From a bacterium (GTDB taxonomy: Bacteria > CAIWAD01): a DNA stretch of 64,000 bases. A program made the position numbers and the translations under genes. Of this stretch, positions 1 to 64,000 are shown one piece after another. The notes under the pieces are model-generated. The model did no database searches. It had not been told where the DNA came from and was given only the letters and a program-made list of their open reading frames with translations. The DNA is taken from contig JAUIFJ010000010.1 in the NCBI GenBank assembly GCA_030429345.1, positions 73,512-137,511 of the forward strand, given 5' to 3'. Position 1 is the stretch's first letter. Every line of letters starts with the position of its first letter.

Positions 1-33
1 CCATTCCAGCGAGTCGAGAGTGTCTGGATCCAT
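1..33 (-). CDS. N-terminal fragment of a gene running off the left edge (possibly MutS2)
   Basis: Only 11 codons are visible, reading MDPDTLDSLEW and continuing beyond base 1. The ATG has an AAGGGA-like ribosome site about 7 bases upstream on the minus strand. The gene lies on the same strand as lptG and downstream of it. The pattern of a short acidic start followed by L-x-x-LEW resembles MutS2 N-termini, but 11 residues cannot prove this. It could also be a chance reading frame. Confidence 0.3.
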   Translation of the reverse strand, partial: MDPDTLDSLEW

Positions 34-218
34 GGGGCAGTCCCTTGTTTCGGCCGGGGCCAGGTCGCAGATCGCCGAAGAAGGCTTGCGACGTGCATAA
101 CAGTATGTAATACAAAAGCCGGTGCCGGCGTCATTCAATTCTTGCATTCAAGGCAGGAAATCAAAAGCCTTTTCCTGCGTCCCGCAATACGGAAAAGGTT
201 CTCTGCCAGTCCCAATGG

Positions 219-237
219 GGCGACTCCAGGAGTCGCC
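219..237 (-). terminator. Perfect 9-bp inverted repeat after lptG
   Basis: GGCGACTCC and GGAGTCGCC flank a single A, 25 bases beyond the lptG stop. The stem is strong, but no T-tract follows on the minus strand. It may be a terminator or 3'-end stabiliser for the lptFG transcript. The rest of bases 34-262 holds no gene that I can support. Confidence 0.35.
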
Positions 238-262
238 GCAGGTGCAAACCCGCGGAACGGGA

Positions 263-1339
263 TCAGGTATCCAGCCCCCGGTAGAGCGGCACGGTCAACA
301 GCAGGAAGGCGATGTTGGGCAGCCAGCCGGCGAGCCAGGGATCGATCAGCCCGTTGTAGCCGAAGTTGCGGGCGAAGACCTGGCTGCCGTAATACAGGAA
401 GCAGCAGAGCAGGCTGATGCCGAAGCCGGCGCCGACACCGCTCAGGCTGCGCCTCATGGCGATGGGCACTCCGAAGAGCACGATCACCAGGTTGGCGAAG
501 GGCGTCGCCATCTTGACCATGCGGTCGACCTTCCAGCGTATCACGGGCGCGCCCGCCTGTTCCTGGCGGTCGATGAAGGACTGCAGGTCCTTCAGGTCCA
601 TCTCTTCCGGCTTGGCGCGCAGGTTGCGGATGTCGTCCGGATCCAGGTGCAGGCGCGGCAGGGCCAGGCTGTCGAAGGCCTGCCACTGGTTCCCGCTCCC
701 CATGAGTCGTTCCACGCCCTGGTGGAAACTCCAGCCCGCGCCCTCATGGAAGCGCACCGCGTCCGCGTCCAGGCGCCGGCTGAGGCGCTGGTTCTCGAAC
801 TCGAGCCAGACCGCGCGGTTGCCTTCCCGCTTTTCCAGGTTGAAGTTCTCGAGCGCGAAAATGCTTTCCGAGTCGTTGCGGAAATAGATCCGTCCGCTGT
901 TCTGCAGAATGGTCGGAGGGCGCTTCTTGATGCGCGTCTGGTAGATCTCCTGCCGTTCGCGCGCCGTGTCCGGCACGATGGTCTCGCCGAGCCAGAGAAT
1001 GCCCAGGCTGACCAGCAGGCCGGCAAAGGCCAGTTCCCGCAGGATGCGCAGGGGATTGACACCGCTGGCCTTGAGCGCCGTGATCTCGAAGGTGCGCACC
1101 AGTCCGCCCAGCGTGAAGGCCGTCGTCAGCAGCAGGGCCACCGGGGACATCAGGTAGACGATGTGCGGCGTATACAGCAGGTAGTAGCGCAGGATCTCGC
1201 CCTTGGGCGTGTTCGTGTCGATGAACTTGTCCAGGTGATCCATCAGGTCGACGGTGATGAAGACCATGATCGCCGAGGCCATGGTCACGAGGGCGATCGT
1301 GGCGAAGCGCTTGAGAATGTATCTCGTGATGATGCTCAC
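263..1339 (-). CDS. lptG: LptG, LPS export ABC transporter permease
   Basis: Inner-membrane permease of the LptB2FG complex, which extracts lipopolysaccharide and passes it to the periplasmic Lpt bridge. The 358-residue protein has the YjgP/YjgQ layout: three hydrophobic segments near residues 12-32, 55-75 and 95-115, a periplasmic beta-rich domain of about 150 residues, then three more near 275-295, 300-320 and 330-350. The conserved region 'ITALKASG' follows the third N-terminal stretch, as in the family. The start is GTG and overlaps the lptF stop as GTGA, indicating translational coupling. LptF and LptG are paralogues; the second position in the pair and the shorter length favour LptG. 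Confidence 0.9.
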   Translation of the reverse strand: MSIITRYILKRFATIALVTMASAIMVFITVDLMDHLDKFIDTNTPKGEILRYYLLYTPHIVYLMSPVALLLTTAFTLGGLVRTFEITALKASGVNPLRILRELAFAGLLVSLGILWLGETIVPDTARERQEIYQTRIKKRPPTILQNSGRIYFRNDSESIFALENFNLEKREGNRAVWLEFENQRLSRRLDADAVRFHEGAGWSFHQGVERLMGSGNQWQAFDSLALPRLHLDPDDIRNLRAKPEEMDLKDLQSFIDRQEQAGAPVIRWKVDRMVKMATPFANLVIVLFGVPIAMRRSLSGVGAGFGISLLCCFLYYGSQVFARNFGYNGLIDPWLAGWLPNIAFLLLTVPLYRGLDT

Positions 1340-2604
1340 GACGCGTCCTTCCCCTCGCTTTCCTCGCGCAGGGCCTGCGCCAGGTTCGCCATGGCCTTCT
1401 CTTCCGCCTGGTCCTGTTCACTGTCTGTCGCACGGGAGCCGCGGAAGAGGCGGGTGATCCAGCCCGGCAGCTGGAAGGGCGTTCCCTCGCGGACCGCCGA
1501 GCGCAACAGGTGGAGCCCCAGCAGGCCGAGCAGCAGGTTGGGCGTCCACATGGCGATCCAGGGCGGCACGAAGCCGCGGTCGGCAAGGTCCTCCCCGCCG
1601 ATCAGGAAGATCCAGTAGATCAGGAAGAAGATCACGCTGAGCATGCCGCTGACCACCAGGCTGCCGCTGCCGGACTTGATGCCCAGCGGCCCGCCGATCA
1701 GCACGAAGATCGCGATCGCCACCGGAATGGTGAACTTCTTGTGGATCTCCACCTCGTAGGTCCGGATCTGGCGCGCGTGTTTCACGGGATCCGCCTCTTT
1801 CCAGGCGTTCACCCGCGCCAGCAGCTGGGGCAGGGTCTGCTCGCGCTCGCCGCGGTACTTCGAGGTCTGTCGGTGGATGACCATGTTCCTGGCGGGAATG
1901 ATGATGTGCGACTCGCGGTAGTCCAGGCGGCTGTACTCGCCCTCCTTGCGCCAGTCCCTTCGGTGGATCTGCCCGGAGAAGAGGCTCAGGTCGAAGGAGG
2001 CCGTGTTCTCGTCGAAGCCCAGATCGGCGCTGTCGGCCTGGATCGTCGTGTGCACACGGCGCTCGTTCTCGTCGAAGATGGTGACGCCGAACATGCGCTG
2101 GGTCTCGTTGTCGATGCGCTCGGCGTGGATCACATAGCCCGGCACCTCGACCAGGAAGAGGCCCTCTTCCATCTGCACCGTGGGCTGCTTGCGGTAGATC
2201 GTCTTGCGCAGCAGGCTCGACTTGTAGTTGAAATCCGGCAGGACCCAGCTGTTGTAGACGATCATCCCCCCCGTCAGCAGCAGGCTGCCCAGCATGACGG
2301 GGCGGATCAGTTTCCAGACGCCGATGCCGCTGGACTTGAGCGCCGTGATCTCCATGTCCCCGGCCAGGCGCCCGAAGGCCATCAGGCTCGAGATCAGCAC
2401 CGCCATCGGCACGGCCAGCGCCAGGATCCAGGCCATGTTGTAGACGAAGAACTCGGCGATCAGTCCCCCCGGCAGGCCCTTACCGAGAATCCGGCCCAGC
2501 ACTTGGAAGGCGAAATTGAGCATGAACAGGAAGAGGATCAGCAGCAGGCTGTAAAGGAAAGGCGCGAGGTGTTCGCGAAGAATGTATCTCGAAAGTTTCG
2601 ACAA
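1336..2604 (-). CDS. lptF: LptF, LPS export ABC transporter permease
   Basis: Partner permease of LptG in the LPS exporter. The 422-residue protein has the same six-segment layout and the 'EITALKSSG' region. Its C-terminus after the last membrane segment is longer and charged (about 50 residues rich in E, R and A), probably cytoplasmic. The most plausible start is a TTG at 2604, giving MSKLSRYILREH, directly comparable with the MSIITRYILKRF start of LptG. A weak AAAGGGA site lies upstream. The lptB ATPase gene is not in the window, so it must lie elsewhere. The F versus G assignment rests on gene order. Confidence 0.87.
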   Translation of the reverse strand: MSKLSRYILREHLAPFLYSLLLILFLFMLNFAFQVLGRILGKGLPGGLIAEFFVYNMAWILALAVPMAVLISSLMAFGRLAGDMEITALKSSGIGVWKLIRPVMLGSLLLTGGMIVYNSWVLPDFNYKSSLLRKTIYRKQPTVQMEEGLFLVEVPGYVIHAERIDNETQRMFGVTIFDENERRVHTTIQADSADLGFDENTASFDLSLFSGQIHRRDWRKEGEYSRLDYRESHIIIPARNMVIHRQTSKYRGEREQTLPQLLARVNAWKEADPVKHARQIRTYEVEIHKKFTIPVAIAIFVLIGGPLGIKSGSGSLVVSGMLSVIFFLIYWIFLIGGEDLADRGFVPPWIAMWTPNLLLGLLGLHLLRSAVREGTPFQLPGWITRLFRGSRATDSEQDQAEEKAMANLAQALREESEGKDAS

Positions 2605-2629
2605 GATTCAGCCAGTCCCTTTTTCAACT

Positions 2630-2930
2630 CGCTATCGCTGCGCGCACGCAGGCGTGCGCGATCGGGATCGCTATCGACATGCGCCCCTGGATCACGGTTT
2701 CCTCAATCGGTCGACCGACCTCTTCACCTGGTCGAAAGGCCTTCGATTCTCCGCCACCGTGTGGATCCCCGCCTTCGCGGGGAGGACGGAGTGGGAGTGC
2801 AGCGTTCTCCTTGCCGGCGGGAACTTGCTGGTAGTGATCCAGAAGGAGGCCTCTACGCGAGTCCGCGGCGAAGCCGTGTCCAGTGCCTGCCATCGATAGC
2901 GATAGCGATAGCGATCCCGATAGCGATGAG
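2630..2930. repeat. Inverted GATAGC-type repeats in the lptF upstream region
   Basis: The 450-base gap between lptF and the next gene holds no convincing gene. Around 2894-2927 the hexamer GATAGC recurs (CGATAGCGATAGCGATAGCG...). An inverted counterpart lies at 2630-2677 (CGCTATCGCTG... and GATCGCTATCG). The shared core is CGGGATCGCTATCG. Between them, at about 2765-2790, is a small REP-like hairpin, TCCCCGC-cttc-GCGGGGA. The two halves could pair over about 210 bases. Function unknown. Confidence 0.55.
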
Positions 2931-2993
2931 GATTCCGCGTGCCGGCGCAATGCAGAATGTACGGCATCGACTGCTTTGGGGTTGCCGGGTTGA

Positions 2994-3028
2994 AAAAGAA
3001 CTGCCCGCCTCGTGGAAGAGGCGGGCAG
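2994..3028 (-). terminator. Rho-independent terminator after the BI-1 gene
   Basis: An 11-bp perfect stem CTGCCCGCCTC / GAGGCGGGCAG (3001-3028, six-base loop) is followed on the minus strand by TTCTTTTTC. It sits 27 bases after the BI-1 stop. The plus-strand side (GTTGTTTTCTG) is also T-rich, so it may work in both directions. Confidence 0.85.
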
Positions 3029-3055
3029 GTTGTTTTCTGTGGGATTCGTTCCAAC

Positions 3056-3739
3056 CTACTCCCGGTTCCCGCCCAGCAGGTTCAGGATGAAGAGGAAGAG
3101 GTTGAAGATGTCGAGGAAGATCGACAGCGCCGCCTGGGTCGGCGGAATGTAGGTGCTGCTGTTCATCACCCGGCCCAGGTCATAGAGCAGGAAGCCGTTG
3201 AAGAGCAGGACGCCGACGGCCGACAGGCCCATGGCCAGCGCCGAACTGCCGATGAAGAGGTTCAGCAGCATCACCCCGATCATCGTCAGCAGACCGATGA
3301 AGAGGAAGCCGCCCATGAAGCTGAAGTCCTTCTTGCTGACCCAGGTGTAGACCGCCAGCGCGGTGACATTGATCGCCGTCAGCGCGACCGCGTTGCCCAG
3401 GATCTGCGGACCTCCCACGCTGTGGGTGTAGAAGTACATCAGCGGGCCGATCAGAAGGCCCATGCCGAAGCTGAAGGCGAAATAGGCCGTGCCGGCATGA
3501 CGCCCCGTACTGGCCTTCTGCGCCCAGAAAACCAGGCCGATCATCACCGCCAGGTGAATGAACCAGCCCAGGCCGGCAATGACCTGCACCACGCCGTCCA
3601 TCATGCCGACGCGGGCGCCGATGAAGGCGGTGGCAAGACCCGTGGCAACATAGCCCAGCACTCGGCGGGTGTAGGCCACGCGCAGATCCGCGCTCATGGC
3701 GCGCAGGGAAGTGGTGTGGGCGGCAGTGAAGTCGTTCAT
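3056..3739 (-). CDS. Bax inhibitor-1 (BI-1/YccA) family membrane protein
   Basis: A 227-residue multi-spanning inner-membrane protein of the UPF0005/BI-1 family. About seven hydrophobic helices start near residue 25, and the family's C-terminal signature is present (YDLGRVMN..., then ALSIFLDIFNLFLFILNLL). Bacterial members are linked to membrane protease control (YccA with FtsH) and pH-sensitive calcium leak. The ATG at 3739 is chosen because it has a GGAGAAAGGA ribosome site just upstream; a frame extending 20 codons further has none. It is monocistronic with its own terminator. Confidence 0.88.
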   Translation of the reverse strand: MNDFTAAHTTSLRAMSADLRVAYTRRVLGYVATGLATAFIGARVGMMDGVVQVIAGLGWFIHLAVMIGLVFWAQKASTGRHAGTAYFAFSFGMGLLIGPLMYFYTHSVGGPQILGNAVALTAINVTALAVYTWVSKKDFSFMGGFLFIGLLTMIGVMLLNLFIGSSALAMGLSAVGVLLFNGFLLYDLGRVMNSSTYIPPTQAALSIFLDIFNLFLFILNLLGGNRE

Positions 3740-3820
3740 CGTTTCCTTTCTCCTTCTGTGACGTGCAGAATATACCCCATTCCAGGTGCCGGGTTTCACG
3801 GATTCGTCAGAATCGAAGGC

Positions 3821-4513
3821 CTATCCGTCGAGATCGCCCAGAGGGGGCCGCAGGACCAGTTCCTCCGGGACGATACCCTGCGGCTGGAGCAGGATCGCGC
3901 AGAGGCTCTTCGCCAGTTCCTCGGGGTCCATGATCCGCTCGCCCAGGCGCTCGCCTTCTTCGCCCCAGGCCGGTGTGCGGGTCGCGCCGGGCAGCACATT
4001 GCAGACGGAGATGCCCTCTTCGCGCAGTTCCTCGCGCAGGCACTGCATGGCCATGCGCAGGCCGGCCTTGCTGGCGCCGTAGACGCTGCAGCCGGGAAAG
4101 ACGGTTTCCGCCGCCACGCTCAGAATGTTGACGATGCGCGCGCCCCGCTCGAGCAGGCCCTGCCCGTAGAGTTCTCGCGTCAGCAGGAGCGGCGCTTCCA
4201 GGTTGAGGCGCAGCATGCGCCGCAGGCGGTCCTCGTCCTGGGACAGCAGGGGCGCGGCCTCGAAGACACCCGCATTGTGCACCAGGAGATCCAGGGGGCC
4301 TTCGGCCGCCAGGTTCCGGGCCAGCCGTCCCAGCTGCTCCCGCTCGCAGAGATCCGCGGGCAGGCAATGCATCTCCCTGAATCCGCCGGCGGTTTCCTTC
4401 AGCGCCTTTTCCCGCCGGCCGCAGATCCAGGTCCGGAAACCCTGGCGGGCCAGTTCCCTGGCCAGTTCCCGTCCGATCCCGCTGCCGCCGCCAGTGACCA
4501 GGGCCTGCCGCAT
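3821..4513 (-). CDS. Short-chain dehydrogenase/reductase
   Basis: NAD(P)-dependent oxidoreductase of the classical SDR family; substrate unknown. The 230-residue Rossmann protein begins with the cofactor motif TGGGSGIG (near residue 8). It also has the structural motif HNAG (near 83), the catalytic Ser in NILSVAAE and YGASK with the catalytic Tyr and Lys. A following PGATRTPAW segment is typical of the family. The start at 4513 has an AAAGGAGC ribosome site. It is transcribed away from the HDOD gene, which is divergent. Nothing nearby reveals the substrate. Confidence 0.88.
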   Translation of the reverse strand: MRQALVTGGGSGIGRELARELARQGFRTWICGRREKALKETAGGFREMHCLPADLCEREQLGRLARNLAAEGPLDLLVHNAGVFEAAPLLSQDEDRLRRMLRLNLEAPLLLTRELYGQGLLERGARIVNILSVAAETVFPGCSVYGASKAGLRMAMQCLREELREEGISVCNVLPGATRTPAWGEEGERLGERIMDPEELAKSLCAILLQPQGIVPEELVLRPPLGDLDG

Positions 4514-4554
4514 GCCGTGCTCCTTTCTTCTTCTGCCGAAGGGCCGAGGCCGCT

Positions 4555-4582
4555 TCAATCGTCCCCGGCCGCGCGCCGATAC
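4555..4582 (+). promoter_or_regulatory. Candidate FliA (sigma-28)-like promoter of the first HDOD gene
   Basis: TCAATCGT, 12 bases, then GCCGATAC. The -10 matches the sigma-28 consensus GCCGATAA at 7 of 8 positions and the -35 matches TCAAGTTT at 5 of 8. The spacer is one base longer than the enteric 11. Three other units in the window share the same architecture. It lies about 80 bases upstream of the GTG start. Confidence 0.4.
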
Positions 4583-4664
4583 TCAACATGCCGGAAGCGC
4601 AAGGTAGAGCATTCCGGATGCGCGGAAGTGAACTGGAAGCGAAGCCGGTTCGAAAGGAGAGACC

Positions 4665-5519
4665 GTGAGCAAGCGAGACGAGATTCTTGAGCACCTGAAG
4701 ACCTTGAAGGGCCTTCCCGCCTCGACGGTGGAGGCCTTCCGCCTGCTGAACGACCCGGGTTTCGATCTGCATGAACTGGCTCACGCCATCGAGTTCGATC
4801 CGGGCATGACCGTCAACCTGCTGCGTATGGCCAATTCCTCCTATTTCGGGCTGACGCGCGAGATCAGCACGGTGCAGGAGGCCATCATGCGGCTGGGGCT
4901 GCGCAACCTCTTCAATGTACTGGTCACCAGCAGCGCGGCTCCCATGTTCCAGCGCTCCGTCAGCGGGTATGAGATCCCGGCGGGCAAGCTCTGGGCCCAG
5001 GCTGTTGCCACGGCTGTGGCGACGGACAAGCTGGCCGTCGCCTGCGACAAGGCGAGCCCCGACCTGGCCTTTACCACGGGCCTGCTGCTGGACATCGGCA
5101 AGCTGGCCTTGGCCACCTTTGTGGAAGTGGATGCCGAAGAGATCCTGGACCTGGTGGAACTGGACGACCTGAGTTTCGACGCCGCCGAGCGGGAGATCCT
5201 GGGCATTGACCATGCGGAAGTCGGCGCGATCCTGCTCAATCGCTGGCAGTTGCCGGGAGACCTCTGCGAGGCCGTGCGCTGGCACCATCGACCGGAACTC
5301 GCTTCCCGGGACAGCCTGGTCCTGGACCTGGCGCATCTGGCCGATCGTCTGGCCCACGTCAGCGGCATTGGTCTGGGTCTGGACGCCGGCCGCTATCACT
5401 ACGCGGAAAGCTCCTTCCTGCGTTTGGGCTACAGTCGAGACCAGGACGGGCAGATCGTCGGCGAGATCCAGCAATCGCTGGAGGAACTGGACGGCCTCTT
5501 TGTCGGCCAGGAGGCCTGA
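4665..5519 (+). CDS. HDOD-domain signalling protein
   Basis: A 284-residue protein made almost entirely of an HDOD domain (about residues 10-215). HDOD is a non-catalytic relative of HD hydrolases used as a regulatory or scaffold module next to two-component and chemotaxis genes. Typical segments are FDPGMTVNLLRMANSSYFG, LGLRNLF, GLLLDIGKLAL and HHRPE. The GTG start has a GAAAGGAGAG site. It is a close paralogue of the HDOD gene between cheR and cheB at 14.3 kb. The position beside chemotaxis genes and the FliA-like promoter suggest a motility-linked role. The partner is not visible. Confidence 0.85.
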   Translation: MSKRDEILEHLKTLKGLPASTVEAFRLLNDPGFDLHELAHAIEFDPGMTVNLLRMANSSYFGLTREISTVQEAIMRLGLRNLFNVLVTSSAAPMFQRSVSGYEIPAGKLWAQAVATAVATDKLAVACDKASPDLAFTTGLLLDIGKLALATFVEVDAEEILDLVELDDLSFDAAEREILGIDHAEVGAILLNRWQLPGDLCEAVRWHHRPELASRDSLVLDLAHLADRLAHVSGIGLGLDAGRYHYAESSFLRLGYSRDQDGQIVGEIQQSLEELDGLFVGQEA

Positions 5520-5624
5520 GCTTCCCAGGCAGAAGGGTTTCCGGCCCTCCTGCCTTCCCGCTTCTCCTGCTCCGCGCCTTCTTCCTCTGCGAAGAGGGGC
5601 GTGTGGAAGCGGGGAATCCCTTTC

Positions 5625-5672
5625 ATTGCAACGAAAGAAAGCCCGCTTCGAAGGAGGTCCTTCGTGCGGGCT
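5625..5672 (-). terminator. Terminator shared by converging HDOD and receiver genes
   Basis: The two-part stem AGCCCGC...GCGGGCT and CGAAGGA...TCCTTCG (5640-5672) is followed on the minus strand by TTTCTTTCGTTG. It lies 33 bases after the receiver-gene stop at 5706 and may also end the HDOD transcript. Confidence 0.7.
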
Positions 5673-5705
5673 GTCGTTCTCAAATCGCTGTAGTGCGCGC
5701 TCGGC

Positions 5706-6116
5706 TCAGACCGGGGAAGCCCCCGGGAGCAGGTGCAGGTCTTCCATCTGCTTGAGCAGCTGGCCCTTGGTGATCGGCTTGACCAGGTAGGCCTCGCATT
5801 GGGCGTTGAAGGCGTTCATCACGTTCCTGGGGTCGGACATGGCGGTGGTCATGATCACCTTGGCTCCCTTGCCGTCGGTGATGCCGTGTTCCGCCTCCTG
5901 GCATCGAATCGCTTTCAGGGCCTCCTGCCCGCTCATTGTCGGCATCATGATGTCCAGGCAGATCAGGTCGTAGGGCTGGTTCGCCGCCAGCGCCAGGCGA
6001 ACGGCTTCCACGGCTTCCTGGCCGTCGGTCGCGATGTCGCATTCGCCGAACTCGTTCAGATGCTGGGTCAGCACACGCCGGGCGATGAAGTCGTCTTCGG
6101 TGATCAGGATTCGCAT
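5706..6116 (-). CDS. Single-domain response regulator (CheY-like)
   Basis: A 136-residue free-standing receiver domain. The acidic pocket is EDD at 7-9, the phosphoacceptor is Asp55 (LICLDIMMP), the switch Thr is in VIMTTAMS and the conserved Lys is in YLVKP. There is no output domain, so it acts by protein contact, as CheY does on the flagellar motor or as a phosphate sink. It is a clear paralogue of the receiver at 21382-21795: both start MRIL and share the DGxEAVEAV and QPYxLICLDIxMP segments. It is divergent from cheA and has its own FliA-like promoter candidate. Confidence 0.88.
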   Translation of the reverse strand: MRILITEDDFIARRVLTQHLNEFGECDIATDGQEAVEAVRLALAANQPYDLICLDIMMPTMSGQEALKAIRCQEAEHGITDGKGAKVIMTTAMSDPRNVMNAFNAQCEAYLVKPITKGQLLKQMEDLHLLPGASPV

Positions 6117-6214
6117 GGGATCCTCGCAGCTTCAGAAGGAAGAGTGCATGAGTCGCGGGAGAGGGCAAAGCCCGGCTTTGCGCGCAGGGGCCCTCGCGCC
6201 TCCCCTCCGTCCTT

Positions 6215-6242
6215 CTATCGGCGGATCACACCGCCAACTGGA
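6215..6242 (-). promoter_or_regulatory. Candidate FliA-like promoter of the receiver gene
   Basis: Read on the minus strand: TCCAGTTG, 12 bases, GCCGATAG. The -35 matches TCAAGTTT at 6 of 8 positions and the -10 matches GCCGATAA at 7 of 8. It lies about 100 bases upstream of the ATG at 6116. Confidence 0.4.
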
Positions 6243-6325
6243 CTGGGGGATCGCCTTCGCCTTCAACAGAGAGTGTTTTCCTCGCTTTCGCCTTGTTCGG
6301 CAGGAAGCAAAGCGCCTTCGCCGGT

Positions 6326-6353
6326 TCAATTCCGAGAATTAGCCGCCCGATAA
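6326..6353 (+). promoter_or_regulatory. Candidate FliA-like promoter of the cheA operon
   Basis: TCAATTCC, 12 bases, CCCGATAA (7 of 8 to the sigma-28 -10). It is 68 bases upstream of the cheA ATG. With the minus-strand candidate at 6215-6242 it would make this 305-base gap a divergent flagellar-class promoter region. I see nothing else in the gap. Confidence 0.4.
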
Positions 6354-6421
6354 GCTGAACGAAACGGCCCGGATACCCGTCCCTGCCACATCGGCCCGGC
6401 AGAGGCCCCACAGGAGACCGC

Positions 6422-9286
6422 ATGGCGGCAGACCCCGAAACTTCCCTGCAGCAAGGCCTGGAGAAGCTCGCCGAGGAGCTCGTCTTTGCCGAACTGGGCG
6501 AAGCCGACGCTTCCCGGGGGCTGGCCGAGCTCATGGACAAGCTTGCCCAAGGCGCGGAAGAGGCGGGACTGCAGGAGATCCGCCTGCTCTTTCGCGAAGG
6601 GGCGCGCTTCCTGCATCGTCTGGGAAACGGGGAACCGCAGTCCTGCGCGGAACCTGCAGAGAGCCTGACCCTGCTGGTGCAGGCCCTGCAGCAGCTGGTG
6701 GTCGAGAAACGCCCTCTGCGCGAGGTGCTCCTGCCGGGCGACATGGATCTGCCGCTGGAGGAGCTGGGCCTGGCTTCTTCCAGCGACGAGGATCCGGAGC
6801 TCCAGGGCTGGGCCTGGTGCCTGGCCCAGCTGCCCCGCAGCGCCGGCGAGGAGATGCTCGCCGAGTTCCTGCAGGACCAGATCGGAATCCTGGAAGAAAT
6901 GGAAGAGCTGCTCCTGCGCCTGGAGCAGCAGCCTCTGGCGGAGGACCTGGGCGAGCTGAAACGCCGGATCCACACGCTGAAGGGCGAGGCCGGCCTGCTT
7001 GGCCTGGCGGAAGTGGGCCGCCTGTGTCACGCCCTCGAATCGGCGATCGAAAGCCGTCCTTTCGGGAAAATCGACAGCCTGGTCTTCGAATGCCGCGACT
7101 GGCTGATGAAGAAGCTGCTCTGGTGCGAGGACAAGGGGCCGCGTCCGGAAAGCCCGGATACGCTGATCGAGCGCCTGCTCGAACAGGAGGAGGCCGATTC
7201 CGGTCCGGTGATGGCCGCCGCGGACCTGGAGCACACGGGCGCTGGCGACTTCCTGCGGATTCCGGACGACACGGACATGCTGGCCGACTTCATCCAGGAG
7301 TCCCGTGATCACCTGGAGCACGTGGAGCTGCAGCTGCTGCGCCTGGAATCCGACGAGTACAACGAAGAAGACCTGAACGCCGTCTTCCGCGCCTTCCACA
7401 CCATCAAGGGCCTGGCCGGATTCTTCCAGCTGGACGCCATCCAGTCCATGGCACACGAATCGGAGAGCCTGCTGGACAAGGTACGTTCCGGCAAGGTGGC
7501 CATCGTCGCGAGTACCCTGGACATCATCTTCGACTGCGCCGACATGCTGAAGAAGATGGTCGCCGCCCTGGCAGAGGCCCTGGAGAGCGGACAGCCGACG
7601 GCGGCGATCCCCCCCAGGGACGAGCTGCTGCACCGTGTGACAACTCTGCGATCGGCGCCCGCCGCCCGGAACACGAAACCGGATGAGCGCCCGCTGGGAC
7701 AGATCCTGGTGGAGAACAGGGCCTTGCCCGTGGAGGAGCTGGAAGCCGCGCTGGAGAAGCAGCGCGACCTCCGTGTGCCGAAAGTGGGCGAGATCCTGGT
7801 CGAGGACGGCATGGCCCCCCGCCGCGTGGTCGACGAGGCCCTGCGCAGGCAGCGCGAGGAAGCGCCGCAGAAGCCGATCGGCCAGTTGCTGGTCGGCAAC
7901 CGCCAACTGAACCCCGAAGACCTGGACGCGGCGCTCAAGCGCCAGCAGGAGCCGCGGGCCCCCCGCCTGGGCGAAGTGCTCGTCCGCGAAGGCAAGGCCA
8001 GCGCCGGCGATGTACGACAAGCGCTCAAGGGCCAGGGTCGAAATGGCGCGCAGGCCCGGGCGCGCGTCAGCGACATCGTCAAGGTCGAATCGCACCGGCT
8101 CGACCTGCTGGTGGACACGATCGGCGAACTGGTGATCGCCGAGACGATGGTCGTGCGCAATCCGGAGATCCTCGAGCAGGGGGGCGAGAACGGCCGGCAC
8201 CGCATCCTGGGGCAGCTGGACAAGATCACGCGCGAGCTGCAGGAAATGGCCATGTCCCTGCGCATGGTCTCGCTGCGGAACACCTTCCAGAAGATGGCCC
8301 GTCTGACACGGGATGTGTCACGAAAGGTCGGCAAGCCTGTCGCCTTCCGCACGGAAGGGGAAGAGACCGAACTGGACAAGAACCTGGTGGACCGCATCGG
8401 CGATCCTCTGGTGCACATGATCCGCAACGCGGTGGATCACGGAATCGAGGACGATCCCGCCGAACGCCTGGCGGTCGGCAAGCCCGAGGCGGGGCAGGTG
8501 ACACTGCGCGCGAGTCACAAGGGCGGCGGGATCTGGATCGAGGTCGCCGACGACGGCAAGGGGCTGGACCCGGAAAAGATCCGCGCCAAGGCCATCGAGC
8601 GCGGCCTGCTGGCCCCCGAGGACCGGCCCAGCGAGCGCGAGCTGCTGCACATGATCTTCGAGCCCGGCTTCTCGACGGCCAAGACCGTCACCGATGTCTC
8701 CGGCCGCGGGGTCGGCATGGATGTGGTACGCCGCAGCATCGAGGTCCTGCGCGGATCGATCGAGGTGCAGAGCGAGCCCGGCAGGGGCACGCGCTTCATG
8801 ATCCGCCTGCCGCTGACCCTGGCGATCATCGAGGGCATGGTGACGCGGATCCAGGATGTGTGCTACATCTTTCCCACGCTGTCCATCGTGCGCCTGCTCG
8901 ATCCGGAGGACGCGCACTTCGAGACGGTCGGGCGGACCCAGCTGCTTCTTCGCCTGGGGCAGGAACTCGTGCCGGCCTTCGACCTGGCCGAGGTCTACGG
9001 ACTGCATCGGCGCTCGGACCGGAAGCCGCACGGGGTCTGCGTCATCGTAGAGGACGACAACGGCCGCGCCGCCTTCTTCGTCGACGAGCTTGTCGGACAG
9101 CAGCAGATCGTCATCAAGAGCCTGGGACAGACCTTCCAGGACCTGAAAGGCCTGAGCGGCGGGGCGATCATGCCCGACGGCCGCGTGGGATTGATTGTAG
9201 ACGTGGCCGGGCTCGTAAGACAGGCGATGCCGGCGGGATCAGGACGGCGAGCCGTCCATGAAACGGCACCGGCACTGCCGGCATAG
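6422..9286 (+). CDS. cheA: CheA chemotaxis kinase with two HPt domains and four MshEN-like repeats
   Basis: Cytoplasmic histidine kinase that phosphorylates CheY and CheB under receptor control. At 954 residues it is far longer than the usual 650-700. The first HPt has His184 ([10 protein letters not shown]) and the second has His326 ([10 protein letters not shown]). About 420-540 are four tandem repeats of the form (I/L/V)G-x-(I/L/V)LV-x-(N/D/E)...L/V-x-x-AL-x-x-Q, like the c-di-GMP-binding MshEN motif. Dimerisation and kinase domains follow ([27 protein letters not shown]), then a CheW-like P5 from about 800. The ATG has an ACAGGAGA site. It is first in an operon with a globin MCP, cheW, an MCP, cheR, HDOD and cheB. 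Confidence 0.93.
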
Positions 9287-9311
9287 TGGATCACAAAGCG
9301 AGGGCATGGAC

Positions 9312-11225
9312 ATGAGTTTGACGAGCACTTTCGGAATCAACGAGCAGAACCTCGAAATACGGCGTCGATTCATCCGCCTCGACGAGGACGACCGGCAGCG
9401 CCTGCTCGAGCTGAAGGACTGGGCCGAGGAAGTCGCCGCCGACGTGGCGCGGGAGTTCTACGACTTCCAGTTCTCCTTTCCCCGTACCAAGGCCTTTTTC
9501 GACGACATCGCCGCGAAAAAGAACATTCCCCTGCCGCAGCTGCGCCAGGCCCTGGAAGCAGCGCAGGCCGGGTATTTCCGGGAAGTCTTCCGCGGAGCGG
9601 AGAGCAACTGGGGCGTGGAGTACTTCGAGAAGCGGCTGTTCGTCGGGGCGACGCACGACCGGATCAACCTGCCCTTCAAGTGGTACATCGGCTCCTACAC
9701 CGAGTACATGGCGGTCGCGCGCAAGATGCTGGACCGGAAGTTTCCGGACGACCCTGCCAAGGTCCTGGACGCCCTGCTCAGCCTGTCCAAGGTCTTCAAC
9801 TACGACATGCAGGCCATCGGCGACAGCTTCCTGCTGACCACCCTGCAGTCGGTGGGCATCGATGTCGAGTCGGTGGAGGCCGCTTCCGACGAGGATCGCA
9901 CCGAGCATGTAGGCACCATGAAGGAGCAGATCGGCCTGCTCATGGAGCAGATCTCGGCCATTGCGCAGGACCAGCTGGACGAGCCCTGTCTGGACACCGC
10001 GGTTCCCGGGCGGCTGGGCTTCGCCTTCAAGGAGGCTGTTACACGCCTGCGCTCGGCTTCCGACGACCTGCGCGACCTGGCGGAAGGGACGATTCCCGAA
10101 TTCCTGGACGACAGCGTCCAGGGCACGATCGCCGGTTCGGTCCACCGCACGCGGCATGTGATCCGCGACCTGATCGGGACCATCGAGGAGCAGGTGGAAC
10201 GGGCGCAGCGTGGCGAGCTGAAGAGCCGCATCGACAGCTCGACCTTCAAGGGGGCCTTCCGCAAGCAGCTCGACGGCATCAACACCATGCTCGACCGCAT
10301 TCTCGAACCGATGAATCACACCTTCGAGACCCTGGACAAGATGGCCCAGGGCGACCTGACGGCGCGCATCGAGGGCGAGTTCGAGGGTGACCACAAGCAG
10401 GTCCAGCTGCAGGTCAACAGCGCTCTCGAGTCCATGGAAAGCACCTTCGGCAGCATTGTCGAGTCCGTGGTGCAGGTCAAGAGCGCCAGCGGGCAGATCG
10501 CCGACGGAGCCAAGACCTTCGCCGACGGGGCCAACATGCAGGCGGCGAGCATCGAGCAGATCTCGAGCTCAATCGAGCAGATGTCGGCCACTGTCGAACA
10601 GAACGCCGACAACGCCCAGAACGCCAGCGGCCTGGCCCATGAATCACGGACGCATGCCAGCGCCGGGGGCGAGGCGATGACCCGCATGATCGAGGCGATC
10701 CAGCGCATCAAGGACAGCAGCGACCAGACGGCGAAGATCGTCAAGACCATCGACCAGATCGCCAGCCAGACCAACCTGCTGGCGCTCAACGCCGCCGTGG
10801 AGGCCGCGCGCGCCGGCGACGCCGGCCGCGGATTCGCCGTCGTCGCCGAGGAGGTGCGCAATCTGGCCCAGCGTACGACAGAAGCCGCCCGTTCGACCTC
10901 GGACATGATCTCCGATTCCGTGCGCAACGCGGATTCCGGAGTGCGCATCACATCCGAAGTCAACCAGGTGCTGAAGGACATCGTCCAGGGAACCACCAGC
11001 GTCAACGACCTGGTGGCCGAGATCGCCCGCAGCAGCAAGGAGCAGGCGGAAGGCGTGCGACAGATCAATGCCGCCGTCGCCGACATGGATCGTGTGACGC
11101 AAAGCAATGCCGCCGGCAGCGAGCAGTCCGCCGGCGCGGCGCAGAGCCTGGACAACCAGATGGTCAGCCTGAACCGCCTGGTGTCCCGCTTCCGCATTGG
11201 CGCACAGGCTCAGAGCCAGTTCTAG
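9312..11225 (+). CDS. Globin-coupled methyl-accepting chemotaxis protein (HemAT-like oxygen sensor)
   Basis: Soluble aerotaxis receptor. Residues 1-170 form a protoglobin sensor with the proximal heme ligand His115 in [18 protein letters not shown], the segment that defines HemAT proteins. Two HAMP-like stretches follow (about 290-385), then the MCP signalling hairpin with its tip at [20 protein letters not shown]. No membrane segment is visible, so it is cytoplasmic. The ATG at 9312 is preferred because AGGG is 7 bases upstream; an ATG two codons earlier is too close to it. It lies between cheA and cheW, so it presumably signals through that CheA. Heme or O2 binding is inferred from the family. 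Confidence 0.9.
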
Positions 11226-11234
11226 GAGGACCGG

Positions 11235-11759
11235 ATGAATTCCGTCGACGAAACGGCCGCCGCGCCCTTCGGCAAGTACCTGACCTTCAACCTCTGCGAG
11301 GAGCAGTACGGGCTGGAGATCCTCAAGGTGCGCGAGATCATCGGCATGATGGACATTACTCCCGTGCCGCAGACCCGCGACCACGTGCGCGGCGTGATCA
11401 ACCTGCGCGGCAAGATCATTCCGGTGATCGACCTGCGCACCAAGTTCGGCATGCCGCAGGGGGAAGACACGGAGGAGACCTGCATCATCGTGGTCGAGAT
11501 GGACTACGACGGCGAGATGATCCTGATGAGCATCATCGTCGACTCGGTCAGCGAGGTGATGGACATCGAGGGAGCGGCCATCGAGGAGCCGCTTTCCTTC
11601 GGCGCAGGCTCGACCGGCCGCTACATCCTGGGCTTCGCCAAGGTCCGTGATACCATGAAGATCCTCCTGGACGTCGAGGCCGTGCTGAAGGCCGAAGAGA
11701 ACATCGACCTGCCCAGTGTCGGCACTGTGGCAGAAGCTGCCGAAACCATGGGGGCGTGA
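11235..11759 (+). CDS. cheW: CheW coupling protein
   Basis: Adaptor that links receptors to CheA. The 174-residue protein consists of one CheW domain (about 12-155) with the typical [20 protein letters not shown] start, [18 protein letters not shown] and a GFAKV...ILLDVE end. A GGAGG ribosome site precedes the ATG, and the gene starts 9 bases after the globin MCP. Its stop overlaps the start of the next MCP, so the three are translated together. Confidence 0.93.
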
Positions 11760-13381
11760 TGAGTACTGGTACACCCGAACACGGCGAGACGCAACACGGT
11801 GACATGCTGCGTTCCCTGGTCGAGGGAGCGAAGGCCCACTTCATGGCCTGCGACATGAACTTCGTCGTGACCTACGCCAATCCTTCGGTGATCGAGATGA
11901 TGCGCCGCTACCAGTCGGACATCCGCCGGGTCATGCCCGACTTCGATGTGCGCTCCCTGGTCGGCTCGCGGCTGGACCGGTTCCACAAGCGCCCGGAGAA
12001 GCAGGAGGCGCTGCTGAGGGATCCCGCGAAGTTGCCGCTGCAGGCCGAAGTGGCCATCGGCGAGCTGCGCTTCGCCTTGAACGCCGCGCCGCTGAAGAAC
12101 GCCGAGGGCGAGATGATCGGCATCGGCGTGGAGTGGACGGACCTGAACGACCGCGAGAACTATCGCCGCGAAGTCCAGCGCGTGATCGGCGCCGTGCGCG
12201 AAGGGGATCTGTCCCTGCGCGGGGACCTGGGACGGCTGAGCGAGAACTACCGTCCGATGATGGCCGGCATCAACGAGATTCTCGATGCCGTGATCGCACC
12301 CATGACCGAAGCCAGCGAGGCCCTGCAGAAGATCAGCACCAAGGACCTGCGTGTCCGCATGAAGGGGGAGTATCACGGGGATCACGCGCGCATCCAGAAG
12401 AGCCTCAACCTGACGATGGAGACCCTGGACCAGGCGATCCTGCAGGTGGCGGATTCTGTATCACGGGTCGGATCGGCCAGCGGCCAGATCGCGGAAGGCT
12501 CCAAGCGCATTGCCGACGGGGCCAGTCAGCAGGCCTCGAGCATCGAGCAGATCAGCAGCTCCCTGGAGGAGATGGGCTCGATGGTGTCCCAGAACGCCGA
12601 CAACGCGGACCAGGCGCGCAAGCTCTCTCGCCAGGCCTTCGAAGCCGCCGAGCGCGGGGGGCAGGCCATGGAGCGCATGACCGAGGCCATCCTGCGCATC
12701 AAGCAGAGCAGCGACCAGACCTCGCGCATCATCCGCACCATCGACGAGATCGCCTTCCAGACCAACCTGCTGGCGCTCAACGCGGCCGTCGAGGCGGCGC
12801 GCGCCGGGCAGGCGGGCAAGGGCTTCGCCGTCGTCGCCGAGGAGGTTCGCAGCCTGGCCCAGCGCAGCGCCGAGGCCGCCCGTGACACGACGGAAATGAT
12901 CGAGCAATCGGTGGTGCACGCCGATTCCGGTGTGCGGATCACGGACGAGATCCGCCTGGTGCTGAAGGACATCCTGAAGCACAACACGCGCTCCAACGAC
13001 CTGATCAACGAGATCGCCGCCGCTTCCCAGGAGCAGTCGGACGGCGTCCAGCAGATCAACCAGGCCGTGGTCTCCATGGATCGTGTAACACAGGAGAACG
13101 CCGCCGGCTCGGAAGAGAGCGCCGGCGCCGCCCAGCAGCTCAACGAGCAGGTGGTCTCGCTGTCGGCACTCGTGCGCACCTTCCGGACCAGCGCCGGTGT
13201 CCGCACTTCGACCGGAGCGGAAGCGGCACCGGCGGCCATCTCCGCACCGGCCATGGAACACGAAGAGGCTGCCTGCCCTGTCTCGGCGGCCATGGCGCAC
13301 AAGGCCCCGGAGCCGACCCGCTCCGGCCGTTCGGCCGAGGACCTGATTCCACTGGACGAGGACGACTTTGGCGACTTCTAG
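11759..13381 (+). CDS. Cytoplasmic methyl-accepting chemotaxis protein with PAS-like sensor
   Basis: A 540-residue soluble receptor. Residues 15-130 look like a PAS fold ([21 protein letters not shown], ending [12 protein letters not shown]), of the type found in Aer-like and energy-taxis receptors. HAMP-like linkers and a signalling domain with the tip [20 protein letters not shown] follow. No transmembrane segment is present. The C-terminus ends in an acidic [13 protein letters not shown] tail, common in soluble MCPs and possibly a tether for adaptation enzymes. The start is ATG at 11759, sharing one base with the cheW stop; a GTG one codon earlier is possible. cheR overlaps its end. Confidence 0.9.
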
Positions 13382-14216
13382 CCCCACAGCGGACAAGGCG
13401 CGCTTCGACGAGCACAGCTTCAAGCGCTTCTGCGAGATTGTATACGACAGCAGCGGCATCCTGCTCGGCGAGAAGAAACGCTCGCTGGTAGAGGCCCGGC
13501 TGGGCAAGCGCCTGCGCGAGCTCGGTCTGGCTCGTCTCAAGGACTACCTGCCGCGCCTGGCCGGCAAGGAGGGGCGCGCCGAGATGGTGCAGATGCTGGA
13601 CCTGATCTCGACCAATGTCACCAGCTTCTACCGCGAGGCGGATCATTTCCGCCAACTGGGAGAGATCATCGATGGCTGGGCCTCCTCCGGACAGAAGAAA
13701 CTGCGCATCTGGTGCGCCGCCGCCTCGTCGGGCGAGGAGCCCTATACCCTGGCGATCACGGCGCTCGAAGCTTCGCGCGGCCGGATTCCCGACCTGAAGA
13801 TCCTGGGAACGGACATCTCGACGCGTGTGCTGAAGAAGTGCGTGGCAGGTGTATACGAAGAAGCCAAGGTGGCTCCGGTTCCCGAGAAGCTGAAGCAGGA
13901 ATACTTCGAGGCCGGTGTCGCTCCCGGCGGCCAGCGGATCTATTCGGTGCGCGAGAACATGCGCCGCATCCTGCTCTTCCGGCGCATGAATCTCGTTGAG
14001 ACACCCTATCCCCTGAAGGGGCCGATCGACGTGATCTTCTGCCGCAACGTGATGATCTACTTCGACAACAGGACACGCGCCCGGCTGCTGGCCGAAATGG
14101 AGCGCGTGCTGCGTCCCGGAGGGTACCTGATGGTCGGCCACTCGGAAAGCCTTGCCGGACGGCTCTGCAACCTGGAGCGGGCCGCCCCCTCGACCTACCG
14201 CAAGCGAGATTCCTGA
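13368..14216 (+). CDS. cheR: CheR chemotaxis receptor methyltransferase
   Basis: Transfers methyl groups from S-adenosylmethionine to receptor glutamates. The 282-residue protein has the N-terminal helical CheR domain, then [12 protein letters not shown], the SAM-binding region [16 protein letters not shown] and [10 protein letters not shown], all hallmarks of the family. The reading starts with TTG at 13368 inside the last codons of the upstream MCP (14-base overlap), with GAGGA just upstream. A GGAGAAG/CTTCTCC hairpin lies between its stop and the next gene. It works against CheB in the same operon. Confidence 0.92.
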
Positions 14217-14287
14217 ACACATTCCCCAATCGCGCACGGAGAAGCCGCTTCACGCTTCTCCCGGCAAGCCCACCTGCAGGAGACACC

Positions 14288-15136
14288 ATGAGCCGACGTG
14301 ACGAGGTCCTGAAGCACATCGCGGAGTTGGAGGGACTTCCCGCCTCCACCGTAGACGCCTTTCGCCTGCTGAGCGACCCGGACTTCGATGTCCGCGAGCT
14401 CTCGCAGGCCGTGCAACTGGATCCGGGCATGACCGCCAACCTGCTGCGCATTGCCAACTCGGGCTATTTCGGCGCAGCGCGCGAGATCCGGACCGTGGAA
14501 GAGGCGATCACGCGCCTGGGTCTGCGCAACCTCTTCAACATGCTCGTCACCTCCTCGACGGCGCCGCTGTTCCAGGAAGAGGTCCGCGGCTACGAAATCC
14601 CGGCCGGCCGCCTCTGGTCGCGTTCGGTGGCTACGGCCGTGGCGACCGACGAGATCGGCCGCAGCTGCCCTTCGCAGTTGCCGGAGCTGGCTTTCACGGC
14701 CGGATTGCTGCTGGACGCGGGGAAACTTGTGCTCGCGCCTTTCGTCGAGGACGAAGCAGAGGAGATCGCAGACCTGGTCGACGAGGGGCTGCCCTTCGAC
14801 GAGGCGGAACGCGAGGTGCTGGGCATTGATCACGGGGAGGCGGGAAGCCTGCTGCTTGAGCGCTGGCACCTGCCGGAAGAGCTGTGTGACGCCGTGTTCT
14901 GGCATCACCGACCGGAGGACGCCGGTTCGGGCGGGCCGGTGCTGGACTACACCCACCTGGCCGATCGCCTGGCCCTGGCGGCCGGTTTCGGCGAGGGCCT
15001 GGATACGACGAACTACCGCTTCTCCGGCAAGGCGATCACGCGCCTGGGCTACAATGTCAAGTGGGACCGGAAGTCCGTGAGACATATTCTCGAGGAAATG
15101 AAGGAACTGGAAGGGGCCTTCGCCGCTCCCGCCTGA
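14288..15136 (+). CDS. HDOD-domain signalling protein, second copy
   Basis: A 282-residue paralogue of the HDOD protein at 4665-5519. The two align along their whole length (MSxRDEVLKHIxxLxGLPASTVxAFRLL starts both). Shared segments include DPGMTANLLRIANSGYFG, LGLRNLFNMLVTSS, GLLLDAGKLVL and WHHRPE. There are no catalytic HD residues, so it is a regulatory module. It is set between cheR and cheB, which places it inside the chemotaxis operon. A GCAGGAGA ribosome site precedes the ATG. Its molecular role is unknown; a link to CheB/CheR adaptation or c-di-GMP is only a guess. Confidence 0.87.
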   Translation: MSRRDEVLKHIAELEGLPASTVDAFRLLSDPDFDVRELSQAVQLDPGMTANLLRIANSGYFGAAREIRTVEEAITRLGLRNLFNMLVTSSTAPLFQEEVRGYEIPAGRLWSRSVATAVATDEIGRSCPSQLPELAFTAGLLLDAGKLVLAPFVEDEAEEIADLVDEGLPFDEAEREVLGIDHGEAGSLLLERWHLPEELCDAVFWHHRPEDAGSGGPVLDYTHLADRLALAAGFGEGLDTTNYRFSGKAITRLGYNVKWDRKSVRHILEEMKELEGAFAAPA

Positions 15137-16207
<1,071 letters not shown>

Positions 16208-16281
16208 GCCGGAGCCGGGCAGGTAGCCGCACATTCGAAGCGTCTCACGGCGCGCAGACCTGCCCCCCAGTCATTCCGTCG

Positions 16282-16409
16282 TCCCCGCCTCCCACGGCTG
16301 TCATCCCTGCCCCCAAGGCTGTCAACCCGCGCCCCCACGGCTGGCATTCCCCGCCCCCAAGGCTGTCAACTCGCGCCCCCACGGCTGGCATTCCCCGCCC
16401 CCCACGGCT
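16282..16409. repeat. About six tandem copies of a 21-22 bp repeat
   Basis: The unit has the core CCCCCA(C/A)GGCTG(T/G)CA, with alternating variants GGCTGTCAAC and GGCTGGCATT. It lies directly after cheB and runs into the REP element. Each copy resembles the left half of the REP palindrome (GGCTGTCATCCC). No gene is visible in 16208-16637. Confidence 0.8.
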
Positions 16410-16552
16410 GTCATCCCGCGGCTTGACCGCGGGATCCTTGTCCGCGTCGCAGACCGGAGTGCCATTCGGCCTGACCATCAGTGATACACTGCCTTGGGAG
16501 CACTTCTGCCTGCGGCCATGAGGCGGATTCCGCGGTCAAGCCGCGGAATGAC
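16410..16552. repeat. REP doublet or small MITE-like element
   Basis: Two 28-base palindromic units face each other at 16410-16437 and 16525-16552, 26 of 28 positions being complementary. Each is itself a hairpin, TCCCGCGG-cttga-CCGCGGGA. They enclose 87 bases. The left unit plus about 30 adjoining bases (CCGCGTCGCAGACCGGAGTGC) recurs at 63749 in this window, so the element is dispersed. Confidence 0.8.
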
Positions 16553-16579
16553 AGCGGGGCGGAAGAAGCATGGGTCGGG

Positions 16580-16599
16580 ATTCCCGCCTGCGCGGGAAT
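16580..16599. repeat. Small REP-type hairpin
   Basis: ATTCCCGC-ctgc-GCGGGAAT, a second class of short palindrome found between cheB and the converging cheD-REC gene. A diverged relative is at about 2765-2790. It could help to end either transcript, but no T-tract is present. Confidence 0.6.
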
Positions 16600-16637
16600 G
16601 ACGGGTCTGCGGCGCGCGTGTGCGGATGTGTGACGTG

Positions 16638-17573
16638 CTACATCGCCTCGACGACCGTGGTGGCGGCGCGGCGCAGGGCCGGCAGGTATTGCCTGGCGGC
16701 GTAGTCCAGGCCCTGGTAGATCTTCAGCTCGTCCTTGTCGAAGATCTCGATAGCGCCGTTGTTCTTTAGCTTGGCGCTCATCGCCGATCCCTGCTTGGCA
16801 ATGGTGCTGACGATCACGACCGGGATCGGCTTGTACTTCATCAGTTTCTTGAGAAAGGTATTGCCGTCCATGCGCGGCATGACCACGTCCAGGGAAATCA
16901 CGTCCGGGTCGCTCTCGAGGATCTTCTCTCGCGCCTCGTAGGGATCCTCGGCATAGGCGCAGACTTCCAGGTCCTCGCTGTCCGAGATGCAGCTGCCCAG
17001 CAGCCGTCTCACGGTTGGACTGTCGTCGACGACCAGCACGCGGATCTTGCGTCCCCGAATCTTGCGGACCTTGTCCTCCTGCTGCACATTTTCGCTCAGC
17101 CGTTGGATGGGCGTGCAGCGTACCTCGCCCGTGCCGGAGTGCATGTGGATCTTGCGCCCCAGGTTCCCGCCCAGGTCTTCCTCGACAATGGGGATCGAGA
17201 GCTTCTTCATGAATTCCCGCGCCACTTCCGCGTTGCGTTCCGGAATGCCCGAGACGGAGGTGGTGGGAGTCGAGCCCGCGGCTCCCAGGTGACCGATCAC
17301 GTGGCCGCCGCCATAGAGCTTCGCCACCAGGTCGTTCTTGCGGCAGCCGGAGGTGCGCGCCACCTGGATCAGGTTGCGGATCGCGACGTCGCCGTACTTC
17401 CCCGGCTCCAGCCCGCCGCCCGTGTCTTCCGGCAGCATGTAGTGGTTCATGCCGCCCCAGCCGTTTCTTGCGTCGTGGAGACACACGGCGACACAGGAGC
17501 CGAGCAGGGTCGAGATCATGGTCTCGCTGCGGCAGAAGGTGGATTCGCCCGGAAGCAGAAAGCGGCGTTCCAT
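16638..17573 (-). CDS. cheD: CheD deamidase fused to a receiver domain
   Basis: A 311-residue two-domain protein. Residues 1-155 are CheD, which deamidates receptor glutamines. The catalytic pair Cys27 and His44 (LGSCVAVCLHD, GGMNHYMLP) falls at the same numbers as in Thermotoga CheD. Residues 175-300 are a receiver (VLVVDDSPTVRRLL, VISLDVVMPRMDG, VVIVSTIAKQG) that resembles the receiver of CheB rather than CheY, but no esterase domain follows. Free CheD is normally about 160 residues, so this is a genuine fusion. It begins one base after the second cheA and ends the minus-strand operon. Phosphorylation-controlled deamidation is the natural inference. Confidence 0.9.
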   Translation of the reverse strand: MERRFLLPGESTFCRSETMISTLLGSCVAVCLHDARNGWGGMNHYMLPEDTGGGLEPGKYGDVAIRNLIQVARTSGCRKNDLVAKLYGGGHVIGHLGAAGSTPTTSVSGIPERNAEVAREFMKKLSIPIVEEDLGGNLGRKIHMHSGTGEVRCTPIQRLSENVQQEDKVRKIRGRKIRVLVVDDSPTVRRLLGSCISDSEDLEVCAYAEDPYEAREKILESDPDVISLDVVMPRMDGNTFLKKLMKYKPIPVVIVSTIAKQGSAMSAKLKNNGAIEIFDKDELKIYQGLDYAARQYLPALRRAATTVVEAM

Positions 17574-17574
17574 G

Positions 17575-19710
17575 CTAGTGCTCCTGGTCTTGGGATTTCA
17601 GATCGTCGTACAAACGGTCGATGTCCAGGATCAGGGCCACGGTTCCGTCGCCCATCAGCGCACCGCCGGAGATCATCTCGGATGCCATCGGCAGGCCGTC
17701 GATGCGGCGGTGGACCACCTGCTGCACTCCGAGCACATCGTCTACACAAAGGGCGAAGACCTCGCCGCGGCTCTCCACGGTGACCAGGGTCTCTTCCTCG
17801 ACCCACTCGCGGCTCGTGCGACGCGTGCAGAGGATTTCCTGCATGCGGGCCATGGGCAGGATGCGTCCGTGCCGCTTCACGCAGTTCTTGAGCCCGCCGA
17901 CGGAGTGGACCTCCTCGCGGCGCAGGCCGGAGGTCTCGGCCACCCGCTCCATGGGAAGGACGTAGCTCTGTCCGTTGACGCGGATCATGTAGCCGTTCAT
18001 GATCTGTGTTGTCACACTCTGCGGCAGGTGGATCACGAAACGGCTGCCTTCGCCGGCTTTCGTCTCGATGGAGATCGAGCCGCCGGCCTCGATGATCTGC
18101 CGCTTGACCACGTCCATGCCCACGCCGCGGCCGGAGACATCCGTCACCTCCCTGGCCGTGGACACGCCGGAGCTGAAGATCAGGTCGACCAGGTCCTTCT
18201 CGGTCAGCGGCTGGTCGGGACGGATCAGGCCCATGGACTCGGCCTTTCCGCGGATCGCGTCAAGGTCGAGGCCGGCGCCGTCGTCGCTGACGCTGAGCTC
18301 CACGTGGGTGTCGGTCAGGCTGGCCGACACGGTGACCGTGCCGCTTCTGGGCTTGCCTTTTTCTTCGCGCTGCTCGGGAGTCTCGATGCCGTGATCCGCC
18401 GCGTTGCGCACCATGTGAGTCAGGGGCGCGTCGAGCAGGTCGATCAGGCTCTTGTCGACCTCGATGCCTTCGCCCGTGATCTCGACGGCGATCTCCTTGC
18501 CCTTCGCCTGGGCAATGTCGCGGATCATGCGCGGGATCTTCTGCAGCAGGGAGCGCACACTGACCTTGCGGATCGACATGATGCTGCGCTGCAGGTCGCT
18601 GGACAGGCTGTCGAAGGTTTCGTTGGCCCGCCGGAACTCGGCGATCGCCCGGCTCTCCAGGTTCGAGCGCGCCATGCGCTTTTCCAGATGCTCGAACATG
18701 TCCCCGACCACGAGCAGCTCGCCCACGTAGGCCAGGAAGGTGTCGATGTGCGCCTCGTTGACGCGCATGGTCTTGGTATCGTTCGAGTTGCCGGCGGCGC
18801 GCGCGGGAGCGGCTTTCGGCTCGCTCCTGGGCGCGGCCCCGCCGTTCTCGTCGGCAGCCTGCGGCTCCTGGGCCTGCGCCTCCCTGGGCGGTGAAAAGGC
18901 GCCGGCCGCGACAGGCGGGCCCAGCTTTTCGCGCAGCAGGTCGCGCAGCAGCGGGTCGAAGCCCATGGCGCCCATGATCGTGTCGTAGTTGTCCAGGCAG
19001 TCGCTGATCACCGCCCGGGCCTCGTCGTTCTGCGCCGTATCACGAAGCGCGGAGATCGAGCCGCGGAGCTCCACCAGCTCCAGCTCTTCCAGGTTCTCGC
19101 TCTCGCTCCGACCCAGCAGGGTGGTGATCCGGCGGTAGGGAGCGGGGACCTCGTCGTTGGAGGCTTCGTCGCCCAGCAGCTCGTGGATCGACTGGATCAC
19201 CTCCCCCAGGCTCGCGGACAGGTCCGTGTTGCCTTCGCCGTGGCTCTGGAGAATGCCCTGCAGCATGCCGAGCACGCCGTCGAGCTCGATCTCGCCCCCG
19301 CCGCGCCGGTCGGCAAGACCGGATATGCGCGTGCGCAGCTCGGCGATCGCGTGCTCGTCGGTGACCTCGCCTTCGCCGTTGCGCACGCGCTCGAGCATGC
19401 TCTTCAGCTCGTCGAGCCCCTCGAGCAGGGTGCTGATCACGGCGCGTCCGGCGCGCATGCGGTCCTTGCGCACGTGATCCAGGATCGTCTCCATCTCGTG
19501 CGCCAGCGACTTGATCTGCTGGAAGCCGAAAAAGGCCGAGTTGCCCTTGATCGAATGGACAGGGCGGAAGATGGCGTTGACCAGGTCCGTGTCGTCGGGC
19601 CGCTCCTCCAGGTCGACGAAGAGCGAATCGAGGGAGGCCAGCAGGTCGGTGGATTCGTCGATGAATTCGACCAGCAGGTCCTGGTCTACGGAAAGGGTGG
19701 GATCGGACAT
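17575..19710 (-). CDS. cheA: Second CheA-type histidine kinase
   Basis: A 711-residue chemotaxis-family kinase. The N-terminal HPt has His52 (RPVHSIKGNSAFFGF). A second helical region with no obvious phosphorylatable His follows (120-265), then a low-complexity Ala/Pro/Glu linker. Dimerisation and kinase domains come next ([31 protein letters not shown]), then a CheW-like domain (from about 565). It lacks the MshEN-like repeats of the first CheA and has one HPt instead of two. It is immediately followed by CheD-REC and preceded by a receiver and a REC-kinase, so it probably forms a separate pathway or cross-talks with the main one. Confidence 0.92.
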   Translation of the reverse strand: MSDPTLSVDQDLLVEFIDESTDLLASLDSLFVDLEERPDDTDLVNAIFRPVHSIKGNSAFFGFQQIKSLAHEMETILDHVRKDRMRAGRAVISTLLEGLDELKSMLERVRNGEGEVTDEHAIAELRTRISGLADRRGGGEIELDGVLGMLQGILQSHGEGNTDLSASLGEVIQSIHELLGDEASNDEVPAPYRRITTLLGRSESENLEELELVELRGSISALRDTAQNDEARAVISDCLDNYDTIMGAMGFDPLLRDLLREKLGPPVAAGAFSPPREAQAQEPQAADENGGAAPRSEPKAAPARAAGNSNDTKTMRVNEAHIDTFLAYVGELLVVGDMFEHLEKRMARSNLESRAIAEFRRANETFDSLSSDLQRSIMSIRKVSVRSLLQKIPRMIRDIAQAKGKEIAVEITGEGIEVDKSLIDLLDAPLTHMVRNAADHGIETPEQREEKGKPRSGTVTVSASLTDTHVELSVSDDGAGLDLDAIRGKAESMGLIRPDQPLTEKDLVDLIFSSGVSTAREVTDVSGRGVGMDVVKRQIIEAGGSISIETKAGEGSRFVIHLPQSVTTQIMNGYMIRVNGQSYVLPMERVAETSGLRREEVHSVGGLKNCVKRHGRILPMARMQEILCTRRTSREWVEEETLVTVESRGEVFALCVDDVLGVQQVVHRRIDGLPMASEMISGGALMGDGTVALILDIDRLYDDLKSQDQEH

Positions 19711-19721
19711 TGTCGTCGTCC

Positions 19722-20141
19722 TCAGCTGACAGGTTTCATGGCGCGCAGTTCATTGAGCAGGTTCAGCCAGTGCTGAATGCGCTCGACAGCGCGCTGGACC
19801 GCCTGCTCGAGCTGGCTCAGGTCCTCCAGGGGCTTGAAGACCATCGTGTCCGCTCCCAGGCGCATGGCGGCCATGGCGTTGACCAGTGTCACATAGCCCG
19901 TAATCATGATCGTGTGGATGCCAGGGTACTCCTCGCGCACCACGCCGATCAGCTCGATGCCGTTCATTTCCGGCATCATGATGTCGCTGATCACGATGTC
20001 CGTTTTCGTCTCGGCCAGCTTCTCCAGGGCCTCGCGCCCGTTGCAGGCCGTGTCCGTGGAATAGCCCAGGAAGCGGAAGTGCCTCGAGAGCATCTCGCGG
20101 ATCTCGACCTCGTCGTCTACGATCAGGATGTGTACGTTCAT
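19722..20141 (-). CDS. Single-domain response regulator
   Basis: A 139-residue receiver with VDDE near the start, phosphoacceptor Asp53 (IVISDIMMPEMNG), a TGY switch region and the Lys in VFKPLED. A C-terminal helix extends it by about 20 residues, with no DNA-binding domain. The pattern resembles receivers that pair with NtrC-type or hybrid kinases. The ATG overlaps the stop of the REC-kinase gene (ATGA), suggesting that this pair is coupled. A longer in-frame extension upstream has the codon pattern of the other strand and is rejected. Confidence 0.88.
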   Translation of the reverse strand: MNVHILIVDDEVEIREMLSRHFRFLGYSTDTACNGREALEKLAETKTDIVISDIMMPEMNGIELIGVVREEYPGIHTIMITGYVTLVNAMAAMRLGADTMVFKPLEDLSQLEQAVQRAVERIQHWLNLLNELRAMKPVS

Positions 20142-21385
20142 TGCACGACCACGCTTTCCATGGCCGGAAGCGTGATGCAGAATCTCGCACCGCCTTCCGG
20201 CCGGTTGTCGACTTTCACTTGCCCTTTGTGCCGCTCGATAATGCCCAGGGAGATGGCGAGTCCCAGGCCGGTTCCCTTGCCCACGCCCTTGGTCGTGAAG
20301 AAGGGATCCCAGATCCGCTCCAGCAGGTCCTTGGGAATCCCGCTGCCGTTGTCCTGCACCGTGATCCCGATCCGGCCGTCTTCGTGAGACGTCCACAGTT
20401 CCAGCGTACCGCCCCCCTGGCGCTCCATGGCGTCAGCGGCGTTGACCAGCAGGTTGATGAAGACCTGCTCCAGTTCCTGCGGATTGCCCTGCAGCCGCGG
20501 CAGGTCTTCCGCGAAGCGCTTCTCGACGGTCACGTGCTGCTTGAGCCTGTTCGTCGACAACAGGAGCGCGTTCTCGATGACCTCGTGCAGGTCGACGGAC
20601 TCGAACTCCTCGCCCGTCCGCGAGCTGTAGCTCTTCAGGCCCTTGACGATTCTCGTGATCCGTCTCACGCCCTCGCGGATCCCGTTGAGCACCTGCGGCG
20701 TCTCTTCGCGAATGAACTCGAAGCGCCGGGCAAGCTGTTCCGGAAGGGGAAAGTCCTTCATCATCTCGTCCACGACCTGCCAGAACTGTTCCAGGGTCTG
20801 CACATTGCCGGAGATGAAGGCCGTCGGATTGTTGATCTCGTGGGCGATGCCGGCCGACATGGTGCCCAGCGTCGCCAGGCGGTCGCTGTGTACGAGCTGC
20901 CGGGCGCGCTCTTCCGCCAGCTCTTCCATTTCGCCGGCATAGCGTTTGAGGCTCTCGTTGGCCCTGGCCAGCCGTGTTTCATAGGCCAGGATGCGCAGGC
21001 CGGCCTCGACGCGGCTGCGCAGCTCGCGGGGCTGGAAGGGCTTGCCCTGGTAGTCGTTGGCGCCGGCCTCCAGGCCCTCGACAACGTCGGCGACCTCCTT
21101 GCGGCTTGTCAGCAGGATCGTGTATACGAAGCGCCCCGCCTCGCCGTCGCGCAGGCGCCGGCAGAGCTCGATGCCGTCCATTTCCGGCATCATCCAGTCG
21201 GCGATCACCAGGCGGATCTCCGGCCTTTCCAGCAGCAGCTCCATCGCCTGTCGGCCGTTCTCGGCCGTTGTCACACGGAATCCCCAGCGCGAAAGGTTGG
21301 CCCGCAGCAGCATCAGGCTGGTGCGGTCGTCATCCGTGATCAGGATCTCCGCGTCTTGCTCTTTCCGTGGCAAGGCCTCGCTCAT
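20138..21385 (-). CDS. Receiver-histidine kinase hybrid
   Basis: A 415-residue cytoplasmic protein. Residues 10-130 are a receiver with Asp63 (LVIADWMMPEMDG). About 135-170 is a coiled coil. His182 (GIAHEINNPTAFISGN) is the phosphorylated His of a HisKA domain. The ATPase domain has an N-box (INLLVNAADAM), DNGSGIP and GKGTGLGLAIS. There is no sensor or membrane segment, so the receiver is the input. Both ends overlap neighbouring receivers by ATGA, giving a receiver, REC-kinase, receiver relay. The start at 21385 is supported by that overlap. Confidence 0.9.
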   Translation of the reverse strand: MSEALPRKEQDAEILITDDDRTSLMLLRANLSRWGFRVTTAENGRQAMELLLERPEIRLVIADWMMPEMDGIELCRRLRDGEAGRFVYTILLTSRKEVADVVEGLEAGANDYQGKPFQPRELRSRVEAGLRILAYETRLARANESLKRYAGEMEELAEERARQLVHSDRLATLGTMSAGIAHEINNPTAFISGNVQTLEQFWQVVDEMMKDFPLPEQLARRFEFIREETPQVLNGIREGVRRITRIVKGLKSYSSRTGEEFESVDLHEVIENALLLSTNRLKQHVTVEKRFAEDLPRLQGNPQELEQVFINLLVNAADAMERQGGGTLELWTSHEDGRIGITVQDNGSGIPKDLLERIWDPFFTTKGVGKGTGLGLAISLGIIERHKGQVKVDNRPEGGARFCITLPAMESVVVQ

Positions 21386-21795
21386 GCCCGCTGATTCTCC
21401 CTGGCATGCAGCCCCATGCCGGCAAGAGCCTTGTGCAGGCGTTCCGGCGTCACGGGCTTGACCAGGTAGCCGTCGCAGTCCGCGCGAAAGGCCTGCTTCA
21501 TGTTCTGCGAATCGTCGTGCACCGTGACCATCAGCAGGCGGGCGCGCTCCTTCGGCGCCAGGCGGTGCTTGTCCTCCAGGCAGCGGATGCGCAGCAGGGC
21601 GTCCTGGCCGCTCAGGCGCGGCATGCCGATGTCGAGGCAGATCAGGCCATAGGGCTGTCCCTCGTCCAGCGATGCCTCGACGGCCTCGACGGCCTCCTCG
21701 CCGTCCAGGGCCACTTCGCAGTCTCCCCAGGGCGCCAGAAGCTTGAGCATCAGACTGCGCGAGATGAAATCGTCCTCGCAAACCAGGATTCTCAT
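21382..21795 (-). CDS. Single-domain response regulator
   Basis: A 137-residue receiver with EDD at 7-9, Asp55 (LICLDIGMP) and YLVKPV. It is paralogous to the receiver at 5706-6116. It is the first gene of the minus-strand operon, and the ATG has a strong GGAGG site 7 bases upstream. Its stop overlaps the REC-kinase start. It may feed the receiver input of that kinase or the motor. Confidence 0.88.
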   Translation of the reverse strand: MRILVCEDDFISRSLMLKLLAPWGDCEVALDGEEAVEAVEASLDEGQPYGLICLDIGMPRLSGQDALLRIRCLEDKHRLAPKERARLLMVTVHDDSQNMKQAFRADCDGYLVKPVTPERLHKALAGMGLHARENQRA

Positions 21796-21901
21796 GGGAT
21801 TGCCTCCAGCTTGCCATTTACGGACCTTGATCCGGTGTCGCTTTCGCAAGCAGTTCTCGGCACCGGCTGGAAGCGGCTTACAGCTTTTGCTCCCCGTGAG
21901 C

Positions 21902-21929
21902 TTATCGTCGATGCAGGCTCCCATCTGGA
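21902..21929 (-). promoter_or_regulatory. Candidate FliA-like promoter of the receiver/CheA2/CheD operon
   Basis: Minus strand: TCCAGATG, 12 bases, GACGATAA (7 of 8 to the sigma-28 -10). It lies about 110 bases upstream of the ATG at 21795. The spacer equals that of the three other candidates. The match is weaker than that at 6215-6242. Confidence 0.33.
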
Positions 21930-21992
21930 CTCCCTGCAATGGAAAAAGGAGTGCCTTCGGTAGCCGGCGGACGGCGTCAACAGGAGAGATAA

Positions 21993-22403
21993 ATGGCCCT
22001 TTGCAGCTTGCATCATGTGGAACGCTACGTGGCGGATCTGAAGGCCTGCCGCCCCTTCTGGCAGGACCTGTTCCGGGAGCTGGGCTGGGAAGCCTGGCAG
22101 GACTGGGAGGGCGGATTCAGCTTCCGCAACCCCGCCGGAGGAGCCTACATCACCCTGGTCCAGGTGGAGCCGGCCTTTCTCGACATTCCCTATCACCGCT
22201 GTCGCGCGGGCTTGAATCACCTGGCCTTCGCCGCCGCGGACCGCGGGGAAGTCGATCGATTGCGCGACTGGGCGCTCCGCAAGGGGGCGCGCCTGCTCTA
22301 CGAGGATCGCTGGCCCCACGCCGGCGGACCGGAGTGCTACAGCCTCTTCTTCGAGGATCCGGAAGGAATGAAAGTCGAAGTGATCGCCGAGGAAAGGCCA
22401 TGA
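21993..22403 (+). CDS. VOC (glyoxalase/bleomycin resistance) family protein
   Basis: A 136-residue single VOC domain with two beta-alpha-beta-beta-beta halves. Candidate metal ligands are His8 (SLHHVERYV), the His of GLNHLAF and the Glu of VEVIAEE. The GPECYSLFFEDPEGMKVEV end is typical. Members act as metal-dependent lyases, isomerases or dioxygenases; the substrate cannot be deduced here. A CAGGAGAG site precedes the ATG. It is the first of three overlapping genes (VOC, lipoprotein, inositol phosphatase). Confidence 0.85.
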   Translation: MALCSLHHVERYVADLKACRPFWQDLFRELGWEAWQDWEGGFSFRNPAGGAYITLVQVEPAFLDIPYHRCRAGLNHLAFAAADRGEVDRLRDWALRKGARLLYEDRWPHAGGPECYSLFFEDPEGMKVEVIAEERP

Positions 22404-22984
22404 AGTCCCCTTCCCTGGCGGCCTTGGCGGCGCTGGTCCTTGTGGTGTTGTCCTGCAGCCGGCCGCCCGAGCATTCCATGGCCTTCTTCCCGGACAGCAG
22501 CGGCATGGTGCGGGTGGTCGAGGTTCGCCAGATGGGCAAGGTGGCCGGCCGCTATGAGCTGCTGACCCGCATAGCCGAGCGGCGAGCGGAAAGGCTGGGA
22601 CTGCAGATGGGCGATCCCCGACACGCCGGCATCCTGGGCGACTGGCAACTGCTCGCTGACGACAAGGGGCTGCAGATCAACATGCCGGCGCGCAACTGGG
22701 GCATGGACATTCTGCCCTGGCCGCTGCCTGAAGCGGAGGCCTTGCCCCTGGAACCGCACCCGGGCCTGGAACTGGTCGGCCTGGACTGGGAAAGAGTCCG
22801 GCTGCACAGCGGGGCGAAGGCGCGGGCCTTGCGCATCGACTACATTCTGCGACCGGAACTGCTGGCGCAGCTGGAACTGATCCTGGAAGGCCCCGGGCTG
22901 CCGGCCAGTCTGTGGCTGGTGCCGGACTACGGGTTCCATTCCTTCAGGATCGACCAGGGCTATTCGGAGAAACGCGTGCAATGA
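22400..22984 (+). CDS. Predicted lipoprotein of unknown function
   Basis: A 194-residue protein with a lipoprotein signal peptide: MKS, a hydrophobic stretch to residue 17, and the lipobox LVVLSC with Cys19. The mature part begins with a serine/proline segment (SRPPEHSMAFFPDSSGMVRVVEV) and has no domain that I recognise. Its end contains PDYGFHSFRIDQGYSEKR. The ATG overlaps the VOC stop and its stop overlaps the next start, so it is coupled to both neighbours. Probably anchored in the cell envelope. Confidence 0.8.
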   Translation: MKSPSLAALAALVLVVLSCSRPPEHSMAFFPDSSGMVRVVEVRQMGKVAGRYELLTRIAERRAERLGLQMGDPRHAGILGDWQLLADDKGLQINMPARNWGMDILPWPLPEAEALPLEPHPGLELVGLDWERVRLHSGAKARALRIDYILRPELLAQLELILEGPGLPASLWLVPDYGFHSFRIDQGYSEKRVQ

Positions 22985-23835
22985 AGACGACCAGCGATCT
23001 GCAAGGGCTGCAGGACGCGGCCTCCGCCGCCGCCGAACGGGCGGCGGCCTTCATTCGACAGGCCTTTCGCTCACGCGGCGGCCTGCAGGTGCGCTCCAAA
23101 GGGCATCTGGACTTCGTCACGGAGGTCGACGAGAGCTGCGAAGCCATGCTGCGGAAGGACCTTCGAAAGGCCGCGCCGGGCATCGGGCTGATCGGGGAAG
23201 AAGGCAGCCGCCTGGCGGGGGAGGACGATCGCTGCTGGCTGATCGACCCCCTGGACGGCACAAGCAATTTCGTGCACGGCTATCCCGCCTTCGCGGTCTC
23301 CATCGGGCTGGTCGAACTCGACCCCGCGGATTCGCCGGAGGGGCCGGGGCGCTTTCCGGAACTGGCGCGGGCCCGGCCGCTGCTGGGGGTCATCGACGAG
23401 GTCTGCCTGCAGCGGCAATTCCTGGCTCACGCCGGCGGCGGGGCCTGGCTGGTCGAGCAGGGAGAACGGCGCCGGCTGCGGGCCAGCTCCTGCAGCCGTG
23501 TGGAAGAGGCCTTCCTGGCCTCCGGCTTTCCGGTGCGCCAGCGGGACCTGTCCCGCCTCTACAGCCACCTCTTCGCCCGTGTGCTCCCCCGCTGCGGAGG
23601 CCTGCGCCGGGGCGGCAGCGCCGCGCTGGACCTGGCCTACACTGCCGCGGGCATTTTCGACGGCTTTTTCGAGATCCATCTCTCGCCCTGGGACATCGGC
23701 GCGGGGCTGTGCCTGGTGGAGGAGGCCGGCGGTCGCTGCCTCGGGCTGGATGGAAAGACGCCTCTCGCCAGCGGAGATCTTCTGGCAGGATCCGGCCCTC
23801 TCTGTGAGCGGCTGGCGGAGATCCTGGCGCTCTAA
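22981..23835 (+). CDS. Inositol monophosphatase family protein
   Basis: Mg2+-dependent phosphatase of the SuhB/CysQ superfamily, 284 residues. Metal and substrate motifs are present in order: DFVTEVDE, IGEEG (metal-binding Glu pair), WLIDPLDGTSNFVHG and SPWDIGAGLCLVEEAGG. An insert of about 15 residues (PADSPEGPGRF) is unusual. Substrates in the family include inositol-1-phosphate, 3'-phosphoadenosine phosphate and fructose-1,6-bisphosphate; the sequence does not decide between them. It starts with an ATGA overlap on the lipoprotein gene. Confidence 0.9.
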   Translation: MKTTSDLQGLQDAASAAAERAAAFIRQAFRSRGGLQVRSKGHLDFVTEVDESCEAMLRKDLRKAAPGIGLIGEEGSRLAGEDDRCWLIDPLDGTSNFVHGYPAFAVSIGLVELDPADSPEGPGRFPELARARPLLGVIDEVCLQRQFLAHAGGGAWLVEQGERRRLRASSCSRVEEAFLASGFPVRQRDLSRLYSHLFARVLPRCGGLRRGGSAALDLAYTAAGIFDGFFEIHLSPWDIGAGLCLVEEAGGRCLGLDGKTPLASGDLLAGSGPLCERLAEILAL

Positions 23836-23850
23836 AGAGCAGCCCGGCCG

Positions 23851-23879
23851 TTGATCGATCCTAACACCCTTACTATACT
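23851..23879 (+). promoter_or_regulatory. Sigma-70-type promoter of the leader/sRNA
   Basis: TTGATC, 17 bases, TATACT: near-consensus -35 and -10 with ideal spacing. Transcription would begin near 23886, about 140 bases before the zinc-ribbon gene, and would run into the terminator at 23976-24003. Confidence 0.75.
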
Positions 23880-23909
23880 GGTAGACTTCTATTTGAAACG
23901 GGAGGACCG

Positions 23910-23972
23910 GTGAACAAAGCCGGCATTTTCGGGACACCGCGTCCCACCATCCTGATTGATGTGACTTGCTGA
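23910..23972 (+). CDS. Possible 20-codon leader peptide
   Basis: A GTG preceded by GGGAGGACC opens a reading frame for MNKAGIFGTPRPTILIDVTC, ending TGA at 23970-23972, three bases before the terminator stem. Promoter, strong ribosome site, short frame and terminator form the layout of a transcription attenuator. The peptide has no run of one amino acid, so a classical amino-acid attenuator is not indicated. The transcript may instead be a non-coding RNA. Confidence 0.4.
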   Translation: MNKAGIFGTPRPTILIDVTC

Positions 23973-23975
23973 TCC

Positions 23976-24003
23976 ATGCACCCCGCCGGGGTGCATTTTT
24001 TTT
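23976..24003 (+). terminator. Strong Rho-independent terminator inside a gene leader
   Basis: A 9-bp perfect stem ATGCACCCC / GGGGTGCAT with a GCC loop, followed by eight T. It lies 21 bases upstream of the zinc-ribbon gene start, so it either ends a ~118-base small RNA or controls read-through into that gene, rnpB and recJ. Confidence 0.88.
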
Positions 24004-24024
24004 GATCGCCATTGGAGGAGCACC

Positions 24025-24747
24025 TTGAAGACAGAGCTCAGCTTGTTGATGGAGTTGCAGTCGATTGACGACCGCTTCCGGGACCTGGAGGTATCCAAGG
24101 GTACCCTGCCCATGGAACTGAAGAAGATCCAGAAGTCCTTTGCGGATCTGAAGCAGCGTCGCAGCGGCGCGGAAACCGCGAAATCGGAATTGAGCGTCGA
24201 AGTCAGCAAGCGGGAAAAAAAGGCCGACGAATGCAAGGAGAAGATCTCCGCATTGCAGGAGCGCCTCTTCCAGACGCAGACCAATCAGGAATACGAGGCG
24301 GTCACCAAGGAAATCGACTACCAGCAGGAGCTGCTGGCCAGCAATGATACGGCCCTCAATCGGGCCATGGAAACCTTGACTGAAACCGAAGCCGAGCTGG
24401 GCACCAGCGCCGAAGAGCTCAAGGAGCTCGAAGAGAAGCTGGCCGCCATGAAGGCCCGTTCGGAAGAATTCAACCAGAAGACCGCGGCCAAGTCCTCTGA
24501 ACTGCAGGGCGAGCGCGACGGGGTTGCCGACAAGCTGCCCAAGCGCCTGCTGGCGCACTACGAGCGCATTCGCCAGGCCAAGGATGGCCGGGGCGTGGTG
24601 CAGATCGCCCGCGGTTCCAGTTGCGGTGGCTGTTTCCATCGTCTTCCTCCGCAGACCATCAACCAGATTCGCAAGATGAATGACCTCATTCTCTGCGAAA
24701 CCTGCGGCCGGGTCCTGGTCAGCGACCTGATCGTCCAGGAGGATTGA
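24025..24747 (+). CDS. CT398-like coiled-coil zinc-ribbon protein (DUF164)
   Basis: A 240-residue protein. Residues 1-175 form a long antiparallel coiled coil (repeated E/K/L/A heptads). Residues 195-235 are a C4 zinc ribbon, CGGCF...CETCG, with the family segment HRLPPQTINQIR. The family (Chlamydia CT398) binds RpoN or secretion proteins in some species, but no general function is known. The ATG has a GGAGGAG site. It directly precedes rnpB, separated by a small AGGGGTTC/GGAACCCT hairpin. Confidence 0.87.
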   Translation: MKTELSLLMELQSIDDRFRDLEVSKGTLPMELKKIQKSFADLKQRRSGAETAKSELSVEVSKREKKADECKEKISALQERLFQTQTNQEYEAVTKEIDYQQELLASNDTALNRAMETLTETEAELGTSAEELKELEEKLAAMKARSEEFNQKTAAKSSELQGERDGVADKLPKRLLAHYERIRQAKDGRGVVQIARGSSCGGCFHRLPPQTINQIRKMNDLILCETCGRVLVSDLIVQED

Positions 24748-24779
24748 GGGGTTCTTTCGGGAACCCTGGAGTACAAAGA

Positions 24780-25152
24780 GAAGTCGATCCGGTGGCCGCG
24801 TCGCGCCAACTCGCTTGGTGCGCTGAGGAAAGTCCGGACTTCACAGGGCAGGATGCCTTCGGGGCGCCGCAAGGCGACGGAAAGTGCCACAGAAAACAAA
24901 CCGCCAAGGCGCGCGCTCGCGCGCGTCCGGTAAGGGTGAAAAGGTGCGGCCTGCGAGCAAGCGGGCTTAATGTAAGAGCGCACCGCGCGGCGGGAAACCG
25001 TCGTGGCAGGGTAAACCCCATCTGAAGCAAGACCAAGCAGAGGCGAGGGCGGCCCGTCCTTCCGGCTTTGGCCGGAACGCCTCGGGTAGGTCGCAAAGAT
25101 CAATGGCCACCCTTCCTTCGGGAAGACAGAATCCGGCTTATGGATCGGCTTC
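24780..25152 (+). ncRNA. rnpB: RNase P RNA (bacterial type A)
   Basis: Catalytic RNA of RNase P, which matures tRNA 5' ends. The ends pair as P1: GAAGTCGATCC at 24780 with GGATCGGCTTC ending at 25152. Universally conserved blocks are visible in order: GAGGAAAGTCCGGAC (24825), ACAGGGCAGG, AGGGTGAAAAGGTGCGG, GTAAACCCCATCTG, AGCAAGACCAA, GGGTAGGTCGC and GACAGAATCCGGCTTATGG. Length is about 373 bases, normal for type A. A GCGCCCG/CGGGCGC hairpin at 25171-25187 lies just downstream. Exact ends are estimated from P1. Confidence 0.95.
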
Positions 25153-25234
25153 ATTTTCGGAGAAGGACGTGCGCCCGGTTCGGGCGCCCCTTCCCGCAAC
25201 CATGGTGAGAATGTGAAGAATAGATGGAGCAACA

Positions 25235-26986
25235 ATGGACGTACTCTGGGAGCACCCAGGGGAACGCTCGTCCAGGAACAGGGCCTCGGAACTTGCTGAC
25301 AAACTGAACATCTCGCCGATCATTGCGGAAATCCTGCTGAATCGCGGACTGCGTGACGAAGCGGAGATCGAGGCCTTTTTCAGTCCGGATCTGGGCAATC
25401 TGCACGATCCCATGTTGATGAAAGACATGGATCGCGCGGTGGAAGTCCTGGAGGCGGCCTTGTACGACCGGCGTCGAATCCTCATTTACGGGGATTACGA
25501 CGTGGACGGGGTAACCAGCGTTTCGCTGCTGTACCTGGCTTTGAAGGACCTGGGTGGACGGGTGCAATACCGCATCCCCGAACGACAGCATGACGGCTAC
25601 GGATTGTCGGAGCAGGCGATCCGCGAAGCCTGGGAGCAGGGCGCGCGACTCCTGGTGACCGTGGACACGGGCACCACGGCCGTGGAACAGGTGCGTTACG
25701 CGCGGGAGATGGGCATGCAGGTGGTGATCTGCGATCATCATCGTCCCGGCGAGGAACTGCCCGACGCCGACGCCGTGCTCAACCCCAAGCAGGCCGATTG
25801 TCCCTACCCCTTCAAGGATCTGGCCGCCGTCGGCGTGGTCTTCAAGCTGGTGCAGGCCCTGGGCGAGCATCTGCAGCTGGAGCCCGCCGCCATCCGCAAA
25901 TATCTTGACCTGGCCGCCCTGGGCAGCGCTGCCGACATCGTGCCGCTCATGGGCGAGAACCGGATCCTGGTCAGCCATGGACTGGAGAAGCTCAACTTGC
26001 GTCCGCTGACGGGCATTCGGGCGCTGCTGGATGTCAGCAGTCCCCGCAACCGTGAAGTGGATGTGAGCCACATCATCTTCGGCATGGCGCCGCGCATCAA
26101 TGCCGTGGGACGCATGGGCAACGCCGAACGAGCCGTCGAACTCCTGATCACGCGCAACCGCGACAAGGCGCGCGACATTGCCCGCGTGTTGGAGAAGGAG
26201 AACACGGCGCGCAAGTGCATTGACCAGGACACCCTGGAAGCCGCCCTGCACAAGGTCGAGGAAGAGGTCAACCTGGAGGACGACCGGGTGATCGTGCTCG
26301 ATCGCCGCGACTGGCACTGCGGCGTGATCGGCATTGTCGCCTCGCGCATCATCGAGAAGTTCCACCGCCCGACCGTGCTGATCTCGGTGGACGACGACGG
26401 CATCGGCAAGGGGAGCGCACGCAGTATACCCGGTTTTGATGTCTACAGCGCGCTCAACGAGAACCGGCACCTGCTGGAACAATTCGGCGGACACAAGTAC
26501 GCCGCCGGGTTGACCATCCGCGAGGAGAACATTCCCCTTTTCCGGACCCGACTCAAGGAGTACTGCGACAAGGTCCTGGAAGCGGGCGACCTGGTGCCGC
26601 GGCTGGAAATCGCCGCCGAACTACCGCTGAGTTTCATCAACCGCGATTTTGTCCAGACCCTCTCGCGCTTTGCTCCCTTCGGGCCGCGCAACGGGCGCGC
26701 GCTCTTCCTTTCGCGTGGAGTCAGGGCCAGCAGCTCGATTCGCCAGGTGGGCAACGGCCACCTCTTCCTCAAACTCGAGCAGGACGGCTACGAGTTCGAG
26801 GCCATCGGCTACGGGCTGGGCTGGCTGCGCGAGGAGTTGCAGGAGGCGGGAGGAGCCATGGACGCCGTCTACACGGTCGAGGACAACAGCTGGCAGGGCA
26901 AGCGCAGCATCCAGCTGCACCTGAAGGACATCTGCCCGACCGGCGCAAGACAAATCGTCGAGGCGCGACTGAACATGGCCGTGTAA
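25235..26986 (+). CDS. recJ: RecJ single-stranded-DNA 5'-3' exonuclease
   Basis: Acts in recombinational and mismatch repair. The 583-residue protein has the DHH phosphoesterase motifs YGDYDVDG (near residue 86), VTVDTGTTA and CDHHRPGEELP. The DHHA1 domain includes GVIGIVASRI and FGGHKYAAGL, and a C-terminal OB-fold region ends the protein. Length is as usual. The TVDTGTTA segment replaces the commoner VDCGI/S, a mild variant. The start follows AGATGGAGCAACA, 82 bases after rnpB. Confidence 0.94.
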   Translation: MDVLWEHPGERSSRNRASELADKLNISPIIAEILLNRGLRDEAEIEAFFSPDLGNLHDPMLMKDMDRAVEVLEAALYDRRRILIYGDYDVDGVTSVSLLYLALKDLGGRVQYRIPERQHDGYGLSEQAIREAWEQGARLLVTVDTGTTAVEQVRYAREMGMQVVICDHHRPGEELPDADAVLNPKQADCPYPFKDLAAVGVVFKLVQALGEHLQLEPAAIRKYLDLAALGSAADIVPLMGENRILVSHGLEKLNLRPLTGIRALLDVSSPRNREVDVSHIIFGMAPRINAVGRMGNAERAVELLITRNRDKARDIARVLEKENTARKCIDQDTLEAALHKVEEEVNLEDDRVIVLDRRDWHCGVIGIVASRIIEKFHRPTVLISVDDDGIGKGSARSIPGFDVYSALNENRHLLEQFGGHKYAAGLTIREENIPLFRTRLKEYCDKVLEAGDLVPRLEIAAELPLSFINRDFVQTLSRFAPFGPRNGRALFLSRGVRASSSIRQVGNGHLFLKLEQDGYEFEAIGYGLGWLREELQEAGGAMDAVYTVEDNSWQGKRSIQLHLKDICPTGARQIVEARLNMAV

Positions 26987-27017
26987 TACACATCCATGCC
27001 GCCGCGCCCCCCCGTAG

Positions 27018-27054
27018 GGGCGCCCTGCGGGCGCCCATGCCGCAAGGCATGGGC
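27018..27054. repeat. Two adjacent GC-rich hairpins
   Basis: GGGCGCCC-tgc-GGGCGCCC is followed by GCCCATGCC-gcaa-GGCATGGGC, between recJ and the acyl-CoA dehydrogenase gene. There is no T-tract. It could be an RNA-stabilising or REP-like element. Confidence 0.5.
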
Positions 27055-27119
27055 AACGCAACACGAAATGGCCGAACACGCGCCCACCTCCGGGCGCACG
27101 AACAAACCGGACGAACACA

Positions 27120-28262
27120 ATGGCCGCAGAATTCCTGACTGAAGAGCAGCGCATGCTGCTGGAGATGGTTCGCGACTTCGCCGAGCGCGAAGTCAAGCCC
27201 ATTGCCGCGGACCTGGACCGCAACGAGCACTTTCCCCGCGAGGTCTTCGCCAAGATGGCCGAGCTGGGCTTGCTCGGCATTCCCTACCCGGAGGAGTACG
27301 GCGGCGCCGGCATGGACACCGTGTGCTACGCGCTCGCCGTAGAGGAGGTCAGCTGGGCCTGCGGCAGCACCGGCCTGGGCATGGCGGCGCACACCTCGCT
27401 GGGCACCAACCCGATCTTCATGTTCGGCACGGAAGAGCAGAAGCAGCGCTACCTGCCGCGCCTCTGCAGCGGCGAGACCCTGGGCGCCTTCGGGCTGACC
27501 GAGCCCGGGGCAGGGAGCGACGCCGGGGGCACGAAGACCCATGCCGTGCTCGAGGGCGATGAGTGGGTGATCAACGGCAGCAAAATGTGGATCACGAACG
27601 CGGCCTACGCCGACTACCTGGTGCTGACCGCGGTCACGGATCCGCAGACGCGCGAGATCAGCTGCTTCATCGTCGAGAAGGGCACGCCGGGGTATCACAT
27701 CGGCGCCGAGGAGAAGAAGATGGGGCTGCGAGGCAGCGACACGCACGCCCTGACCTTCGAGAATGTCCGCGTGCCGAAGGGAAACCTGCTCGGCGAGCGC
27801 GGCAAGGGCTTCAAGCAGATGCTGAAGACCCTCGACGGCGGCCGCATCAGCATCGGCGCCATGTCGGTGGGCCTTGCGCGCCGCGCCCTGGAGGAGGCGG
27901 TGCAGTACAGCCAGGACCGCGTGCAGTTCGGCAAGCCGATCAGCGCCAACCAGGTGATCCAGGGCTACCTGGCCGACATGGCCGTGCGCGTGGAGGCCAG
28001 CCGGGAGCTGGTGCTCAAGGCCGCCAGGCTCAAGGATGCCGGGCTGGACTACCACCAGGCAGCGGCGATGGCCAAGCTCTATGCCAGCGAGACCGCCAGC
28101 TGGTGCGCCGATCGCGCGATCCAGATCCACGGCGGCTACGGCTATACCCGCGAGTATCCGGTGGAACGCATCTACCGCGAGGCGAAGCTTTGCGAGATCG
28201 GCGAAGGCACGAGTGAGATCCAGCGCATGGTGATCGCGCGCGGCCTCGTGGGACGCCACTAG
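27120..28262 (+). CDS. Acyl-CoA dehydrogenase
   Basis: FAD enzyme that oxidises acyl-CoA to trans-2-enoyl-CoA. The 380-residue protein has the usual three-domain fold with [12 protein letters not shown] (FAD/substrate binding), [10 protein letters not shown], the QFGKPI segment and the C-terminal signature [16 protein letters not shown]. The Glu of EGTSE is at the catalytic-base position of short-chain and butyryl-CoA dehydrogenases. It starts a row of CoA genes. A second, different acyl-CoA dehydrogenase is at 31.2 kb. Chain length is not determined by sequence alone. Confidence 0.92.
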
Positions 28263-28270
28263 GAGAGGAT

Positions 28271-29068
28271 GTGTATACGGATTGCTGGAAAGGCGGCGAC
28301 TGGCAGGTCGAAGCGCTCGATGGCGGCCGGCTGCGTGTCCTGCGGGAGGGAACGACCCGGGGCGGCCTGCGCAGCCGGGGCTTCGTGCTACACCTGGCGC
28401 CGGCCCTTGTGAGACACCCGGAAGGCTGGATGCTGGTCGATCCCGGCCTCGAACCGGCCTGGATCCGCGGGGAGGAGGACCTGGAGTTCCAGCCCCCGGA
28501 AAGTGGCCTGCGCCAGCAGCTGGCCGAACGTGGCCTGGAGCCCGGGGAGATCGGCGACGTGGTGCTGAGCCACCTGGACGGGGACCATGCCAGCGGCCTC
28601 TATGACGACGAGGCGGAAGGCAGCCTGTTTCCCGGCGCGCGCGTCCACGTGCAGCGCCGGGCCCTGGACTGGTGGGAGCACCGCTTCCGCAGCAAGCGGC
28701 GTGTGCGCTACCTGCATCGCCGGGTCTTCGACGCGCTGCTGGCCTGCGAGGATCTCGTGATCCACGAGGGCACGGGAGCTCCGGCGCGCGGCATTCTGCT
28801 GCGTCAGACGGACGGCCACACGCCGGGCCACCAGGTGACACTGGTCGGCGAGGAGCGGCCGCTGGTCCTCGGCGGCGACCTGCTGTCGACGCGCGCCTCC
28901 TTCCGCGAGGGAGTCGTCGCCGACGCGGACCACGACGCGGAAACCGCCGACCGCCAACGGCGCGAGCTGCTTTCCGAGCCGGCATCCGGCTGGTTCTTGT
29001 ATCACGGCCTTCCCGGAAGAAGAATCCTGGCGACCCGGACGAGCAAAGAGACGGAAAAGAACAGATAA
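28271..29068 (+). CDS. Metallo-beta-lactamase-fold hydrolase
   Basis: A 265-residue MBL-fold protein with zinc-ligand motif SHLDGDHASG (near residue 98), a later TDGHTPGHQ and GGDLLSTRA. It resembles lactonase or quorum-quenching-like and glyoxalase II-like relatives, but the reaction is unknown. The GTG start at 28271 follows AGGAGAGGAT; an overlapping ATG two bases earlier is out of frame. Its place inside an acyl-CoA gene row suggests a thioester or other ester substrate, which is only inference. Confidence 0.82.
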   Translation: MYTDCWKGGDWQVEALDGGRLRVLREGTTRGGLRSRGFVLHLAPALVRHPEGWMLVDPGLEPAWIRGEEDLEFQPPESGLRQQLAERGLEPGEIGDVVLSHLDGDHASGLYDDEAEGSLFPGARVHVQRRALDWWEHRFRSKRRVRYLHRRVFDALLACEDLVIHEGTGAPARGILLRQTDGHTPGHQVTLVGEERPLVLGGDLLSTRASFREGVVADADHDAETADRQRRELLSEPASGWFLYHGLPGRRILATRTSKETEKNR

Positions 29069-29089
29069 ACGAGCAAGGAGCGCAGCATC

Positions 29090-30265
29090 ATGCGTGAAGT
29101 CGTCATCGCGGGCGCGGCCCGCACCCCCATCGCCAGCTTCAATGGAAGCCTGAGCTCGATTCCCGCCCCGCAGCTGGGCGCCGTCGCCATCAAGGCCGCC
29201 CTCGCGCGCGCCGGGCTTTCTCCCGACCAGGTGGACGAGGTGCTCATGGGAACGGTGCTTCCCGCCGGCGTCGGTCAGGCCCCGGCCCGGCAGGCCGCCC
29301 TGGCCGCCGGCCTGCCGGAAGGCACGCCCTGCACCACGGTGAACAAGGTCTGCGGCAGCGGCCTGAAGACCGTGATGCTCGCCGCCCAGGCCATTGCCTG
29401 CGGAGATGCCGAGATCATCGTCGCCGGCGGCATGGAGAACATGAGCCAGGTGCCCTACTACCTGCCCAAGGCCCGCAACGGCTACCGCCTGGGACACGGC
29501 CAGCTGCTGGACGGCATGGTGCACGACGGGCTGTGGGACGTCTACAACAACTTCCACATGGGCAACGCTGCCGAACTGTGCTCCAGCGAGATGTGCATCA
29601 CGCGGGAGCAGCAGGACGAGTTCGCCGCCGAGTCCTACAAGCGCGCTCTTTCCGCCATCAAGGGCGGCCTGTTCAAGGAGGAGATCGCTCCCGTCGAGGT
29701 GCCGCAGCGCAAGGGCGATCCGCTGGTCGTCGACACGGACGAGGAGCCCGGCCGCGGCAACCCGGCCAAGCTCTCCGCCCTGCGGCCGGCCTTCAAGAAG
29801 GACGGCACGGTGACCGCCGGCAACGCCAGCTCGATCAACGACGGCGGAGCGGCGGTCGTGCTCTGCAGCGCGGAGAAGGCGAAAGAGCTGGGTCTCACGC
29901 CGCTGGCGAGGATTGTCGGACAGGCCAGCGCCGCGCAGAAGCCGGAATGGTTCACCACGGCTCCCGCGGCCAGCATCCGGAACGTCTTCGCGAAAACCGG
30001 CCTCGGCGCAGGGGACATCGACGTCTACGAGATCAACGAGGCCTTCTCGGTGGTTTCCCTGGCCAACAACCAGCTGCTCGAGCTGGATCCGGCCAAGGTG
30101 AATCCCCGCGGCGGCGCGGTCAGCCTGGGACACCCCATCGGCGCCAGCGGCACGCGCATCCTGGTGACGCTGCTGTATACGCTGAAGAGCACCGGGGCGC
30201 AGCGCGGCCTGGCCAGCCTCTGCATCGGCGGCGGCGAAGCGGTGGCGCTGATTGTCGAGCGCTAG
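29090..30265 (+). CDS. Acetyl-CoA acetyltransferase (thiolase)
   Basis: Condenses two acetyl-CoA or cleaves 3-ketoacyl-CoA. The 391-residue protein has the acyl-accepting Cys88 (VNKVCGSGLK), NEAFSVV, the catalytic His in GHPIGASGTR and the second Cys in LCIGGGEA. The active-site residues are complete. The closest pattern is the biosynthetic/degradative acetoacetyl-CoA thiolase (AtoB/PhaA/ThlA group). It precedes a 3-hydroxybutyryl-CoA dehydrogenase, pointing to four-carbon CoA chemistry. Confidence 0.93.
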   Translation: MREVVIAGAARTPIASFNGSLSSIPAPQLGAVAIKAALARAGLSPDQVDEVLMGTVLPAGVGQAPARQAALAAGLPEGTPCTTVNKVCGSGLKTVMLAAQAIACGDAEIIVAGGMENMSQVPYYLPKARNGYRLGHGQLLDGMVHDGLWDVYNNFHMGNAAELCSSEMCITREQQDEFAAESYKRALSAIKGGLFKEEIAPVEVPQRKGDPLVVDTDEEPGRGNPAKLSALRPAFKKDGTVTAGNASSINDGGAAVVLCSAEKAKELGLTPLARIVGQASAAQKPEWFTTAPAASIRNVFAKTGLGAGDIDVYEINEAFSVVSLANNQLLELDPAKVNPRGGAVSLGHPIGASGTRILVTLLYTLKSTGAQRGLASLCIGGGEAVALIVER

Positions 30266-30334
30266 CAAACGGAAACGGCTGCCCGCCCGGGGATCGACCC
30301 GGCCGGGCGTGACGCAATACAGGGAGCGTGTGAC

Positions 30335-31183
30335 ATGAAGAAGACTGTCGCCGTCATCGGCGCCGGAACCATGGGCAACGGCATCGCCCACGTCTTCGCG
30401 AAGACGGGCTGGGATGTCCGCCTGATCGACATCAACGAGAAGGCCCTGGAAAAGGGCCTGGCGACCATCCGCAAGAACCTGGACCGCGAGGTGGCCAAGG
30501 AGAAGATCAGCGCCGCCGACGGGGAGGCCGCCTTTGCCCGGATCACGGGGCAGGGCAGCCTGGAAGCCGTCAAGGGCTGCGGCCTGGTGGTCGAGGCCGT
30601 CGTCGAGAACGCGGAACTGAAGAAGAAGATCTTCGCCGAGCTGGACCAGCTGGCGGACGCAGACGCCATCCTGGCGAGCAACACGAGTTCGATCAGCATC
30701 AGCCTGATCGCCAGCGCGACGAAGCGCCCGGGCCAGGTGATCGGCATGCATTTCATGAACCCCGTCCCGATGATGAAGCTGGTCGAGGTGATCCGCGGAC
30801 ACGACACCAGCGACGAGACCAACGCTGCCGTGCTCGCCTGCTGCGAGGAGCTGGGCAAGACCCCGCTGGTCTCGGAGGATTATCCGGGCTTCGTCGCCAA
30901 CCGCATCCTCATGCCGATGATCAACGAGGCGGTCTTCGCGCTCTTCGAGGGCGTCGCCACGCGCGAGGCCATCGACGGCATCATGAAGCTGGGCATGGCT
31001 CACCCCATGGGGCCGCTGACCCTGGCCGATTTCATCGGGCTGGATGTCTGCCTGGCGATTCTCGAGGTGCTGCACCGCGAACTGGGCGATCCCAAGTACC
31101 GACCCTGTCCGCTGCTGCGCAAGCTGGTTGCCGCAGGCCACCTGGGCCGCAAGAGCGGACGCGGCTTCTACGACTACTCCTGA
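30335..31183 (+). CDS. 3-hydroxybutyryl-CoA dehydrogenase
   Basis: NAD(P)-dependent interconversion of acetoacetyl-CoA and 3-hydroxybutyryl-CoA. The 282-residue single-function enzyme has [14 protein letters not shown] (nucleotide binding), SNTSSISIS and [15 protein letters not shown] with the catalytic His. A C-terminal domain contains [15 protein letters not shown] and [12 protein letters not shown]. This is the Hbd/PaaH type with no fused hydratase. No enoyl-CoA hydratase gene is present in the window, so that step must be encoded elsewhere. Confidence 0.93.
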
Positions 31184-31211
31184 GACCCTGTCTCACGAAA
31201 CCGGAGCATTC

Positions 31212-32363
31212 ATGGATTTCCGACTGAACGAGGAGCAGCTCGCCGTCCAGGAGATGACGCGCCGCTTCGTCCGCGACAAGGTCCTGCCCGGAGTCCGGGA
31301 GCGGGACGAGCGCGGCGAGATCCCCGACGAGCTGCGCCGCGAGCTGCTCGAGATGGGCTATGGCGGCATGATGATCCCCGAGGACTGGGGCGGCATGGGC
31401 ATGGACAGCATCAGCTATTCCCTGGCCCTGGAGGAGATCAGCGCCGCGGACGCCTCGCTGGCCGTGGCCCTGAGTGTCACGAACTCGCTGGGCTGCGCCC
31501 CGGTGGAGCGCTTCGGCACGCCGGAGCAGAAGGAGCGCTTCCTGCGCAAGTTGGCCTCCGGCGAATGGCTGGGTGCTTTCTGTCTTACGGAAGCCAACGC
31601 GGGCAGCGACGCCTCCGGGCTGCAGACCACCGCCGTGCGCGACGGTGACGACTGGGTGATCAACGGCACCAAGTCCTACGTGACCAACGGCAGCCGGGCC
31701 GACACCTTCCTGGTGATCGCCGTCACCGGCGAGCAGGGCGGCAAGTCCCGCAAGTCGGCCTTCCTGGTCGAGAAGGGCACGCCGGGTCTCACGGTGGGCA
31801 AGCTGGAGGACAAGCTCGGCCTGCGCTGCAGCGACACGGCGATGATGCACTTCGACCAGGTGCGCGTGCCACACGGAAACCTGCTGCACGAGGAAGGCAA
31901 GGGCATGCACGTGGCCCTGGGCATGCTCGACGGAGGCCGCATCGGCATTGCCAGCCAGTCCCTGGGACTGGCGCGGGGCGCCTTCGAGCTGGCGCTGGCC
32001 TACGCCAGGGAGCGCGAGCAGTTCGGCAAGTCCATCGACAACTACCAGTTCATCCAGTTCAAGTTCGCCGAGATGGCGACACGCATCGAGGCCGCGCGCA
32101 ACCTGACCTGGAAGGCCTGCAGCCTGCGCGACGCCGGCGAGGAGTACTCGCGCTACGCGGCCATGGCCAAGGTCTGCGCCAGCGAGACCGCCAACTTCTG
32201 CGCCCGCGAGTGCGTGCAGATCCACGGCGGCTACGGCTACAGCCGCGAGTATCACGCCGAGCGCTTCATGCGCGACGCCCGTGTCACGGAAATCTACGAG
32301 GGAACCAGCGAGATCCAGCGGATCGTGATCGCCCGTTCCGTAATGGCCGAAGGGATCTCCTAG
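31212..32363 (+). CDS. Acyl-CoA dehydrogenase, second copy
   Basis: A 383-residue FAD enzyme of the same family as the one at 27.1 kb but clearly diverged. It has CLTEANAGSDASG, INGTKSYVTNGSRAD, EQFGKSI and [15 protein letters not shown], with the catalytic Glu of EGTSE. The ATG at 31212 gives the family's usual DFRLNEEQ start; an in-frame extension upstream overlaps hbd and is rejected. It probably handles a different chain length. An electron-transfer flavoprotein is not encoded here. Confidence 0.92.
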   Translation: MDFRLNEEQLAVQEMTRRFVRDKVLPGVRERDERGEIPDELRRELLEMGYGGMMIPEDWGGMGMDSISYSLALEEISAADASLAVALSVTNSLGCAPVERFGTPEQKERFLRKLASGEWLGAFCLTEANAGSDASGLQTTAVRDGDDWVINGTKSYVTNGSRADTFLVIAVTGEQGGKSRKSAFLVEKGTPGLTVGKLEDKLGLRCSDTAMMHFDQVRVPHGNLLHEEGKGMHVALGMLDGGRIGIASQSLGLARGAFELALAYAREREQFGKSIDNYQFIQFKFAEMATRIEAARNLTWKACSLRDAGEEYSRYAAMAKVCASETANFCARECVQIHGGYGYSREYHAERFMRDARVTEIYEGTSEIQRIVIARSVMAEGIS

Positions 32364-32389
32364 GTCCCCGGGCCGAGGCCGGTAGGCAT

Positions 32390-32887
32390 ATGCCGCAGCA
32401 GAACCCCAACACGCGCCGCCTGGCGCGCGAACACGCGATCGCCGTGATCTACGCGCATCACATGAGCCATCGCCCCCTGGGCGAGGTCATGGAGGCCGTG
32501 CTCTCCCTCATCAAGCGACTCGAGGAGCATCCGGAAGAGGACACGCCCCTCGAATCCGTTCCCCGGGACCCCGAGCGCCAGGCCTTCTTCAAGGAGCTGG
32601 TGCTCAAGACCGTCCGGGACTCGGACAGCATCGACGAGCTGATCGCGACCAAGGCCCACAAGTGGGACCTGGAACGTATTGCCCTGCTGGATCGCATCAT
32701 CCTGCGGCTGGCGATCGCCGAGATGCTGCACACGGATATTCCGACAAAGGTCTCGATCAACGAGGCCATCGAGATCGCCAAGAAATTCTCGACCGAGAAC
32801 AGCGGCAAGTTCGTCAACGGGATTCTCGACAGCATCAAGGCCGACGTGGAGCTTCGTCGCGCGGACAACAGGGACGCCCCCCTGTGA
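32390..32887 (+). CDS. nusB: NusB transcription antitermination factor
   Basis: A 165-residue all-helical RNA-binding protein that works with NusE (S10) in rRNA antitermination. Family features are RRLAREHAIAVIYA at the N-terminus, DLERIALLDRIILRLAIAEML in the middle and KVSINEAIEIAKKFSTENSGKFVNGILDSI at the C-terminus. The ATG at 32390 has a GGTAGG site. Its stop overlaps the next gene as GTGA. Confidence 0.93.
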   Translation: MPQQNPNTRRLAREHAIAVIYAHHMSHRPLGEVMEAVLSLIKRLEEHPEEDTPLESVPRDPERQAFFKELVLKTVRDSDSIDELIATKAHKWDLERIALLDRIILRLAIAEMLHTDIPTKVSINEAIEIAKKFSTENSGKFVNGILDSIKADVELRRADNRDAPL

Positions 32888-34545
32888 AGTGGCTCCTCCT
32901 GCTGCTGCTGTGTCACAGCGCCTTCGCGGCGGAGGGGCGTCGGGGCATGGTGGCCAGCGCCGACAGCCTGGCCACCCGGGCCGGACTGTCGATCCTGCAG
33001 CAGGGGGGCAGCGCCGCAGACGCGGCGATCGCGACGGCCCTGGCCCTCGGGGTCTGCGAGCCCTACTCCTCGGGGATCGGCGGCGGGCTGTTCATTGTCA
33101 CACGAAGTGCCGACAGCGGAAAGGTGGAGGCGCTCAGCGGCCGGGAGACCGCCCCGGTGGCCACTCGCGCCTCGGACTACCTGGATGCCGAGGGCGAAGT
33201 GCTCCCCGGGCGCTCCTCGAAAGGCGTCCACGCCGTCGCCGTTCCCGGTGCCCTGCAGGCCCTCGACGAGCTGCACCGCGAAAAGGGACGCCTGCCCTGG
33301 GCCGTACTCGTCGAACCGGCGCGCCGCCTGGCCGCCGAAGGCTTCGTGATCCGTTCCCGCCTGGCGGCCGTCCTGGCCGCAAGGGACTCCACGCTCAAGG
33401 CGCACAGTGGTCCTGCCTGCGGGACCTGGTGGCACCCGGACGGACGCGTGCTCGGCCCCGGCGACACGCTGCGCCAGCCCGAGTTGGCGCGCAGCCTGGC
33501 GCGGATCGCCGTGCTCGGCGCGCGGACTTGGATCGATGAATACTTTGCACCCGCCCTGGAGAAGCTGATGCTTGAACGGGGCGGCCCCCTGCGGGCTTCC
33601 GACCTACGCGGCTACCGTGTGACAGCGGAAGAATGCGTCAGCGGCGGCTACCGGGACTGGACGCTCCATTCCATCGGATCGCCCTCCAGCGGGGGAGCGC
33701 TGCTGGTCCAGATGCTGGGAGTGCTGGAAGGCCTGGAGACCCATGAGCTGGAGCCCCGCTCGGCACAGCGGGTCGATATTGTCTCACGTGTCATGGAGTA
33801 CGCCTTCGCCGACCGGGCCCGCTGGTTCGGCGACGACCGTTTCACGCCGATCCCGCTCGACCACCTGCTCTCGCCCGTCTACGCGGACAGCCTGCGTCGG
33901 CTCGTACTTGCGGGCCAACGCACGGATGCCGCCTGGCCGGGCCTGGAGGAACAGATCGCCGAAGGGGATCACACCACCCATTTGTGTGTCGTCGACAGCC
34001 TGGGCAACGCAGTCTCCCTGACGGCGACCATCAACACCTGGTTCGGAAGCTGCATCACGGAGCCGCGCACCGGCGTCGTCCTCAACAACGAAATGGATGA
34101 CTTCGTGATGCGTCCGGGCGTGCCCAATTCCTTCGGCCTGGTGGGCAGTCCGCGCAACGCGGTGCGCCCCGGTGCACGGCCCCTCTCCAGCATGAGCCCG
34201 TTGATCGTCACGCGCGGGGACCGGCTGGTGGCCGTCCTGGGCAGCGAAGGCGGTCCGAAGATCATTTCCACCGTGCTCAATCTCTGCCTGGAACTGCTGG
34301 ATCACGGCCTTAGCCCGGAGGAAGCGCTGGCCTTGCCCCGTTTCCACCAGCAGTGGCGACCGGCCAGCCTGCACCTGGAACCCGGTTTCGATGGCGGCCT
34401 GGTCCTGGACCTGGAAGCCCGGGGCTGGCAGACCGACTGGCGGGAAGTCCCGTGGAGTACGGCGCAGGTGATCCGCGTGCATGAGGACGGGCTGCTGCAG
34501 GGCGCTGCCGATCCACGCGCCAACGGCAGCGCGGCGGGCTACTAG
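32884..34545 (+). CDS. ggt: Gamma-glutamyltranspeptidase
   Basis: Periplasmic N-terminal-nucleophile enzyme that cleaves gamma-glutamyl bonds such as that in glutathione. The 553-residue precursor begins with a signal peptide (MKWLLLLLLCHSAFA). Autoprocessing is expected at GDHTTHL, making Thr364 the N-terminus of the small subunit. Also visible are GSAADAAIATALALGV, SGIGGGLF, the region after the nucleophile (VVDSLGNAVSLTATINTWFGS) and PLSSMSPLIV. Length matches the family. The GTG start overlaps the nusB stop. Confidence 0.9.
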   Translation: MKWLLLLLLCHSAFAAEGRRGMVASADSLATRAGLSILQQGGSAADAAIATALALGVCEPYSSGIGGGLFIVTRSADSGKVEALSGRETAPVATRASDYLDAEGEVLPGRSSKGVHAVAVPGALQALDELHREKGRLPWAVLVEPARRLAAEGFVIRSRLAAVLAARDSTLKAHSGPACGTWWHPDGRVLGPGDTLRQPELARSLARIAVLGARTWIDEYFAPALEKLMLERGGPLRASDLRGYRVTAEECVSGGYRDWTLHSIGSPSSGGALLVQMLGVLEGLETHELEPRSAQRVDIVSRVMEYAFADRARWFGDDRFTPIPLDHLLSPVYADSLRRLVLAGQRTDAAWPGLEEQIAEGDHTTHLCVVDSLGNAVSLTATINTWFGSCITEPRTGVVLNNEMDDFVMRPGVPNSFGLVGSPRNAVRPGARPLSSMSPLIVTRGDRLVAVLGSEGGPKIISTVLNLCLELLDHGLSPEEALALPRFHQQWRPASLHLEPGFDGGLVLDLEARGWQTDWREVPWSTAQVIRVHEDGLLQGAADPRANGSAAGY

Positions 34546-35708
34546 TGGCGGCCGGCGGCGGCCTGATGGTGGTCTGCGGCGAACCCAGCGGGGACGCGAT
34601 CGCCGCCCGCGCGCTGCAGGAGCTGCGCCTGCTGCGTCCGGAACTGCAGGTCTTCGGGGTGGGCGGCGACCAGCTGCAGCAGGCCGGCATGGAGGTCGTG
34701 CAACACATTCGCGAGCTCAGCGTGATGGGCCTGTGGGACGTGATCCGTCGGCTGCCCGCGATCCTGGGACGCCTGAAGCAGGTCGAGGACCTGGCGATGC
34801 AGCGGCGTCCCGACCTGCTGCTGCTGGTCGATTATCCCGGCTTCAATCTTCGGCTGGCGCGTCGGCTGCATGGCCGAGTGCCGCACATCCTGTACTACAT
34901 CTCCCCCAAGTACTGGGCCTGGAAGAAGGGCCGCAGGGGCCAGGTGGCCCGCTACGCGGACTCCGCCGCGCTGATCTTCCCCTTCGAGGAAGCCGACTAC
35001 CGGGAGCTGGACTTCGACGCCAGCTATGTGGGACACCCGGTGCTCGACCTGGTCGAGAACGCGCCGGATCGACACACGGCCCGCTCCCGGCTTTCTTCCC
35101 TGGCCGGTGTAGAGGAGATCGGCCAGGAGGAGGCCCTTGTCTGCTTCTGCCCCGGCAGCCGCGAGACCGAACTGCGCCGGCATCTCCCCGTACTGGCCGA
35201 CACGGCCGAGCGCCTGCGCCGGGGCGCACATCCGCCGCGCATCCTGCTGCAGCTGGCGGATGCCTTCGATCCGTCGCTGCGGCAAGAGGCGGCCCGTTCG
35301 ATTCCGGGCTGCACGGTGATCCAGGGACATTTCCATGCCTGCCTGCGGGCGGCGGACCTGGCGCTCGTCGCCAGCGGCACGGCCAGCCTGGAGGCCGCGG
35401 CGCTGGGAACGCCGCACCTCGTGTTCTACCGTATGGATGCCTTCAGCATTTGGCTCGCGCACCGGGTGGTCGACCTGCGCTGGGTCTCGCCGGTGAACAT
35501 CAGCGCCGGGCGGGAAGTGGTTCCCGAACTGCTGCAGAACCGGGCCAACGGCAAGGCGCTGGCCGACTGGTGCAGCCAGCAGCTCCGTTCCGGCCCCGGC
35601 GAAGACGCGTCGGGCGGTCTGCGCGCTTCCGTCGAAGAGGCCCTGGGCGGTCCCGGCGCTTCCCGCCGAGTCGCCGGCATGATCGTGGACAAACTGGAGA
35701 ACCCCTAG
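34545..35708 (+). CDS. lpxB: LpxB, lipid-A-disaccharide synthase
   Basis: GT19 enzyme joining lipid X and UDP-2,3-diacylglucosamine. The 387-residue protein has the N-terminal CGEPSGDA motif, GVGGDQLQQAGME, LLLVDYPGFNLRLAR, YYISPKYWAWKKGR, a GHPVLD segment and GSRETEL. The donor-site region is VASGTASLEAAALGTPHLVFY. The GTG start shares one base with the ggt stop. It is first of three lipid A genes (lpxB, acyltransferase, lpxK). Confidence 0.95.
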   Translation: MAAGGGLMVVCGEPSGDAIAARALQELRLLRPELQVFGVGGDQLQQAGMEVVQHIRELSVMGLWDVIRRLPAILGRLKQVEDLAMQRRPDLLLLVDYPGFNLRLARRLHGRVPHILYYISPKYWAWKKGRRGQVARYADSAALIFPFEEADYRELDFDASYVGHPVLDLVENAPDRHTARSRLSSLAGVEEIGQEEALVCFCPGSRETELRRHLPVLADTAERLRRGAHPPRILLQLADAFDPSLRQEAARSIPGCTVIQGHFHACLRAADLALVASGTASLEAAALGTPHLVFYRMDAFSIWLAHRVVDLRWVSPVNISAGREVVPELLQNRANGKALADWCSQQLRSGPGEDASGGLRASVEEALGGPGASRRVAGMIVDKLENP

Positions 35709-35711
35709 ACC

Positions 35712-36383
35712 ATGGCCCGCTCGCGCAAGCTGGGATCCCGTATCACAACCTGGCTCGGCCTGCGCCTGGGCTGGCTGCTGCTTCTGTTCCTGCGGCTTCT
35801 CGTGCGTGTCCGCGTGGCCAACGGGGAGGTCTTCGAAGAGCTGAAACGAAACAGCCGGCCGATCCTGATCGCCGTGTGGCACGGCCGGATCCTGCTGCCG
35901 ATCCTGGTGCACCGCAACCAGGGAATCATCCCGATGATCAGCCAGAGCCGCGACGGGGAACTGATCACACGCGCCGTGGAGAAACTGGGCTACCGGGCAA
36001 TTCGAGGCAGCAGCAGCCGGCGCAGCAAGGAGGCGATGCAGGAGATGATCGCCGCCCTGGCGCAGCCTTCCGCCGTCGCCGCCATCATGCCTGACGGCCC
36101 CACCGGTCCGCGACACAAGGCGAAGCCGGGCGTGATCCGCATCGCCCGGGAAGCCGGGGCCGTGATCCTCCCGATGAGTTTCGCCTGCCGCAGGCCCAAG
36201 ATCTTCCGCAGCTGGGACCGCTTCCAGCTCTGGAAACCCTTCAGCCGCGCCGTCGTGCTCTACGGCGAGCCGATCCACCTGGACCCGGAGGCGAACCCCG
36301 AAGCGGATCGCCTGCGTGTCGAGGCCGCCCTGATCGCCGTCGAGGAAAGGTGTGACAACTGGTTTACCCGGGAGTCCGCATGA
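35712..36383 (+). CDS. DUF374-type lysophospholipid acyltransferase
   Basis: A 223-residue membrane-associated acyltransferase of the DUF374 family. One hydrophobic segment lies at about residues 14-32. Catalytic-type motifs are AVWHGRILLPI (in place of the usual HX4D) and DGPTGPRHKAKPGVIRIAREAG. In many bacteria lacking LpxL/LpxM this family sits with lpxB and lpxK and is thought to add secondary acyl chains to lipid A. It begins 3 bases after lpxB and overlaps lpxK by ATGA. Confidence 0.88.
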   Translation: MARSRKLGSRITTWLGLRLGWLLLLFLRLLVRVRVANGEVFEELKRNSRPILIAVWHGRILLPILVHRNQGIIPMISQSRDGELITRAVEKLGYRAIRGSSSRRSKEAMQEMIAALAQPSAVAAIMPDGPTGPRHKAKPGVIRIAREAGAVILPMSFACRRPKIFRSWDRFQLWKPFSRAVVLYGEPIHLDPEANPEADRLRVEAALIAVEERCDNWFTRESA

Positions 36384-37420
36384 TCGTCGGAGGTGAGCTG
36401 CTCGAGACCCTGAAGGGCCGTACGCCCTTGAGTCGCCTGCTCTCCCTGCCCTGGGGATGGCTCACGGACGCGCGCACGAAGGCCTACGCGGAAGGGCGCC
36501 TGAAGAGCGGCGGTGTCTCCGTTCCTGTGCTCTGCGTCGGAAACATCAGCGTCGGCGGAAGCGGCAAGTCGCCGCTCGTGATGCACCTGGCCCGCGAGCT
36601 CTCGGCCGCCAGGCCCCTGCCCTGGCTGGACGCCTCCTTTGCCGGGCGCAGAACCGCCATCCTCAGCCGGGGATACGGGCGCAAGAGCCGCGGCTTCGTC
36701 ATGGTCAGCGAGGGCGAGGGGCCTCTGGTGGATGCCCGGCTCAGCGGGGACGAACCGGCCCTCTTCGCCCGAAGCCTTCCCGGTGTGACGATCGCCGTCT
36801 GCGAGAACCGCCTCCATGGAGCACGCCAGCTGCAGGAACGGGGCATCGAACTGATCCTGCTCGACGACGGATTCCAGCATTTCCGCCTGCAGCGGGACCT
36901 GGACATCCTCGTCTGGGACTGCCGCATCGACCCGGCCCGCGAGTCCCTGCTGCCCTTCGGCAGGCTGCGCGAGAAGCCCGCGGCCGCCTCCCGCGCCGGC
37001 ATCCTGGTGCTCAACCACTGCGCCAGCACCCGACGCGCGCTCCTGAGGCTGAACTGGTTCCGCCGGTATACGCAGGCGCCAGCCCTGGCCATGCGCACGC
37101 GTCACACGGGCCTGCGTGATCCGCAGACCGGCCTTGGGGAGCGGGCGCCTGGCGGGCGCTACGGGCTCTTCAGCGGCCTGGGCAATCCCCGCGCCTTCGA
37201 GGCGGAACTTTCCATGGAGTACGGGCTTCCCGCCTGGAGCCGACGATTCCGGGATCACCACTGGTTCGGTTCCCGGGACCTGGAGGAGCTCCGGCAGGCC
37301 GTCCACCGGCAGCGCCTGGACAGCCTGGTCTGCACCTGGAAGGATGTGGTACGCCTGCCGGAAGGCCACGGCCTGCCGATCCTGGTGGCGGAGCAGGAGG
37401 TGGAGTTGGTGGAGTTGTAA
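36380..37420 (+). CDS. lpxK: LpxK, tetraacyldisaccharide 4'-kinase
   Basis: Phosphorylates the 4' position of the lipid A disaccharide on the inner membrane. The 346-residue P-loop kinase has the Walker A motif GNISVGGSGKSP (near residue 54), SRGYGRKSRG, DEPALFAR, LLDDGFQHFRLQRDLDI and GLGNPRAFE. The C-terminal 42 codons (37294-37417) are repeated almost exactly at 42970-43093, on the far side of the beta-helix genes. The gene itself looks complete. Confidence 0.94.
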   Translation: MIVGGELLETLKGRTPLSRLLSLPWGWLTDARTKAYAEGRLKSGGVSVPVLCVGNISVGGSGKSPLVMHLARELSAARPLPWLDASFAGRRTAILSRGYGRKSRGFVMVSEGEGPLVDARLSGDEPALFARSLPGVTIAVCENRLHGARQLQERGIELILLDDGFQHFRLQRDLDILVWDCRIDPARESLLPFGRLREKPAAASRAGILVLNHCASTRRALLRLNWFRRYTQAPALAMRTRHTGLRDPQTGLGERAPGGRYGLFSGLGNPRAFEAELSMEYGLPAWSRRFRDHHWFGSRDLEELRQAVHRQRLDSLVCTWKDVVRLPEGHGLPILVAEQEVELVEL

Positions 37421-37715
37421 CACGCCGCCGACTCATACAGGGACGCGTCCCTGGATCGTTGCTGCATGATCCGGCAATTGGCGGCTGGCCGATGTCTCTG
37501 TTCGGTTCGTTTGTTTCCGCAGACAAACGGCACAGGAGGGGTTGCCCTGTAGAACTGCCGGCGCAGGCCGTTGGACGGAAGAGGCCGTTCATCTGCCGTT
37601 GAAATAATGACCAGCGCCTGGTTGGGAGTTTTGGATTCCGCTCTAGCCACCTCGCGGATTATCACTCCTTGACATTCGTCAAGAGAAAACTGTTTCCAGA
37701 AATTCGCTCAGCGCG

Positions 37716-37743
37716 TTGACAATGACGACTGGGGGTGTATACT
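37716..37743 (+). promoter_or_regulatory. Consensus sigma-70 promoter before the beta-helix genes
   Basis: TTGACA, 16 bases, TATACT. Transcription would begin near 37750, leaving an untranslated leader of about 230 bases that includes the sorting-domain fossil. The remainder of 37421-37977 has no gene that I can support. Confidence 0.75.
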
Positions 37744-37856
37744 TAGTGCAGTAGATCTCGCCCCGGATTTCCATGTCTTTGCGGAGGGCTCGATCAGTCC
37801 CTACCCACTGATATAGAGTTCAGAATCCTGAGTTAGTGCCTGTAAGTCTGCATGGT

Positions 37857-37967
37857 TAACAGAGAGAGCTCCTAACGGATGGCTCACAGCTTGCCAGCGG
37901 CGTCTACTTTGTTCAGGCAAATAGTCCGCTGGGCAGCGTGAGCAGGAAGATTCTCTTGCTCAAGTAG
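37857..37967 (+). pseudogene. Fossil C-terminal sorting domain of a third secreted protein
   Basis: One frame ending at the TAG at 37965-37967 reads ELLTDGSQLASGVYFVQA and then NSPLGSVSRKILLLK. This aligns with the ends of the two intact neighbours (LLRGDGLASGVYFVRVEAG, ESEVRKVLLLK). An in-frame TAA at 37857 closes the frame upstream, and nothing further upstream resembles the rest of the protein. It is about 10 bases before the first intact gene. Clear remnant of a deleted paralogue. Confidence 0.75.
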
Positions 37968-37977
37968 GAGAGATCCC

Positions 37978-40425
37978 ATGTTGGTCTCGTATCGATTGCT
38001 GGGGTGGATCCTGGGATTCCTGGGGTCCACCCCCTTTTTGCTTGCGGAACAACTCTATGTCCCGCAAGAATATCCAACCATCCAGGCTGCCCTGGATGCA
38101 ACAGGCAGTGCGGATACAGTCTGGGTCAGCCCGGGCACCTACCAAGAACACCTGCTCATTCCCAGCCACGGTGTGACACTGCTTTCCAATTATGTCGTCA
38201 GTTCGGATTCCAGCGACTGGCTGGGCACCGTGCTGGATGGTACGCACACTGGCACGGTACTGACTCTTCCTGACTGTTTTGGGAATCTGGTGCGCCTGCA
38301 GGGCTTTGTCATTGCCAACGGCTACGGCGCTGGAGAAACATCCGGTGGAATTCACTCATTCGATTCCGCTTCACTGGATTTAGAAGACATCCTTTTTCAA
38401 GGGAATTTTACAGAGAACCAAGGGGCTTGCATGTATGTCAGACATGTTCACCCTGAAATTAGACTTAAAAACATCCTCGTCAGAAACCAATCAACTTGTA
38501 GAGAAAGGAATATTCATATTTCGATTACAGGCAATATCTACGCAGACTCACTTCAGTTTGATGGAACAGACGATCAAGGAGCAGCAGGAATAATTGATGC
38601 GACAGATAGTTTGTTTGTCTCCAATGTGCTCTTCCACAACTATAATACCAGCAGTAGCGCGAGGCTAAGCCTCGGTGGTCGGGAGTACACGAAGATTGAC
38701 AATGTTGAGATTACAAACAGCACTGGGCGAATTGCCACAATCTGCAGTCTGGGTGGCGGATACTCATACATTCGAAATGTCCACTTTCATGACAACACCG
38801 TGCTTGCGCTGGATCCAAGTGGCGGCAACGTTGGACTACACTTCGACGGGAACCAGGTGTTCGCGGATAGCATCGTTGTAGAAGACTCCTATTCTGAATC
38901 GTGGCAATTGCTTTTCATAGAGCCGATGCGCGATGACCTGAATCTGTTCGATACCGGAAACGTCTCCAACCTGATTGTGCGCAACAATATCGTGGGGGAT
39001 ACCCTCCTGCATGATGGGGATGGTTTCCATGGGCAAGTGGCCCGCATTCAGGACTGCAACCTTCGCAACAGCATCTTCACCGGAAACGTCAGTCAACTGC
39101 CAGTCTGGCCCCATGAGCACTTGTACTCCATTCGTGGGGGCGTCCTGTACATGACGCATGGCGGACTCGATACGCTGTACATGGAGAATGTGGAAATCAG
39201 CCACAACATCCTGCATGATCCGGATGATTACGATGCTGTATCCTTCCAGGATCTGGAGCTGATTCTCGGCAACTGGGGCCGGGCACTGTACCTGGAGTTG
39301 GGTACTTCCTTCGCCGTCTTCATGCGCGATTGCGTGTTCCATGAGAACCGGGAACCGAATCCTACACCCGAGACGGACTGGTATTGGAGCTTGGGGTCAA
39401 CCTTGCACATCTTTTCGAATGGCTGGGGCCCGGGAGTAACGGAGACCCATATCGAGAATTGTTCATTCACGGATAACGACAATGGGGGATTGGCGGCATG
39501 GTGGGCAAGTCACACAATCATTCGCAATTCGAATTTTACGAACAACAGGCGATACGGGCTTTGGTTAAATGGATACTATGCTGATGTCAGAAATACGCAA
39601 ATTTCCGGAACAGTATCAGAATACTATGCACTGTCAACACGTCCCTCAAGGCAATGTGCGATTACAATCCATACGAATGATCCAGTGCCTCCGGTGCTGG
39701 ACAATCTCACCATTACCGACAATGAATGCATCAACCTCTTTGCAACAACTCTAGCCGATCAACCAACCTCAACCATTCGAAACAGCTTGATTGCACATAA
39801 CAGCTATCAGCATTTGACAGCATTTTGGAATAACCCGGACCTGGACCAACCCACCAGCTTTGAATACTGCATCCTGCCCGAGCAACCAGATGTCGGCGAG
39901 AACAACTTGATCGGGATCGATCCTCTTTTTGATGAGGAGCTGGGCGCGCCCTGGCTCTCCCCGGCTTCGCCGGCCATCGATGCCGGGGATAGTGCTGCGG
40001 AATACAATGATCTGGAAGATCCCGCCGACCCCGGCTTTGCCCTCTGGCCCAGCCAGGGCGGCCTGCGCAACGACATCGGCTACACGGGCGGCCCTTATGC
40101 CGGGACTCTGGATCACCTGGTCCGCGTGACACCCAGCCCGGAGGACCGTGGACTCCTGCCGGCCACACTGCAGTTGCTTCCGAACTATCCGAATCCCTTC
40201 AACAGCCAGACCCGCCTGGAGTACGTCCTGCCGACAACAGGGTATGTGGCCATTCGCCTGTATGACATCCGGGGGCGGATGGTGAAGGAGCTGTTCCAGG
40301 GCAGCCAGGCAGTCGGCCTGCATCAGATGCTGCTGCGGGGGGACGGCCTGGCCAGCGGGGTATACTTCGTGCGGGTGGAGGCGGGAGGAGAGTCCGAGGT
40401 GCGGAAGGTGTTGCTGTTGAAGTGA
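37978..40425 (+). CDS. Secreted right-handed beta-helix protein with type IX-like sorting domain
   Basis: An 815-residue exoprotein. It has a signal peptide (about 1-23), then a pectate-lyase-like parallel beta-helix (about 25-690) opening with QEYPTIQAALDATGSADTVWVSPGTY. Many N/D/V/I-rich rungs follow, such as ENCSFTDNDNGG and IRNSNFTNNRRYG. From about 725 comes the LPNYPNPFNSQTRLEYVLP domain ending GVYFVRVEAGGESEVRKVLLLK, the cell-surface or secretion signal of type IX-like systems. The role could be glycan binding, lyase or adhesin; no catalytic residues are recognised. Base composition in the middle looks more AT-rich than its surroundings. Confidence 0.85.
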   Translation: MLVSYRLLGWILGFLGSTPFLLAEQLYVPQEYPTIQAALDATGSADTVWVSPGTYQEHLLIPSHGVTLLSNYVVSSDSSDWLGTVLDGTHTGTVLTLPDCFGNLVRLQGFVIANGYGAGETSGGIHSFDSASLDLEDILFQGNFTENQGACMYVRHVHPEIRLKNILVRNQSTCRERNIHISITGNIYADSLQFDGTDDQGAAGIIDATDSLFVSNVLFHNYNTSSSARLSLGGREYTKIDNVEITNSTGRIATICSLGGGYSYIRNVHFHDNTVLALDPSGGNVGLHFDGNQVFADSIVVEDSYSESWQLLFIEPMRDDLNLFDTGNVSNLIVRNNIVGDTLLHDGDGFHGQVARIQDCNLRNSIFTGNVSQLPVWPHEHLYSIRGGVLYMTHGGLDTLYMENVEISHNILHDPDDYDAVSFQDLELILGNWGRALYLELGTSFAVFMRDCVFHENREPNPTPETDWYWSLGSTLHIFSNGWGPGVTETHIENCSFTDNDNGGLAAWWASHTIIRNSNFTNNRRYGLWLNGYYADVRNTQISGTVSEYYALSTRPSRQCAITIHTNDPVPPVLDNLTITDNECINLFATTLADQPTSTIRNSLIAHNSYQHLTAFWNNPDLDQPTSFEYCILPEQPDVGENNLIGIDPLFDEELGAPWLSPASPAIDAGDSAAEYNDLEDPADPGFALWPSQGGLRNDIGYTGGPYAGTLDHLVRVTPSPEDRGLLPATLQLLPNYPNPFNSQTRLEYVLPTTGYVAIRLYDIRGRMVKELFQGSQAVGLHQMLLRGDGLASGVYFVRVEAGGESEVRKVLLLK

Positions 40426-40509
40426 TGTTTTCTGCAGGAGTGATACGGCGAAGCTGAATCGACGAAATGGCTTTCGATTCTACGAGGGCCTGTTGCCCAG
40501 AGGCTTAGA

Positions 40510-42951
40510 ATGCGTGTCCTGCTTCTCATCCTGCTTGTCCTGCCCTCCGCCTGGGGGGAGATTCGGCATGTGCCTGAGGACTACGGGACGATCCAGGAGG
40601 CCCTGGATGCCACGGATCCGGCGGATACAGTCTGGGTCAGCCCGGGCACCTATCATGAGCACCTTCTAGGTCCGACACATGGTTTCACTCTAATGTCGAA
40701 CTATCCATTCTCTGGGGACAGTCTTGATATTTACAATACCATCCTCGATGGTTCTGAAACTGGAACATGCCTTAAGCTACGGAGTACCAATTACAGCTGG
40801 GCTCGTTTACAGGGATTAACCGTTCAAAACGGTTATGGGACCGACCTTCCCGGCGGTTTGTTTTGTAATGACAGTACGCGAGTGGAGATATCACACGTAC
40901 GAATTCTGAACCATCAATCCACGGGCCCCCCATACGATAATGCTGAGGCATCCTGTATCCGGATTCGGGTGCCTGTAATCGAAGCAGTGCTAAAGGATGT
41001 CGTGATCAGGAATCAAAGTGGTGATATAAGATCCGATATCACAGTTGATGTGGTTGAGAAACTGCAAGTTGATGGACTAGTGTTTGCTGGAAGTGATAGC
41101 ACTTGGTACGGAAGTAGATTGCTTAGCATTGACTCACTTTTTGTTAGTGACCTGTCAGTGCAAAATTTCCAGCGAGTTTCTCAATCACTTCGCCTAGCAG
41201 GGTACCAGTATGTTCGATTAGATGATGTAGCTGTCTCCAATTGCAATGCTGATGGAGAGCCTATGATTGCGGTAGGGGGCGGAGTTGCAGAGCTTAACAG
41301 ATTCAGCCTTACGGATTGTAATCATGTGGATAATGGTCAACACACGAATGCAACGATAGCCCTCATAAGCGTAGATCATCTAAAAGCAGACTCACTTGTG
41401 ATCCAAAGCAATACTGTGCTTGAAGACGACATCATCGAGTTTAGAGTCTCTGAAGAGGGTGCACAGAATTCACCCGGAAGCTCAATTCGACGACTGCATC
41501 TGATAGGCAATGCAGCAGGACCGAATCCAACAAATCTCGATTCTCCATCGCCGCGAATAGCGTCCATACAGCGCTGCAGCCTATACGACAGTTTCATCAT
41601 AGGGAACCGTGTCCAACTTCCTGACTTCAGTGAGCAAGGCCTAGGAGTCTCCCTTCGTAGGGGTGCCGGCATGTACATCCATCACGATGTTCAAGATTCT
41701 CTTGTGCTATCTAACGTTGAATTCAGTAACAATGAAATATTGGATCCGGACGATCACTACAGTCTTATTCAGTCCCACGGTGCAGACCAGGTTCTGGGCA
41801 GTTTAGGAGGCGCACTCTACCTGAGTCTACATCACACTGGGAGTACTATTATTCGTGACTGTGTATTCGATCATAACAGAATAGAGAATGTGGTTCCGGA
41901 AACGGACTTCTACTGGAGCATGGGAGCTACCGTATATATCTGGCAAGGATATCCTGGCGGAGTGGATAACACTATCATAGAGAACTGCACCTTCACAAGA
42001 AATGATGAAGGCGGACTGATGGTTGCGGGAGAAGGTAACATTACTATACGTCAGTGCACCCTCAAAAATAACTTTCGGTATGGTCTTACTCTGACTGGTC
42101 ACAGATTCGATATGCAGAACGTGATGATTGATGGCGTCATTGCGCACGATTTTTTGCTGCAAGGATTCCCTAGTCGGCAATGTGCAATCAGCTTGGCTCA
42201 GCTTGATGCCGTTCCAAGCATATTCAGAAATGTAACCATCAGTGGCTGTGATGTCAGAAATCTCTTTTCTGGTACGTTCCCCGCTGTTGCTGAAACACAG
42301 TTTCAAAGTTTCCTGGTAACAGGGAACACCTACGATCACTTGCAAACACATTGGAATAACCCTGAGTATGATCAGGCCATCCGCTTTGACTATTCGGTAC
42401 TTCCAGAAGTGCCACAGGTTGGTGCGGATAACATCATCACAGAAGAGAACCAGTTTCATTTGGAACTAGGTGCACCCTGGTTGTCGGAATCTTCGATTTG
42501 TATTGATAATGGTTCTGCAGATGTTGCATGGAATGACCCTGAAGATCCCGACAACCCCGGCTTTGCCCGCTGGCCCAGCCAGGGCGACCTGCGCAACGAC
42601 ATCGGCTACACGGGCGGCCCTTATGCCGGGACTCTGGATCACATCGTCCGCGTAGCGCCTCGCCCGGAGGACCGTGGACTCCTGCCGGCCAGACTGCAGT
42701 TGCTTCCGAACTACCCGAATCCCTTCAACAGCCAGACCCGTCTGGAATATGACCTGCCGACCACAGGGCCTGTATCCATTCGTCTGTATGACATCCAGGG
42801 GCGAATGGTGAAGGAGCTGTTCCAGGGCAGTCAGGCGGTCGGCCGGCATCAAATGCTGCTGCGGGGGGACGGCCTGGCCAGCGGGGTATACTTCGTGCGG
42901 GTGGAGGCGGGAGGAGAGTCCGAGGTGCGGAAGGTGTTGCTGTTGAAGTGA
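40510..42951 (+). CDS. Secreted right-handed beta-helix protein, second copy
   Basis: An 813-residue paralogue of the previous gene with the same plan: signal peptide (MRVLLLILLVLPSAWG), the opening PEDYGTIQEALDATDPADTVWVSPGTY, a beta-helix of about 650 residues and the sorting domain ending KVLLLK. The last ~410 bases (from about 42540) are nearly identical in DNA to 40014-40425, and the first ~100 codons are similar. The middle (about 40680-42530) is strongly diverged and visibly AT-rich. It starts 84 bases after the first gene without a clear ribosome site or promoter, so it is probably co-transcribed. Confidence 0.85.
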   Translation: MRVLLLILLVLPSAWGEIRHVPEDYGTIQEALDATDPADTVWVSPGTYHEHLLGPTHGFTLMSNYPFSGDSLDIYNTILDGSETGTCLKLRSTNYSWARLQGLTVQNGYGTDLPGGLFCNDSTRVEISHVRILNHQSTGPPYDNAEASCIRIRVPVIEAVLKDVVIRNQSGDIRSDITVDVVEKLQVDGLVFAGSDSTWYGSRLLSIDSLFVSDLSVQNFQRVSQSLRLAGYQYVRLDDVAVSNCNADGEPMIAVGGGVAELNRFSLTDCNHVDNGQHTNATIALISVDHLKADSLVIQSNTVLEDDIIEFRVSEEGAQNSPGSSIRRLHLIGNAAGPNPTNLDSPSPRIASIQRCSLYDSFIIGNRVQLPDFSEQGLGVSLRRGAGMYIHHDVQDSLVLSNVEFSNNEILDPDDHYSLIQSHGADQVLGSLGGALYLSLHHTGSTIIRDCVFDHNRIENVVPETDFYWSMGATVYIWQGYPGGVDNTIIENCTFTRNDEGGLMVAGEGNITIRQCTLKNNFRYGLTLTGHRFDMQNVMIDGVIAHDFLLQGFPSRQCAISLAQLDAVPSIFRNVTISGCDVRNLFSGTFPAVAETQFQSFLVTGNTYDHLQTHWNNPEYDQAIRFDYSVLPEVPQVGADNIITEENQFHLELGAPWLSESSICIDNGSADVAWNDPEDPDNPGFARWPSQGDLRNDIGYTGGPYAGTLDHIVRVAPRPEDRGLLPARLQLLPNYPNPFNSQTRLEYDLPTTGPVSIRLYDIQGRMVKELFQGSQAVGRHQMLLRGDGLASGVYFVRVEAGGESEVRKVLLLK

Positions 42952-42969
42952 TGTCTGCTGGTACCAAGT

Positions 42970-43099
42970 GCAGGCCGTCCGCAAGCAGCGCCTGGACAGC
43001 CTGGTCTGCACCTGGAAGGATGTGGTACGCCTGCCGGAAGGCCACGGCCTGCCGATCCTCGTGGCGGAGCAGGAGGTGGAGCTGGTGGAGTTGGGTTAA
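42970..43099 (+). pseudogene. Duplicated 3' end of lpxK
   Basis: 124 bases (42970-43093) repeat 37294-37417 with about five mismatches by eye, in the same orientation. The reading QRLDSLVCTWKDVVRLPEGH and its end AEQEVELVEL are preserved, followed by G and TAA. There is no start or upstream part. Together the two copies form direct repeats of one gene end flanking the beta-helix cassette. Confidence 0.85.
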
Positions 43100-43133
43100 G
43101 TATGAAGTATGAAGTATGAAGTATGAAGTATGA
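43099..43133. repeat. Five tandem copies of the heptamer AGTATGA
   Basis: Five exact copies are followed by decaying copies (AGGCTGA, AGTCTAA). It lies immediately after the lpxK fragment. The remaining bases up to 43394 contain a pyrimidine-rich stretch (TTTGCTTTCTCTGTG, CTTTGTGCTCTCTGTG) and no gene. Confidence 0.85.
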
Positions 43134-43394
43134 AGGCTGAAGTCTAAGTCTGAAGAAATGATCGTGTAGACTTTGCTTTCTCTGTGTTCTCATTCTTCTT
43201 TGTGCTCTCTGTGCGAGTTCTTCCCGGAGGCAAGCTCTGCCTAGCCCGGTCATTCCTGCCGCCTTCCGTAGCTCTTGGCTTCTTGAGTTCTGAAGTTTCA
43301 AGCTCATGAAATTCAGGTACTTGAAACTGAAGCCCATCTTGGCATCCCGCTTGCGTTTCCCGCCGTGTCATTTCTTCGAAACGGGAACGGGATC

Positions 43395-43769
43395 ATGCGA
43401 AAGAAGAACCGGATCAAGGGCAAGAAGGCTTTGTTCGTGCTGGGCCTCGGCCTGGGCTACCAGGTCAGCGCCCTGCGCGATCGCAAGGACGAGTCGGCGA
43501 AGATCTATGCCATCGAACGCTACGAGGATGTCTTCGAGCGCGCCCGGCAGGCCCAGCAATGGGACGAGGGCGTCGGCGAGGATGTGGAGTTCCTGATCGG
43601 CAGGGACATGGACTCGGTGATGGCCCACCTGGACCAGGTCACGCGGAAGATGGAAGACGAGGACTGGGACGTGATCACGAACCAGCCCTCGATCCGCCTG
43701 GACCCCAAGTACTACAAGACCATGCTGCGCGCCTGGCGCAAGCGCAAGGCCCTGGTGTCCGAGGACTAG
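43395..43769 (+). CDS. Free-standing Maf N-terminal-like domain
   Basis: A 124-residue protein whose ALFVLGLGLGYQVSAL start, IYAIERYEDVF and FLIGRDMDSVMAHL match the order of elements in the N-terminal part of Maf proteins (GAGLGYQAV, RIVECDARCL in the gene at 52.3 kb). The fold is probably Rossmann-like. It has no DUF115 catalytic part. The ATG follows ACGGGAACGGGATC, a weak site. It is the first gene of the glycan operon, 4 bases before the NeuB-like gene. Function is unknown; it may be a partner or truncated relic of a Maf protein. Confidence 0.7.
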   Translation: MRKKNRIKGKKALFVLGLGLGYQVSALRDRKDESAKIYAIERYEDVFERARQAQQWDEGVGEDVEFLIGRDMDSVMAHLDQVTRKMEDEDWDVITNQPSIRLDPKYYKTMLRAWRKRKALVSED

Positions 43770-43773
43770 ACGC

Positions 43774-44607
43774 GTGACACCCCGCATCCACCGGAAGCCT
43801 CGTGTGCTGGCCCACCTGGGCCTGAATCACGACGGCTCGCTAGCCCGGGCCCTGGCCCTGGTCGAGGAGGCGGCCGCCAGCGGTGTTGCCGGCGTAGCGC
43901 TTCCCCTCTATTTCCATGCACCCGTCTCCGGGGACGAGGATCCATCCTGCCCCGTGGCGATGGTGGACGCGGAGGACCGGGACCTGGCTGCCTGCGAGCT
44001 GCAGGCAGCAGCCATCGAGCACATCCTGGACAAGGCGCGCCGGCTGGGCCTGGTGACGGTTCTGGAACTTTGTGATCCCCTGTCCCTCATGCTGGCCTCC
44101 GGCATGGATGTGCATGCCTACTGCCTGCACCTGGGGCGGCCCGGCATGATCGATCATGTGCCGGAGCTGCTGGAACACGGACGCCGACTCTTCCTGCTGA
44201 CGCCCCTGGCCGATACGCTCGAGCTCGCCGCCCTGCGCGAGAGGATCCCGGAGAATCGCATGCAGCAGGTGACCCTTGTCTGCGGCGCGCTGCGCCCGCA
44301 GGAGCCCTCCGCGGACTGCCTGGAGCTGACGCGCCGCTTCTTCGGGAATGTCGGTTTCTGTGATACGGACCCCGCATCGGGAACGGCCCGCCGTGCCGCC
44401 GCAGCCGGAGCGGACTGGATCCTGAGCTACATCACACTGGATCGCGCCTCCCGCGGACCGGGACACTACTGGGCCCGCGACCGCGAAGGTCTGCGCCGGC
44501 TGTGCTCCTCGCTGGGGCACCGGCAGCGCGCACTTCCCGGGTCCCGCAACCGATCTCTCGGTTCGGGATTCCGCGACTCCCTAGGAAATCATCCTCATGC
44601 ATCCTGA
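43774..44607 (+). CDS. NeuB-like protein, probably catalytically degenerate
   Basis: A 277-residue TIM-barrel-like protein related to sialic/pseudaminic/legionaminic acid synthases. The N-terminal HLGLNHDGSLARALALVEEA corresponds to the family's E-x-G-x-NH-x-G motif, with the Glu replaced by His. Near residue 220, ILSYITLDRASRGPGHYWA corresponds to the IEKHxTLD...GPDH region, but the Glu-Lys-His is replaced and the DH of GPDH is GH. The SAF antifreeze-like C-terminal domain is missing. A synthase function is therefore doubtful; a binding or regulatory role is possible. The start is GTG. Confidence 0.6.
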   Translation: MTPRIHRKPRVLAHLGLNHDGSLARALALVEEAAASGVAGVALPLYFHAPVSGDEDPSCPVAMVDAEDRDLAACELQAAAIEHILDKARRLGLVTVLELCDPLSLMLASGMDVHAYCLHLGRPGMIDHVPELLEHGRRLFLLTPLADTLELAALRERIPENRMQQVTLVCGALRPQEPSADCLELTRRFFGNVGFCDTDPASGTARRAAAAGADWILSYITLDRASRGPGHYWARDREGLRRLCSSLGHRQRALPGSRNRSLGSGFRDSLGNHPHAS

Positions 44608-45631
44608 TACAGCCCTGATGACCGACCTGCTCGGGGACATCGAGCGGGGCCTCGGTTCCACCCGAGTCAAGCGACTGGAGGAGCTGGTCGCGCTTTACCT
44701 TGGACCCGGTGCCCATTGCGCGGCCCTGAGCAACCCTGCGCCGGCCCTGCAGCTGGCTCTGGGGGCCCTGGGACTGCGCCCGGGGGAACGGGTCCTCCTG
44801 CCGGCCCTGATCGAGCCGCAGCTGGTTCATCCCGTGTTGCACCTGGGAGCCGAACCGGTCTTCCTGGACGTGCACCCTCACAGCCTGTGTCCGGATCCCG
44901 GGCGCATGCGCGACTGGATCGAGAGCCGCGCCCTGAGACACAGCGGATCCTGGTTCGAGCGCGAAAGCGGACACCGGCTGGCGGCCTTCGTTTTCGCCAA
45001 CCGCGACGGGCTTCCCGCCCCGGTGGAGGAGTATCACGAAATCGCGGGGCGCTATGGGCTGCGCCTGGTGGAGTGCTGTGCTGCCGCGGAAGGAGCGGGC
45101 TCCGGTCCATTGCCTGACATACGCCTCGTCGACCTGCGCTCCGCGCCCTTCGGACTGGATTCCGGAGCCCTGTTGATCAGCCAGGACGCGGACCTTCGCC
45201 GCAGCGCGGTCCACTGGGCGGAACTCTGTGCGACAAACAGCGATGCCGGGCATGACGGCTTCGGTTTCCAGTACCGCCTGTCGGCCCTGCTCGCGGGTCT
45301 GGCGGCGGAGCGCTTCGAACGCTGGCAGGCAAGCACCCGCACACGGGAGGAAAAGCCGTCCAGGCGGCCGCGCAAGCTCTGGCGCCTGCCGGGCGGCGAG
45401 AATGTGCGCCAGTTCAGCGCCCACCTCTTCGAGCACGGCTGGACTCCGCTTTCCCTGCCTCCCTGCCTGCCGGACCAGGAACTGTACTCCGGGTTTGCCG
45501 GCGAAGCGACCCCCGAAGCCAGCCAGGCGGCGCAGCACTGCCTGCTGGCAGAACGTCGTACGGATGCGCTGACGGCGCCGCTGCTGCATGCGACACCCGG
45601 AATCCCTGCAACGAAAGGCGCACACGCATGA
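44597..45631 (+). CDS. DegT/DnrJ/EryC1-like protein lacking PLP residues
   Basis: A 344-residue protein with the fold pattern of sugar aminotransferases: NPAPALQLALGALGLRPGERVLLPAL at the N-terminus, AEPVFLDVHPHSLCPDP, and LVECCAAAEGAGSG where active enzymes have (V/I)EDxAQAxG. The usual Lys that binds PLP (SFHxxKxxxxGEGG) is replaced by VDLRSAPFGLDSGALLIS, with no Lys. Both the Asp and the Lys of the PLP site are absent, so it is unlikely to be an aminotransferase. It overlaps the NeuB-like gene by 11 bases. Confidence 0.65.
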   Translation: MHPDTALMTDLLGDIERGLGSTRVKRLEELVALYLGPGAHCAALSNPAPALQLALGALGLRPGERVLLPALIEPQLVHPVLHLGAEPVFLDVHPHSLCPDPGRMRDWIESRALRHSGSWFERESGHRLAAFVFANRDGLPAPVEEYHEIAGRYGLRLVECCAAAEGAGSGPLPDIRLVDLRSAPFGLDSGALLISQDADLRRSAVHWAELCATNSDAGHDGFGFQYRLSALLAGLAAERFERWQASTRTREEKPSRRPRKLWRLPGGENVRQFSAHLFEHGWTPLSLPPCLPDQELYSGFAGEATPEASQAAQHCLLAERRTDALTAPLLHATPGIPATKGAHA

Positions 45632-48600
45632 ACTTCCTGATCGCCGGCATCAAGAACTGGCCCATGCATCACGCCTGGGAGCATGCCATCGCCGAGGCGC
45701 TGCAGGCCGCCGGACACCGTGTCACCTTCCTGGGATGCGCGCCGGGCGCCTTCAACAGCTGTGAATGCGTGGACCGCAACACCGTATCCGCTCACGGGGA
45801 CCATGCCGCCTTCTGCGCGGGCTGCGTCCAGCAGCAGCAGGGAGTGCATGCCCGGGCCGGATTCGCCGAAAGGTCCCTGGCGGCCGACGAAGAAAGCGAA
45901 ACCCGCCTGAGGCAGGACGTGCTCGGGCGCTCGATCGGCGAGCTGCTCGCCGAGGACTTCGAGGGACAGCCGGTGGAGAAGCTGCTGCTGCCCTCGCTGC
46001 GCCGCTGGGGCAAGAGCGGCGAGTCCCTGGACAGCTTCGTGCCGCCGCGCGTGCTGCAGGAGCATCTGCTGACCGTGCACCGTATACGCCGGCAGCTCCC
46101 GGACCTGCTCGAGAACGAGGCCATCGACACGGTCATCGTGCTCAACGGGCTCTTCGCGGCCGAGCAGGCGATCAGCCTGGTCGCCGCCCGCCATGGCTGC
46201 CGCGTGATCAACTACGAGCGCGGCCACGTGCGGAACACACTGATGCTTTCCGACGGCGGCCCCTCCTGCCACCTTGAACTCGGCAGCCGGCTGCCCCGGG
46301 ACCTGGACGCCGAGCTGGATCCGGTCTCCGCCGGCCTGCTGGACCGCTACCTGGACGGCCGGCACGACAACCAGGACAGCAATGTGCGCTTCGGAACCGA
46401 CGGGGCGGGCCTGGAAGGGACCAGGACACGCGTCTGCGCCTTCGCCAACGTCAGCTGGGACTCGAGCATCTGTTCGCGCTCCACCGTGTTCGGCGAGTAC
46501 CGCGAGTGGCTGCGCGCCCTGCTGTCCCTGGCCCGCAACAATCCGGACCTGGAAGTCGTGATCCGCGTGCATCCCGGCGAGGCAAGCCTCAGGACGGATC
46601 CCACCATCGACCGGACCGGGCGCTGGATCCGTGCGCAGCAGCCGCCGGAGAACCTGGTGCTCGTGGACGCCGAGGATCCGCTCAGCTCCCGCCAGCTGGC
46701 CAACCAGTCGGACCTGGTAGTGGTCTTCTGCACCACCTTCGGTCTCGAGCTGGCCTGCCAGGGGCGCACCGTGTTGACCTGCGGCGAAGTGCACTACGCC
46801 GGTCACGGCTTCACGGTCGACCTGGAAAGCGCGGAGTGCTTCGAGCAGACTGTGAGACAGAGGATCGCCGAACCGCTCGAGGCGGAAACCGTCAGGCGCC
46901 GTGCGCGCTCCTATGCCTATGCCCTGTTCTTCGAGGCGCCGCTGCCCTTTCCCTGGGTCGAGGAGGTGGAGTACGGCGTGCCGCAGCGCCTGGCGCCGGC
47001 GATCACGACCGAGTGGCTGGGAAGCGACGAGCTCCTGCGCGGACTGCTGTCCTGGTTCTGCGGGGAACGGGCCCTGCCGCCTTCCCTGCGCGACCTGCTC
47101 GACCGTCCGGAAGCCTGCCCCCTGCCCTGGTGCTACAACTCGAGGCTGGAGCGCCCGAAAGGCGCCCTGGCCGTCCTGATTCCGGCTTTCGAGCGCCCCG
47201 ATTCCCTGCGCAAGGTCCTGGAGGGCTATGCCGCCCAGGACTGCGGCAGCCGCTCCTTCCGTGTTCTCGTCGTCGATGACGGCAGTTCTTCGCCCCTGGA
47301 GGACTCCTTTTGCGACCTGGAATCCCGGCTGGACCTGGAATGGCTCCGCCTGCCGCACAACAGTGGACCGGCAAGAGCGCGTAACACGGGGATCGAGCAC
47401 CTGCTCCGGGCGGGCAGCGGCATCGGGCAGATCTTCATCACGGGCGCGGACATGATACCGGCGCAGGACCTGGTCGCGGGGCTGCAGAAGGCCCGTCGCG
47501 GCTGGGGCGATCCACGCGTCGCGCTGCTGGCGCACGTGGACTGGGCCGAAGGGCTGCCGGTCAACCGGGTGATGGACCTGGTGACACGCAACGGCATGCA
47601 GTTCGGCTTCTCGGGCCTGCCGGCCCGCGCGATCCTTCCACCGCAGTACCTGTACACAAGCGGAGTGGCCCTGGATGCCGGCTTCCTGCGCAGCAGCGGC
47701 CTGCGTTTCAGGGAAGACTTTCCCTACGCCGCCTGGGAAGACACCGAATTCAGCCTGCGCGCCTGGAAGGCGGGGCTGGTGCTGGCCTACGACCGCGATC
47801 TGCGTGTGTACCACGATCATCCGATGACCCTGGATTCCTTCTGCGAGCGCCAGGTTCGAGCAGGCGCGGCAGCCAGGGTCTTCGAGCGTCTCGAGCCGCA
47901 GGCCTATCGCAGTGTGGCCGGCCAGCCGCCGGAGAATCCCCCCGATCGGCGGCAGATGCACGCCCTGCGGGAAGCGGCCCGGGAACTGGACAAGCTCGAC
48001 ACGGAGCGCTTGCGCGGGGTGCAGGGGCCGAGGGGAGACCTGGGCGAAAGCCTGGATCGCGAGCAGAACGACCTGCTCGCGCAGCTCTTCCGTCTGCATC
48101 ACGAAGCCGGCTGGTTCTCCGAGCCGCAGATCGCGCCTGGGGAAGGAGTCGAGGGCCTGCTGAGCATCCTGATCCCGGTCAGGGACCGCTGGGCCCTGAC
48201 GCGGGACTGCCTGGAGGCCATTCGACGGAACACGAAGGGTCCCTGGGAAGTGATCGTCGTCGACAACGGCTCCTCGGACGAGACGGCCGCGAAGCTTGCC
48301 GGCATGGAGGACGTGCTGGTCCTGCGCAGCGAAAGCAACCTGGGCTTCGCCCGGGCCAACAACCTGGCGGCGGGACACGCCCGCGGCGAGCTGTTGGTGC
48401 TGCTCAACAACGACACGATCGTGCAGGAGGGCTGGGACGAACCGCTGCGCCGGGAGCTGGCTGATCGTGTGACAGGAATCGTGGGCCTGCGCCTGGTCTA
48501 CCCGGACGGCACGATCCAGCATGCCGGCGTGGCCTTCGGCGAGAACGGCCTGCCCTGGCACATCTATCGCGGACTTCCCGGAATGGCGGACCCCGTGATG

Positions 48601-49191
48601 CATCGCCGCGAGCTTTCCGCGGTGACCGGCGCCTGTCTCGGAATCCGCCGGGATCTCTACGCGGCCATGAAGGGCCTCGACGAGAATTTTGTCAATTGCT
48701 ACGAGGACATCGACCTCTGCCTGCGCGTCCGCGCCGCCGGATTCCGGGTCGTCTACAATCCGGAAGGAAGCGTGATCCACCTGGAAGGAAAGACCGCGGG
48801 ACGCAACGACCGGGTGGCGCACAGTTGGCGCGTGCTGCTGGATCGCTGGGAAGGGCGCTTGCCCAGGGACCAGGAGCGTCTGCTGGCCGAGGACGGCCTC
48901 GAGCTGGAAAGCAGCGAGCAGGGCGTGCGCTACCGCCGCATGCCAAGGCTGAGCGCCGAGCAGGAGATCGACCGCCTGCTGAAGCAGGGAGAGCGCGACA
49001 AGGCGCGAAAGGTCCTGCGTTTCCGGGTCAATCAGCATCCGGATGATCTCGGCGCCCGCCTGAGGCTGCTGGACCTGGAACTGGATGCCGGAAACCTGTC
49101 GGCCGCCCAGGCGCTTAGCCGCGGATTCACCCTGGACGAGAAGAGGCGCGAGCGGATGGCGGTTCTTGCGGCCGGCGGGGAAGACGCGTGA
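45628..49191 (+). CDS. Three-module glycosyltransferase (capsule-synthase-like plus two GT2 domains)
   Basis: A 1187-residue cytoplasmic protein. Residues 1-500 resemble capsule polysaccharide synthase/export-type glycosyltransferases (NYERGHVRNTLML, HPGEASLRTDPT, VVFCTTFGLELACQGRTVLTCG). Residues 513-760 are a GT2 domain (VLIPAFERPDSLRKVLEG, VVDDGSSS, AAWEDTEFSLRAWKAG). Residues 844-1090 are a second GT2 domain (ILIPVRDRWALTRDCLEAI, VVDNGSSDE, LLNNDT, NCYEDIDLCLRVRAAG). The last ~80 residues are helical. It overlaps both neighbours by 1-4 bases. It could build an oligosaccharide in several steps. Acceptor and sugars are unknown. Confidence 0.85.
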   Translation: MNFLIAGIKNWPMHHAWEHAIAEALQAAGHRVTFLGCAPGAFNSCECVDRNTVSAHGDHAAFCAGCVQQQQGVHARAGFAERSLAADEESETRLRQDVLGRSIGELLAEDFEGQPVEKLLLPSLRRWGKSGESLDSFVPPRVLQEHLLTVHRIRRQLPDLLENEAIDTVIVLNGLFAAEQAISLVAARHGCRVINYERGHVRNTLMLSDGGPSCHLELGSRLPRDLDAELDPVSAGLLDRYLDGRHDNQDSNVRFGTDGAGLEGTRTRVCAFANVSWDSSICSRSTVFGEYREWLRALLSLARNNPDLEVVIRVHPGEASLRTDPTIDRTGRWIRAQQPPENLVLVDAEDPLSSRQLANQSDLVVVFCTTFGLELACQGRTVLTCGEVHYAGHGFTVDLESAECFEQTVRQRIAEPLEAETVRRRARSYAYALFFEAPLPFPWVEEVEYGVPQRLAPAITTEWLGSDELLRGLLSWFCGERALPPSLRDLLDRPEACPLPWCYNSRLERPKGALAVLIPAFERPDSLRKVLEGYAAQDCGSRSFRVLVVDDGSSSPLEDSFCDLESRLDLEWLRLPHNSGPARARNTGIEHLLRAGSGIGQIFITGADMIPAQDLVAGLQKARRGWGDPRVALLAHVDWAEGLPVNRVMDLVTRNGMQFGFSGLPARAILPPQYLYTSGVALDAGFLRSSGLRFREDFPYAAWEDTEFSLRAWKAGLVLAYDRDLRVYHDHPMTLDSFCERQVRAGAAARVFERLEPQAYRSVAGQPPENPPDRRQMHALREAARELDKLDTERLRGVQGPRGDLGESLDREQNDLLAQLFRLHHEAGWFSEPQIAPGEGVEGLLSILIPVRDRWALTRDCLEAIRRNTKGPWEVIVVDNGSSDETAAKLAGMEDVLVLRSESNLGFARANNLAAGHARGELLVLLNNDTIVQEGWDEPLRRELADRVTGIVGLRLVYPDGTIQHAGVAFGENGLPWHIYRGLPGMADPVMHRRELSAVTGACLGIRRDLYAAMKGLDENFVNCYEDIDLCLRVRAAGFRVVYNPEGSVIHLEGKTAGRNDRVAHSWRVLLDRWEGRLPRDQERLLAEDGLELESSEQGVRYRRMPRLSAEQEIDRLLKQGERDKARKVLRFRVNQHPDDLGARLRLLDLELDAGNLSAAQALSRGFTLDEKRRERMAVLAAGGEDA

Positions 49192-50474
49192 TGCGCTGCA
49201 CCGTGATCCAGCTGGCCCGCGTGGGCGATCTGGCGCAGAGTGTCCCCCTGCTGCGCGCTCTGAAGAGCTCCGGCAGGCGTGTGACTCTCATCTGCCCGGC
49301 GGACCCGGGAACATGGATTCGCCACTGGGCCGATGAGTTGCGCGTGGTCGATCTGCAGGGAATCAGCGGGCTCGCCGGAGACCCGGTGGGACTGATGCGG
49401 GAACTGCACAAGTCCCTGGGTGATCTGCTTTCCTCAGAAGTCGATGAGCTCTACTGCCTCAACGAAGCCGCTCCGGCATTGGGCCTGCGAGCCCTTCTGC
49501 CGGCAAGGCGCTGCTGGGGATTCGGTGACGAGACCCACCCCGCCGTCGCCTGGATGCGCGAACTCACGACACGTCGGGTCGAAAACCGCATCCACCTGAG
49601 CGAGTGGCAACTGGCGCTGCGGCCGGATCTGGAGGCGGAAGTCTCCGCTGCTCGCACGCGCGCGCAAGGACCTCTTGTGATTCATGCCGGGTCCGGGCAC
49701 CCCGCGCGACGCCTGGAAGGGGAGTTCTGGAAAGCCCTCCTGAAGGAGCTGGGAACACGGATGCCCGGAACGAGAATCCTGCTGAGCGGCAGCGGGAGCG
49801 AAGCCTCCTTCTGCGAAGCGCTGGCCGCCGGGCAAGCCCACGTGGAATCGCTGGCCGGCCGGACCTCGCTGGATGATCTCCTGGGGCTGATCGGGGAGGC
49901 GCGCCTGTTGCTGGCGCAGGACACGGGAGTGCTGCACCTGGCGGCGCTGACGGATACCCCGCTGCTGGGACTGTATCACGCCAGCGCGCGGGCCTTCGAG
50001 ACCGGGCCCTTCCAGCATGGCGCACGCGTGCTCGAGATCGTGGCCGATTGCCACCCCTGTGTCGAAGGGCTTCCCCCCTGCGGAGACTTCACCTGCCGTG
50101 CCAGCCTCGATCCGGCGCGTGTCGCGGCGGAGGCCGCCGCCCTGGCCGTCGGGGATCCGCCTCCGCCCGCGGACGAAAGCCTGCTGCGCGGGTATACGGT
50201 CGACTTCGGCGAGGAACTCTATCTCCTGCAGCCCGCGGAAGGGCTGGACCAGGACCGGATCGAGGAGAAGCGGCGTCAGCTGGCCCAGGTCCGCGGCGAG
50301 CTGCCCTTCAAGCTGCCCGGAGTATCACGCGCAGCCCTCGAGGATCTGCGGACACGCGGACTTGGCTTCGTCGACCTGCAGCGGCGATTCGGTCTGCCGG
50401 AAGCCGGGAGCCTGTCCCTGGGAGCCCGCTACCGCGAAGCGGCGGCCTGCCTGTCGAGCGGGGAAAGCCGATGA
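49191..50474 (+). CDS. GT9 (heptosyltransferase-like) glycosyltransferase
   Basis: A 427-residue GT-B enzyme. The N-terminal VIQLARVGDLAQSVPLLRALK is the GT9 pattern. IHAGSGHPARRL replaces the usual GAxxxxKRWP, and the nucleotide-sugar region is LLAQDTGVLHLAALTDTPLLGLY. A cysteine-bearing CHPCVEG segment follows. The last ~100 residues are an extension beyond the family. In this operon it more likely glycosylates a protein or surface glycan than the LPS core. The start may also be the GTG one codon upstream. Confidence 0.85.
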   Translation: MRCTVIQLARVGDLAQSVPLLRALKSSGRRVTLICPADPGTWIRHWADELRVVDLQGISGLAGDPVGLMRELHKSLGDLLSSEVDELYCLNEAAPALGLRALLPARRCWGFGDETHPAVAWMRELTTRRVENRIHLSEWQLALRPDLEAEVSAARTRAQGPLVIHAGSGHPARRLEGEFWKALLKELGTRMPGTRILLSGSGSEASFCEALAAGQAHVESLAGRTSLDDLLGLIGEARLLLAQDTGVLHLAALTDTPLLGLYHASARAFETGPFQHGARVLEIVADCHPCVEGLPPCGDFTCRASLDPARVAAEAAALAVGDPPPPADESLLRGYTVDFGEELYLLQPAEGLDQDRIEEKRRQLAQVRGELPFKLPGVSRAALEDLRTRGLGFVDLQRRFGLPEAGSLSLGARYREAAACLSSGESR

Positions 50475-52273
50475 AGATCCTCCTGCTGGACATCCCTCTC
50501 TTCCGCGAAGAGCTCCGTCAGCTGGGGCACGAGGTCTGCAGCCTGGGACCGGATCCGGCCTGTGATACGGTGATCCCGCCTGGCCAATGGACCCTGGAGA
50601 GCATTCGCGCCTCACGCCCGGCAGGATTCGAGCCGGACATTGTGCTCCAGAGCGAGAGCCTGAAACAAAGGCACTTTCCGCTGGAGCTGGCGCGCCTGCC
50701 CTGGCCCAGCGTGTGGTATTCGATCGACGGACACCTGCACCTGGACTGGCACCTGCAGATGGGCCGCCTGGTGGACCGCGTGCTCTGCAGCCAGCTCGAC
50801 GTCTGCCGCGCGTTCCGGGGGCGGGGCCTGCGCGCGGACTGGCTTCCCTGGAGCGTCAACGCGCCGGCAGAGCTCCCCGCAGGGCGGGATCTGCCCCTCG
50901 CCATGGTCGGCAGTTTCCACCCGGGGCATCGTCCGCGGCGCATGCAGCTGCTCGAGAAGTTGAAGCGACGTTTCCCCCTGGAGCTTTTCGGCCCTCCGTA
51001 TACGCCATTCCTTTCGGCGCCTGAGCAGGAGGAGATCTATGGACGCTCGCGAATCGTCTTCAACGAGTCGATCGGGGGCGAGATCAACTTCCGCCTGCTG
51101 GAGGCGGCGGCCTGCGGCGCCTGTGTTCTCAGCGACGAGGCGGACAACGGGCAGGACATGCTGCTGGCTCCCGGTAGCGAGTACATCCCCTGGACCACGG
51201 CAAGCCTGGAAGAACGGGTCGAGGAACTGCTCGAGGATCCGGAACGCTGTCTGGAAGTGGGGCACAGGGCCCGAAAGCGCGTTCTCGCCGAGCACGGCCG
51301 CCTGTCCCGGGCCCGCCAGCTCGTGCAGCTTGTCCAGGGCACGGACATCCGCCCCGGGCGGGTCGAAGTGGATCACGGTCCGGTCGAAGATGGTGTGAGA
51401 CGCAGGCTGCAGGCCAACGGCCTGGGGCCGGGAGAGTTCGGCGGATCACGGCAGGTTCCAGATTGTCGTTCGGAGGAGGACCTGCTGCCCTGCCTGGAAT
51501 GGCTGCGCGCCGGTGGCGAGGCATCACGCCTGCAGGGAGCGCACCCGGTGCTCGACCTGGCAATCCATGCCGATCGACTGCTGCAGGACTTGAAGGCCCG
51601 TGCCCTGGGTGTCGACGAGGCCAAGGCCGCGGCATTCCTGCTCTGCGAAGCCTTCGTCTCGGCAGGCCGCAGGCGCACCCCCGGCATGTGGAACGGCCCC
51701 TCGGGAGAGCTTCGTTACCCGGCCTGGGAGCTGCAGCTGATCGAAGCCATGGCCCACGTCATGCCGGGGGATCCGGACTTGATTGTGGCACATGCCCGCT
51801 GCCTGGTGCAGAGCGGCCAGCCGGAGGCGGCCCTCGATTCCCTGACGCTGCTGCTGAAGCACATTCTTTCCAGGGAGCAGAGAGTGTCCGCAGCCTTTCT
51901 CCACGAAGTCGCGGGTCTCCAGGAACAGTGCGGTTTTCGCGAGCAGGCCCTGCTGACCCTGCTGGCGCTTCCGCCGGAGGAACTGCTGCAACGGGCCACG
52001 AGTCCCCTGGCGAAGAGGGCACTCCTGCTGGCCGGAAGCACCTGGGAGGAACTGGAAGCACTGTGCAGCAGGCAACCGGATTCCGCGGCGCTCGAGCGGC
52101 TCCTGCAACAGGCGCGGACCGACACGCAGCGGCAGCGGGCCGAAGACGCATTGCAGCGCGCCCTGGCTTTCGCGCCGAACTGCTCGCGTATACGTCGCCT
52201 GGCCGCGCAATGGAAATCGCAACCCGTTCCGGAACGAGTCCGGAGCACGGCAACCGGTGGAAAGGTTCTGTGA
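50471..52273 (+). CDS. CgeB-like glycosyltransferase with helical repeat tail
   Basis: A 600-residue protein. Residues 1-290 match the CgeB/DUF3880-type GT-B family (WYSIDGHLHLDWHLQMGRL, AMVGSFHPGHRPRRMQLL, GRSRIVFNESIGGEINFRLLEAAACGACVLSDE). Residues 330-590 are alpha-helical, with LVQSGQPEAALDSLTLLLKH of TPR type. The first part has FE/NFRLLE acid residues as in the family. The ATG overlaps the GT9 stop by ATGA. Sugar and acceptor unknown. Confidence 0.8.
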   Translation: MKILLLDIPLFREELRQLGHEVCSLGPDPACDTVIPPGQWTLESIRASRPAGFEPDIVLQSESLKQRHFPLELARLPWPSVWYSIDGHLHLDWHLQMGRLVDRVLCSQLDVCRAFRGRGLRADWLPWSVNAPAELPAGRDLPLAMVGSFHPGHRPRRMQLLEKLKRRFPLELFGPPYTPFLSAPEQEEIYGRSRIVFNESIGGEINFRLLEAAACGACVLSDEADNGQDMLLAPGSEYIPWTTASLEERVEELLEDPERCLEVGHRARKRVLAEHGRLSRARQLVQLVQGTDIRPGRVEVDHGPVEDGVRRRLQANGLGPGEFGGSRQVPDCRSEEDLLPCLEWLRAGGEASRLQGAHPVLDLAIHADRLLQDLKARALGVDEAKAAAFLLCEAFVSAGRRRTPGMWNGPSGELRYPAWELQLIEAMAHVMPGDPDLIVAHARCLVQSGQPEAALDSLTLLLKHILSREQRVSAAFLHEVAGLQEQCGFREQALLTLLALPPEELLQRATSPLAKRALLLAGSTWEELEALCSRQPDSAALERLLQQARTDTQRQRAEDALQRALAFAPNCSRIRRLAAQWKSQPVPERVRSTATGGKVL

Positions 52274-53532
52274 TGCAACGACTGGATCTCGGCGCCCTGC
52301 GTCGCGTGGCACGCGAAGCGGATGCCTACCCCCTGCTGAGTACCCGTGAAGGCGCGCAGAGTTGCCGGCTGCCCCAGGGGCAGCTCCTTCACAGCGCCTA
52401 CGACCCCTGGAGCGAGGCCCGTCGGCAGGTCCGCGAGGCCGGCGTGGGCCCCTCCTCCCGTCCCCTGCTGCTGGGAGCCGGGCTGGGCTACCAGGCGGTG
52501 GCCTGCCTGGAGGCGGGAGCAAAGGCCCTCCGCATCGTGGAATGTGATGCGCGCTGCCTGAGCACCCTGGCCGCCATGCCCTGGGCCGGCGAGCTGCTCA
52601 GGGATCCGCGTGTCGAGCTGCTGCACTTCAAGGACGATGCCGGCTTCACGAGCCTGCTGACGCGACTCTTCGAGGGCGAACACGGCAGTCAGCCTCTCCT
52701 GACCCTCTCGCCGGTCCCGCGGCTCTGGGAAGGCCGCGCGCCCCGGGCGGCCAACATGGTGCGAGACATTCTGTCCCGCCGGCTCAACGGCTATGCCCAG
52801 GAGGCAAGCCTCGACTGGAATCGCGAACAGAACCGCCGCTTCCTGGAGACCAGCGCCGAGCTGAACCTCTACTCGGGTGCTTGGCGGAACCGGCCCGTGG
52901 TCGTTGCCGGAGCCGGGCCTGGACTGGACCGGGACCTGCCTGAACTTCTGCGCACACGGGAAGAGTTCCGCCTGGTGGCCGTCAATGCCAGCCTGGCGCC
53001 GCTGCTCGGCGCGGGCATCGTTCCCGACCTGTGTGTCGCCGTGGACGGAATGAACGTGATCCAGGCCGATCTGCCGGTGCGCGCCGTGGACCTTCCCCTG
53101 CTCTGGATTCCGGGAACGAATCACGGCTTCGTCTCCGGCTGGCCCGGTCCGAGGATCCTGGCCCTGCCGGTCGGCCCCGGCCTTCCGCCCGCCGCGTGGG
53201 AGGGCGCCATGCCCGGTTTCCTGCAGAGCGGCATGGGAACGGTCATCGGTCCGGCTCTGGATGCCGCCTCCCAGCTGAGCGGCGGCCCGCTGCTGCTGAG
53301 CGGCGTCGACCTGGGAAGCGCCGGCGAAAGGCTCTACGCCGGCCGCGTGAGACGCCAGGCCGTGGCCAGCGTGCGCTCGGATTTCGCCTACATGCGGCGG
53401 CAGCTCGGGACCTTCGTCCAGGAACTGCGCATGAAGGGCCGACGTGTGGGAGCCTTCGGCGACTGCCCCGACTGGCTTGCCGAGCTGCATTCCCCCAGGC
53501 CCCTGTCCTGCAGCATGGAGGAGAGCGCCTGA
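52273..53532 (+). CDS. Maf (motility-associated factor, DUF115) glycosyltransferase
   Basis: A 419-residue protein of the 6-hydroxymethylpterin pyrophosphokinase MptE-like (DUF115) family. The N-terminal Maf-N part has LLLGAGLGYQAVACL near residue 65. The core begins near 210 with VVVAGAGPGLDRDLPEL, then LVAVNASLAPLLGAGIVPDLCVAVDG, and later GPLLLSGVDLG. Maf proteins transfer nonulosonic acids (pseudaminic or legionaminic acid) to flagellin Ser/Thr, which is the best functional anchor for the whole cluster. It is shorter than Campylobacter or Clostridium Maf (about 550-650). Confidence 0.87.
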   Translation: MQRLDLGALRRVAREADAYPLLSTREGAQSCRLPQGQLLHSAYDPWSEARRQVREAGVGPSSRPLLLGAGLGYQAVACLEAGAKALRIVECDARCLSTLAAMPWAGELLRDPRVELLHFKDDAGFTSLLTRLFEGEHGSQPLLTLSPVPRLWEGRAPRAANMVRDILSRRLNGYAQEASLDWNREQNRRFLETSAELNLYSGAWRNRPVVVAGAGPGLDRDLPELLRTREEFRLVAVNASLAPLLGAGIVPDLCVAVDGMNVIQADLPVRAVDLPLLWIPGTNHGFVSGWPGPRILALPVGPGLPPAAWEGAMPGFLQSGMGTVIGPALDAASQLSGGPLLLSGVDLGSAGERLYAGRVRRQAVASVRSDFAYMRRQLGTFVQELRMKGRRVGAFGDCPDWLAELHSPRPLSCSMEESA

Positions 53533-55286
53533 TGCGAAGCGTATACGAGATCCTGTCGCAGCGCTGGCCCGGGATAGCCGCCGAACTGGCCGGTCGGCCT
53601 GCCGTGACACAGACACATGCCAATGCCCTGAAGTTCCGCGGCCGCTCCATGCAGTCCAGCCGGCCGGAGATCGAGGCGCGCCGCCTGGTCGATCGCCGCT
53701 TCGGCGATGCTTTGCCCGCCGAAGTGGTCCTGTCCGGACACGGCACCGGCCCCATGTGCGCCGAACTCCTGCGCCGGGGCGTCCGGAGGCTGCGCGTGAT
53801 CGCGCCGGACGCGGACTGGCTGCAGACGGCCCTGGCCAACTGGACGGAGCCGGAGCTGCTGGCCCATCCTTCCCTGGAGCTGGAGCTGCCGGGGCGTACT
53901 GCACCCGGCCTGCCCGCGGGAGCCTTGATCGAGCATCCGGCCTGCCTGCGCGCATTCCCCTGGGAAATGGCCCGGATTCGTGTTGCACTGGAGAAAAGCC
54001 GCTCCTCGGATCTGCGTCTGAAGATCCTCGTAGTGGAGCCCTTCTACGGCGGTTCCCTGCCGATTGCCGGCTACGCGGCCCGCGCCTTTCGCGAGCTGGG
54101 GCACCAGGTCCGCCAGGTCAGCTATGCCGGCATGGCCGAGGCCTGGCGCACACTGAGCGATGCCGGCGAGCGACTGCAGGACGCCGGCGACCTGCCGCAG
54201 CGCTTCACGGGCCTGGCCGGGGAACTGGCGCTGCACGAGGCGGCGGCCTTCCGGCCGGACCTGGTCTTCGTGCTGGCCCAGGCGCCGCTTCCGCCCGTGA
54301 TCCTGGAACGCATGCGTTCGCTGGGTATGCGCGTGGTCTTCTGGTTCGTCGAGGACTACCAGACCATGACCTACTGGAAGGCGATCCACGAGCACACGGA
54401 CCTTTTCCTGACCATCCAGCGGGGAGAGTTCCTGCAGCAGCTGGGCGGACGGGGCCATGCGGCCTATCTGCCGCTCTGCACCGAACCTTCTGTCTTCCAT
54501 CCGCAGCCTCAGGATGGGTTGGATCACGAACTGACCTTCGTCGGGGCGGGCTATCACAACCGTGAGACGACCTTCCTGCAGCTGCGCAGGCAGGGCCTGA
54601 AGATCTGGGGCGGGGACTGGAATCCCCTGCACCCGGCATGGGAGATGGTCCAGGAGGAAGGGCGGCGCACGAACGACGAGGACAACCGGAGCATCTTCAG
54701 CAACAGCCGCATCAACCTCAACCTGCATTCCTCGACCTACCACGAGGGAGTGGATCCGGCCGGCGACTTCGTAAACCCGAGGACCTTCGATATCCTGGCC
54801 TGCGGCGGCTTCCAGCTGTGCGACGAGCGCAGCCTGCTGTCCGAGCTGCTCGAGCCCGGACGACACCTGGACACCTTCCGGGACGCGGAGGAGCTGAAGG
54901 AGCGTGTCGCGTACTACAGGGAGCATCCGGAAGAGGCGCGGGCCATGGCGGAGGCGGGGCGGGCCCATGTGCTGAGGTATCACACTTTCCGCCGCCGCAT
55001 GGAGGAATGCCTGGAGCTGGCCCTTCTGCGTGATCCGGACTGGTTCCCCGCCGCCGTGAGACGCGACGAGGAGCGCGCCCTGGCTTCCGATCCCCAGCTG
55101 CGGCGGCTGCTGGAGACCCTGCCGCCGGAGGTGGAACCTTCCGTGGACGGCATCAGCGCCTGGCTGGAACGGCGGGGCGGACGGCTCGATGCCACGGAAG
55201 GGCTGTTCCTCTACATGGCGCGCATCAAGGACTGGGCGCGTTCCAAGAACATCGACCGCATGCTGGAGGCGCGTCCCCGTGGCTGA
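53532..55286 (+). CDS. Maf-N-like domain fused to a CgeB-like glycosyltransferase
   Basis: A 584-residue protein. Residues 1-155 resemble the Maf N-terminal part (VVLSGHGTGPMCAELLRRGVRRLRVIAPD). Residues 160-500 are a CgeB-type GT-B enzyme: ILVVEPFYGGSLPIAGYAARAF, FWFVEDYQTMTYWKA, FVGAGYHNRETTFLQL, SRINLNLHSSTYHEG and NPRTFDILACGGFQLCDE. A helical tail of about 80 residues follows. The start shares one base with the Maf stop. The fusion implies that Maf-N and CgeB act on the same substrate. Confidence 0.82.
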   Translation: MRSVYEILSQRWPGIAAELAGRPAVTQTHANALKFRGRSMQSSRPEIEARRLVDRRFGDALPAEVVLSGHGTGPMCAELLRRGVRRLRVIAPDADWLQTALANWTEPELLAHPSLELELPGRTAPGLPAGALIEHPACLRAFPWEMARIRVALEKSRSSDLRLKILVVEPFYGGSLPIAGYAARAFRELGHQVRQVSYAGMAEAWRTLSDAGERLQDAGDLPQRFTGLAGELALHEAAAFRPDLVFVLAQAPLPPVILERMRSLGMRVVFWFVEDYQTMTYWKAIHEHTDLFLTIQRGEFLQQLGGRGHAAYLPLCTEPSVFHPQPQDGLDHELTFVGAGYHNRETTFLQLRRQGLKIWGGDWNPLHPAWEMVQEEGRRTNDEDNRSIFSNSRINLNLHSSTYHEGVDPAGDFVNPRTFDILACGGFQLCDERSLLSELLEPGRHLDTFRDAEELKERVAYYREHPEEARAMAEAGRAHVLRYHTFRRRMEECLELALLRDPDWFPAAVRRDEERALASDPQLRRLLETLPPEVEPSVDGISAWLERRGGRLDATEGLFLYMARIKDWARSKNIDRMLEARPRG

Positions 55287-56976
55287 GATCCTGGTGATCA
55301 ACCTGACCCGAATGGGCGACATCGTGCAGACCGGACCGCTTGTCGAGGGCCTGCGGCAGAAGCATCCCGATGCGCGGATCTCGCTGTTGGTCATCGACAG
55401 CTTCCGCGGCATCGCCGAGCAGCTTTCCGGCGTGGACGAGATCCTGGTCTACGGACAGGACGAGAGTGTCTCACGCCTGATGGCGCCGGGCTGGAGCCTC
55501 GAGCAGGGCTTCCGCTGGCACCGGGACTTTGTCGACGGACTGAGGAAACGCTCCTGGGACCTGGTGATCAACCTGACGCACAGCCTCGACAGCGCCGTGC
55601 TGAGCCATCTGCTGGGCGCGGCGGAAGTGCGCGGCCTTTGCGTCCACGCCAACGGCCTGAAGACGATCCGCCACGACTGGGTGCGCTATTTCTTCAATGT
55701 GACCGCCAACCGCGGCTTCAACGATTTCAACCTGGTGGACATCTACCGCCAGATCGGGGAACTGTCGCCGGAGCAGGGAACACGCCTTCGCCTCGAGCCC
55801 GGCGAAGAGGCCCGTTCTCGTATACGAAGCCTGCTGGAGCCCGGCAAGGGGCCCCTGGTCCTGCTGCAGATGGGGGCCAGCAAGCCCGACCGGCGCTGGC
55901 CGACGGGCTCCTTCGCCCGTACGGCGCGGCTGCTGCGCGAACAGTGCGGCGCCCGTTTCGCGCTTTGCGGAACGAAGAAGGACGGAGCGCTGTCCCGCGA
56001 ATTCCTGCAGGCCGCGCCTGAACTGCCGGCACAAGACCTCTGCGGCGCGACCAGCCTGGCCGAGCTGAGCGCACTCTGCGAGTCGGCGGATCTGCTGATC
56101 AGCAACGACACGGGTACGATGCACATCGCGGCAGCCATGGACACTCCGGTGGTCAGCCTTTTCATGGCCACGGCCCTGCCGGAGGAGACGGCCGCGTATA
56201 CGCGCCAGGCCTGGATCCTCCAGCCGGATATCCCCTGCACTCCCTGCAGCCACCACGTGGAATGTCCCCACATGGCCTGTCGCGGATACATCACGCCGGA
56301 GGCCGTCGTCCGCGCCGCGAGGGAGGCGCTGGGAGTCGGCGCGGGGGAGCCCTGGCCAGATTCGGGAACGATCCGCGTATACCGCAGCGAGCGGGACTCC
56401 CGAGGATTCCAGGTCCTGCGCTCCCTGCTGCCCAAGCCCCTGCGGCGACAGGACCTGGTCGCGCGCTGCTACCACCAGTACTGGCAGCAGTCGCTTGGAC
56501 GGGTGAGCGAAGAGCAAGGCGATCCACTCGAGGAAGAGATCACGAAAGTGCTGGAAGAGACCCTGCCCCCGGAAGATCCGGAAGGCCTGATGGCTTCCCT
56601 GGCCGCCTGTGCCACAGGCTTCCTCGAGCTGGCCGAGCTGGCGGACCGCGGCGAGAAGCTGATCGATTCCGTGCGGAAGGAGCTGGCGCGGCCGGCCCCT
56701 TCGCCCGAGACGCTGTCGGACCTGGCGGATCAGATTGGCGCACTGGATCGCGAGATTCTCGACCGCGAGCTGGAGGAGCCGGCCCTGCGCCCGGTGGCGG
56801 TCCTCTTCCGCTTCGACAAGGATGGACTGGATCACGAAGGCGACATGGACGAACTGAACCGCGGCATGCGGGAGATCTACCGCAAGCTGGGGCAGCGCTC
56901 ACGGGGGCTCGCGCACAGGCTGCGCACGGTGGAAAGCCTGCTGCAGGGCCGACTGGCGGCGGAGGTGCTCCCGTGA
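55279..56976 (+). CDS. GT9 glycosyltransferase with long C-terminal extension
   Basis: A 565-residue protein. Residues 1-345 are GT9 (ILVINLTRMGDIVQTGPLVEGL, LQMGASKPDRRWPTGSFART, LISNDTGTMHIAAAMDTPVVSLF), with Cys-rich PCTPCSHHVECPHMACRGY near 320. Residues 345-565 form a helical extension with no recognised domain. The first gene-order hints (Maf, CgeB, GT9) repeat the order seen upstream. It starts with GTG inside the last codons of the previous gene (8-base overlap). Confidence 0.85.
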   Translation: MAEILVINLTRMGDIVQTGPLVEGLRQKHPDARISLLVIDSFRGIAEQLSGVDEILVYGQDESVSRLMAPGWSLEQGFRWHRDFVDGLRKRSWDLVINLTHSLDSAVLSHLLGAAEVRGLCVHANGLKTIRHDWVRYFFNVTANRGFNDFNLVDIYRQIGELSPEQGTRLRLEPGEEARSRIRSLLEPGKGPLVLLQMGASKPDRRWPTGSFARTARLLREQCGARFALCGTKKDGALSREFLQAAPELPAQDLCGATSLAELSALCESADLLISNDTGTMHIAAAMDTPVVSLFMATALPEETAAYTRQAWILQPDIPCTPCSHHVECPHMACRGYITPEAVVRAAREALGVGAGEPWPDSGTIRVYRSERDSRGFQVLRSLLPKPLRRQDLVARCYHQYWQQSLGRVSEEQGDPLEEEITKVLEETLPPEDPEGLMASLAACATGFLELAELADRGEKLIDSVRKELARPAPSPETLSDLADQIGALDREILDRELEEPALRPVAVLFRFDKDGLDHEGDMDELNRGMREIYRKLGQRSRGLAHRLRTVESLLQGRLAAEVLP

Positions 56977-58691
56977 ACTGGAGATTTTGCCGCGTACCCG
57001 CCCGCAACGGCGAAGACAGCCTGCAGCTCGTCAGCGACGAGGGCGGCCTGCTGCGTGTACACAGTCCCCTGGATCCCGGACGGGAAGCCCGCCGGATGCT
57101 GGCCTCGCTTTCCCTGGAGGGTGCTCCCCTGCTGGTGATCGCCGGAGGAGGGCTGGGCTGGCTCGCCCGTGAGGCGGAAGGTTCGAATCCCGCGCCCTGC
57201 GCCATCCTGGAGCTGGAGCCGCCCGCCGCGGACACGATCCTGCGCGGCAAGCCCTCCCCGCGGGGCATTCGGCTCAGCGGCACAGCGGCGGACCTGGTGC
57301 AGCGTGTCACGCGCGAGCAGATGCAGCGCGGCTGGCCGGACATCGTCTTCGTCGCCAACGCGGCCTATCAAAAGGCCTTTCCCGCCTGGTGCGAAGATCT
57401 GCAGGCACACTTCCGGCCCGGGCGCAACACCTGCGAACTGGGACACAGCCGGCGGGAGGCCTGGCAGGGACGACGCGTTCTCGTGATCCAGAGCGGCTAC
57501 TTCCTGCTGCGCGAATGCGTGGAGGCCTTTCGCGAGATGGACTGCGAAGTGGGCCTGGTGCCTCTTTCCGCGAGCGAGCAGGTGATCTCGCCGACCTTTC
57601 GCAGCGGCGGCCCGAAGGTCGACGCCGATTTTCCGGGCCGGCTGCTGGAAGCGATCCGCGACCAGCGTCCGGACGTCGTCTTCACGGTGAATCACATCGG
57701 CCTGGACAGCGAAGGGCGCCTGCTGGACCTGCTGAAGAGCCTGCGGCTGCCGCTAGTCAGCTGGTTCGTCGACAGCCCTGTATACATCCTTGACGGACAC
57801 CGGCAGGTGGCCAGCGACTGGACGCACCTCTTCGTCTGGGAGCGCCACTGGATGGCGCCGATGCGCGAGCTGGGCTTTGCCAGCGTCGACTGGCTTCCGC
57901 TGGCCGGTCACAGCGCCTTTCGCAGGATGCCTGCGAAAGCGCCACGGCGCGACCTGGGCTTTGTCGGCGGAAGCAACGTGGAAGCGGTCGGCAAATGGCG
58001 GAACCGGCTGCGCCTGCCGCAGGAGCGGAACACGGAGCTGGAGGCCCTGCTGGCCGCCTGGCGCAATGCGCTGGCCCTGCCGGGAGCGAGCCTGAAGCGC
58101 TGCCTGGGAGACTTTCCGCGCCTGGCTGCCGGGCTGGACAAGGATCGCCGGCGCGTGCTGGAAAGCTGGCTCGTGCTGAAGGCGACCCAGCTGGATCGCC
58201 TGGAAATGGCGCGCCGCTTCCGGGAGCGGGACTTCGTGCTCCACGGCGATCCGGGGTGGCGGGAGCTGGACGGGAGGCTGCCCTTGCGCGCTCCGCTCGA
58301 GTATTACAGCGAGTTGCCCTTGCATTACGGCGAGAACCGCATCAACCTGAACCGCACCTCGCGGCAGATGCCGACGGCGCTCAACCAGCGCGCCTTCGAC
58401 GTGCCGCTCTGCGGGTCCGTCGTGCTCGGGGATCACCGCTCCGACCTTCAGGAGCTGTTCGAGCCGGGCAGGGATTGCCTTTCCTGGAGGTCCCTCGACG
58501 AGGCGGAGGCTCTTGCCGAGGAGCTGCTGGCCGACGAGAAGCGACGTCTCGCCCTGGCCCGCTCGGCGAGGCGGACCGTGATCCAGCGCCATCTCTACCG
58601 GCACCGGATCGGCACGATTCTGGAAACACTACACACATACCATGGCAGCACGGCCCCCGCCGGGTCCGCTGTCGTACGGGAGGACCAATGA
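56973..58691 (+). CDS. Second Maf-N/CgeB-like fusion glycosyltransferase
   Basis: A 572-residue protein with the same plan as the gene at 53.5 kb. Residues 1-150 look Maf-N-like (LLVIAGGGLGWLAREAEG, CAILELEPP). Residues 165-560 look CgeB-like (VLVIQSGYFLLRECVEAFREM, SWFVDSPVYILDGH, DLGFVGGSNVEAVGK, GENRINLNRTSRQMP, NQRAFDVPLCGSVVLGD). It starts with GTG, overlapping the GT9 stop as GTGA. It is the last recognisable glycosyltransferase of the operon. Confidence 0.8.
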   Translation: MNWRFCRVPARNGEDSLQLVSDEGGLLRVHSPLDPGREARRMLASLSLEGAPLLVIAGGGLGWLAREAEGSNPAPCAILELEPPAADTILRGKPSPRGIRLSGTAADLVQRVTREQMQRGWPDIVFVANAAYQKAFPAWCEDLQAHFRPGRNTCELGHSRREAWQGRRVLVIQSGYFLLRECVEAFREMDCEVGLVPLSASEQVISPTFRSGGPKVDADFPGRLLEAIRDQRPDVVFTVNHIGLDSEGRLLDLLKSLRLPLVSWFVDSPVYILDGHRQVASDWTHLFVWERHWMAPMRELGFASVDWLPLAGHSAFRRMPAKAPRRDLGFVGGSNVEAVGKWRNRLRLPQERNTELEALLAAWRNALALPGASLKRCLGDFPRLAAGLDKDRRRVLESWLVLKATQLDRLEMARRFRERDFVLHGDPGWRELDGRLPLRAPLEYYSELPLHYGENRINLNRTSRQMPTALNQRAFDVPLCGSVVLGDHRSDLQELFEPGRDCLSWRSLDEAEALAEELLADEKRRLALARSARRTVIQRHLYRHRIGTILETLHTYHGSTAPAGSAVVREDQ

Positions 58692-59305
58692 TCCTGATCA
58701 TCAACGACGCACAGCGCGACCTGCCCGCCGGCGCGGGAGCGGCCCGGACACTGGAAGAAGTCCTGCAGTCCCTGGCGGAGGATTTCCGCGACGAGGGCCT
58801 GCTTGTCACACAAGTGATCCTCAACGGGACGGATGTCACCGGCAAGCCCCAGGAAGAGGTCCATGCCCTGGGCGCTCCGCAGAAAGTCGAGATTCGTGCT
58901 CGCCGGCCGGAAGAGCTGGTGGCCGACAGTCTGGCGGTCACCGCGGAAATGGTCGGGCCGCTGCAGCGGGAACTGGCGGAGTGCGCCGACAAGCTGCGCA
59001 TCGGGGACGAGGCCAACGCCACCCTGATGCTCTTCCGCGTCATCGATTCCTTCCAGCTGCTGAAGATGGGCGTGTCACACATCGGCCGCATCCTGCGCAT
59101 GCAGCTGCCGGATGTCGACCGCGGGGTTCTCGACGAGTTCATCGATCGCCTGGACGGCCAGCTTTCGGAAGTGGTCGCGGCCCAGGAAAGCCAGGACCTG
59201 ATCCTGCTCGCGGATCTGCTGGAGTACGAGATCGGCGAATCGCTGGAGGAATGGCAGCAGCAGGTAAGCGAAATGGGCAAGCGCCTGTGCCGGGTGGAGG
59301 CCTGA
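58688..59305 (+). CDS. Hypothetical 205-residue protein of the glycan operon
   Basis: I do not recognise this family. Residues 1-70 look like a small alpha/beta domain (MILIINDAQRDLPAGAG..., QVILNGTDVTG). Residues 75-205 are strongly helical with a conserved-looking ALMLFRVIDSFQLL-type stretch (TLMLFRVIDSFQLLKMGVSHIG). There is no signal peptide or membrane segment. The ATG overlaps the CgeB-like stop (ATGA) and its own stop overlaps the next gene, so it is an integral operon member. Position after Maf genes is where flagellar chaperones can occur. Confidence 0.75.
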   Translation: MILIINDAQRDLPAGAGAARTLEEVLQSLAEDFRDEGLLVTQVILNGTDVTGKPQEEVHALGAPQKVEIRARRPEELVADSLAVTAEMVGPLQRELAECADKLRIGDEANATLMLFRVIDSFQLLKMGVSHIGRILRMQLPDVDRGVLDEFIDRLDGQLSEVVAAQESQDLILLADLLEYEIGESLEEWQQQVSEMGKRLCRVEA

Positions 59306-59700
59306 TGGGAGCGGCAGAGCAAGCCGCCGCCCTGCTGGTCGAGCGGCTGAAGACCTGGGAAGAGCTGCTGAAGGCGGTACTTGCCGCAGGAGTCGAGACG
59401 GGCGAGCTGGACGCGCTCAACGAGCGCCGGCAGGAGCTGTCGGACGAGATCGCGCGCGCCATCGTCGGCATCAGCTCCGCCTGGCCGCCCGGTGATCCAC
59501 GGCGGCTGGAACTGAAACGCGTCTGCCTGGAGCACTGGCAGCGGATCCACGTGATGGAGGAGCAGGTGGAAGCCCTTTTCCGCCGGGAACTGGCCACCCT
59601 GCGATCACGGCTGGGGGAGGTCGGCCGCTTCCGGGCCGCCCTGGGCGGCTACGGCCGGCCCCGCTCCCGTGATCCACGAAGGATCGATACCCTGCGCTAG
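59305..59700 (+). CDS. Small helical protein, possibly an FlgN/FliT-like chaperone
   Basis: A 131-residue, almost wholly alpha-helical protein (WEELLKAVLAAG, LDALNERRQELSDEIARAI, MEEQVEALFRRELATLRSRL). Size, helix content and gene position recall FlgN or FliT flagellar chaperones, but no diagnostic motif is present, so this is only a suggestion. The ATG shares a base with the previous stop. It is the last gene of the ~16 kb operon. Confidence 0.6.
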   Translation: MGAAEQAAALLVERLKTWEELLKAVLAAGVETGELDALNERRQELSDEIARAIVGISSAWPPGDPRRLELKRVCLEHWQRIHVMEEQVEALFRRELATLRSRLGEVGRFRAALGGYGRPRSRDPRRIDTLR

Positions 59701-60012
59701 CCGGCCCGGGTCCCCGGCAGGCATTTCGCCCGGGCAGAGCTCCGCAGGGACAGGGCTCGAACCCGCCTGCGCGGCAGGATGGAATCCTGGCGGGGCCGGA
59801 GTGCTCTCCGTCCGGGCGTCGGAAGACGCTTCGTCCCTGATCATGCCCAAGCGGCATGGACTGGCAGTGTCCGGCAGGATTCCACCTGCCGACATCGACG
59901 GCACCTCCCCGTGAAGGGCCACTTCCCTTCCATATTTAAACAGCAACTCTCCAGGGGCATCCGTTGCCCCCGGAAGGCTTGATTCCTACATTCGCTGCTT
60001 GCTGATTTTGTT

Positions 60013-60028
60013 CTGACATAGTTGTCAG
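60013..60028. promoter_or_regulatory. Perfect palindrome upstream of the TPR gene
   Basis: CTGACA-TAGT-TGTCAG, 60 bases before the ATG. It has operator-like symmetry and is followed by TTTTGG. The 388-base gap 59701-60088 also contains hairpins GGCAGG-attcca-CCTGCC (about 59873-59890) and GGGGCA-tccgt-TGCCCC (about 59953-59970). No gene or confident promoter is seen. Confidence 0.5.
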
Positions 60029-60088
60029 TTTTGGATTCATACCGGCCGGTGGCCCCATGCGGCCCCGACCCAACCGCGGAGCGCATCG

Positions 60089-62773
60089 ATGAGCGGAATG
60101 AGCGACGCCCAGAAGGGCCGCCAGTGGTTCCAGGAGACGATCAAGATCCATCGCGGTCCGTCCCCGGACCTGCAGAAAGTGATCGCCGGCTACAAGAAGA
60201 GCCTGAAGTACAATCCCCATGACCCCGAGGTCCTGTATACACTCGGCGTGGCCTACCTGGGGCGCGGCGAAGTGAGCAATGCCGTCGAGCAGATCGACCG
60301 TTCGCTGAGCATCAAGGACGACGTGCCCGAGGCCTGGTTCCATTTCGGCCAGTGTCACATGCTGCAGAAGAACCACGAGCGGGCGGAGGAAGCCTACCGG
60401 CACGCCCTGCGTCTCACGCCCCGCGAGCGCAGCGCCAGCCTGCATTTCGCGATCGCCATGTCGCAGCAGGCGCGCAACCAGGTCGAGGAGGCCAAGAAGA
60501 GCTACCGCGAAGGCCTCTCGATCTCCCCGGAGGATTTCGGCGGCAATTTCCAGTTCGCCGTGCTGCTGCTCAACACCCGTGAGACAGAAGAAGCGACGAG
60601 GATCTTCGACTCCCTGCTCGAAAAGCACCCGGACCAGCGCGACGTGCTCAACTACCGCGCGCTGCTCCACGCCCAGGAGAAGGAATTCGCCAAGGGCCGC
60701 GAGCTGCTCGGCCGGGCCCTGGAAAAGAACGGCAAGGACGCATCGCTGCTCTTCAACCTGGGACAGATGTTCGAACAGGACGGCAAGGACGCGGAAGCCG
60801 AAGAACACTACAAGGAAAGCCTCGAACTCAAGCGCGACCAGCCGGGCGCCCTGGGGCGGCTGGGCATGCTCTGCGCGCGCGGCAAGCGCTACGACGAGGC
60901 CCTGGCGCTTTTCGACGAGGCCCTCGAGATCGCTCCCAAGGACGCCGGCCTGCACTACCTGAAAGGCGTGGCCTACGCCGAGCAGGACGACAAGGACACG
61001 GCGCGCAAGCTTTTCGAGAAAGCCATCGAGTTGCAGCCCGCTTTCCGCGATGCCCAGAACGCCCTGGCCCAGCTGGACCAGGCCGCGGTGCCTGCCGGCG
61101 AATCGGTGGAAGAGCTGGAGAAGCAGCTCGAGGACGACCCCGAAAGCACGGCCCTGCGTCTGAAGCTGGCGCAGGCCTATATGCGAGCACAGCGCCCCCA
61201 GGACGCCCTGCCCGTGATGGAGGAGCTGCTCAAGGAAGGCGTCGACGATGCCGGCCTCTTCCTGAATCACGGCTTCGCCCTCTCGATGACGGCGGGCCGG
61301 GATGTGCAGCAGATGCAGCGCAGCCGCGCCTCCCTGCAGAAGGGTCTTTCCGGCCGTCCCGAAGCGGCGGCCATGCTGCGCCTGGCACAGGTCGACCTGC
61401 AACTGCGCGAGGCGGACGAGGCCGCCGATCTGCTGAAGACCCTCTGCAAGAACAATCCCGCGGACGCCCGCATCTGCGGCATGTACGCCACGGCGCTGCA
61501 GCAGAAGGGCCGCTTCGAAGAGGCGATCGCCCAGTTCCACAAGGCGCTGGAACTGGATCCCGAGGCTCGCGAGCCGGTGGCCGTCCTGGCCCAGCTGCTG
61601 GAATTGACCGGCAAGCAGGAGGAAGCGGTCGAGTTCTACCGCCGCTGGACGGCCTTCGCCGGTCGCGACCCCCAGCCCGGCCTGCGCTGGGCGCTCCTGC
61701 ACAACCGCATGGGCGACTTCGACAAGGGCCTGGGCGTGATTGACGAGATGCTCGAGACGATGAGCTTCGGAGATTCCGAAGAGGACAAGCGCAACGCGGC
61801 CCAGGTCCACTTCTACCGCGGCCTGACCCTGCTGGATCTCCAGCGCCAGGACGAGGCCGAGTTGGCCTTGCAGAAGGCCCTTGAGCTGAAGCCCGATTTC
61901 CCCGAAGCCCAGCAGCGCCTGCAGCACCTGGCCCAGATCAAGCCCCTGGTCGGCGCCAGCATCGACGAACTGGAAGCCAGCGTGCAGAAGGATCCCGATG
62001 ATCTGGACGACCGCTATCTGCTCAGCCTGGCCTACCTGAACGACAAGAACTGGGACAAGGCCATCGAGCACCTGACGGTGATCACCGAGAAGGACGACAA
62101 GAACCACCGCGCGCTCTTCGAGCTTTCCAACGCCCACGTGGCCGCCGGCGACACGGATCGCGGCATCGACTGCCTGATCCTGCTGGAGGAACGAGTTCCG
62201 GGGGACGCGAGTATCCGCTACCGTCTGGCCGACCTGATGCTGGCCAACGGCGAGGTGGACCTGGCGCTCAAGGAGTTCCGCAACGCCGTCGACATGATGC
62301 CCAACAACGCGGTCTTCAATTTCCGCTACGGCATCGCGCTGAAGGAGGCGGACCGCGAGGACAAGGCGGAACAGTACATCCGCAAGGCCCTCGAGATCCA
62401 GGAGAACTTCGCCCAGGCCTGGTACGAACTCGGCCTGCTGGAGTATACGAGCGATCGCGCCGACGGGGCGCTGGGTAGCTTCCAGAAGTCGCTGAGCCAG
62501 AACCCGCAGCAGCCGATGGCCTTGTACTACAGCGCCTTGATCCACCGCAATGTCAAGGAAGACGCGGCGATGGCGGTCAAGCTGCTGCAGAGCGTGCTCT
62601 CGCTGAAGCCCGATTTCGGCGACGCGCACTACCAGCTGGCGCGGATCTTCGGCGACAGGCGCCCGGAGGATGCCGTGTATCACCTGGAAGCCGCGCTGGG
62701 AATCTGGGACGAGGAGAACTTCCACCGCCAGGAGGCGGAGCAGATGCTGCAGGAACTCAAGAAAGAAGCATAA
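60089..62773 (+). CDS. Large tetratricopeptide-repeat protein
   Basis: An 894-residue soluble protein consisting of about 20 TPR units, for example YNPHDPEVLYTLGVAYLGRG, FHFGQCHMLQKNHERAEEAY and AWYELGLLEYTSDRADGAL. No signal peptide, membrane segment or catalytic domain is visible. TPR arrays act as protein-interaction scaffolds. GGAG lies 7 bases before the ATG. It is followed at 12 bases by thioredoxin and a TlpA-like lipoprotein, so it may belong to an envelope or redox function. Role unknown. Confidence 0.88.
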   Translation: MSGMSDAQKGRQWFQETIKIHRGPSPDLQKVIAGYKKSLKYNPHDPEVLYTLGVAYLGRGEVSNAVEQIDRSLSIKDDVPEAWFHFGQCHMLQKNHERAEEAYRHALRLTPRERSASLHFAIAMSQQARNQVEEAKKSYREGLSISPEDFGGNFQFAVLLLNTRETEEATRIFDSLLEKHPDQRDVLNYRALLHAQEKEFAKGRELLGRALEKNGKDASLLFNLGQMFEQDGKDAEAEEHYKESLELKRDQPGALGRLGMLCARGKRYDEALALFDEALEIAPKDAGLHYLKGVAYAEQDDKDTARKLFEKAIELQPAFRDAQNALAQLDQAAVPAGESVEELEKQLEDDPESTALRLKLAQAYMRAQRPQDALPVMEELLKEGVDDAGLFLNHGFALSMTAGRDVQQMQRSRASLQKGLSGRPEAAAMLRLAQVDLQLREADEAADLLKTLCKNNPADARICGMYATALQQKGRFEEAIAQFHKALELDPEAREPVAVLAQLLELTGKQEEAVEFYRRWTAFAGRDPQPGLRWALLHNRMGDFDKGLGVIDEMLETMSFGDSEEDKRNAAQVHFYRGLTLLDLQRQDEAELALQKALELKPDFPEAQQRLQHLAQIKPLVGASIDELEASVQKDPDDLDDRYLLSLAYLNDKNWDKAIEHLTVITEKDDKNHRALFELSNAHVAAGDTDRGIDCLILLEERVPGDASIRYRLADLMLANGEVDLALKEFRNAVDMMPNNAVFNFRYGIALKEADREDKAEQYIRKALEIQENFAQAWYELGLLEYTSDRADGALGSFQKSLSQNPQQPMALYYSALIHRNVKEDAAMAVKLLQSVLSLKPDFGDAHYQLARIFGDRRPEDAVYHLEAALGIWDEENFHRQEAEQMLQELKKEA

Positions 62774-62785
62774 AGGAGACGACCC

Positions 62786-63109
62786 ATGGCCGACCTGAGC
62801 AAGGTGACCGACGACAACTTCCAGGAATTCGTATCACAGGACGGGCTGGTGCTGGTGGATTACGGCGCCACCTGGTGCGGCCCCTGCAAGAAGCTCAACC
62901 CGGTGCTTGAGGAGATCCTTGACGAGCGTTCAGACCTGCAGATCGGCAAGGTGGACATCGAGGTCGCACGCCAGTCCGCCATCAGCAACGGCGTGATGTC
63001 CGTGCCCCAGGTCCACTTCTACAAGAACGGCTCCAAGGTCGACCAGTTCATGGGTTTCCAGGACAAGGCCAAGGTGCTAGAGTTCATCGACAAGCACGCG
63101 GGGGCCTAG
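62786..63109 (+). CDS. Thioredoxin
   Basis: A 107-residue cytoplasmic disulfide reductase with the WCGPCK active site (YGATWCGPCKKLNPVL), the cis-Pro in SVPQVHFYKNG and normal length. GGAG lies 8 bases before the ATG. It is coupled to the TlpA-like gene two bases downstream, which may pass reducing equivalents in the envelope. Confidence 0.93.
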   Translation: MADLSKVTDDNFQEFVSQDGLVLVDYGATWCGPCKKLNPVLEEILDERSDLQIGKVDIEVARQSAISNGVMSVPQVHFYKNGSKVDQFMGFQDKAKVLEFIDKHAGA

Positions 63110-63111
63110 AG

Positions 63112-63675
63112 ATGAATCGCTGGATGCGCATGGCCCTGCTGGCGCTGCTGGCCTTTTCCATTGCGGCCTGCGGCGGCAAGGGAGACGAGAACCAGCATGT
63201 CGGCAAGGCGAAGGAACCGCAGAAGCCGCAGCAGCTCACGAAGAGCAAGGGCGGCGCGCCGGGCAGCCTGAGCGAAGCCGGAGCGGTGATCGAGCTGAAG
63301 GATTTCGACTGGGCGAAGACCGAAGGCAAAGTGGTCTTCATCGAGTTCTGGGGCACCTGGTGCGGTCCCTGCATTCGGACCATGCCCGCAATCCAGAAGC
63401 ACTATGACCACTACAAGTCGAACCCCGACTTCATGATGATGGCCATCAACACGGGAAGCCGCGGGGACAACGTGAAGAAGATCTCCCAGTGGCGGCAGGT
63501 CAACAAGGCCTATACCTTCCCCGTCTACCTGGACAGCGGCCGGGAGCAGAGCCAGAAGTACAAGGTCACGGGCATTCCGCGCTCGGTGATCCTGGACCGC
63601 CAGGGCGAGGTCGCCTACAGCGGCCACCCGATGCGCATTCCCGCGGACCTGCTGGAAAAGCTGTTGAACAGCTAG
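63112..63675 (+). CDS. TlpA/ResA-like thioredoxin-fold lipoprotein
   Basis: A 187-residue protein with a lipoprotein signal (hydrophobic residues 7-18, lipobox FSIAAC with Cys20) and a charged linker. A thioredoxin-like domain follows with FWGTWCGPCIRTMPAIQKHY and the cis-Pro segment TGIPRSVILDRQG. It is a membrane-tethered extracytoplasmic redox protein, likely used in cytochrome c maturation or general disulfide reduction. It starts 2 bases after the thioredoxin stop and is followed by a terminator. Confidence 0.9.
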   Translation: MNRWMRMALLALLAFSIAACGGKGDENQHVGKAKEPQKPQQLTKSKGGAPGSLSEAGAVIELKDFDWAKTEGKVVFIEFWGTWCGPCIRTMPAIQKHYDHYKSNPDFMMMAINTGSRGDNVKKISQWRQVNKAYTFPVYLDSGREQSQKYKVTGIPRSVILDRQGEVAYSGHPMRIPADLLEKLLNS

Positions 63676-63701
63676 AACCGACAGAACGGATGGATCACAA
63701 C

Positions 63702-63722
63702 GGGCGCTCCGAAGGAGCGCCC
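63702..63722 (+). terminator. Terminator of the TPR-thioredoxin-TlpA operon
   Basis: GGGCGCTCC-gaa-GGAGCGCCC followed by TTTGT, 27 bases after the TlpA-like stop. The stem is strong and the T-tract short. Confidence 0.75.
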
Positions 63723-63748
63723 TTTGTACTCCCCTTCCACTTGGACAT

Positions 63749-63776
63749 GTCATCCCGTGGCTTGACCACGGGATCC
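63749..63776. repeat. REP-type palindrome, partial second copy of the 16.4 kb element
   Basis: TCCCGTGG-cttga-CCACGGGA. It differs from the copy at 16410 by a compensating pair of changes (C to T and G to A on opposite arms), and the following CCGCGTCGCAGACCGGAGTGC is identical. The right-hand unit (GGATTCCGTGGTC at about 63858) is cut short. Confidence 0.75.
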
Positions 63777-63870
63777 TGCTCCGCGTCGCAGACCGGAGTG
63801 CTGCCTTTCGCGCACACTCAGCCATCCAGTTGGCCCTCCGGCCTGCGGCCCCCTCGAAGGATTCCGTGGT

Positions 63871-64000
63871 CCCGCCCACTAGTGTCCGGTTTAGCCTGTT
63901 GCTCTTGGCCGTCAATCGTGTACTGAAGCCGCGCCACAGCGATTTTTGGGTGGTGGCGATTTCAACTGCGAATTGATCAAATTCCCTTTTCTCGTCTGAT
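63871..64000. other. Right edge, no gene seen; possible start of an insertion element
   Basis: The second REP unit breaks off at about 63870, and the sequence ACTAGTGTCCGGTTTAG begins soon after. TAGTGTCCGGTT-like ends occur on some IS4-group insertion sequences, but no transposase is visible within the remaining bases. The stretch looks lower in GC than its surroundings. Confidence 0.25.

Follow-up and report, generated by a model that had tools for sequence, protein, structure and literature searches.

The Maf N-terminal domain is a portable module also carried by CgeB-type glycosyltransferases

In one glycosylation operon within a 64,000-nt stretch of bacterial DNA (the window), a similar segment forms a small protein of its own, begins a Maf protein and precedes two CgeB-like glycosyltransferases, which raises the question of what a single module is doing on such different proteins. 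A sequence-only reading had described it as a shared glycine-loop module with an acidic segment behind it, and had suggested that it recognizes a common acceptor, such as flagellin, or docks the enzymes into one complex. The N-domain of Maf, an enzyme that attaches sugars to the bacterial flagellar filament, has been published without an assigned function (PMC11339370). It was already known as a Pfam family; the analysis shows it to be portable, sitting on GT-B enzymes as well.

One domain on four proteins

The four segments are present, in frame and on the + strand, in the genes starting at 43395, 52273, 53532 and 56973 (Table 1), and they are Maf N-terminal domains (Maf_flag10_N, Pfam PF20157). 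That they represent one shared module is borne out by profiles, Pfam and structure. In profile-profile comparisons, whose results were far above chance, each of the ten pairs that can be formed among the four modules plus a distant Maf N-domain gave 39-97% probability (E 3e-4 to 1e-11), whereas every pair of a module with a control, the controls being other domains of the same loci, including one true methyltransferase, gave 1.7% or less (E 0.03 or worse). By hhalign, 43395 matches the distant Maf N-domain at E 1e-11, the 56973 module a Maf N-domain at E 4e-10 over 162 columns, and the 52273 module the CgeB1 N-modules at E 2e-11. PF20157 itself matches 43395 at E 6e-5 and 23.0 bits, 0.5 bits under the cut-off of 23.5, and has no direct match in 52273, 53532 or 56973, which are linked to the family via profiles; elsewhere it matches 53 of 61 CgeB1 (CgeB-linked) modules at E 0.01 or better and is over the cut-off in CgeB fusions of G046 and G012. 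A profile made from CgeB-linked modules alone has a sole significant match in the PDB (177,635 sequences searched), the Maf structure 5mu5, at its N-domain (E 1e-6), and a profile from six CgeB1 modules recovers 17 of 21 distinct Mafs, its 108 matches among the 3534 ORFs of 80 loci all being Maf or CgeB-type.

Structure prediction, compared for two copies, agrees with this assignment for one of them. The AF2 model of the 53532 module (pLDDT 87) has the fold of the 5mu5 Maf N-domain (Z 12.2, rmsd 3.7, 164/169 residues; next best Z 8.0). That of the 43395 protein (pLDDT 90) aligns to 5mu5 with Z 8.3 over 117 residues, which is no higher than for other Rossmann folds, so the match is non-discriminating for that copy. 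For both models 5mu5 was unlisted in the Foldseek top 50 and emerged upon realignment. The models also resemble spermidine synthases and class I methyltransferases in fold, and the module is best explained as a degenerate Rossmann domain of that kind. That the segments might instead be unrelated, sharing a generic Rossmann glycine loop, has next to no probability: the GxGLG-then-acidic motif is indeed common to many Rossmann proteins, but this coincidence is ruled out by the failure of the other-domain controls and by the CgeB-only profile, which singles out 5mu5 PDB-wide, and the 53532 fold match spans the whole domain, well apart from other Rossmann folds.

Sequence conservation of the module is low overall (26% mean column identity). 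A tree of 143 modules, whose deep branches are without resolution, has 17 changes of label against 57 after shuffling. Recent duplication within the operon is excluded, each of the four copies grouping with its own orthologues in relatives.

The gene cluster, its relatives and flagellin

Table 1. Features of the cluster; coordinates are those of the window
Coordinates	Strand	Feature	Evidence
43395..43769	+	Stand-alone Maf N-module, 124 aa, Rossmann half only	PF20157, hhalign, AF2
43774..44607	+	NeuB-like protein	PF03102 E 2.5e-7
44597..45631	+	DegT-like protein	PF01041 E 1e-22
45628..49191	+	Fused Capsule_synth-like and two GT2 domains	Pfam; orthologues in G001-G003
49188..50474	+	GT9 (heptosyltransferase family)	PF01075 E 1e-16
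50468..52273	+	CgeB-type GT, C-terminal TPR-like part, no N-module	PF13524 E 9e-23, weak TPR
52273..53532	+	Compact Maf: N-module (~residues 1-185), Maf_flag10/MptE-like domain	PF01973 E 4e-18
53532..55286	+	CgeB1: N-module (~residues 1-163), DUF3880, Glyco_trans_1_2 (GT-B)	Pfam, AF2, 5mu5
55279..56976	+	GT9, CgeB1 partner gene	PF01075 E 5e-32
56973..58691	+	CgeB2: N-module (~residues 1-168), DUF3880, Glyco_trans_1_2 (GT-B)	Pfam, hhalign
58688..59305	+	W11, conserved, LLADLLEYEI-type motif	Relatives in 50/80 loci
59305..59700	+	Small protein, weakly FliT-like	PF05400 E 0.005, under cut-off

Between 43774 and 59700 neighbouring genes overlap or almost touch; LpxB/LpxK-type genes occur upstream within the window. 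The solo protein at 43395 lacks the first part of the module, including the SxYDPxxEA segment; its orthologues occur in the same family and class, and in relatives it opens a legionaminate-type operon. In the NeuB-like protein the lysine and both histidines of the relatives' NeuB, which we take to be catalytic, are missing, and the DegT-like protein has other residues in place of the NGNK segment that carries the PLP lysine in relatives; both are probably pseudoenzymes, judging from these residues. At 52273 the Maf domain is clear, with a weak sequence match to residues 265-325 of 5mu5 (E 0.08). The protein ends 70 residues past the Pfam match, with no C-terminal helical domain, while full-length Mafs at other loci have 626-641 aa; the compact form also occurs in L110, L111 and L154, and orthologues of 52273 adjoin CgeB1 in relatives. 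The two enzymes read as CgeB-like are indeed CgeB-type GT-B proteins: PF13524 matches 53532 and 56973 at E 6e-36 and 3e-26, and for PF12996, 56973 clears the cut-off of 25.2 bits with 34.0 bits while 53532 narrowly misses it with 22.6 bits. W11 matched no Pfam or NCBIfam family, and profiles gave no support to its being a split-off Maf C-terminal domain (0.4%) or a FliS relative (0.3%).

A search of other genomes for the module, which the sequence-only reading had proposed, found it to recur across many phyla. Among the relatives of the 53532 enzyme, of which the best 80 of 469 were examined as loci, the module is kept in 77/80, mostly in Nitrospirota, Nitrospinota and Desulfobacterota; GT9 is present at 79 of these 80 loci, and at 8 of them, from several phyla, Maf lies directly upstream of CgeB1. 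The module also occurs on a further CgeB-type protein (L175) and within long multi-domain fusions. Some CgeB1-like enzymes (G027, L094) lack it, so this GT domain can exist without the module. A search for viral relatives of CgeB1 found none.

The flagellin setting suggested at the outset is well supported because fliC, fliD, fliS and fliT are syntenic in relatives and flagellin is present in 50/50 tested carrier genomes. The base rate in a broad sample was 30/60 genomes, and all 6 genomes with N-CgeB1 and all 10 with PF20157 were among those 30. FliC, FliD or FliS is found within 10 kb in 18/80 N-CgeB1 loci, many of them shortened by contig ends. In G046, FliD-FliS-FliT precede the cluster, and the small gene that corresponds to the FliT-like one here (L092:2821, in the flagellar operon) matches FliT over the cut-off; the flagellin test across the phylum of G046 was consistent (n=3 genomes). 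The L185 Maf has a match to NCBIfam FlagModPseD that stays below the cut-off. Within the window the flagellar-gene signal is the single weak FliT-like gene; no flagellin gene is present there, the five of this genome being on other contigs. We infer that flagellin is the acceptor in this organism.

What the module may do

Among the 143 modules, which cover four carrier types, conservation is highest at GxGxG, Glu and SxYDPxxE; near-invariant are three Gly (at 100%, 95% and 93%), the Glu (95%) and a Pro (97%). The acidic residue after the second strand, which had been ascribed to all four copies, is found in 43395 (E41), 52273 (E90) and 56973 (E82) but is Ala91 in 53532, in whose orthologue class the position is Glu in 75/79 modules; the solo copy keeps both the full GxGxG and the Glu. 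No module examined has the acidic residue of motif I (hhD/E-h-GxGxG), which would lie two residues ahead of the first Gly; the position is V/I/L/A/F/C in 142/142 modules with a residue there. The conserved residues look like a ligand pocket lacking methyltransferase hallmarks. A conserved segment near the module end, xPSxxxxxxY, is picked up by simple pattern matching in 4/4 solo copies and 51/79 CgeB1 modules and is not taken as universal because few Maf and CgeB2 copies have it.

The explanation that we favour over ligand sensing, its main rival, and that has in our judgment about an even chance of being right, is that the module recruits flagellin-glycosylating enzymes. It would be common to differently folded enzymes of one flagellin O-glycosylation pathway, namely Maf (GT-A-like), the two CgeB-type GT-B enzymes and the small solo protein, most likely as an accessory domain separate from the transferase active site. 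It may bring each enzyme to a common substrate or to partner enzymes, the candidate substrate being cytoplasmic flagellin, perhaps with a chaperone, or the growing glycan on flagellin; the first sugar would come from Maf, with the CgeB and GT9 enzymes presumably acting at the same place. Acceptor recognition or docking, as originally suggested, is a reasonable inference because the module is common to GT-A-like (Maf) and GT-B (CgeB) enzymes, and Caulobacter FlmG, a glycosyltransferase with a separate flagellin-binding TPR domain (PMC7591256), is a precedent for a domain of that kind on a glycosyltransferase. Against recruitment stand the pocket-like conservation, where docking would predict conserved surface residues instead, the solo module with no catalytic partner domain, and the lack of a flagellin gene within the window.

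Ligand sensing, in which binding of a small ligand (for example SAM, a dinucleotide or a nucleotide sugar) in the GxGxG/Glu pocket would turn all the glycosyltransferases that bear the module on or off in concert, is possible though somewhat unlikely. It would account for the near-invariant Gly, Glu and Pro positions, the likeness to spermidine synthases and class I methyltransferases and the intact GxGxG and Glu of the solo copy; however, the acidic residue usual in class I methyltransferases is missing from all modules, the 53532 copy has no Glu, the glycines may be conserved for the fold alone, and the Maf domain was published as degenerate and of unclear function (PMC11339370). We give a small chance to its general form, a control module of bacterial flagellin glycosylation whose pocket reads one SAM-like or nucleotide molecule in every carrier; Maf, both CgeB enzymes (CgeB1 and CgeB2) and the solo protein would then be gated jointly, and filament glycosylation would be tied to metabolism in many phyla. 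It is quite unlikely that the module is an inherited cap, stabilizing the transferase fold with no role of its own: such a leftover agrees with the low overall conservation and with the CgeB1-like enzymes that do without it, but not with its retention in 77 of the 80 top-ranking CgeB1 relatives, which come from many phyla, its occurrence on L175, in fusions and as a separate gene, or its maintained pocket-like signature. Modification of another surface polymer, lipopolysaccharide or capsule, with an incidental flagellar link, would fit the LpxB/LpxK-type genes and the GT9 (heptosyltransferase-like) and Capsule_synth-like domains, yet is very improbable given the flagellin in every tested carrier genome, the fli genes flanking loci in several phyla and the FlagModPseD match of L185, which is under the cut-off.

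The Maf N-domain is almost always retained and, within the samples tested, occurs only in flagellated genomes. Since it is common to all carriers it cannot be a donor-specific catalytic part. The arrangement is repeated in many bacteria with flagella, so the role of the domain is testable across enzyme families, the carriers being natural domain swaps for asking what it does. In Nitrospirota, Nitrospinota, Desulfobacterota and further phyla, the CgeB-type enzymes become candidates for glycosylating flagellin.

Comparison with known systems

The earlier remark that no described system with this layout was known holds in part: no paper describing the layout was found, and none joining Maf and CgeB, in a literature search that mostly lay outside subscription journals, but Pfam already lists the domain as a family, and the layout occurs widely rather than in this genome alone. 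With Maf enzymes (PF01973-type central domain, N-domain PF20157, 5mu5), 52273 shares the N-module and the central domain, and the 53532 CgeB module has the predicted 5mu5 N-domain fold; full-length Maf has a C-terminal helical domain that 52273 does not, and here the module is additionally on GT-B enzymes and alone. Both domains of CgeB/YkvP-type GT-B enzymes (PF12996 DUF3880 and PF13524) are found in 53532 and 56973, which, unlike the protein at 50468, have a Maf N-domain ahead of these two domains. Class I SAM methyltransferases and spermidine synthases have the same fold, the GxGxG loop and the Glu after strand 2, whereas the modules are without the motif I acidic residue and catalysis is not indicated. 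FlmG of Caulobacter is likewise a GT-B flagellin O-glycosyltransferase with a separate N-terminal domain, which in its case binds flagellin (PMC7591256); that domain is TPR, whereas here it is a Rossmann module.

Module identity and the window cluster

The sequence-only reading had proposed that one Maf-N-like module is used four times in a glycosylation operon, and all four segments are held in frame by a single gene cluster on the + strand (43395 to 59700), in which, from 43774 onward, adjacent genes nearly abut or share a few bases. GT9, GT2 and a further CgeB-type enzyme are interspersed among the module carriers (Pfam), and a FliT-like gene, a weak match, lies at the cluster end.

Module carriers and neighboring features of the window
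Feature	Position	Strand	Assignment
Chemotaxis-type cluster, large	5706-21817		CheA-like kinases, methyl-accepting proteins, CheW, CheR, CheB (by eye)
Two ~815-aa proteins in tandem, directly upstream of the cluster	37978-42951		First protein: beta-helix + Por secretion tail (Pfam); GC of the stretch 51-52% vs ~65%, clearly lower
Solo protein	43395	+	Maf_flag10_N match (Pfam)
1187-aa protein	45628-49191		Capsule_synth-like domain + two GT2 domains
Maf-type enzyme	52273	+	PF01973 (Pfam)
CgeB1 enzyme	53532	+	DUF3880 + Glyco_trans_1_2 (Pfam)
CgeB2 enzyme	56973	+	DUF3880 + Glyco_trans_1_2 (Pfam)
W11 gene	58688-59305	+

Judged by sequence profiles, the four segments are one homologous module. Small alignments, each of one of the four modules with its close orthologues, were compared by hhalign together with one distant Maf N-domain, and all pairs (10/10) were related with probabilities of 39-97% (E 3e-4 to 1e-11), whereas controls drawn from these loci, among them alignments of further Rossmann domains and of a genuine methyltransferase, reached <=1.7% against every module. 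PF20157 (Maf_flag10_N), a profile built by others, matches 53/61 CgeB1 modules and exceeds its threshold on CgeB fusions from the distant genomes G046 and G012. Conversely, a profile of six CgeB1 modules only recovers 17 of 21 distinct Maf proteins, mostly from distant genomes, and each of its 108 matches among 3534 ORFs (80 loci) is Maf or CgeB-type, including one at first unclassified (L175:3325-4914, CgeB-type by Pfam). The profile of a larger CgeB1 module alignment gave a sole significant match among all PDB sequences, to residues 115-172 (E 1e-6) of 5mu5, the Maf of Magnetospirillum magneticum according to the entry title.

Unrelated folds, named beforehand as the refuting outcome, did not occur: AlphaFold2 predicts Rossmann-like folds for both segments modelled, the solo protein at pLDDT 90 and the 53532 module at pLDDT 87. 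When the 53532 module was realigned, 5mu5 ranked first (Z 12.2, rmsd 3.7, 164/169 residues, on Maf residues 10-244), with an RNA methyltransferase next at Z 8.0 and spermidine synthases at ~7.8. The score of the solo protein against 5mu5 (Z 8.3) does not exceed that against catechol methyltransferases, and its membership therefore rests on sequence.

Distribution and flagellar setting

Among 84,980 species genomes scanned, 469 relatives of the 53532 enzyme were found. In the best 80 of these 469, whose loci were fetched, the module's carriers comprise 77 proteins of CgeB1 type, 25 of CgeB2 type and 8 Mafs; 79/80 loci contain a GT9 gene and 50/80 a W11 gene, and Maf lies directly upstream of CgeB1 in eight. 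The commonest order is [N-CgeB2]-[GT9 or other GT]-N-CgeB1-GT9-W11, where N-CgeB is a module-bearing CgeB. The Maf N-module on CgeB enzymes is a known domain in a widespread arrangement; the sequence-only reading knew of no described system with this layout, and no description was found in the literature searched. In a tree of 143 modules the carrier types each cluster, deep branches are unresolved, and nothing points to recent within-operon copying.

Longer module proteins exist, with GT-B, GT17 or a true methyltransferase ahead of the module. Very long single-polypeptide fusions (L119:2334-5942, L140:8990-11770, L135:9029-11806, L186:2554-5442) run from GT-B (and GT17) or a true SAM methyltransferase through the Maf N-module to a CgeB GT-B domain, and CgeB2-GT9 fusions of ~960-1400 aa adjoin CgeB1 (L112:13924-18168, L113:3747-7931, L121:7990-11562, L124, L142, L176), often with fliC-fliD-fliS alongside. 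Compact Maf enzymes of ~410-440 aa, lacking the C-terminal helical domain of full-length Maf, occur at 52273-53532 and in L110, L111 and L154. W11 is a conserved protein of ~140-250 aa with the motif (I/V)LLADL(L/M)EYEL, found downstream of CgeB1-GT9 across many phyla (also L087:6007-6624, L092:13849-14328); it matched no Pfam or NCBIfam family, and kinship with the Maf C-domain or FliS was rejected, there being no profile relationship.

The arrangement probably sits in a flagellin-glycosylation setting. The cluster is conserved in genomes of the same family, and in G046, of a distant group, it comes after fliD, fliS and fliT (FliS and FliT by Pfam, FliD by reading of the sequence). FliC, FliD or FliS is encoded <=10 kb away in 18/80 loci, many contigs ending sooner, against a roughly estimated chance expectation of ~1 locus of 80. 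Flagellin is present in 50/50 carrier genomes tested. In a broad set it is present in 30/60 genomes, and all N-CgeB1 genomes (6/6) and all with a PF20157 match (10/10) fall among those 30. No module-carrying genome without flagellin was seen among those tested, although the nominal probabilities are inflated, since related genomes do not count as independent. Five flagellin-family genes are encoded in the window genome, none of them on the cluster's contig.

Solo copy and nonulosonate genes

The solo copy retains the Rossmann half of the module, GxGxG and Glu included, but not the half that contains SxYDPxxE. Two relatives have it as the first gene of a complete legionaminate-type nonulosonate operon (solo module, formyltransferase, NeuA, NeuB, NeuC/LegG, CBS-nucleotidyltransferase, DegT; names assigned by reading sequences). 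In a class-level relative (G004) the solo module (L091:2248-2652) is encoded ~1 kb from a NeuA-like gene (L091:555-1253) that shares its strand, with LpxB/LpxK homologues nearby. Of the nonulosonate genes, only NeuB-like and DegT-like ones are left in the window (43774-45631). The NeuB-like protein lacks the key catalytic Lys and both His, and the DegT-like protein lacks the PLP-binding Lys. Because these residues are missing though the frames stay open, the two look like retained pseudoenzymes of a pathway complete in relatives. A canonical NeuB is encoded on another contig.

Role of the module

According to its published description (PMC11339370), the Maf N-domain has a Rossmann-like fold that is degenerate and a function that is unclear. 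The most conserved positions in the 143 modules are the GxGxG glycines (100, 95, 93%), the Glu that follows strand 2 (95%) and the SxYDPxxE segment (P 97%, E 88%, S 86%), and the acidic residue just before the glycines, usual in class I methyltransferases, is absent from every copy. From this residue pattern, the pocket looks kept and methyltransferase chemistry lost. A ligand-sensing module is the main rival explanation of such a domain, and we regard it as rather unlikely. Both GT-A-like and GT-B enzymes carry the module, which therefore cannot be tied to one donor or catalytic fold; the common ground of its carriers is the pathway, and this favors recruitment. The module would then bring each enzyme to a common acceptor or into a shared enzyme complex, as the sequence-only reading had suggested, a proposal to which we give an even chance. 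Recruitment and ligand sensing could both be true at once, and the role of the module is now testable. A precedent for a separate domain that binds flagellin is FlmG (PMC7591256).
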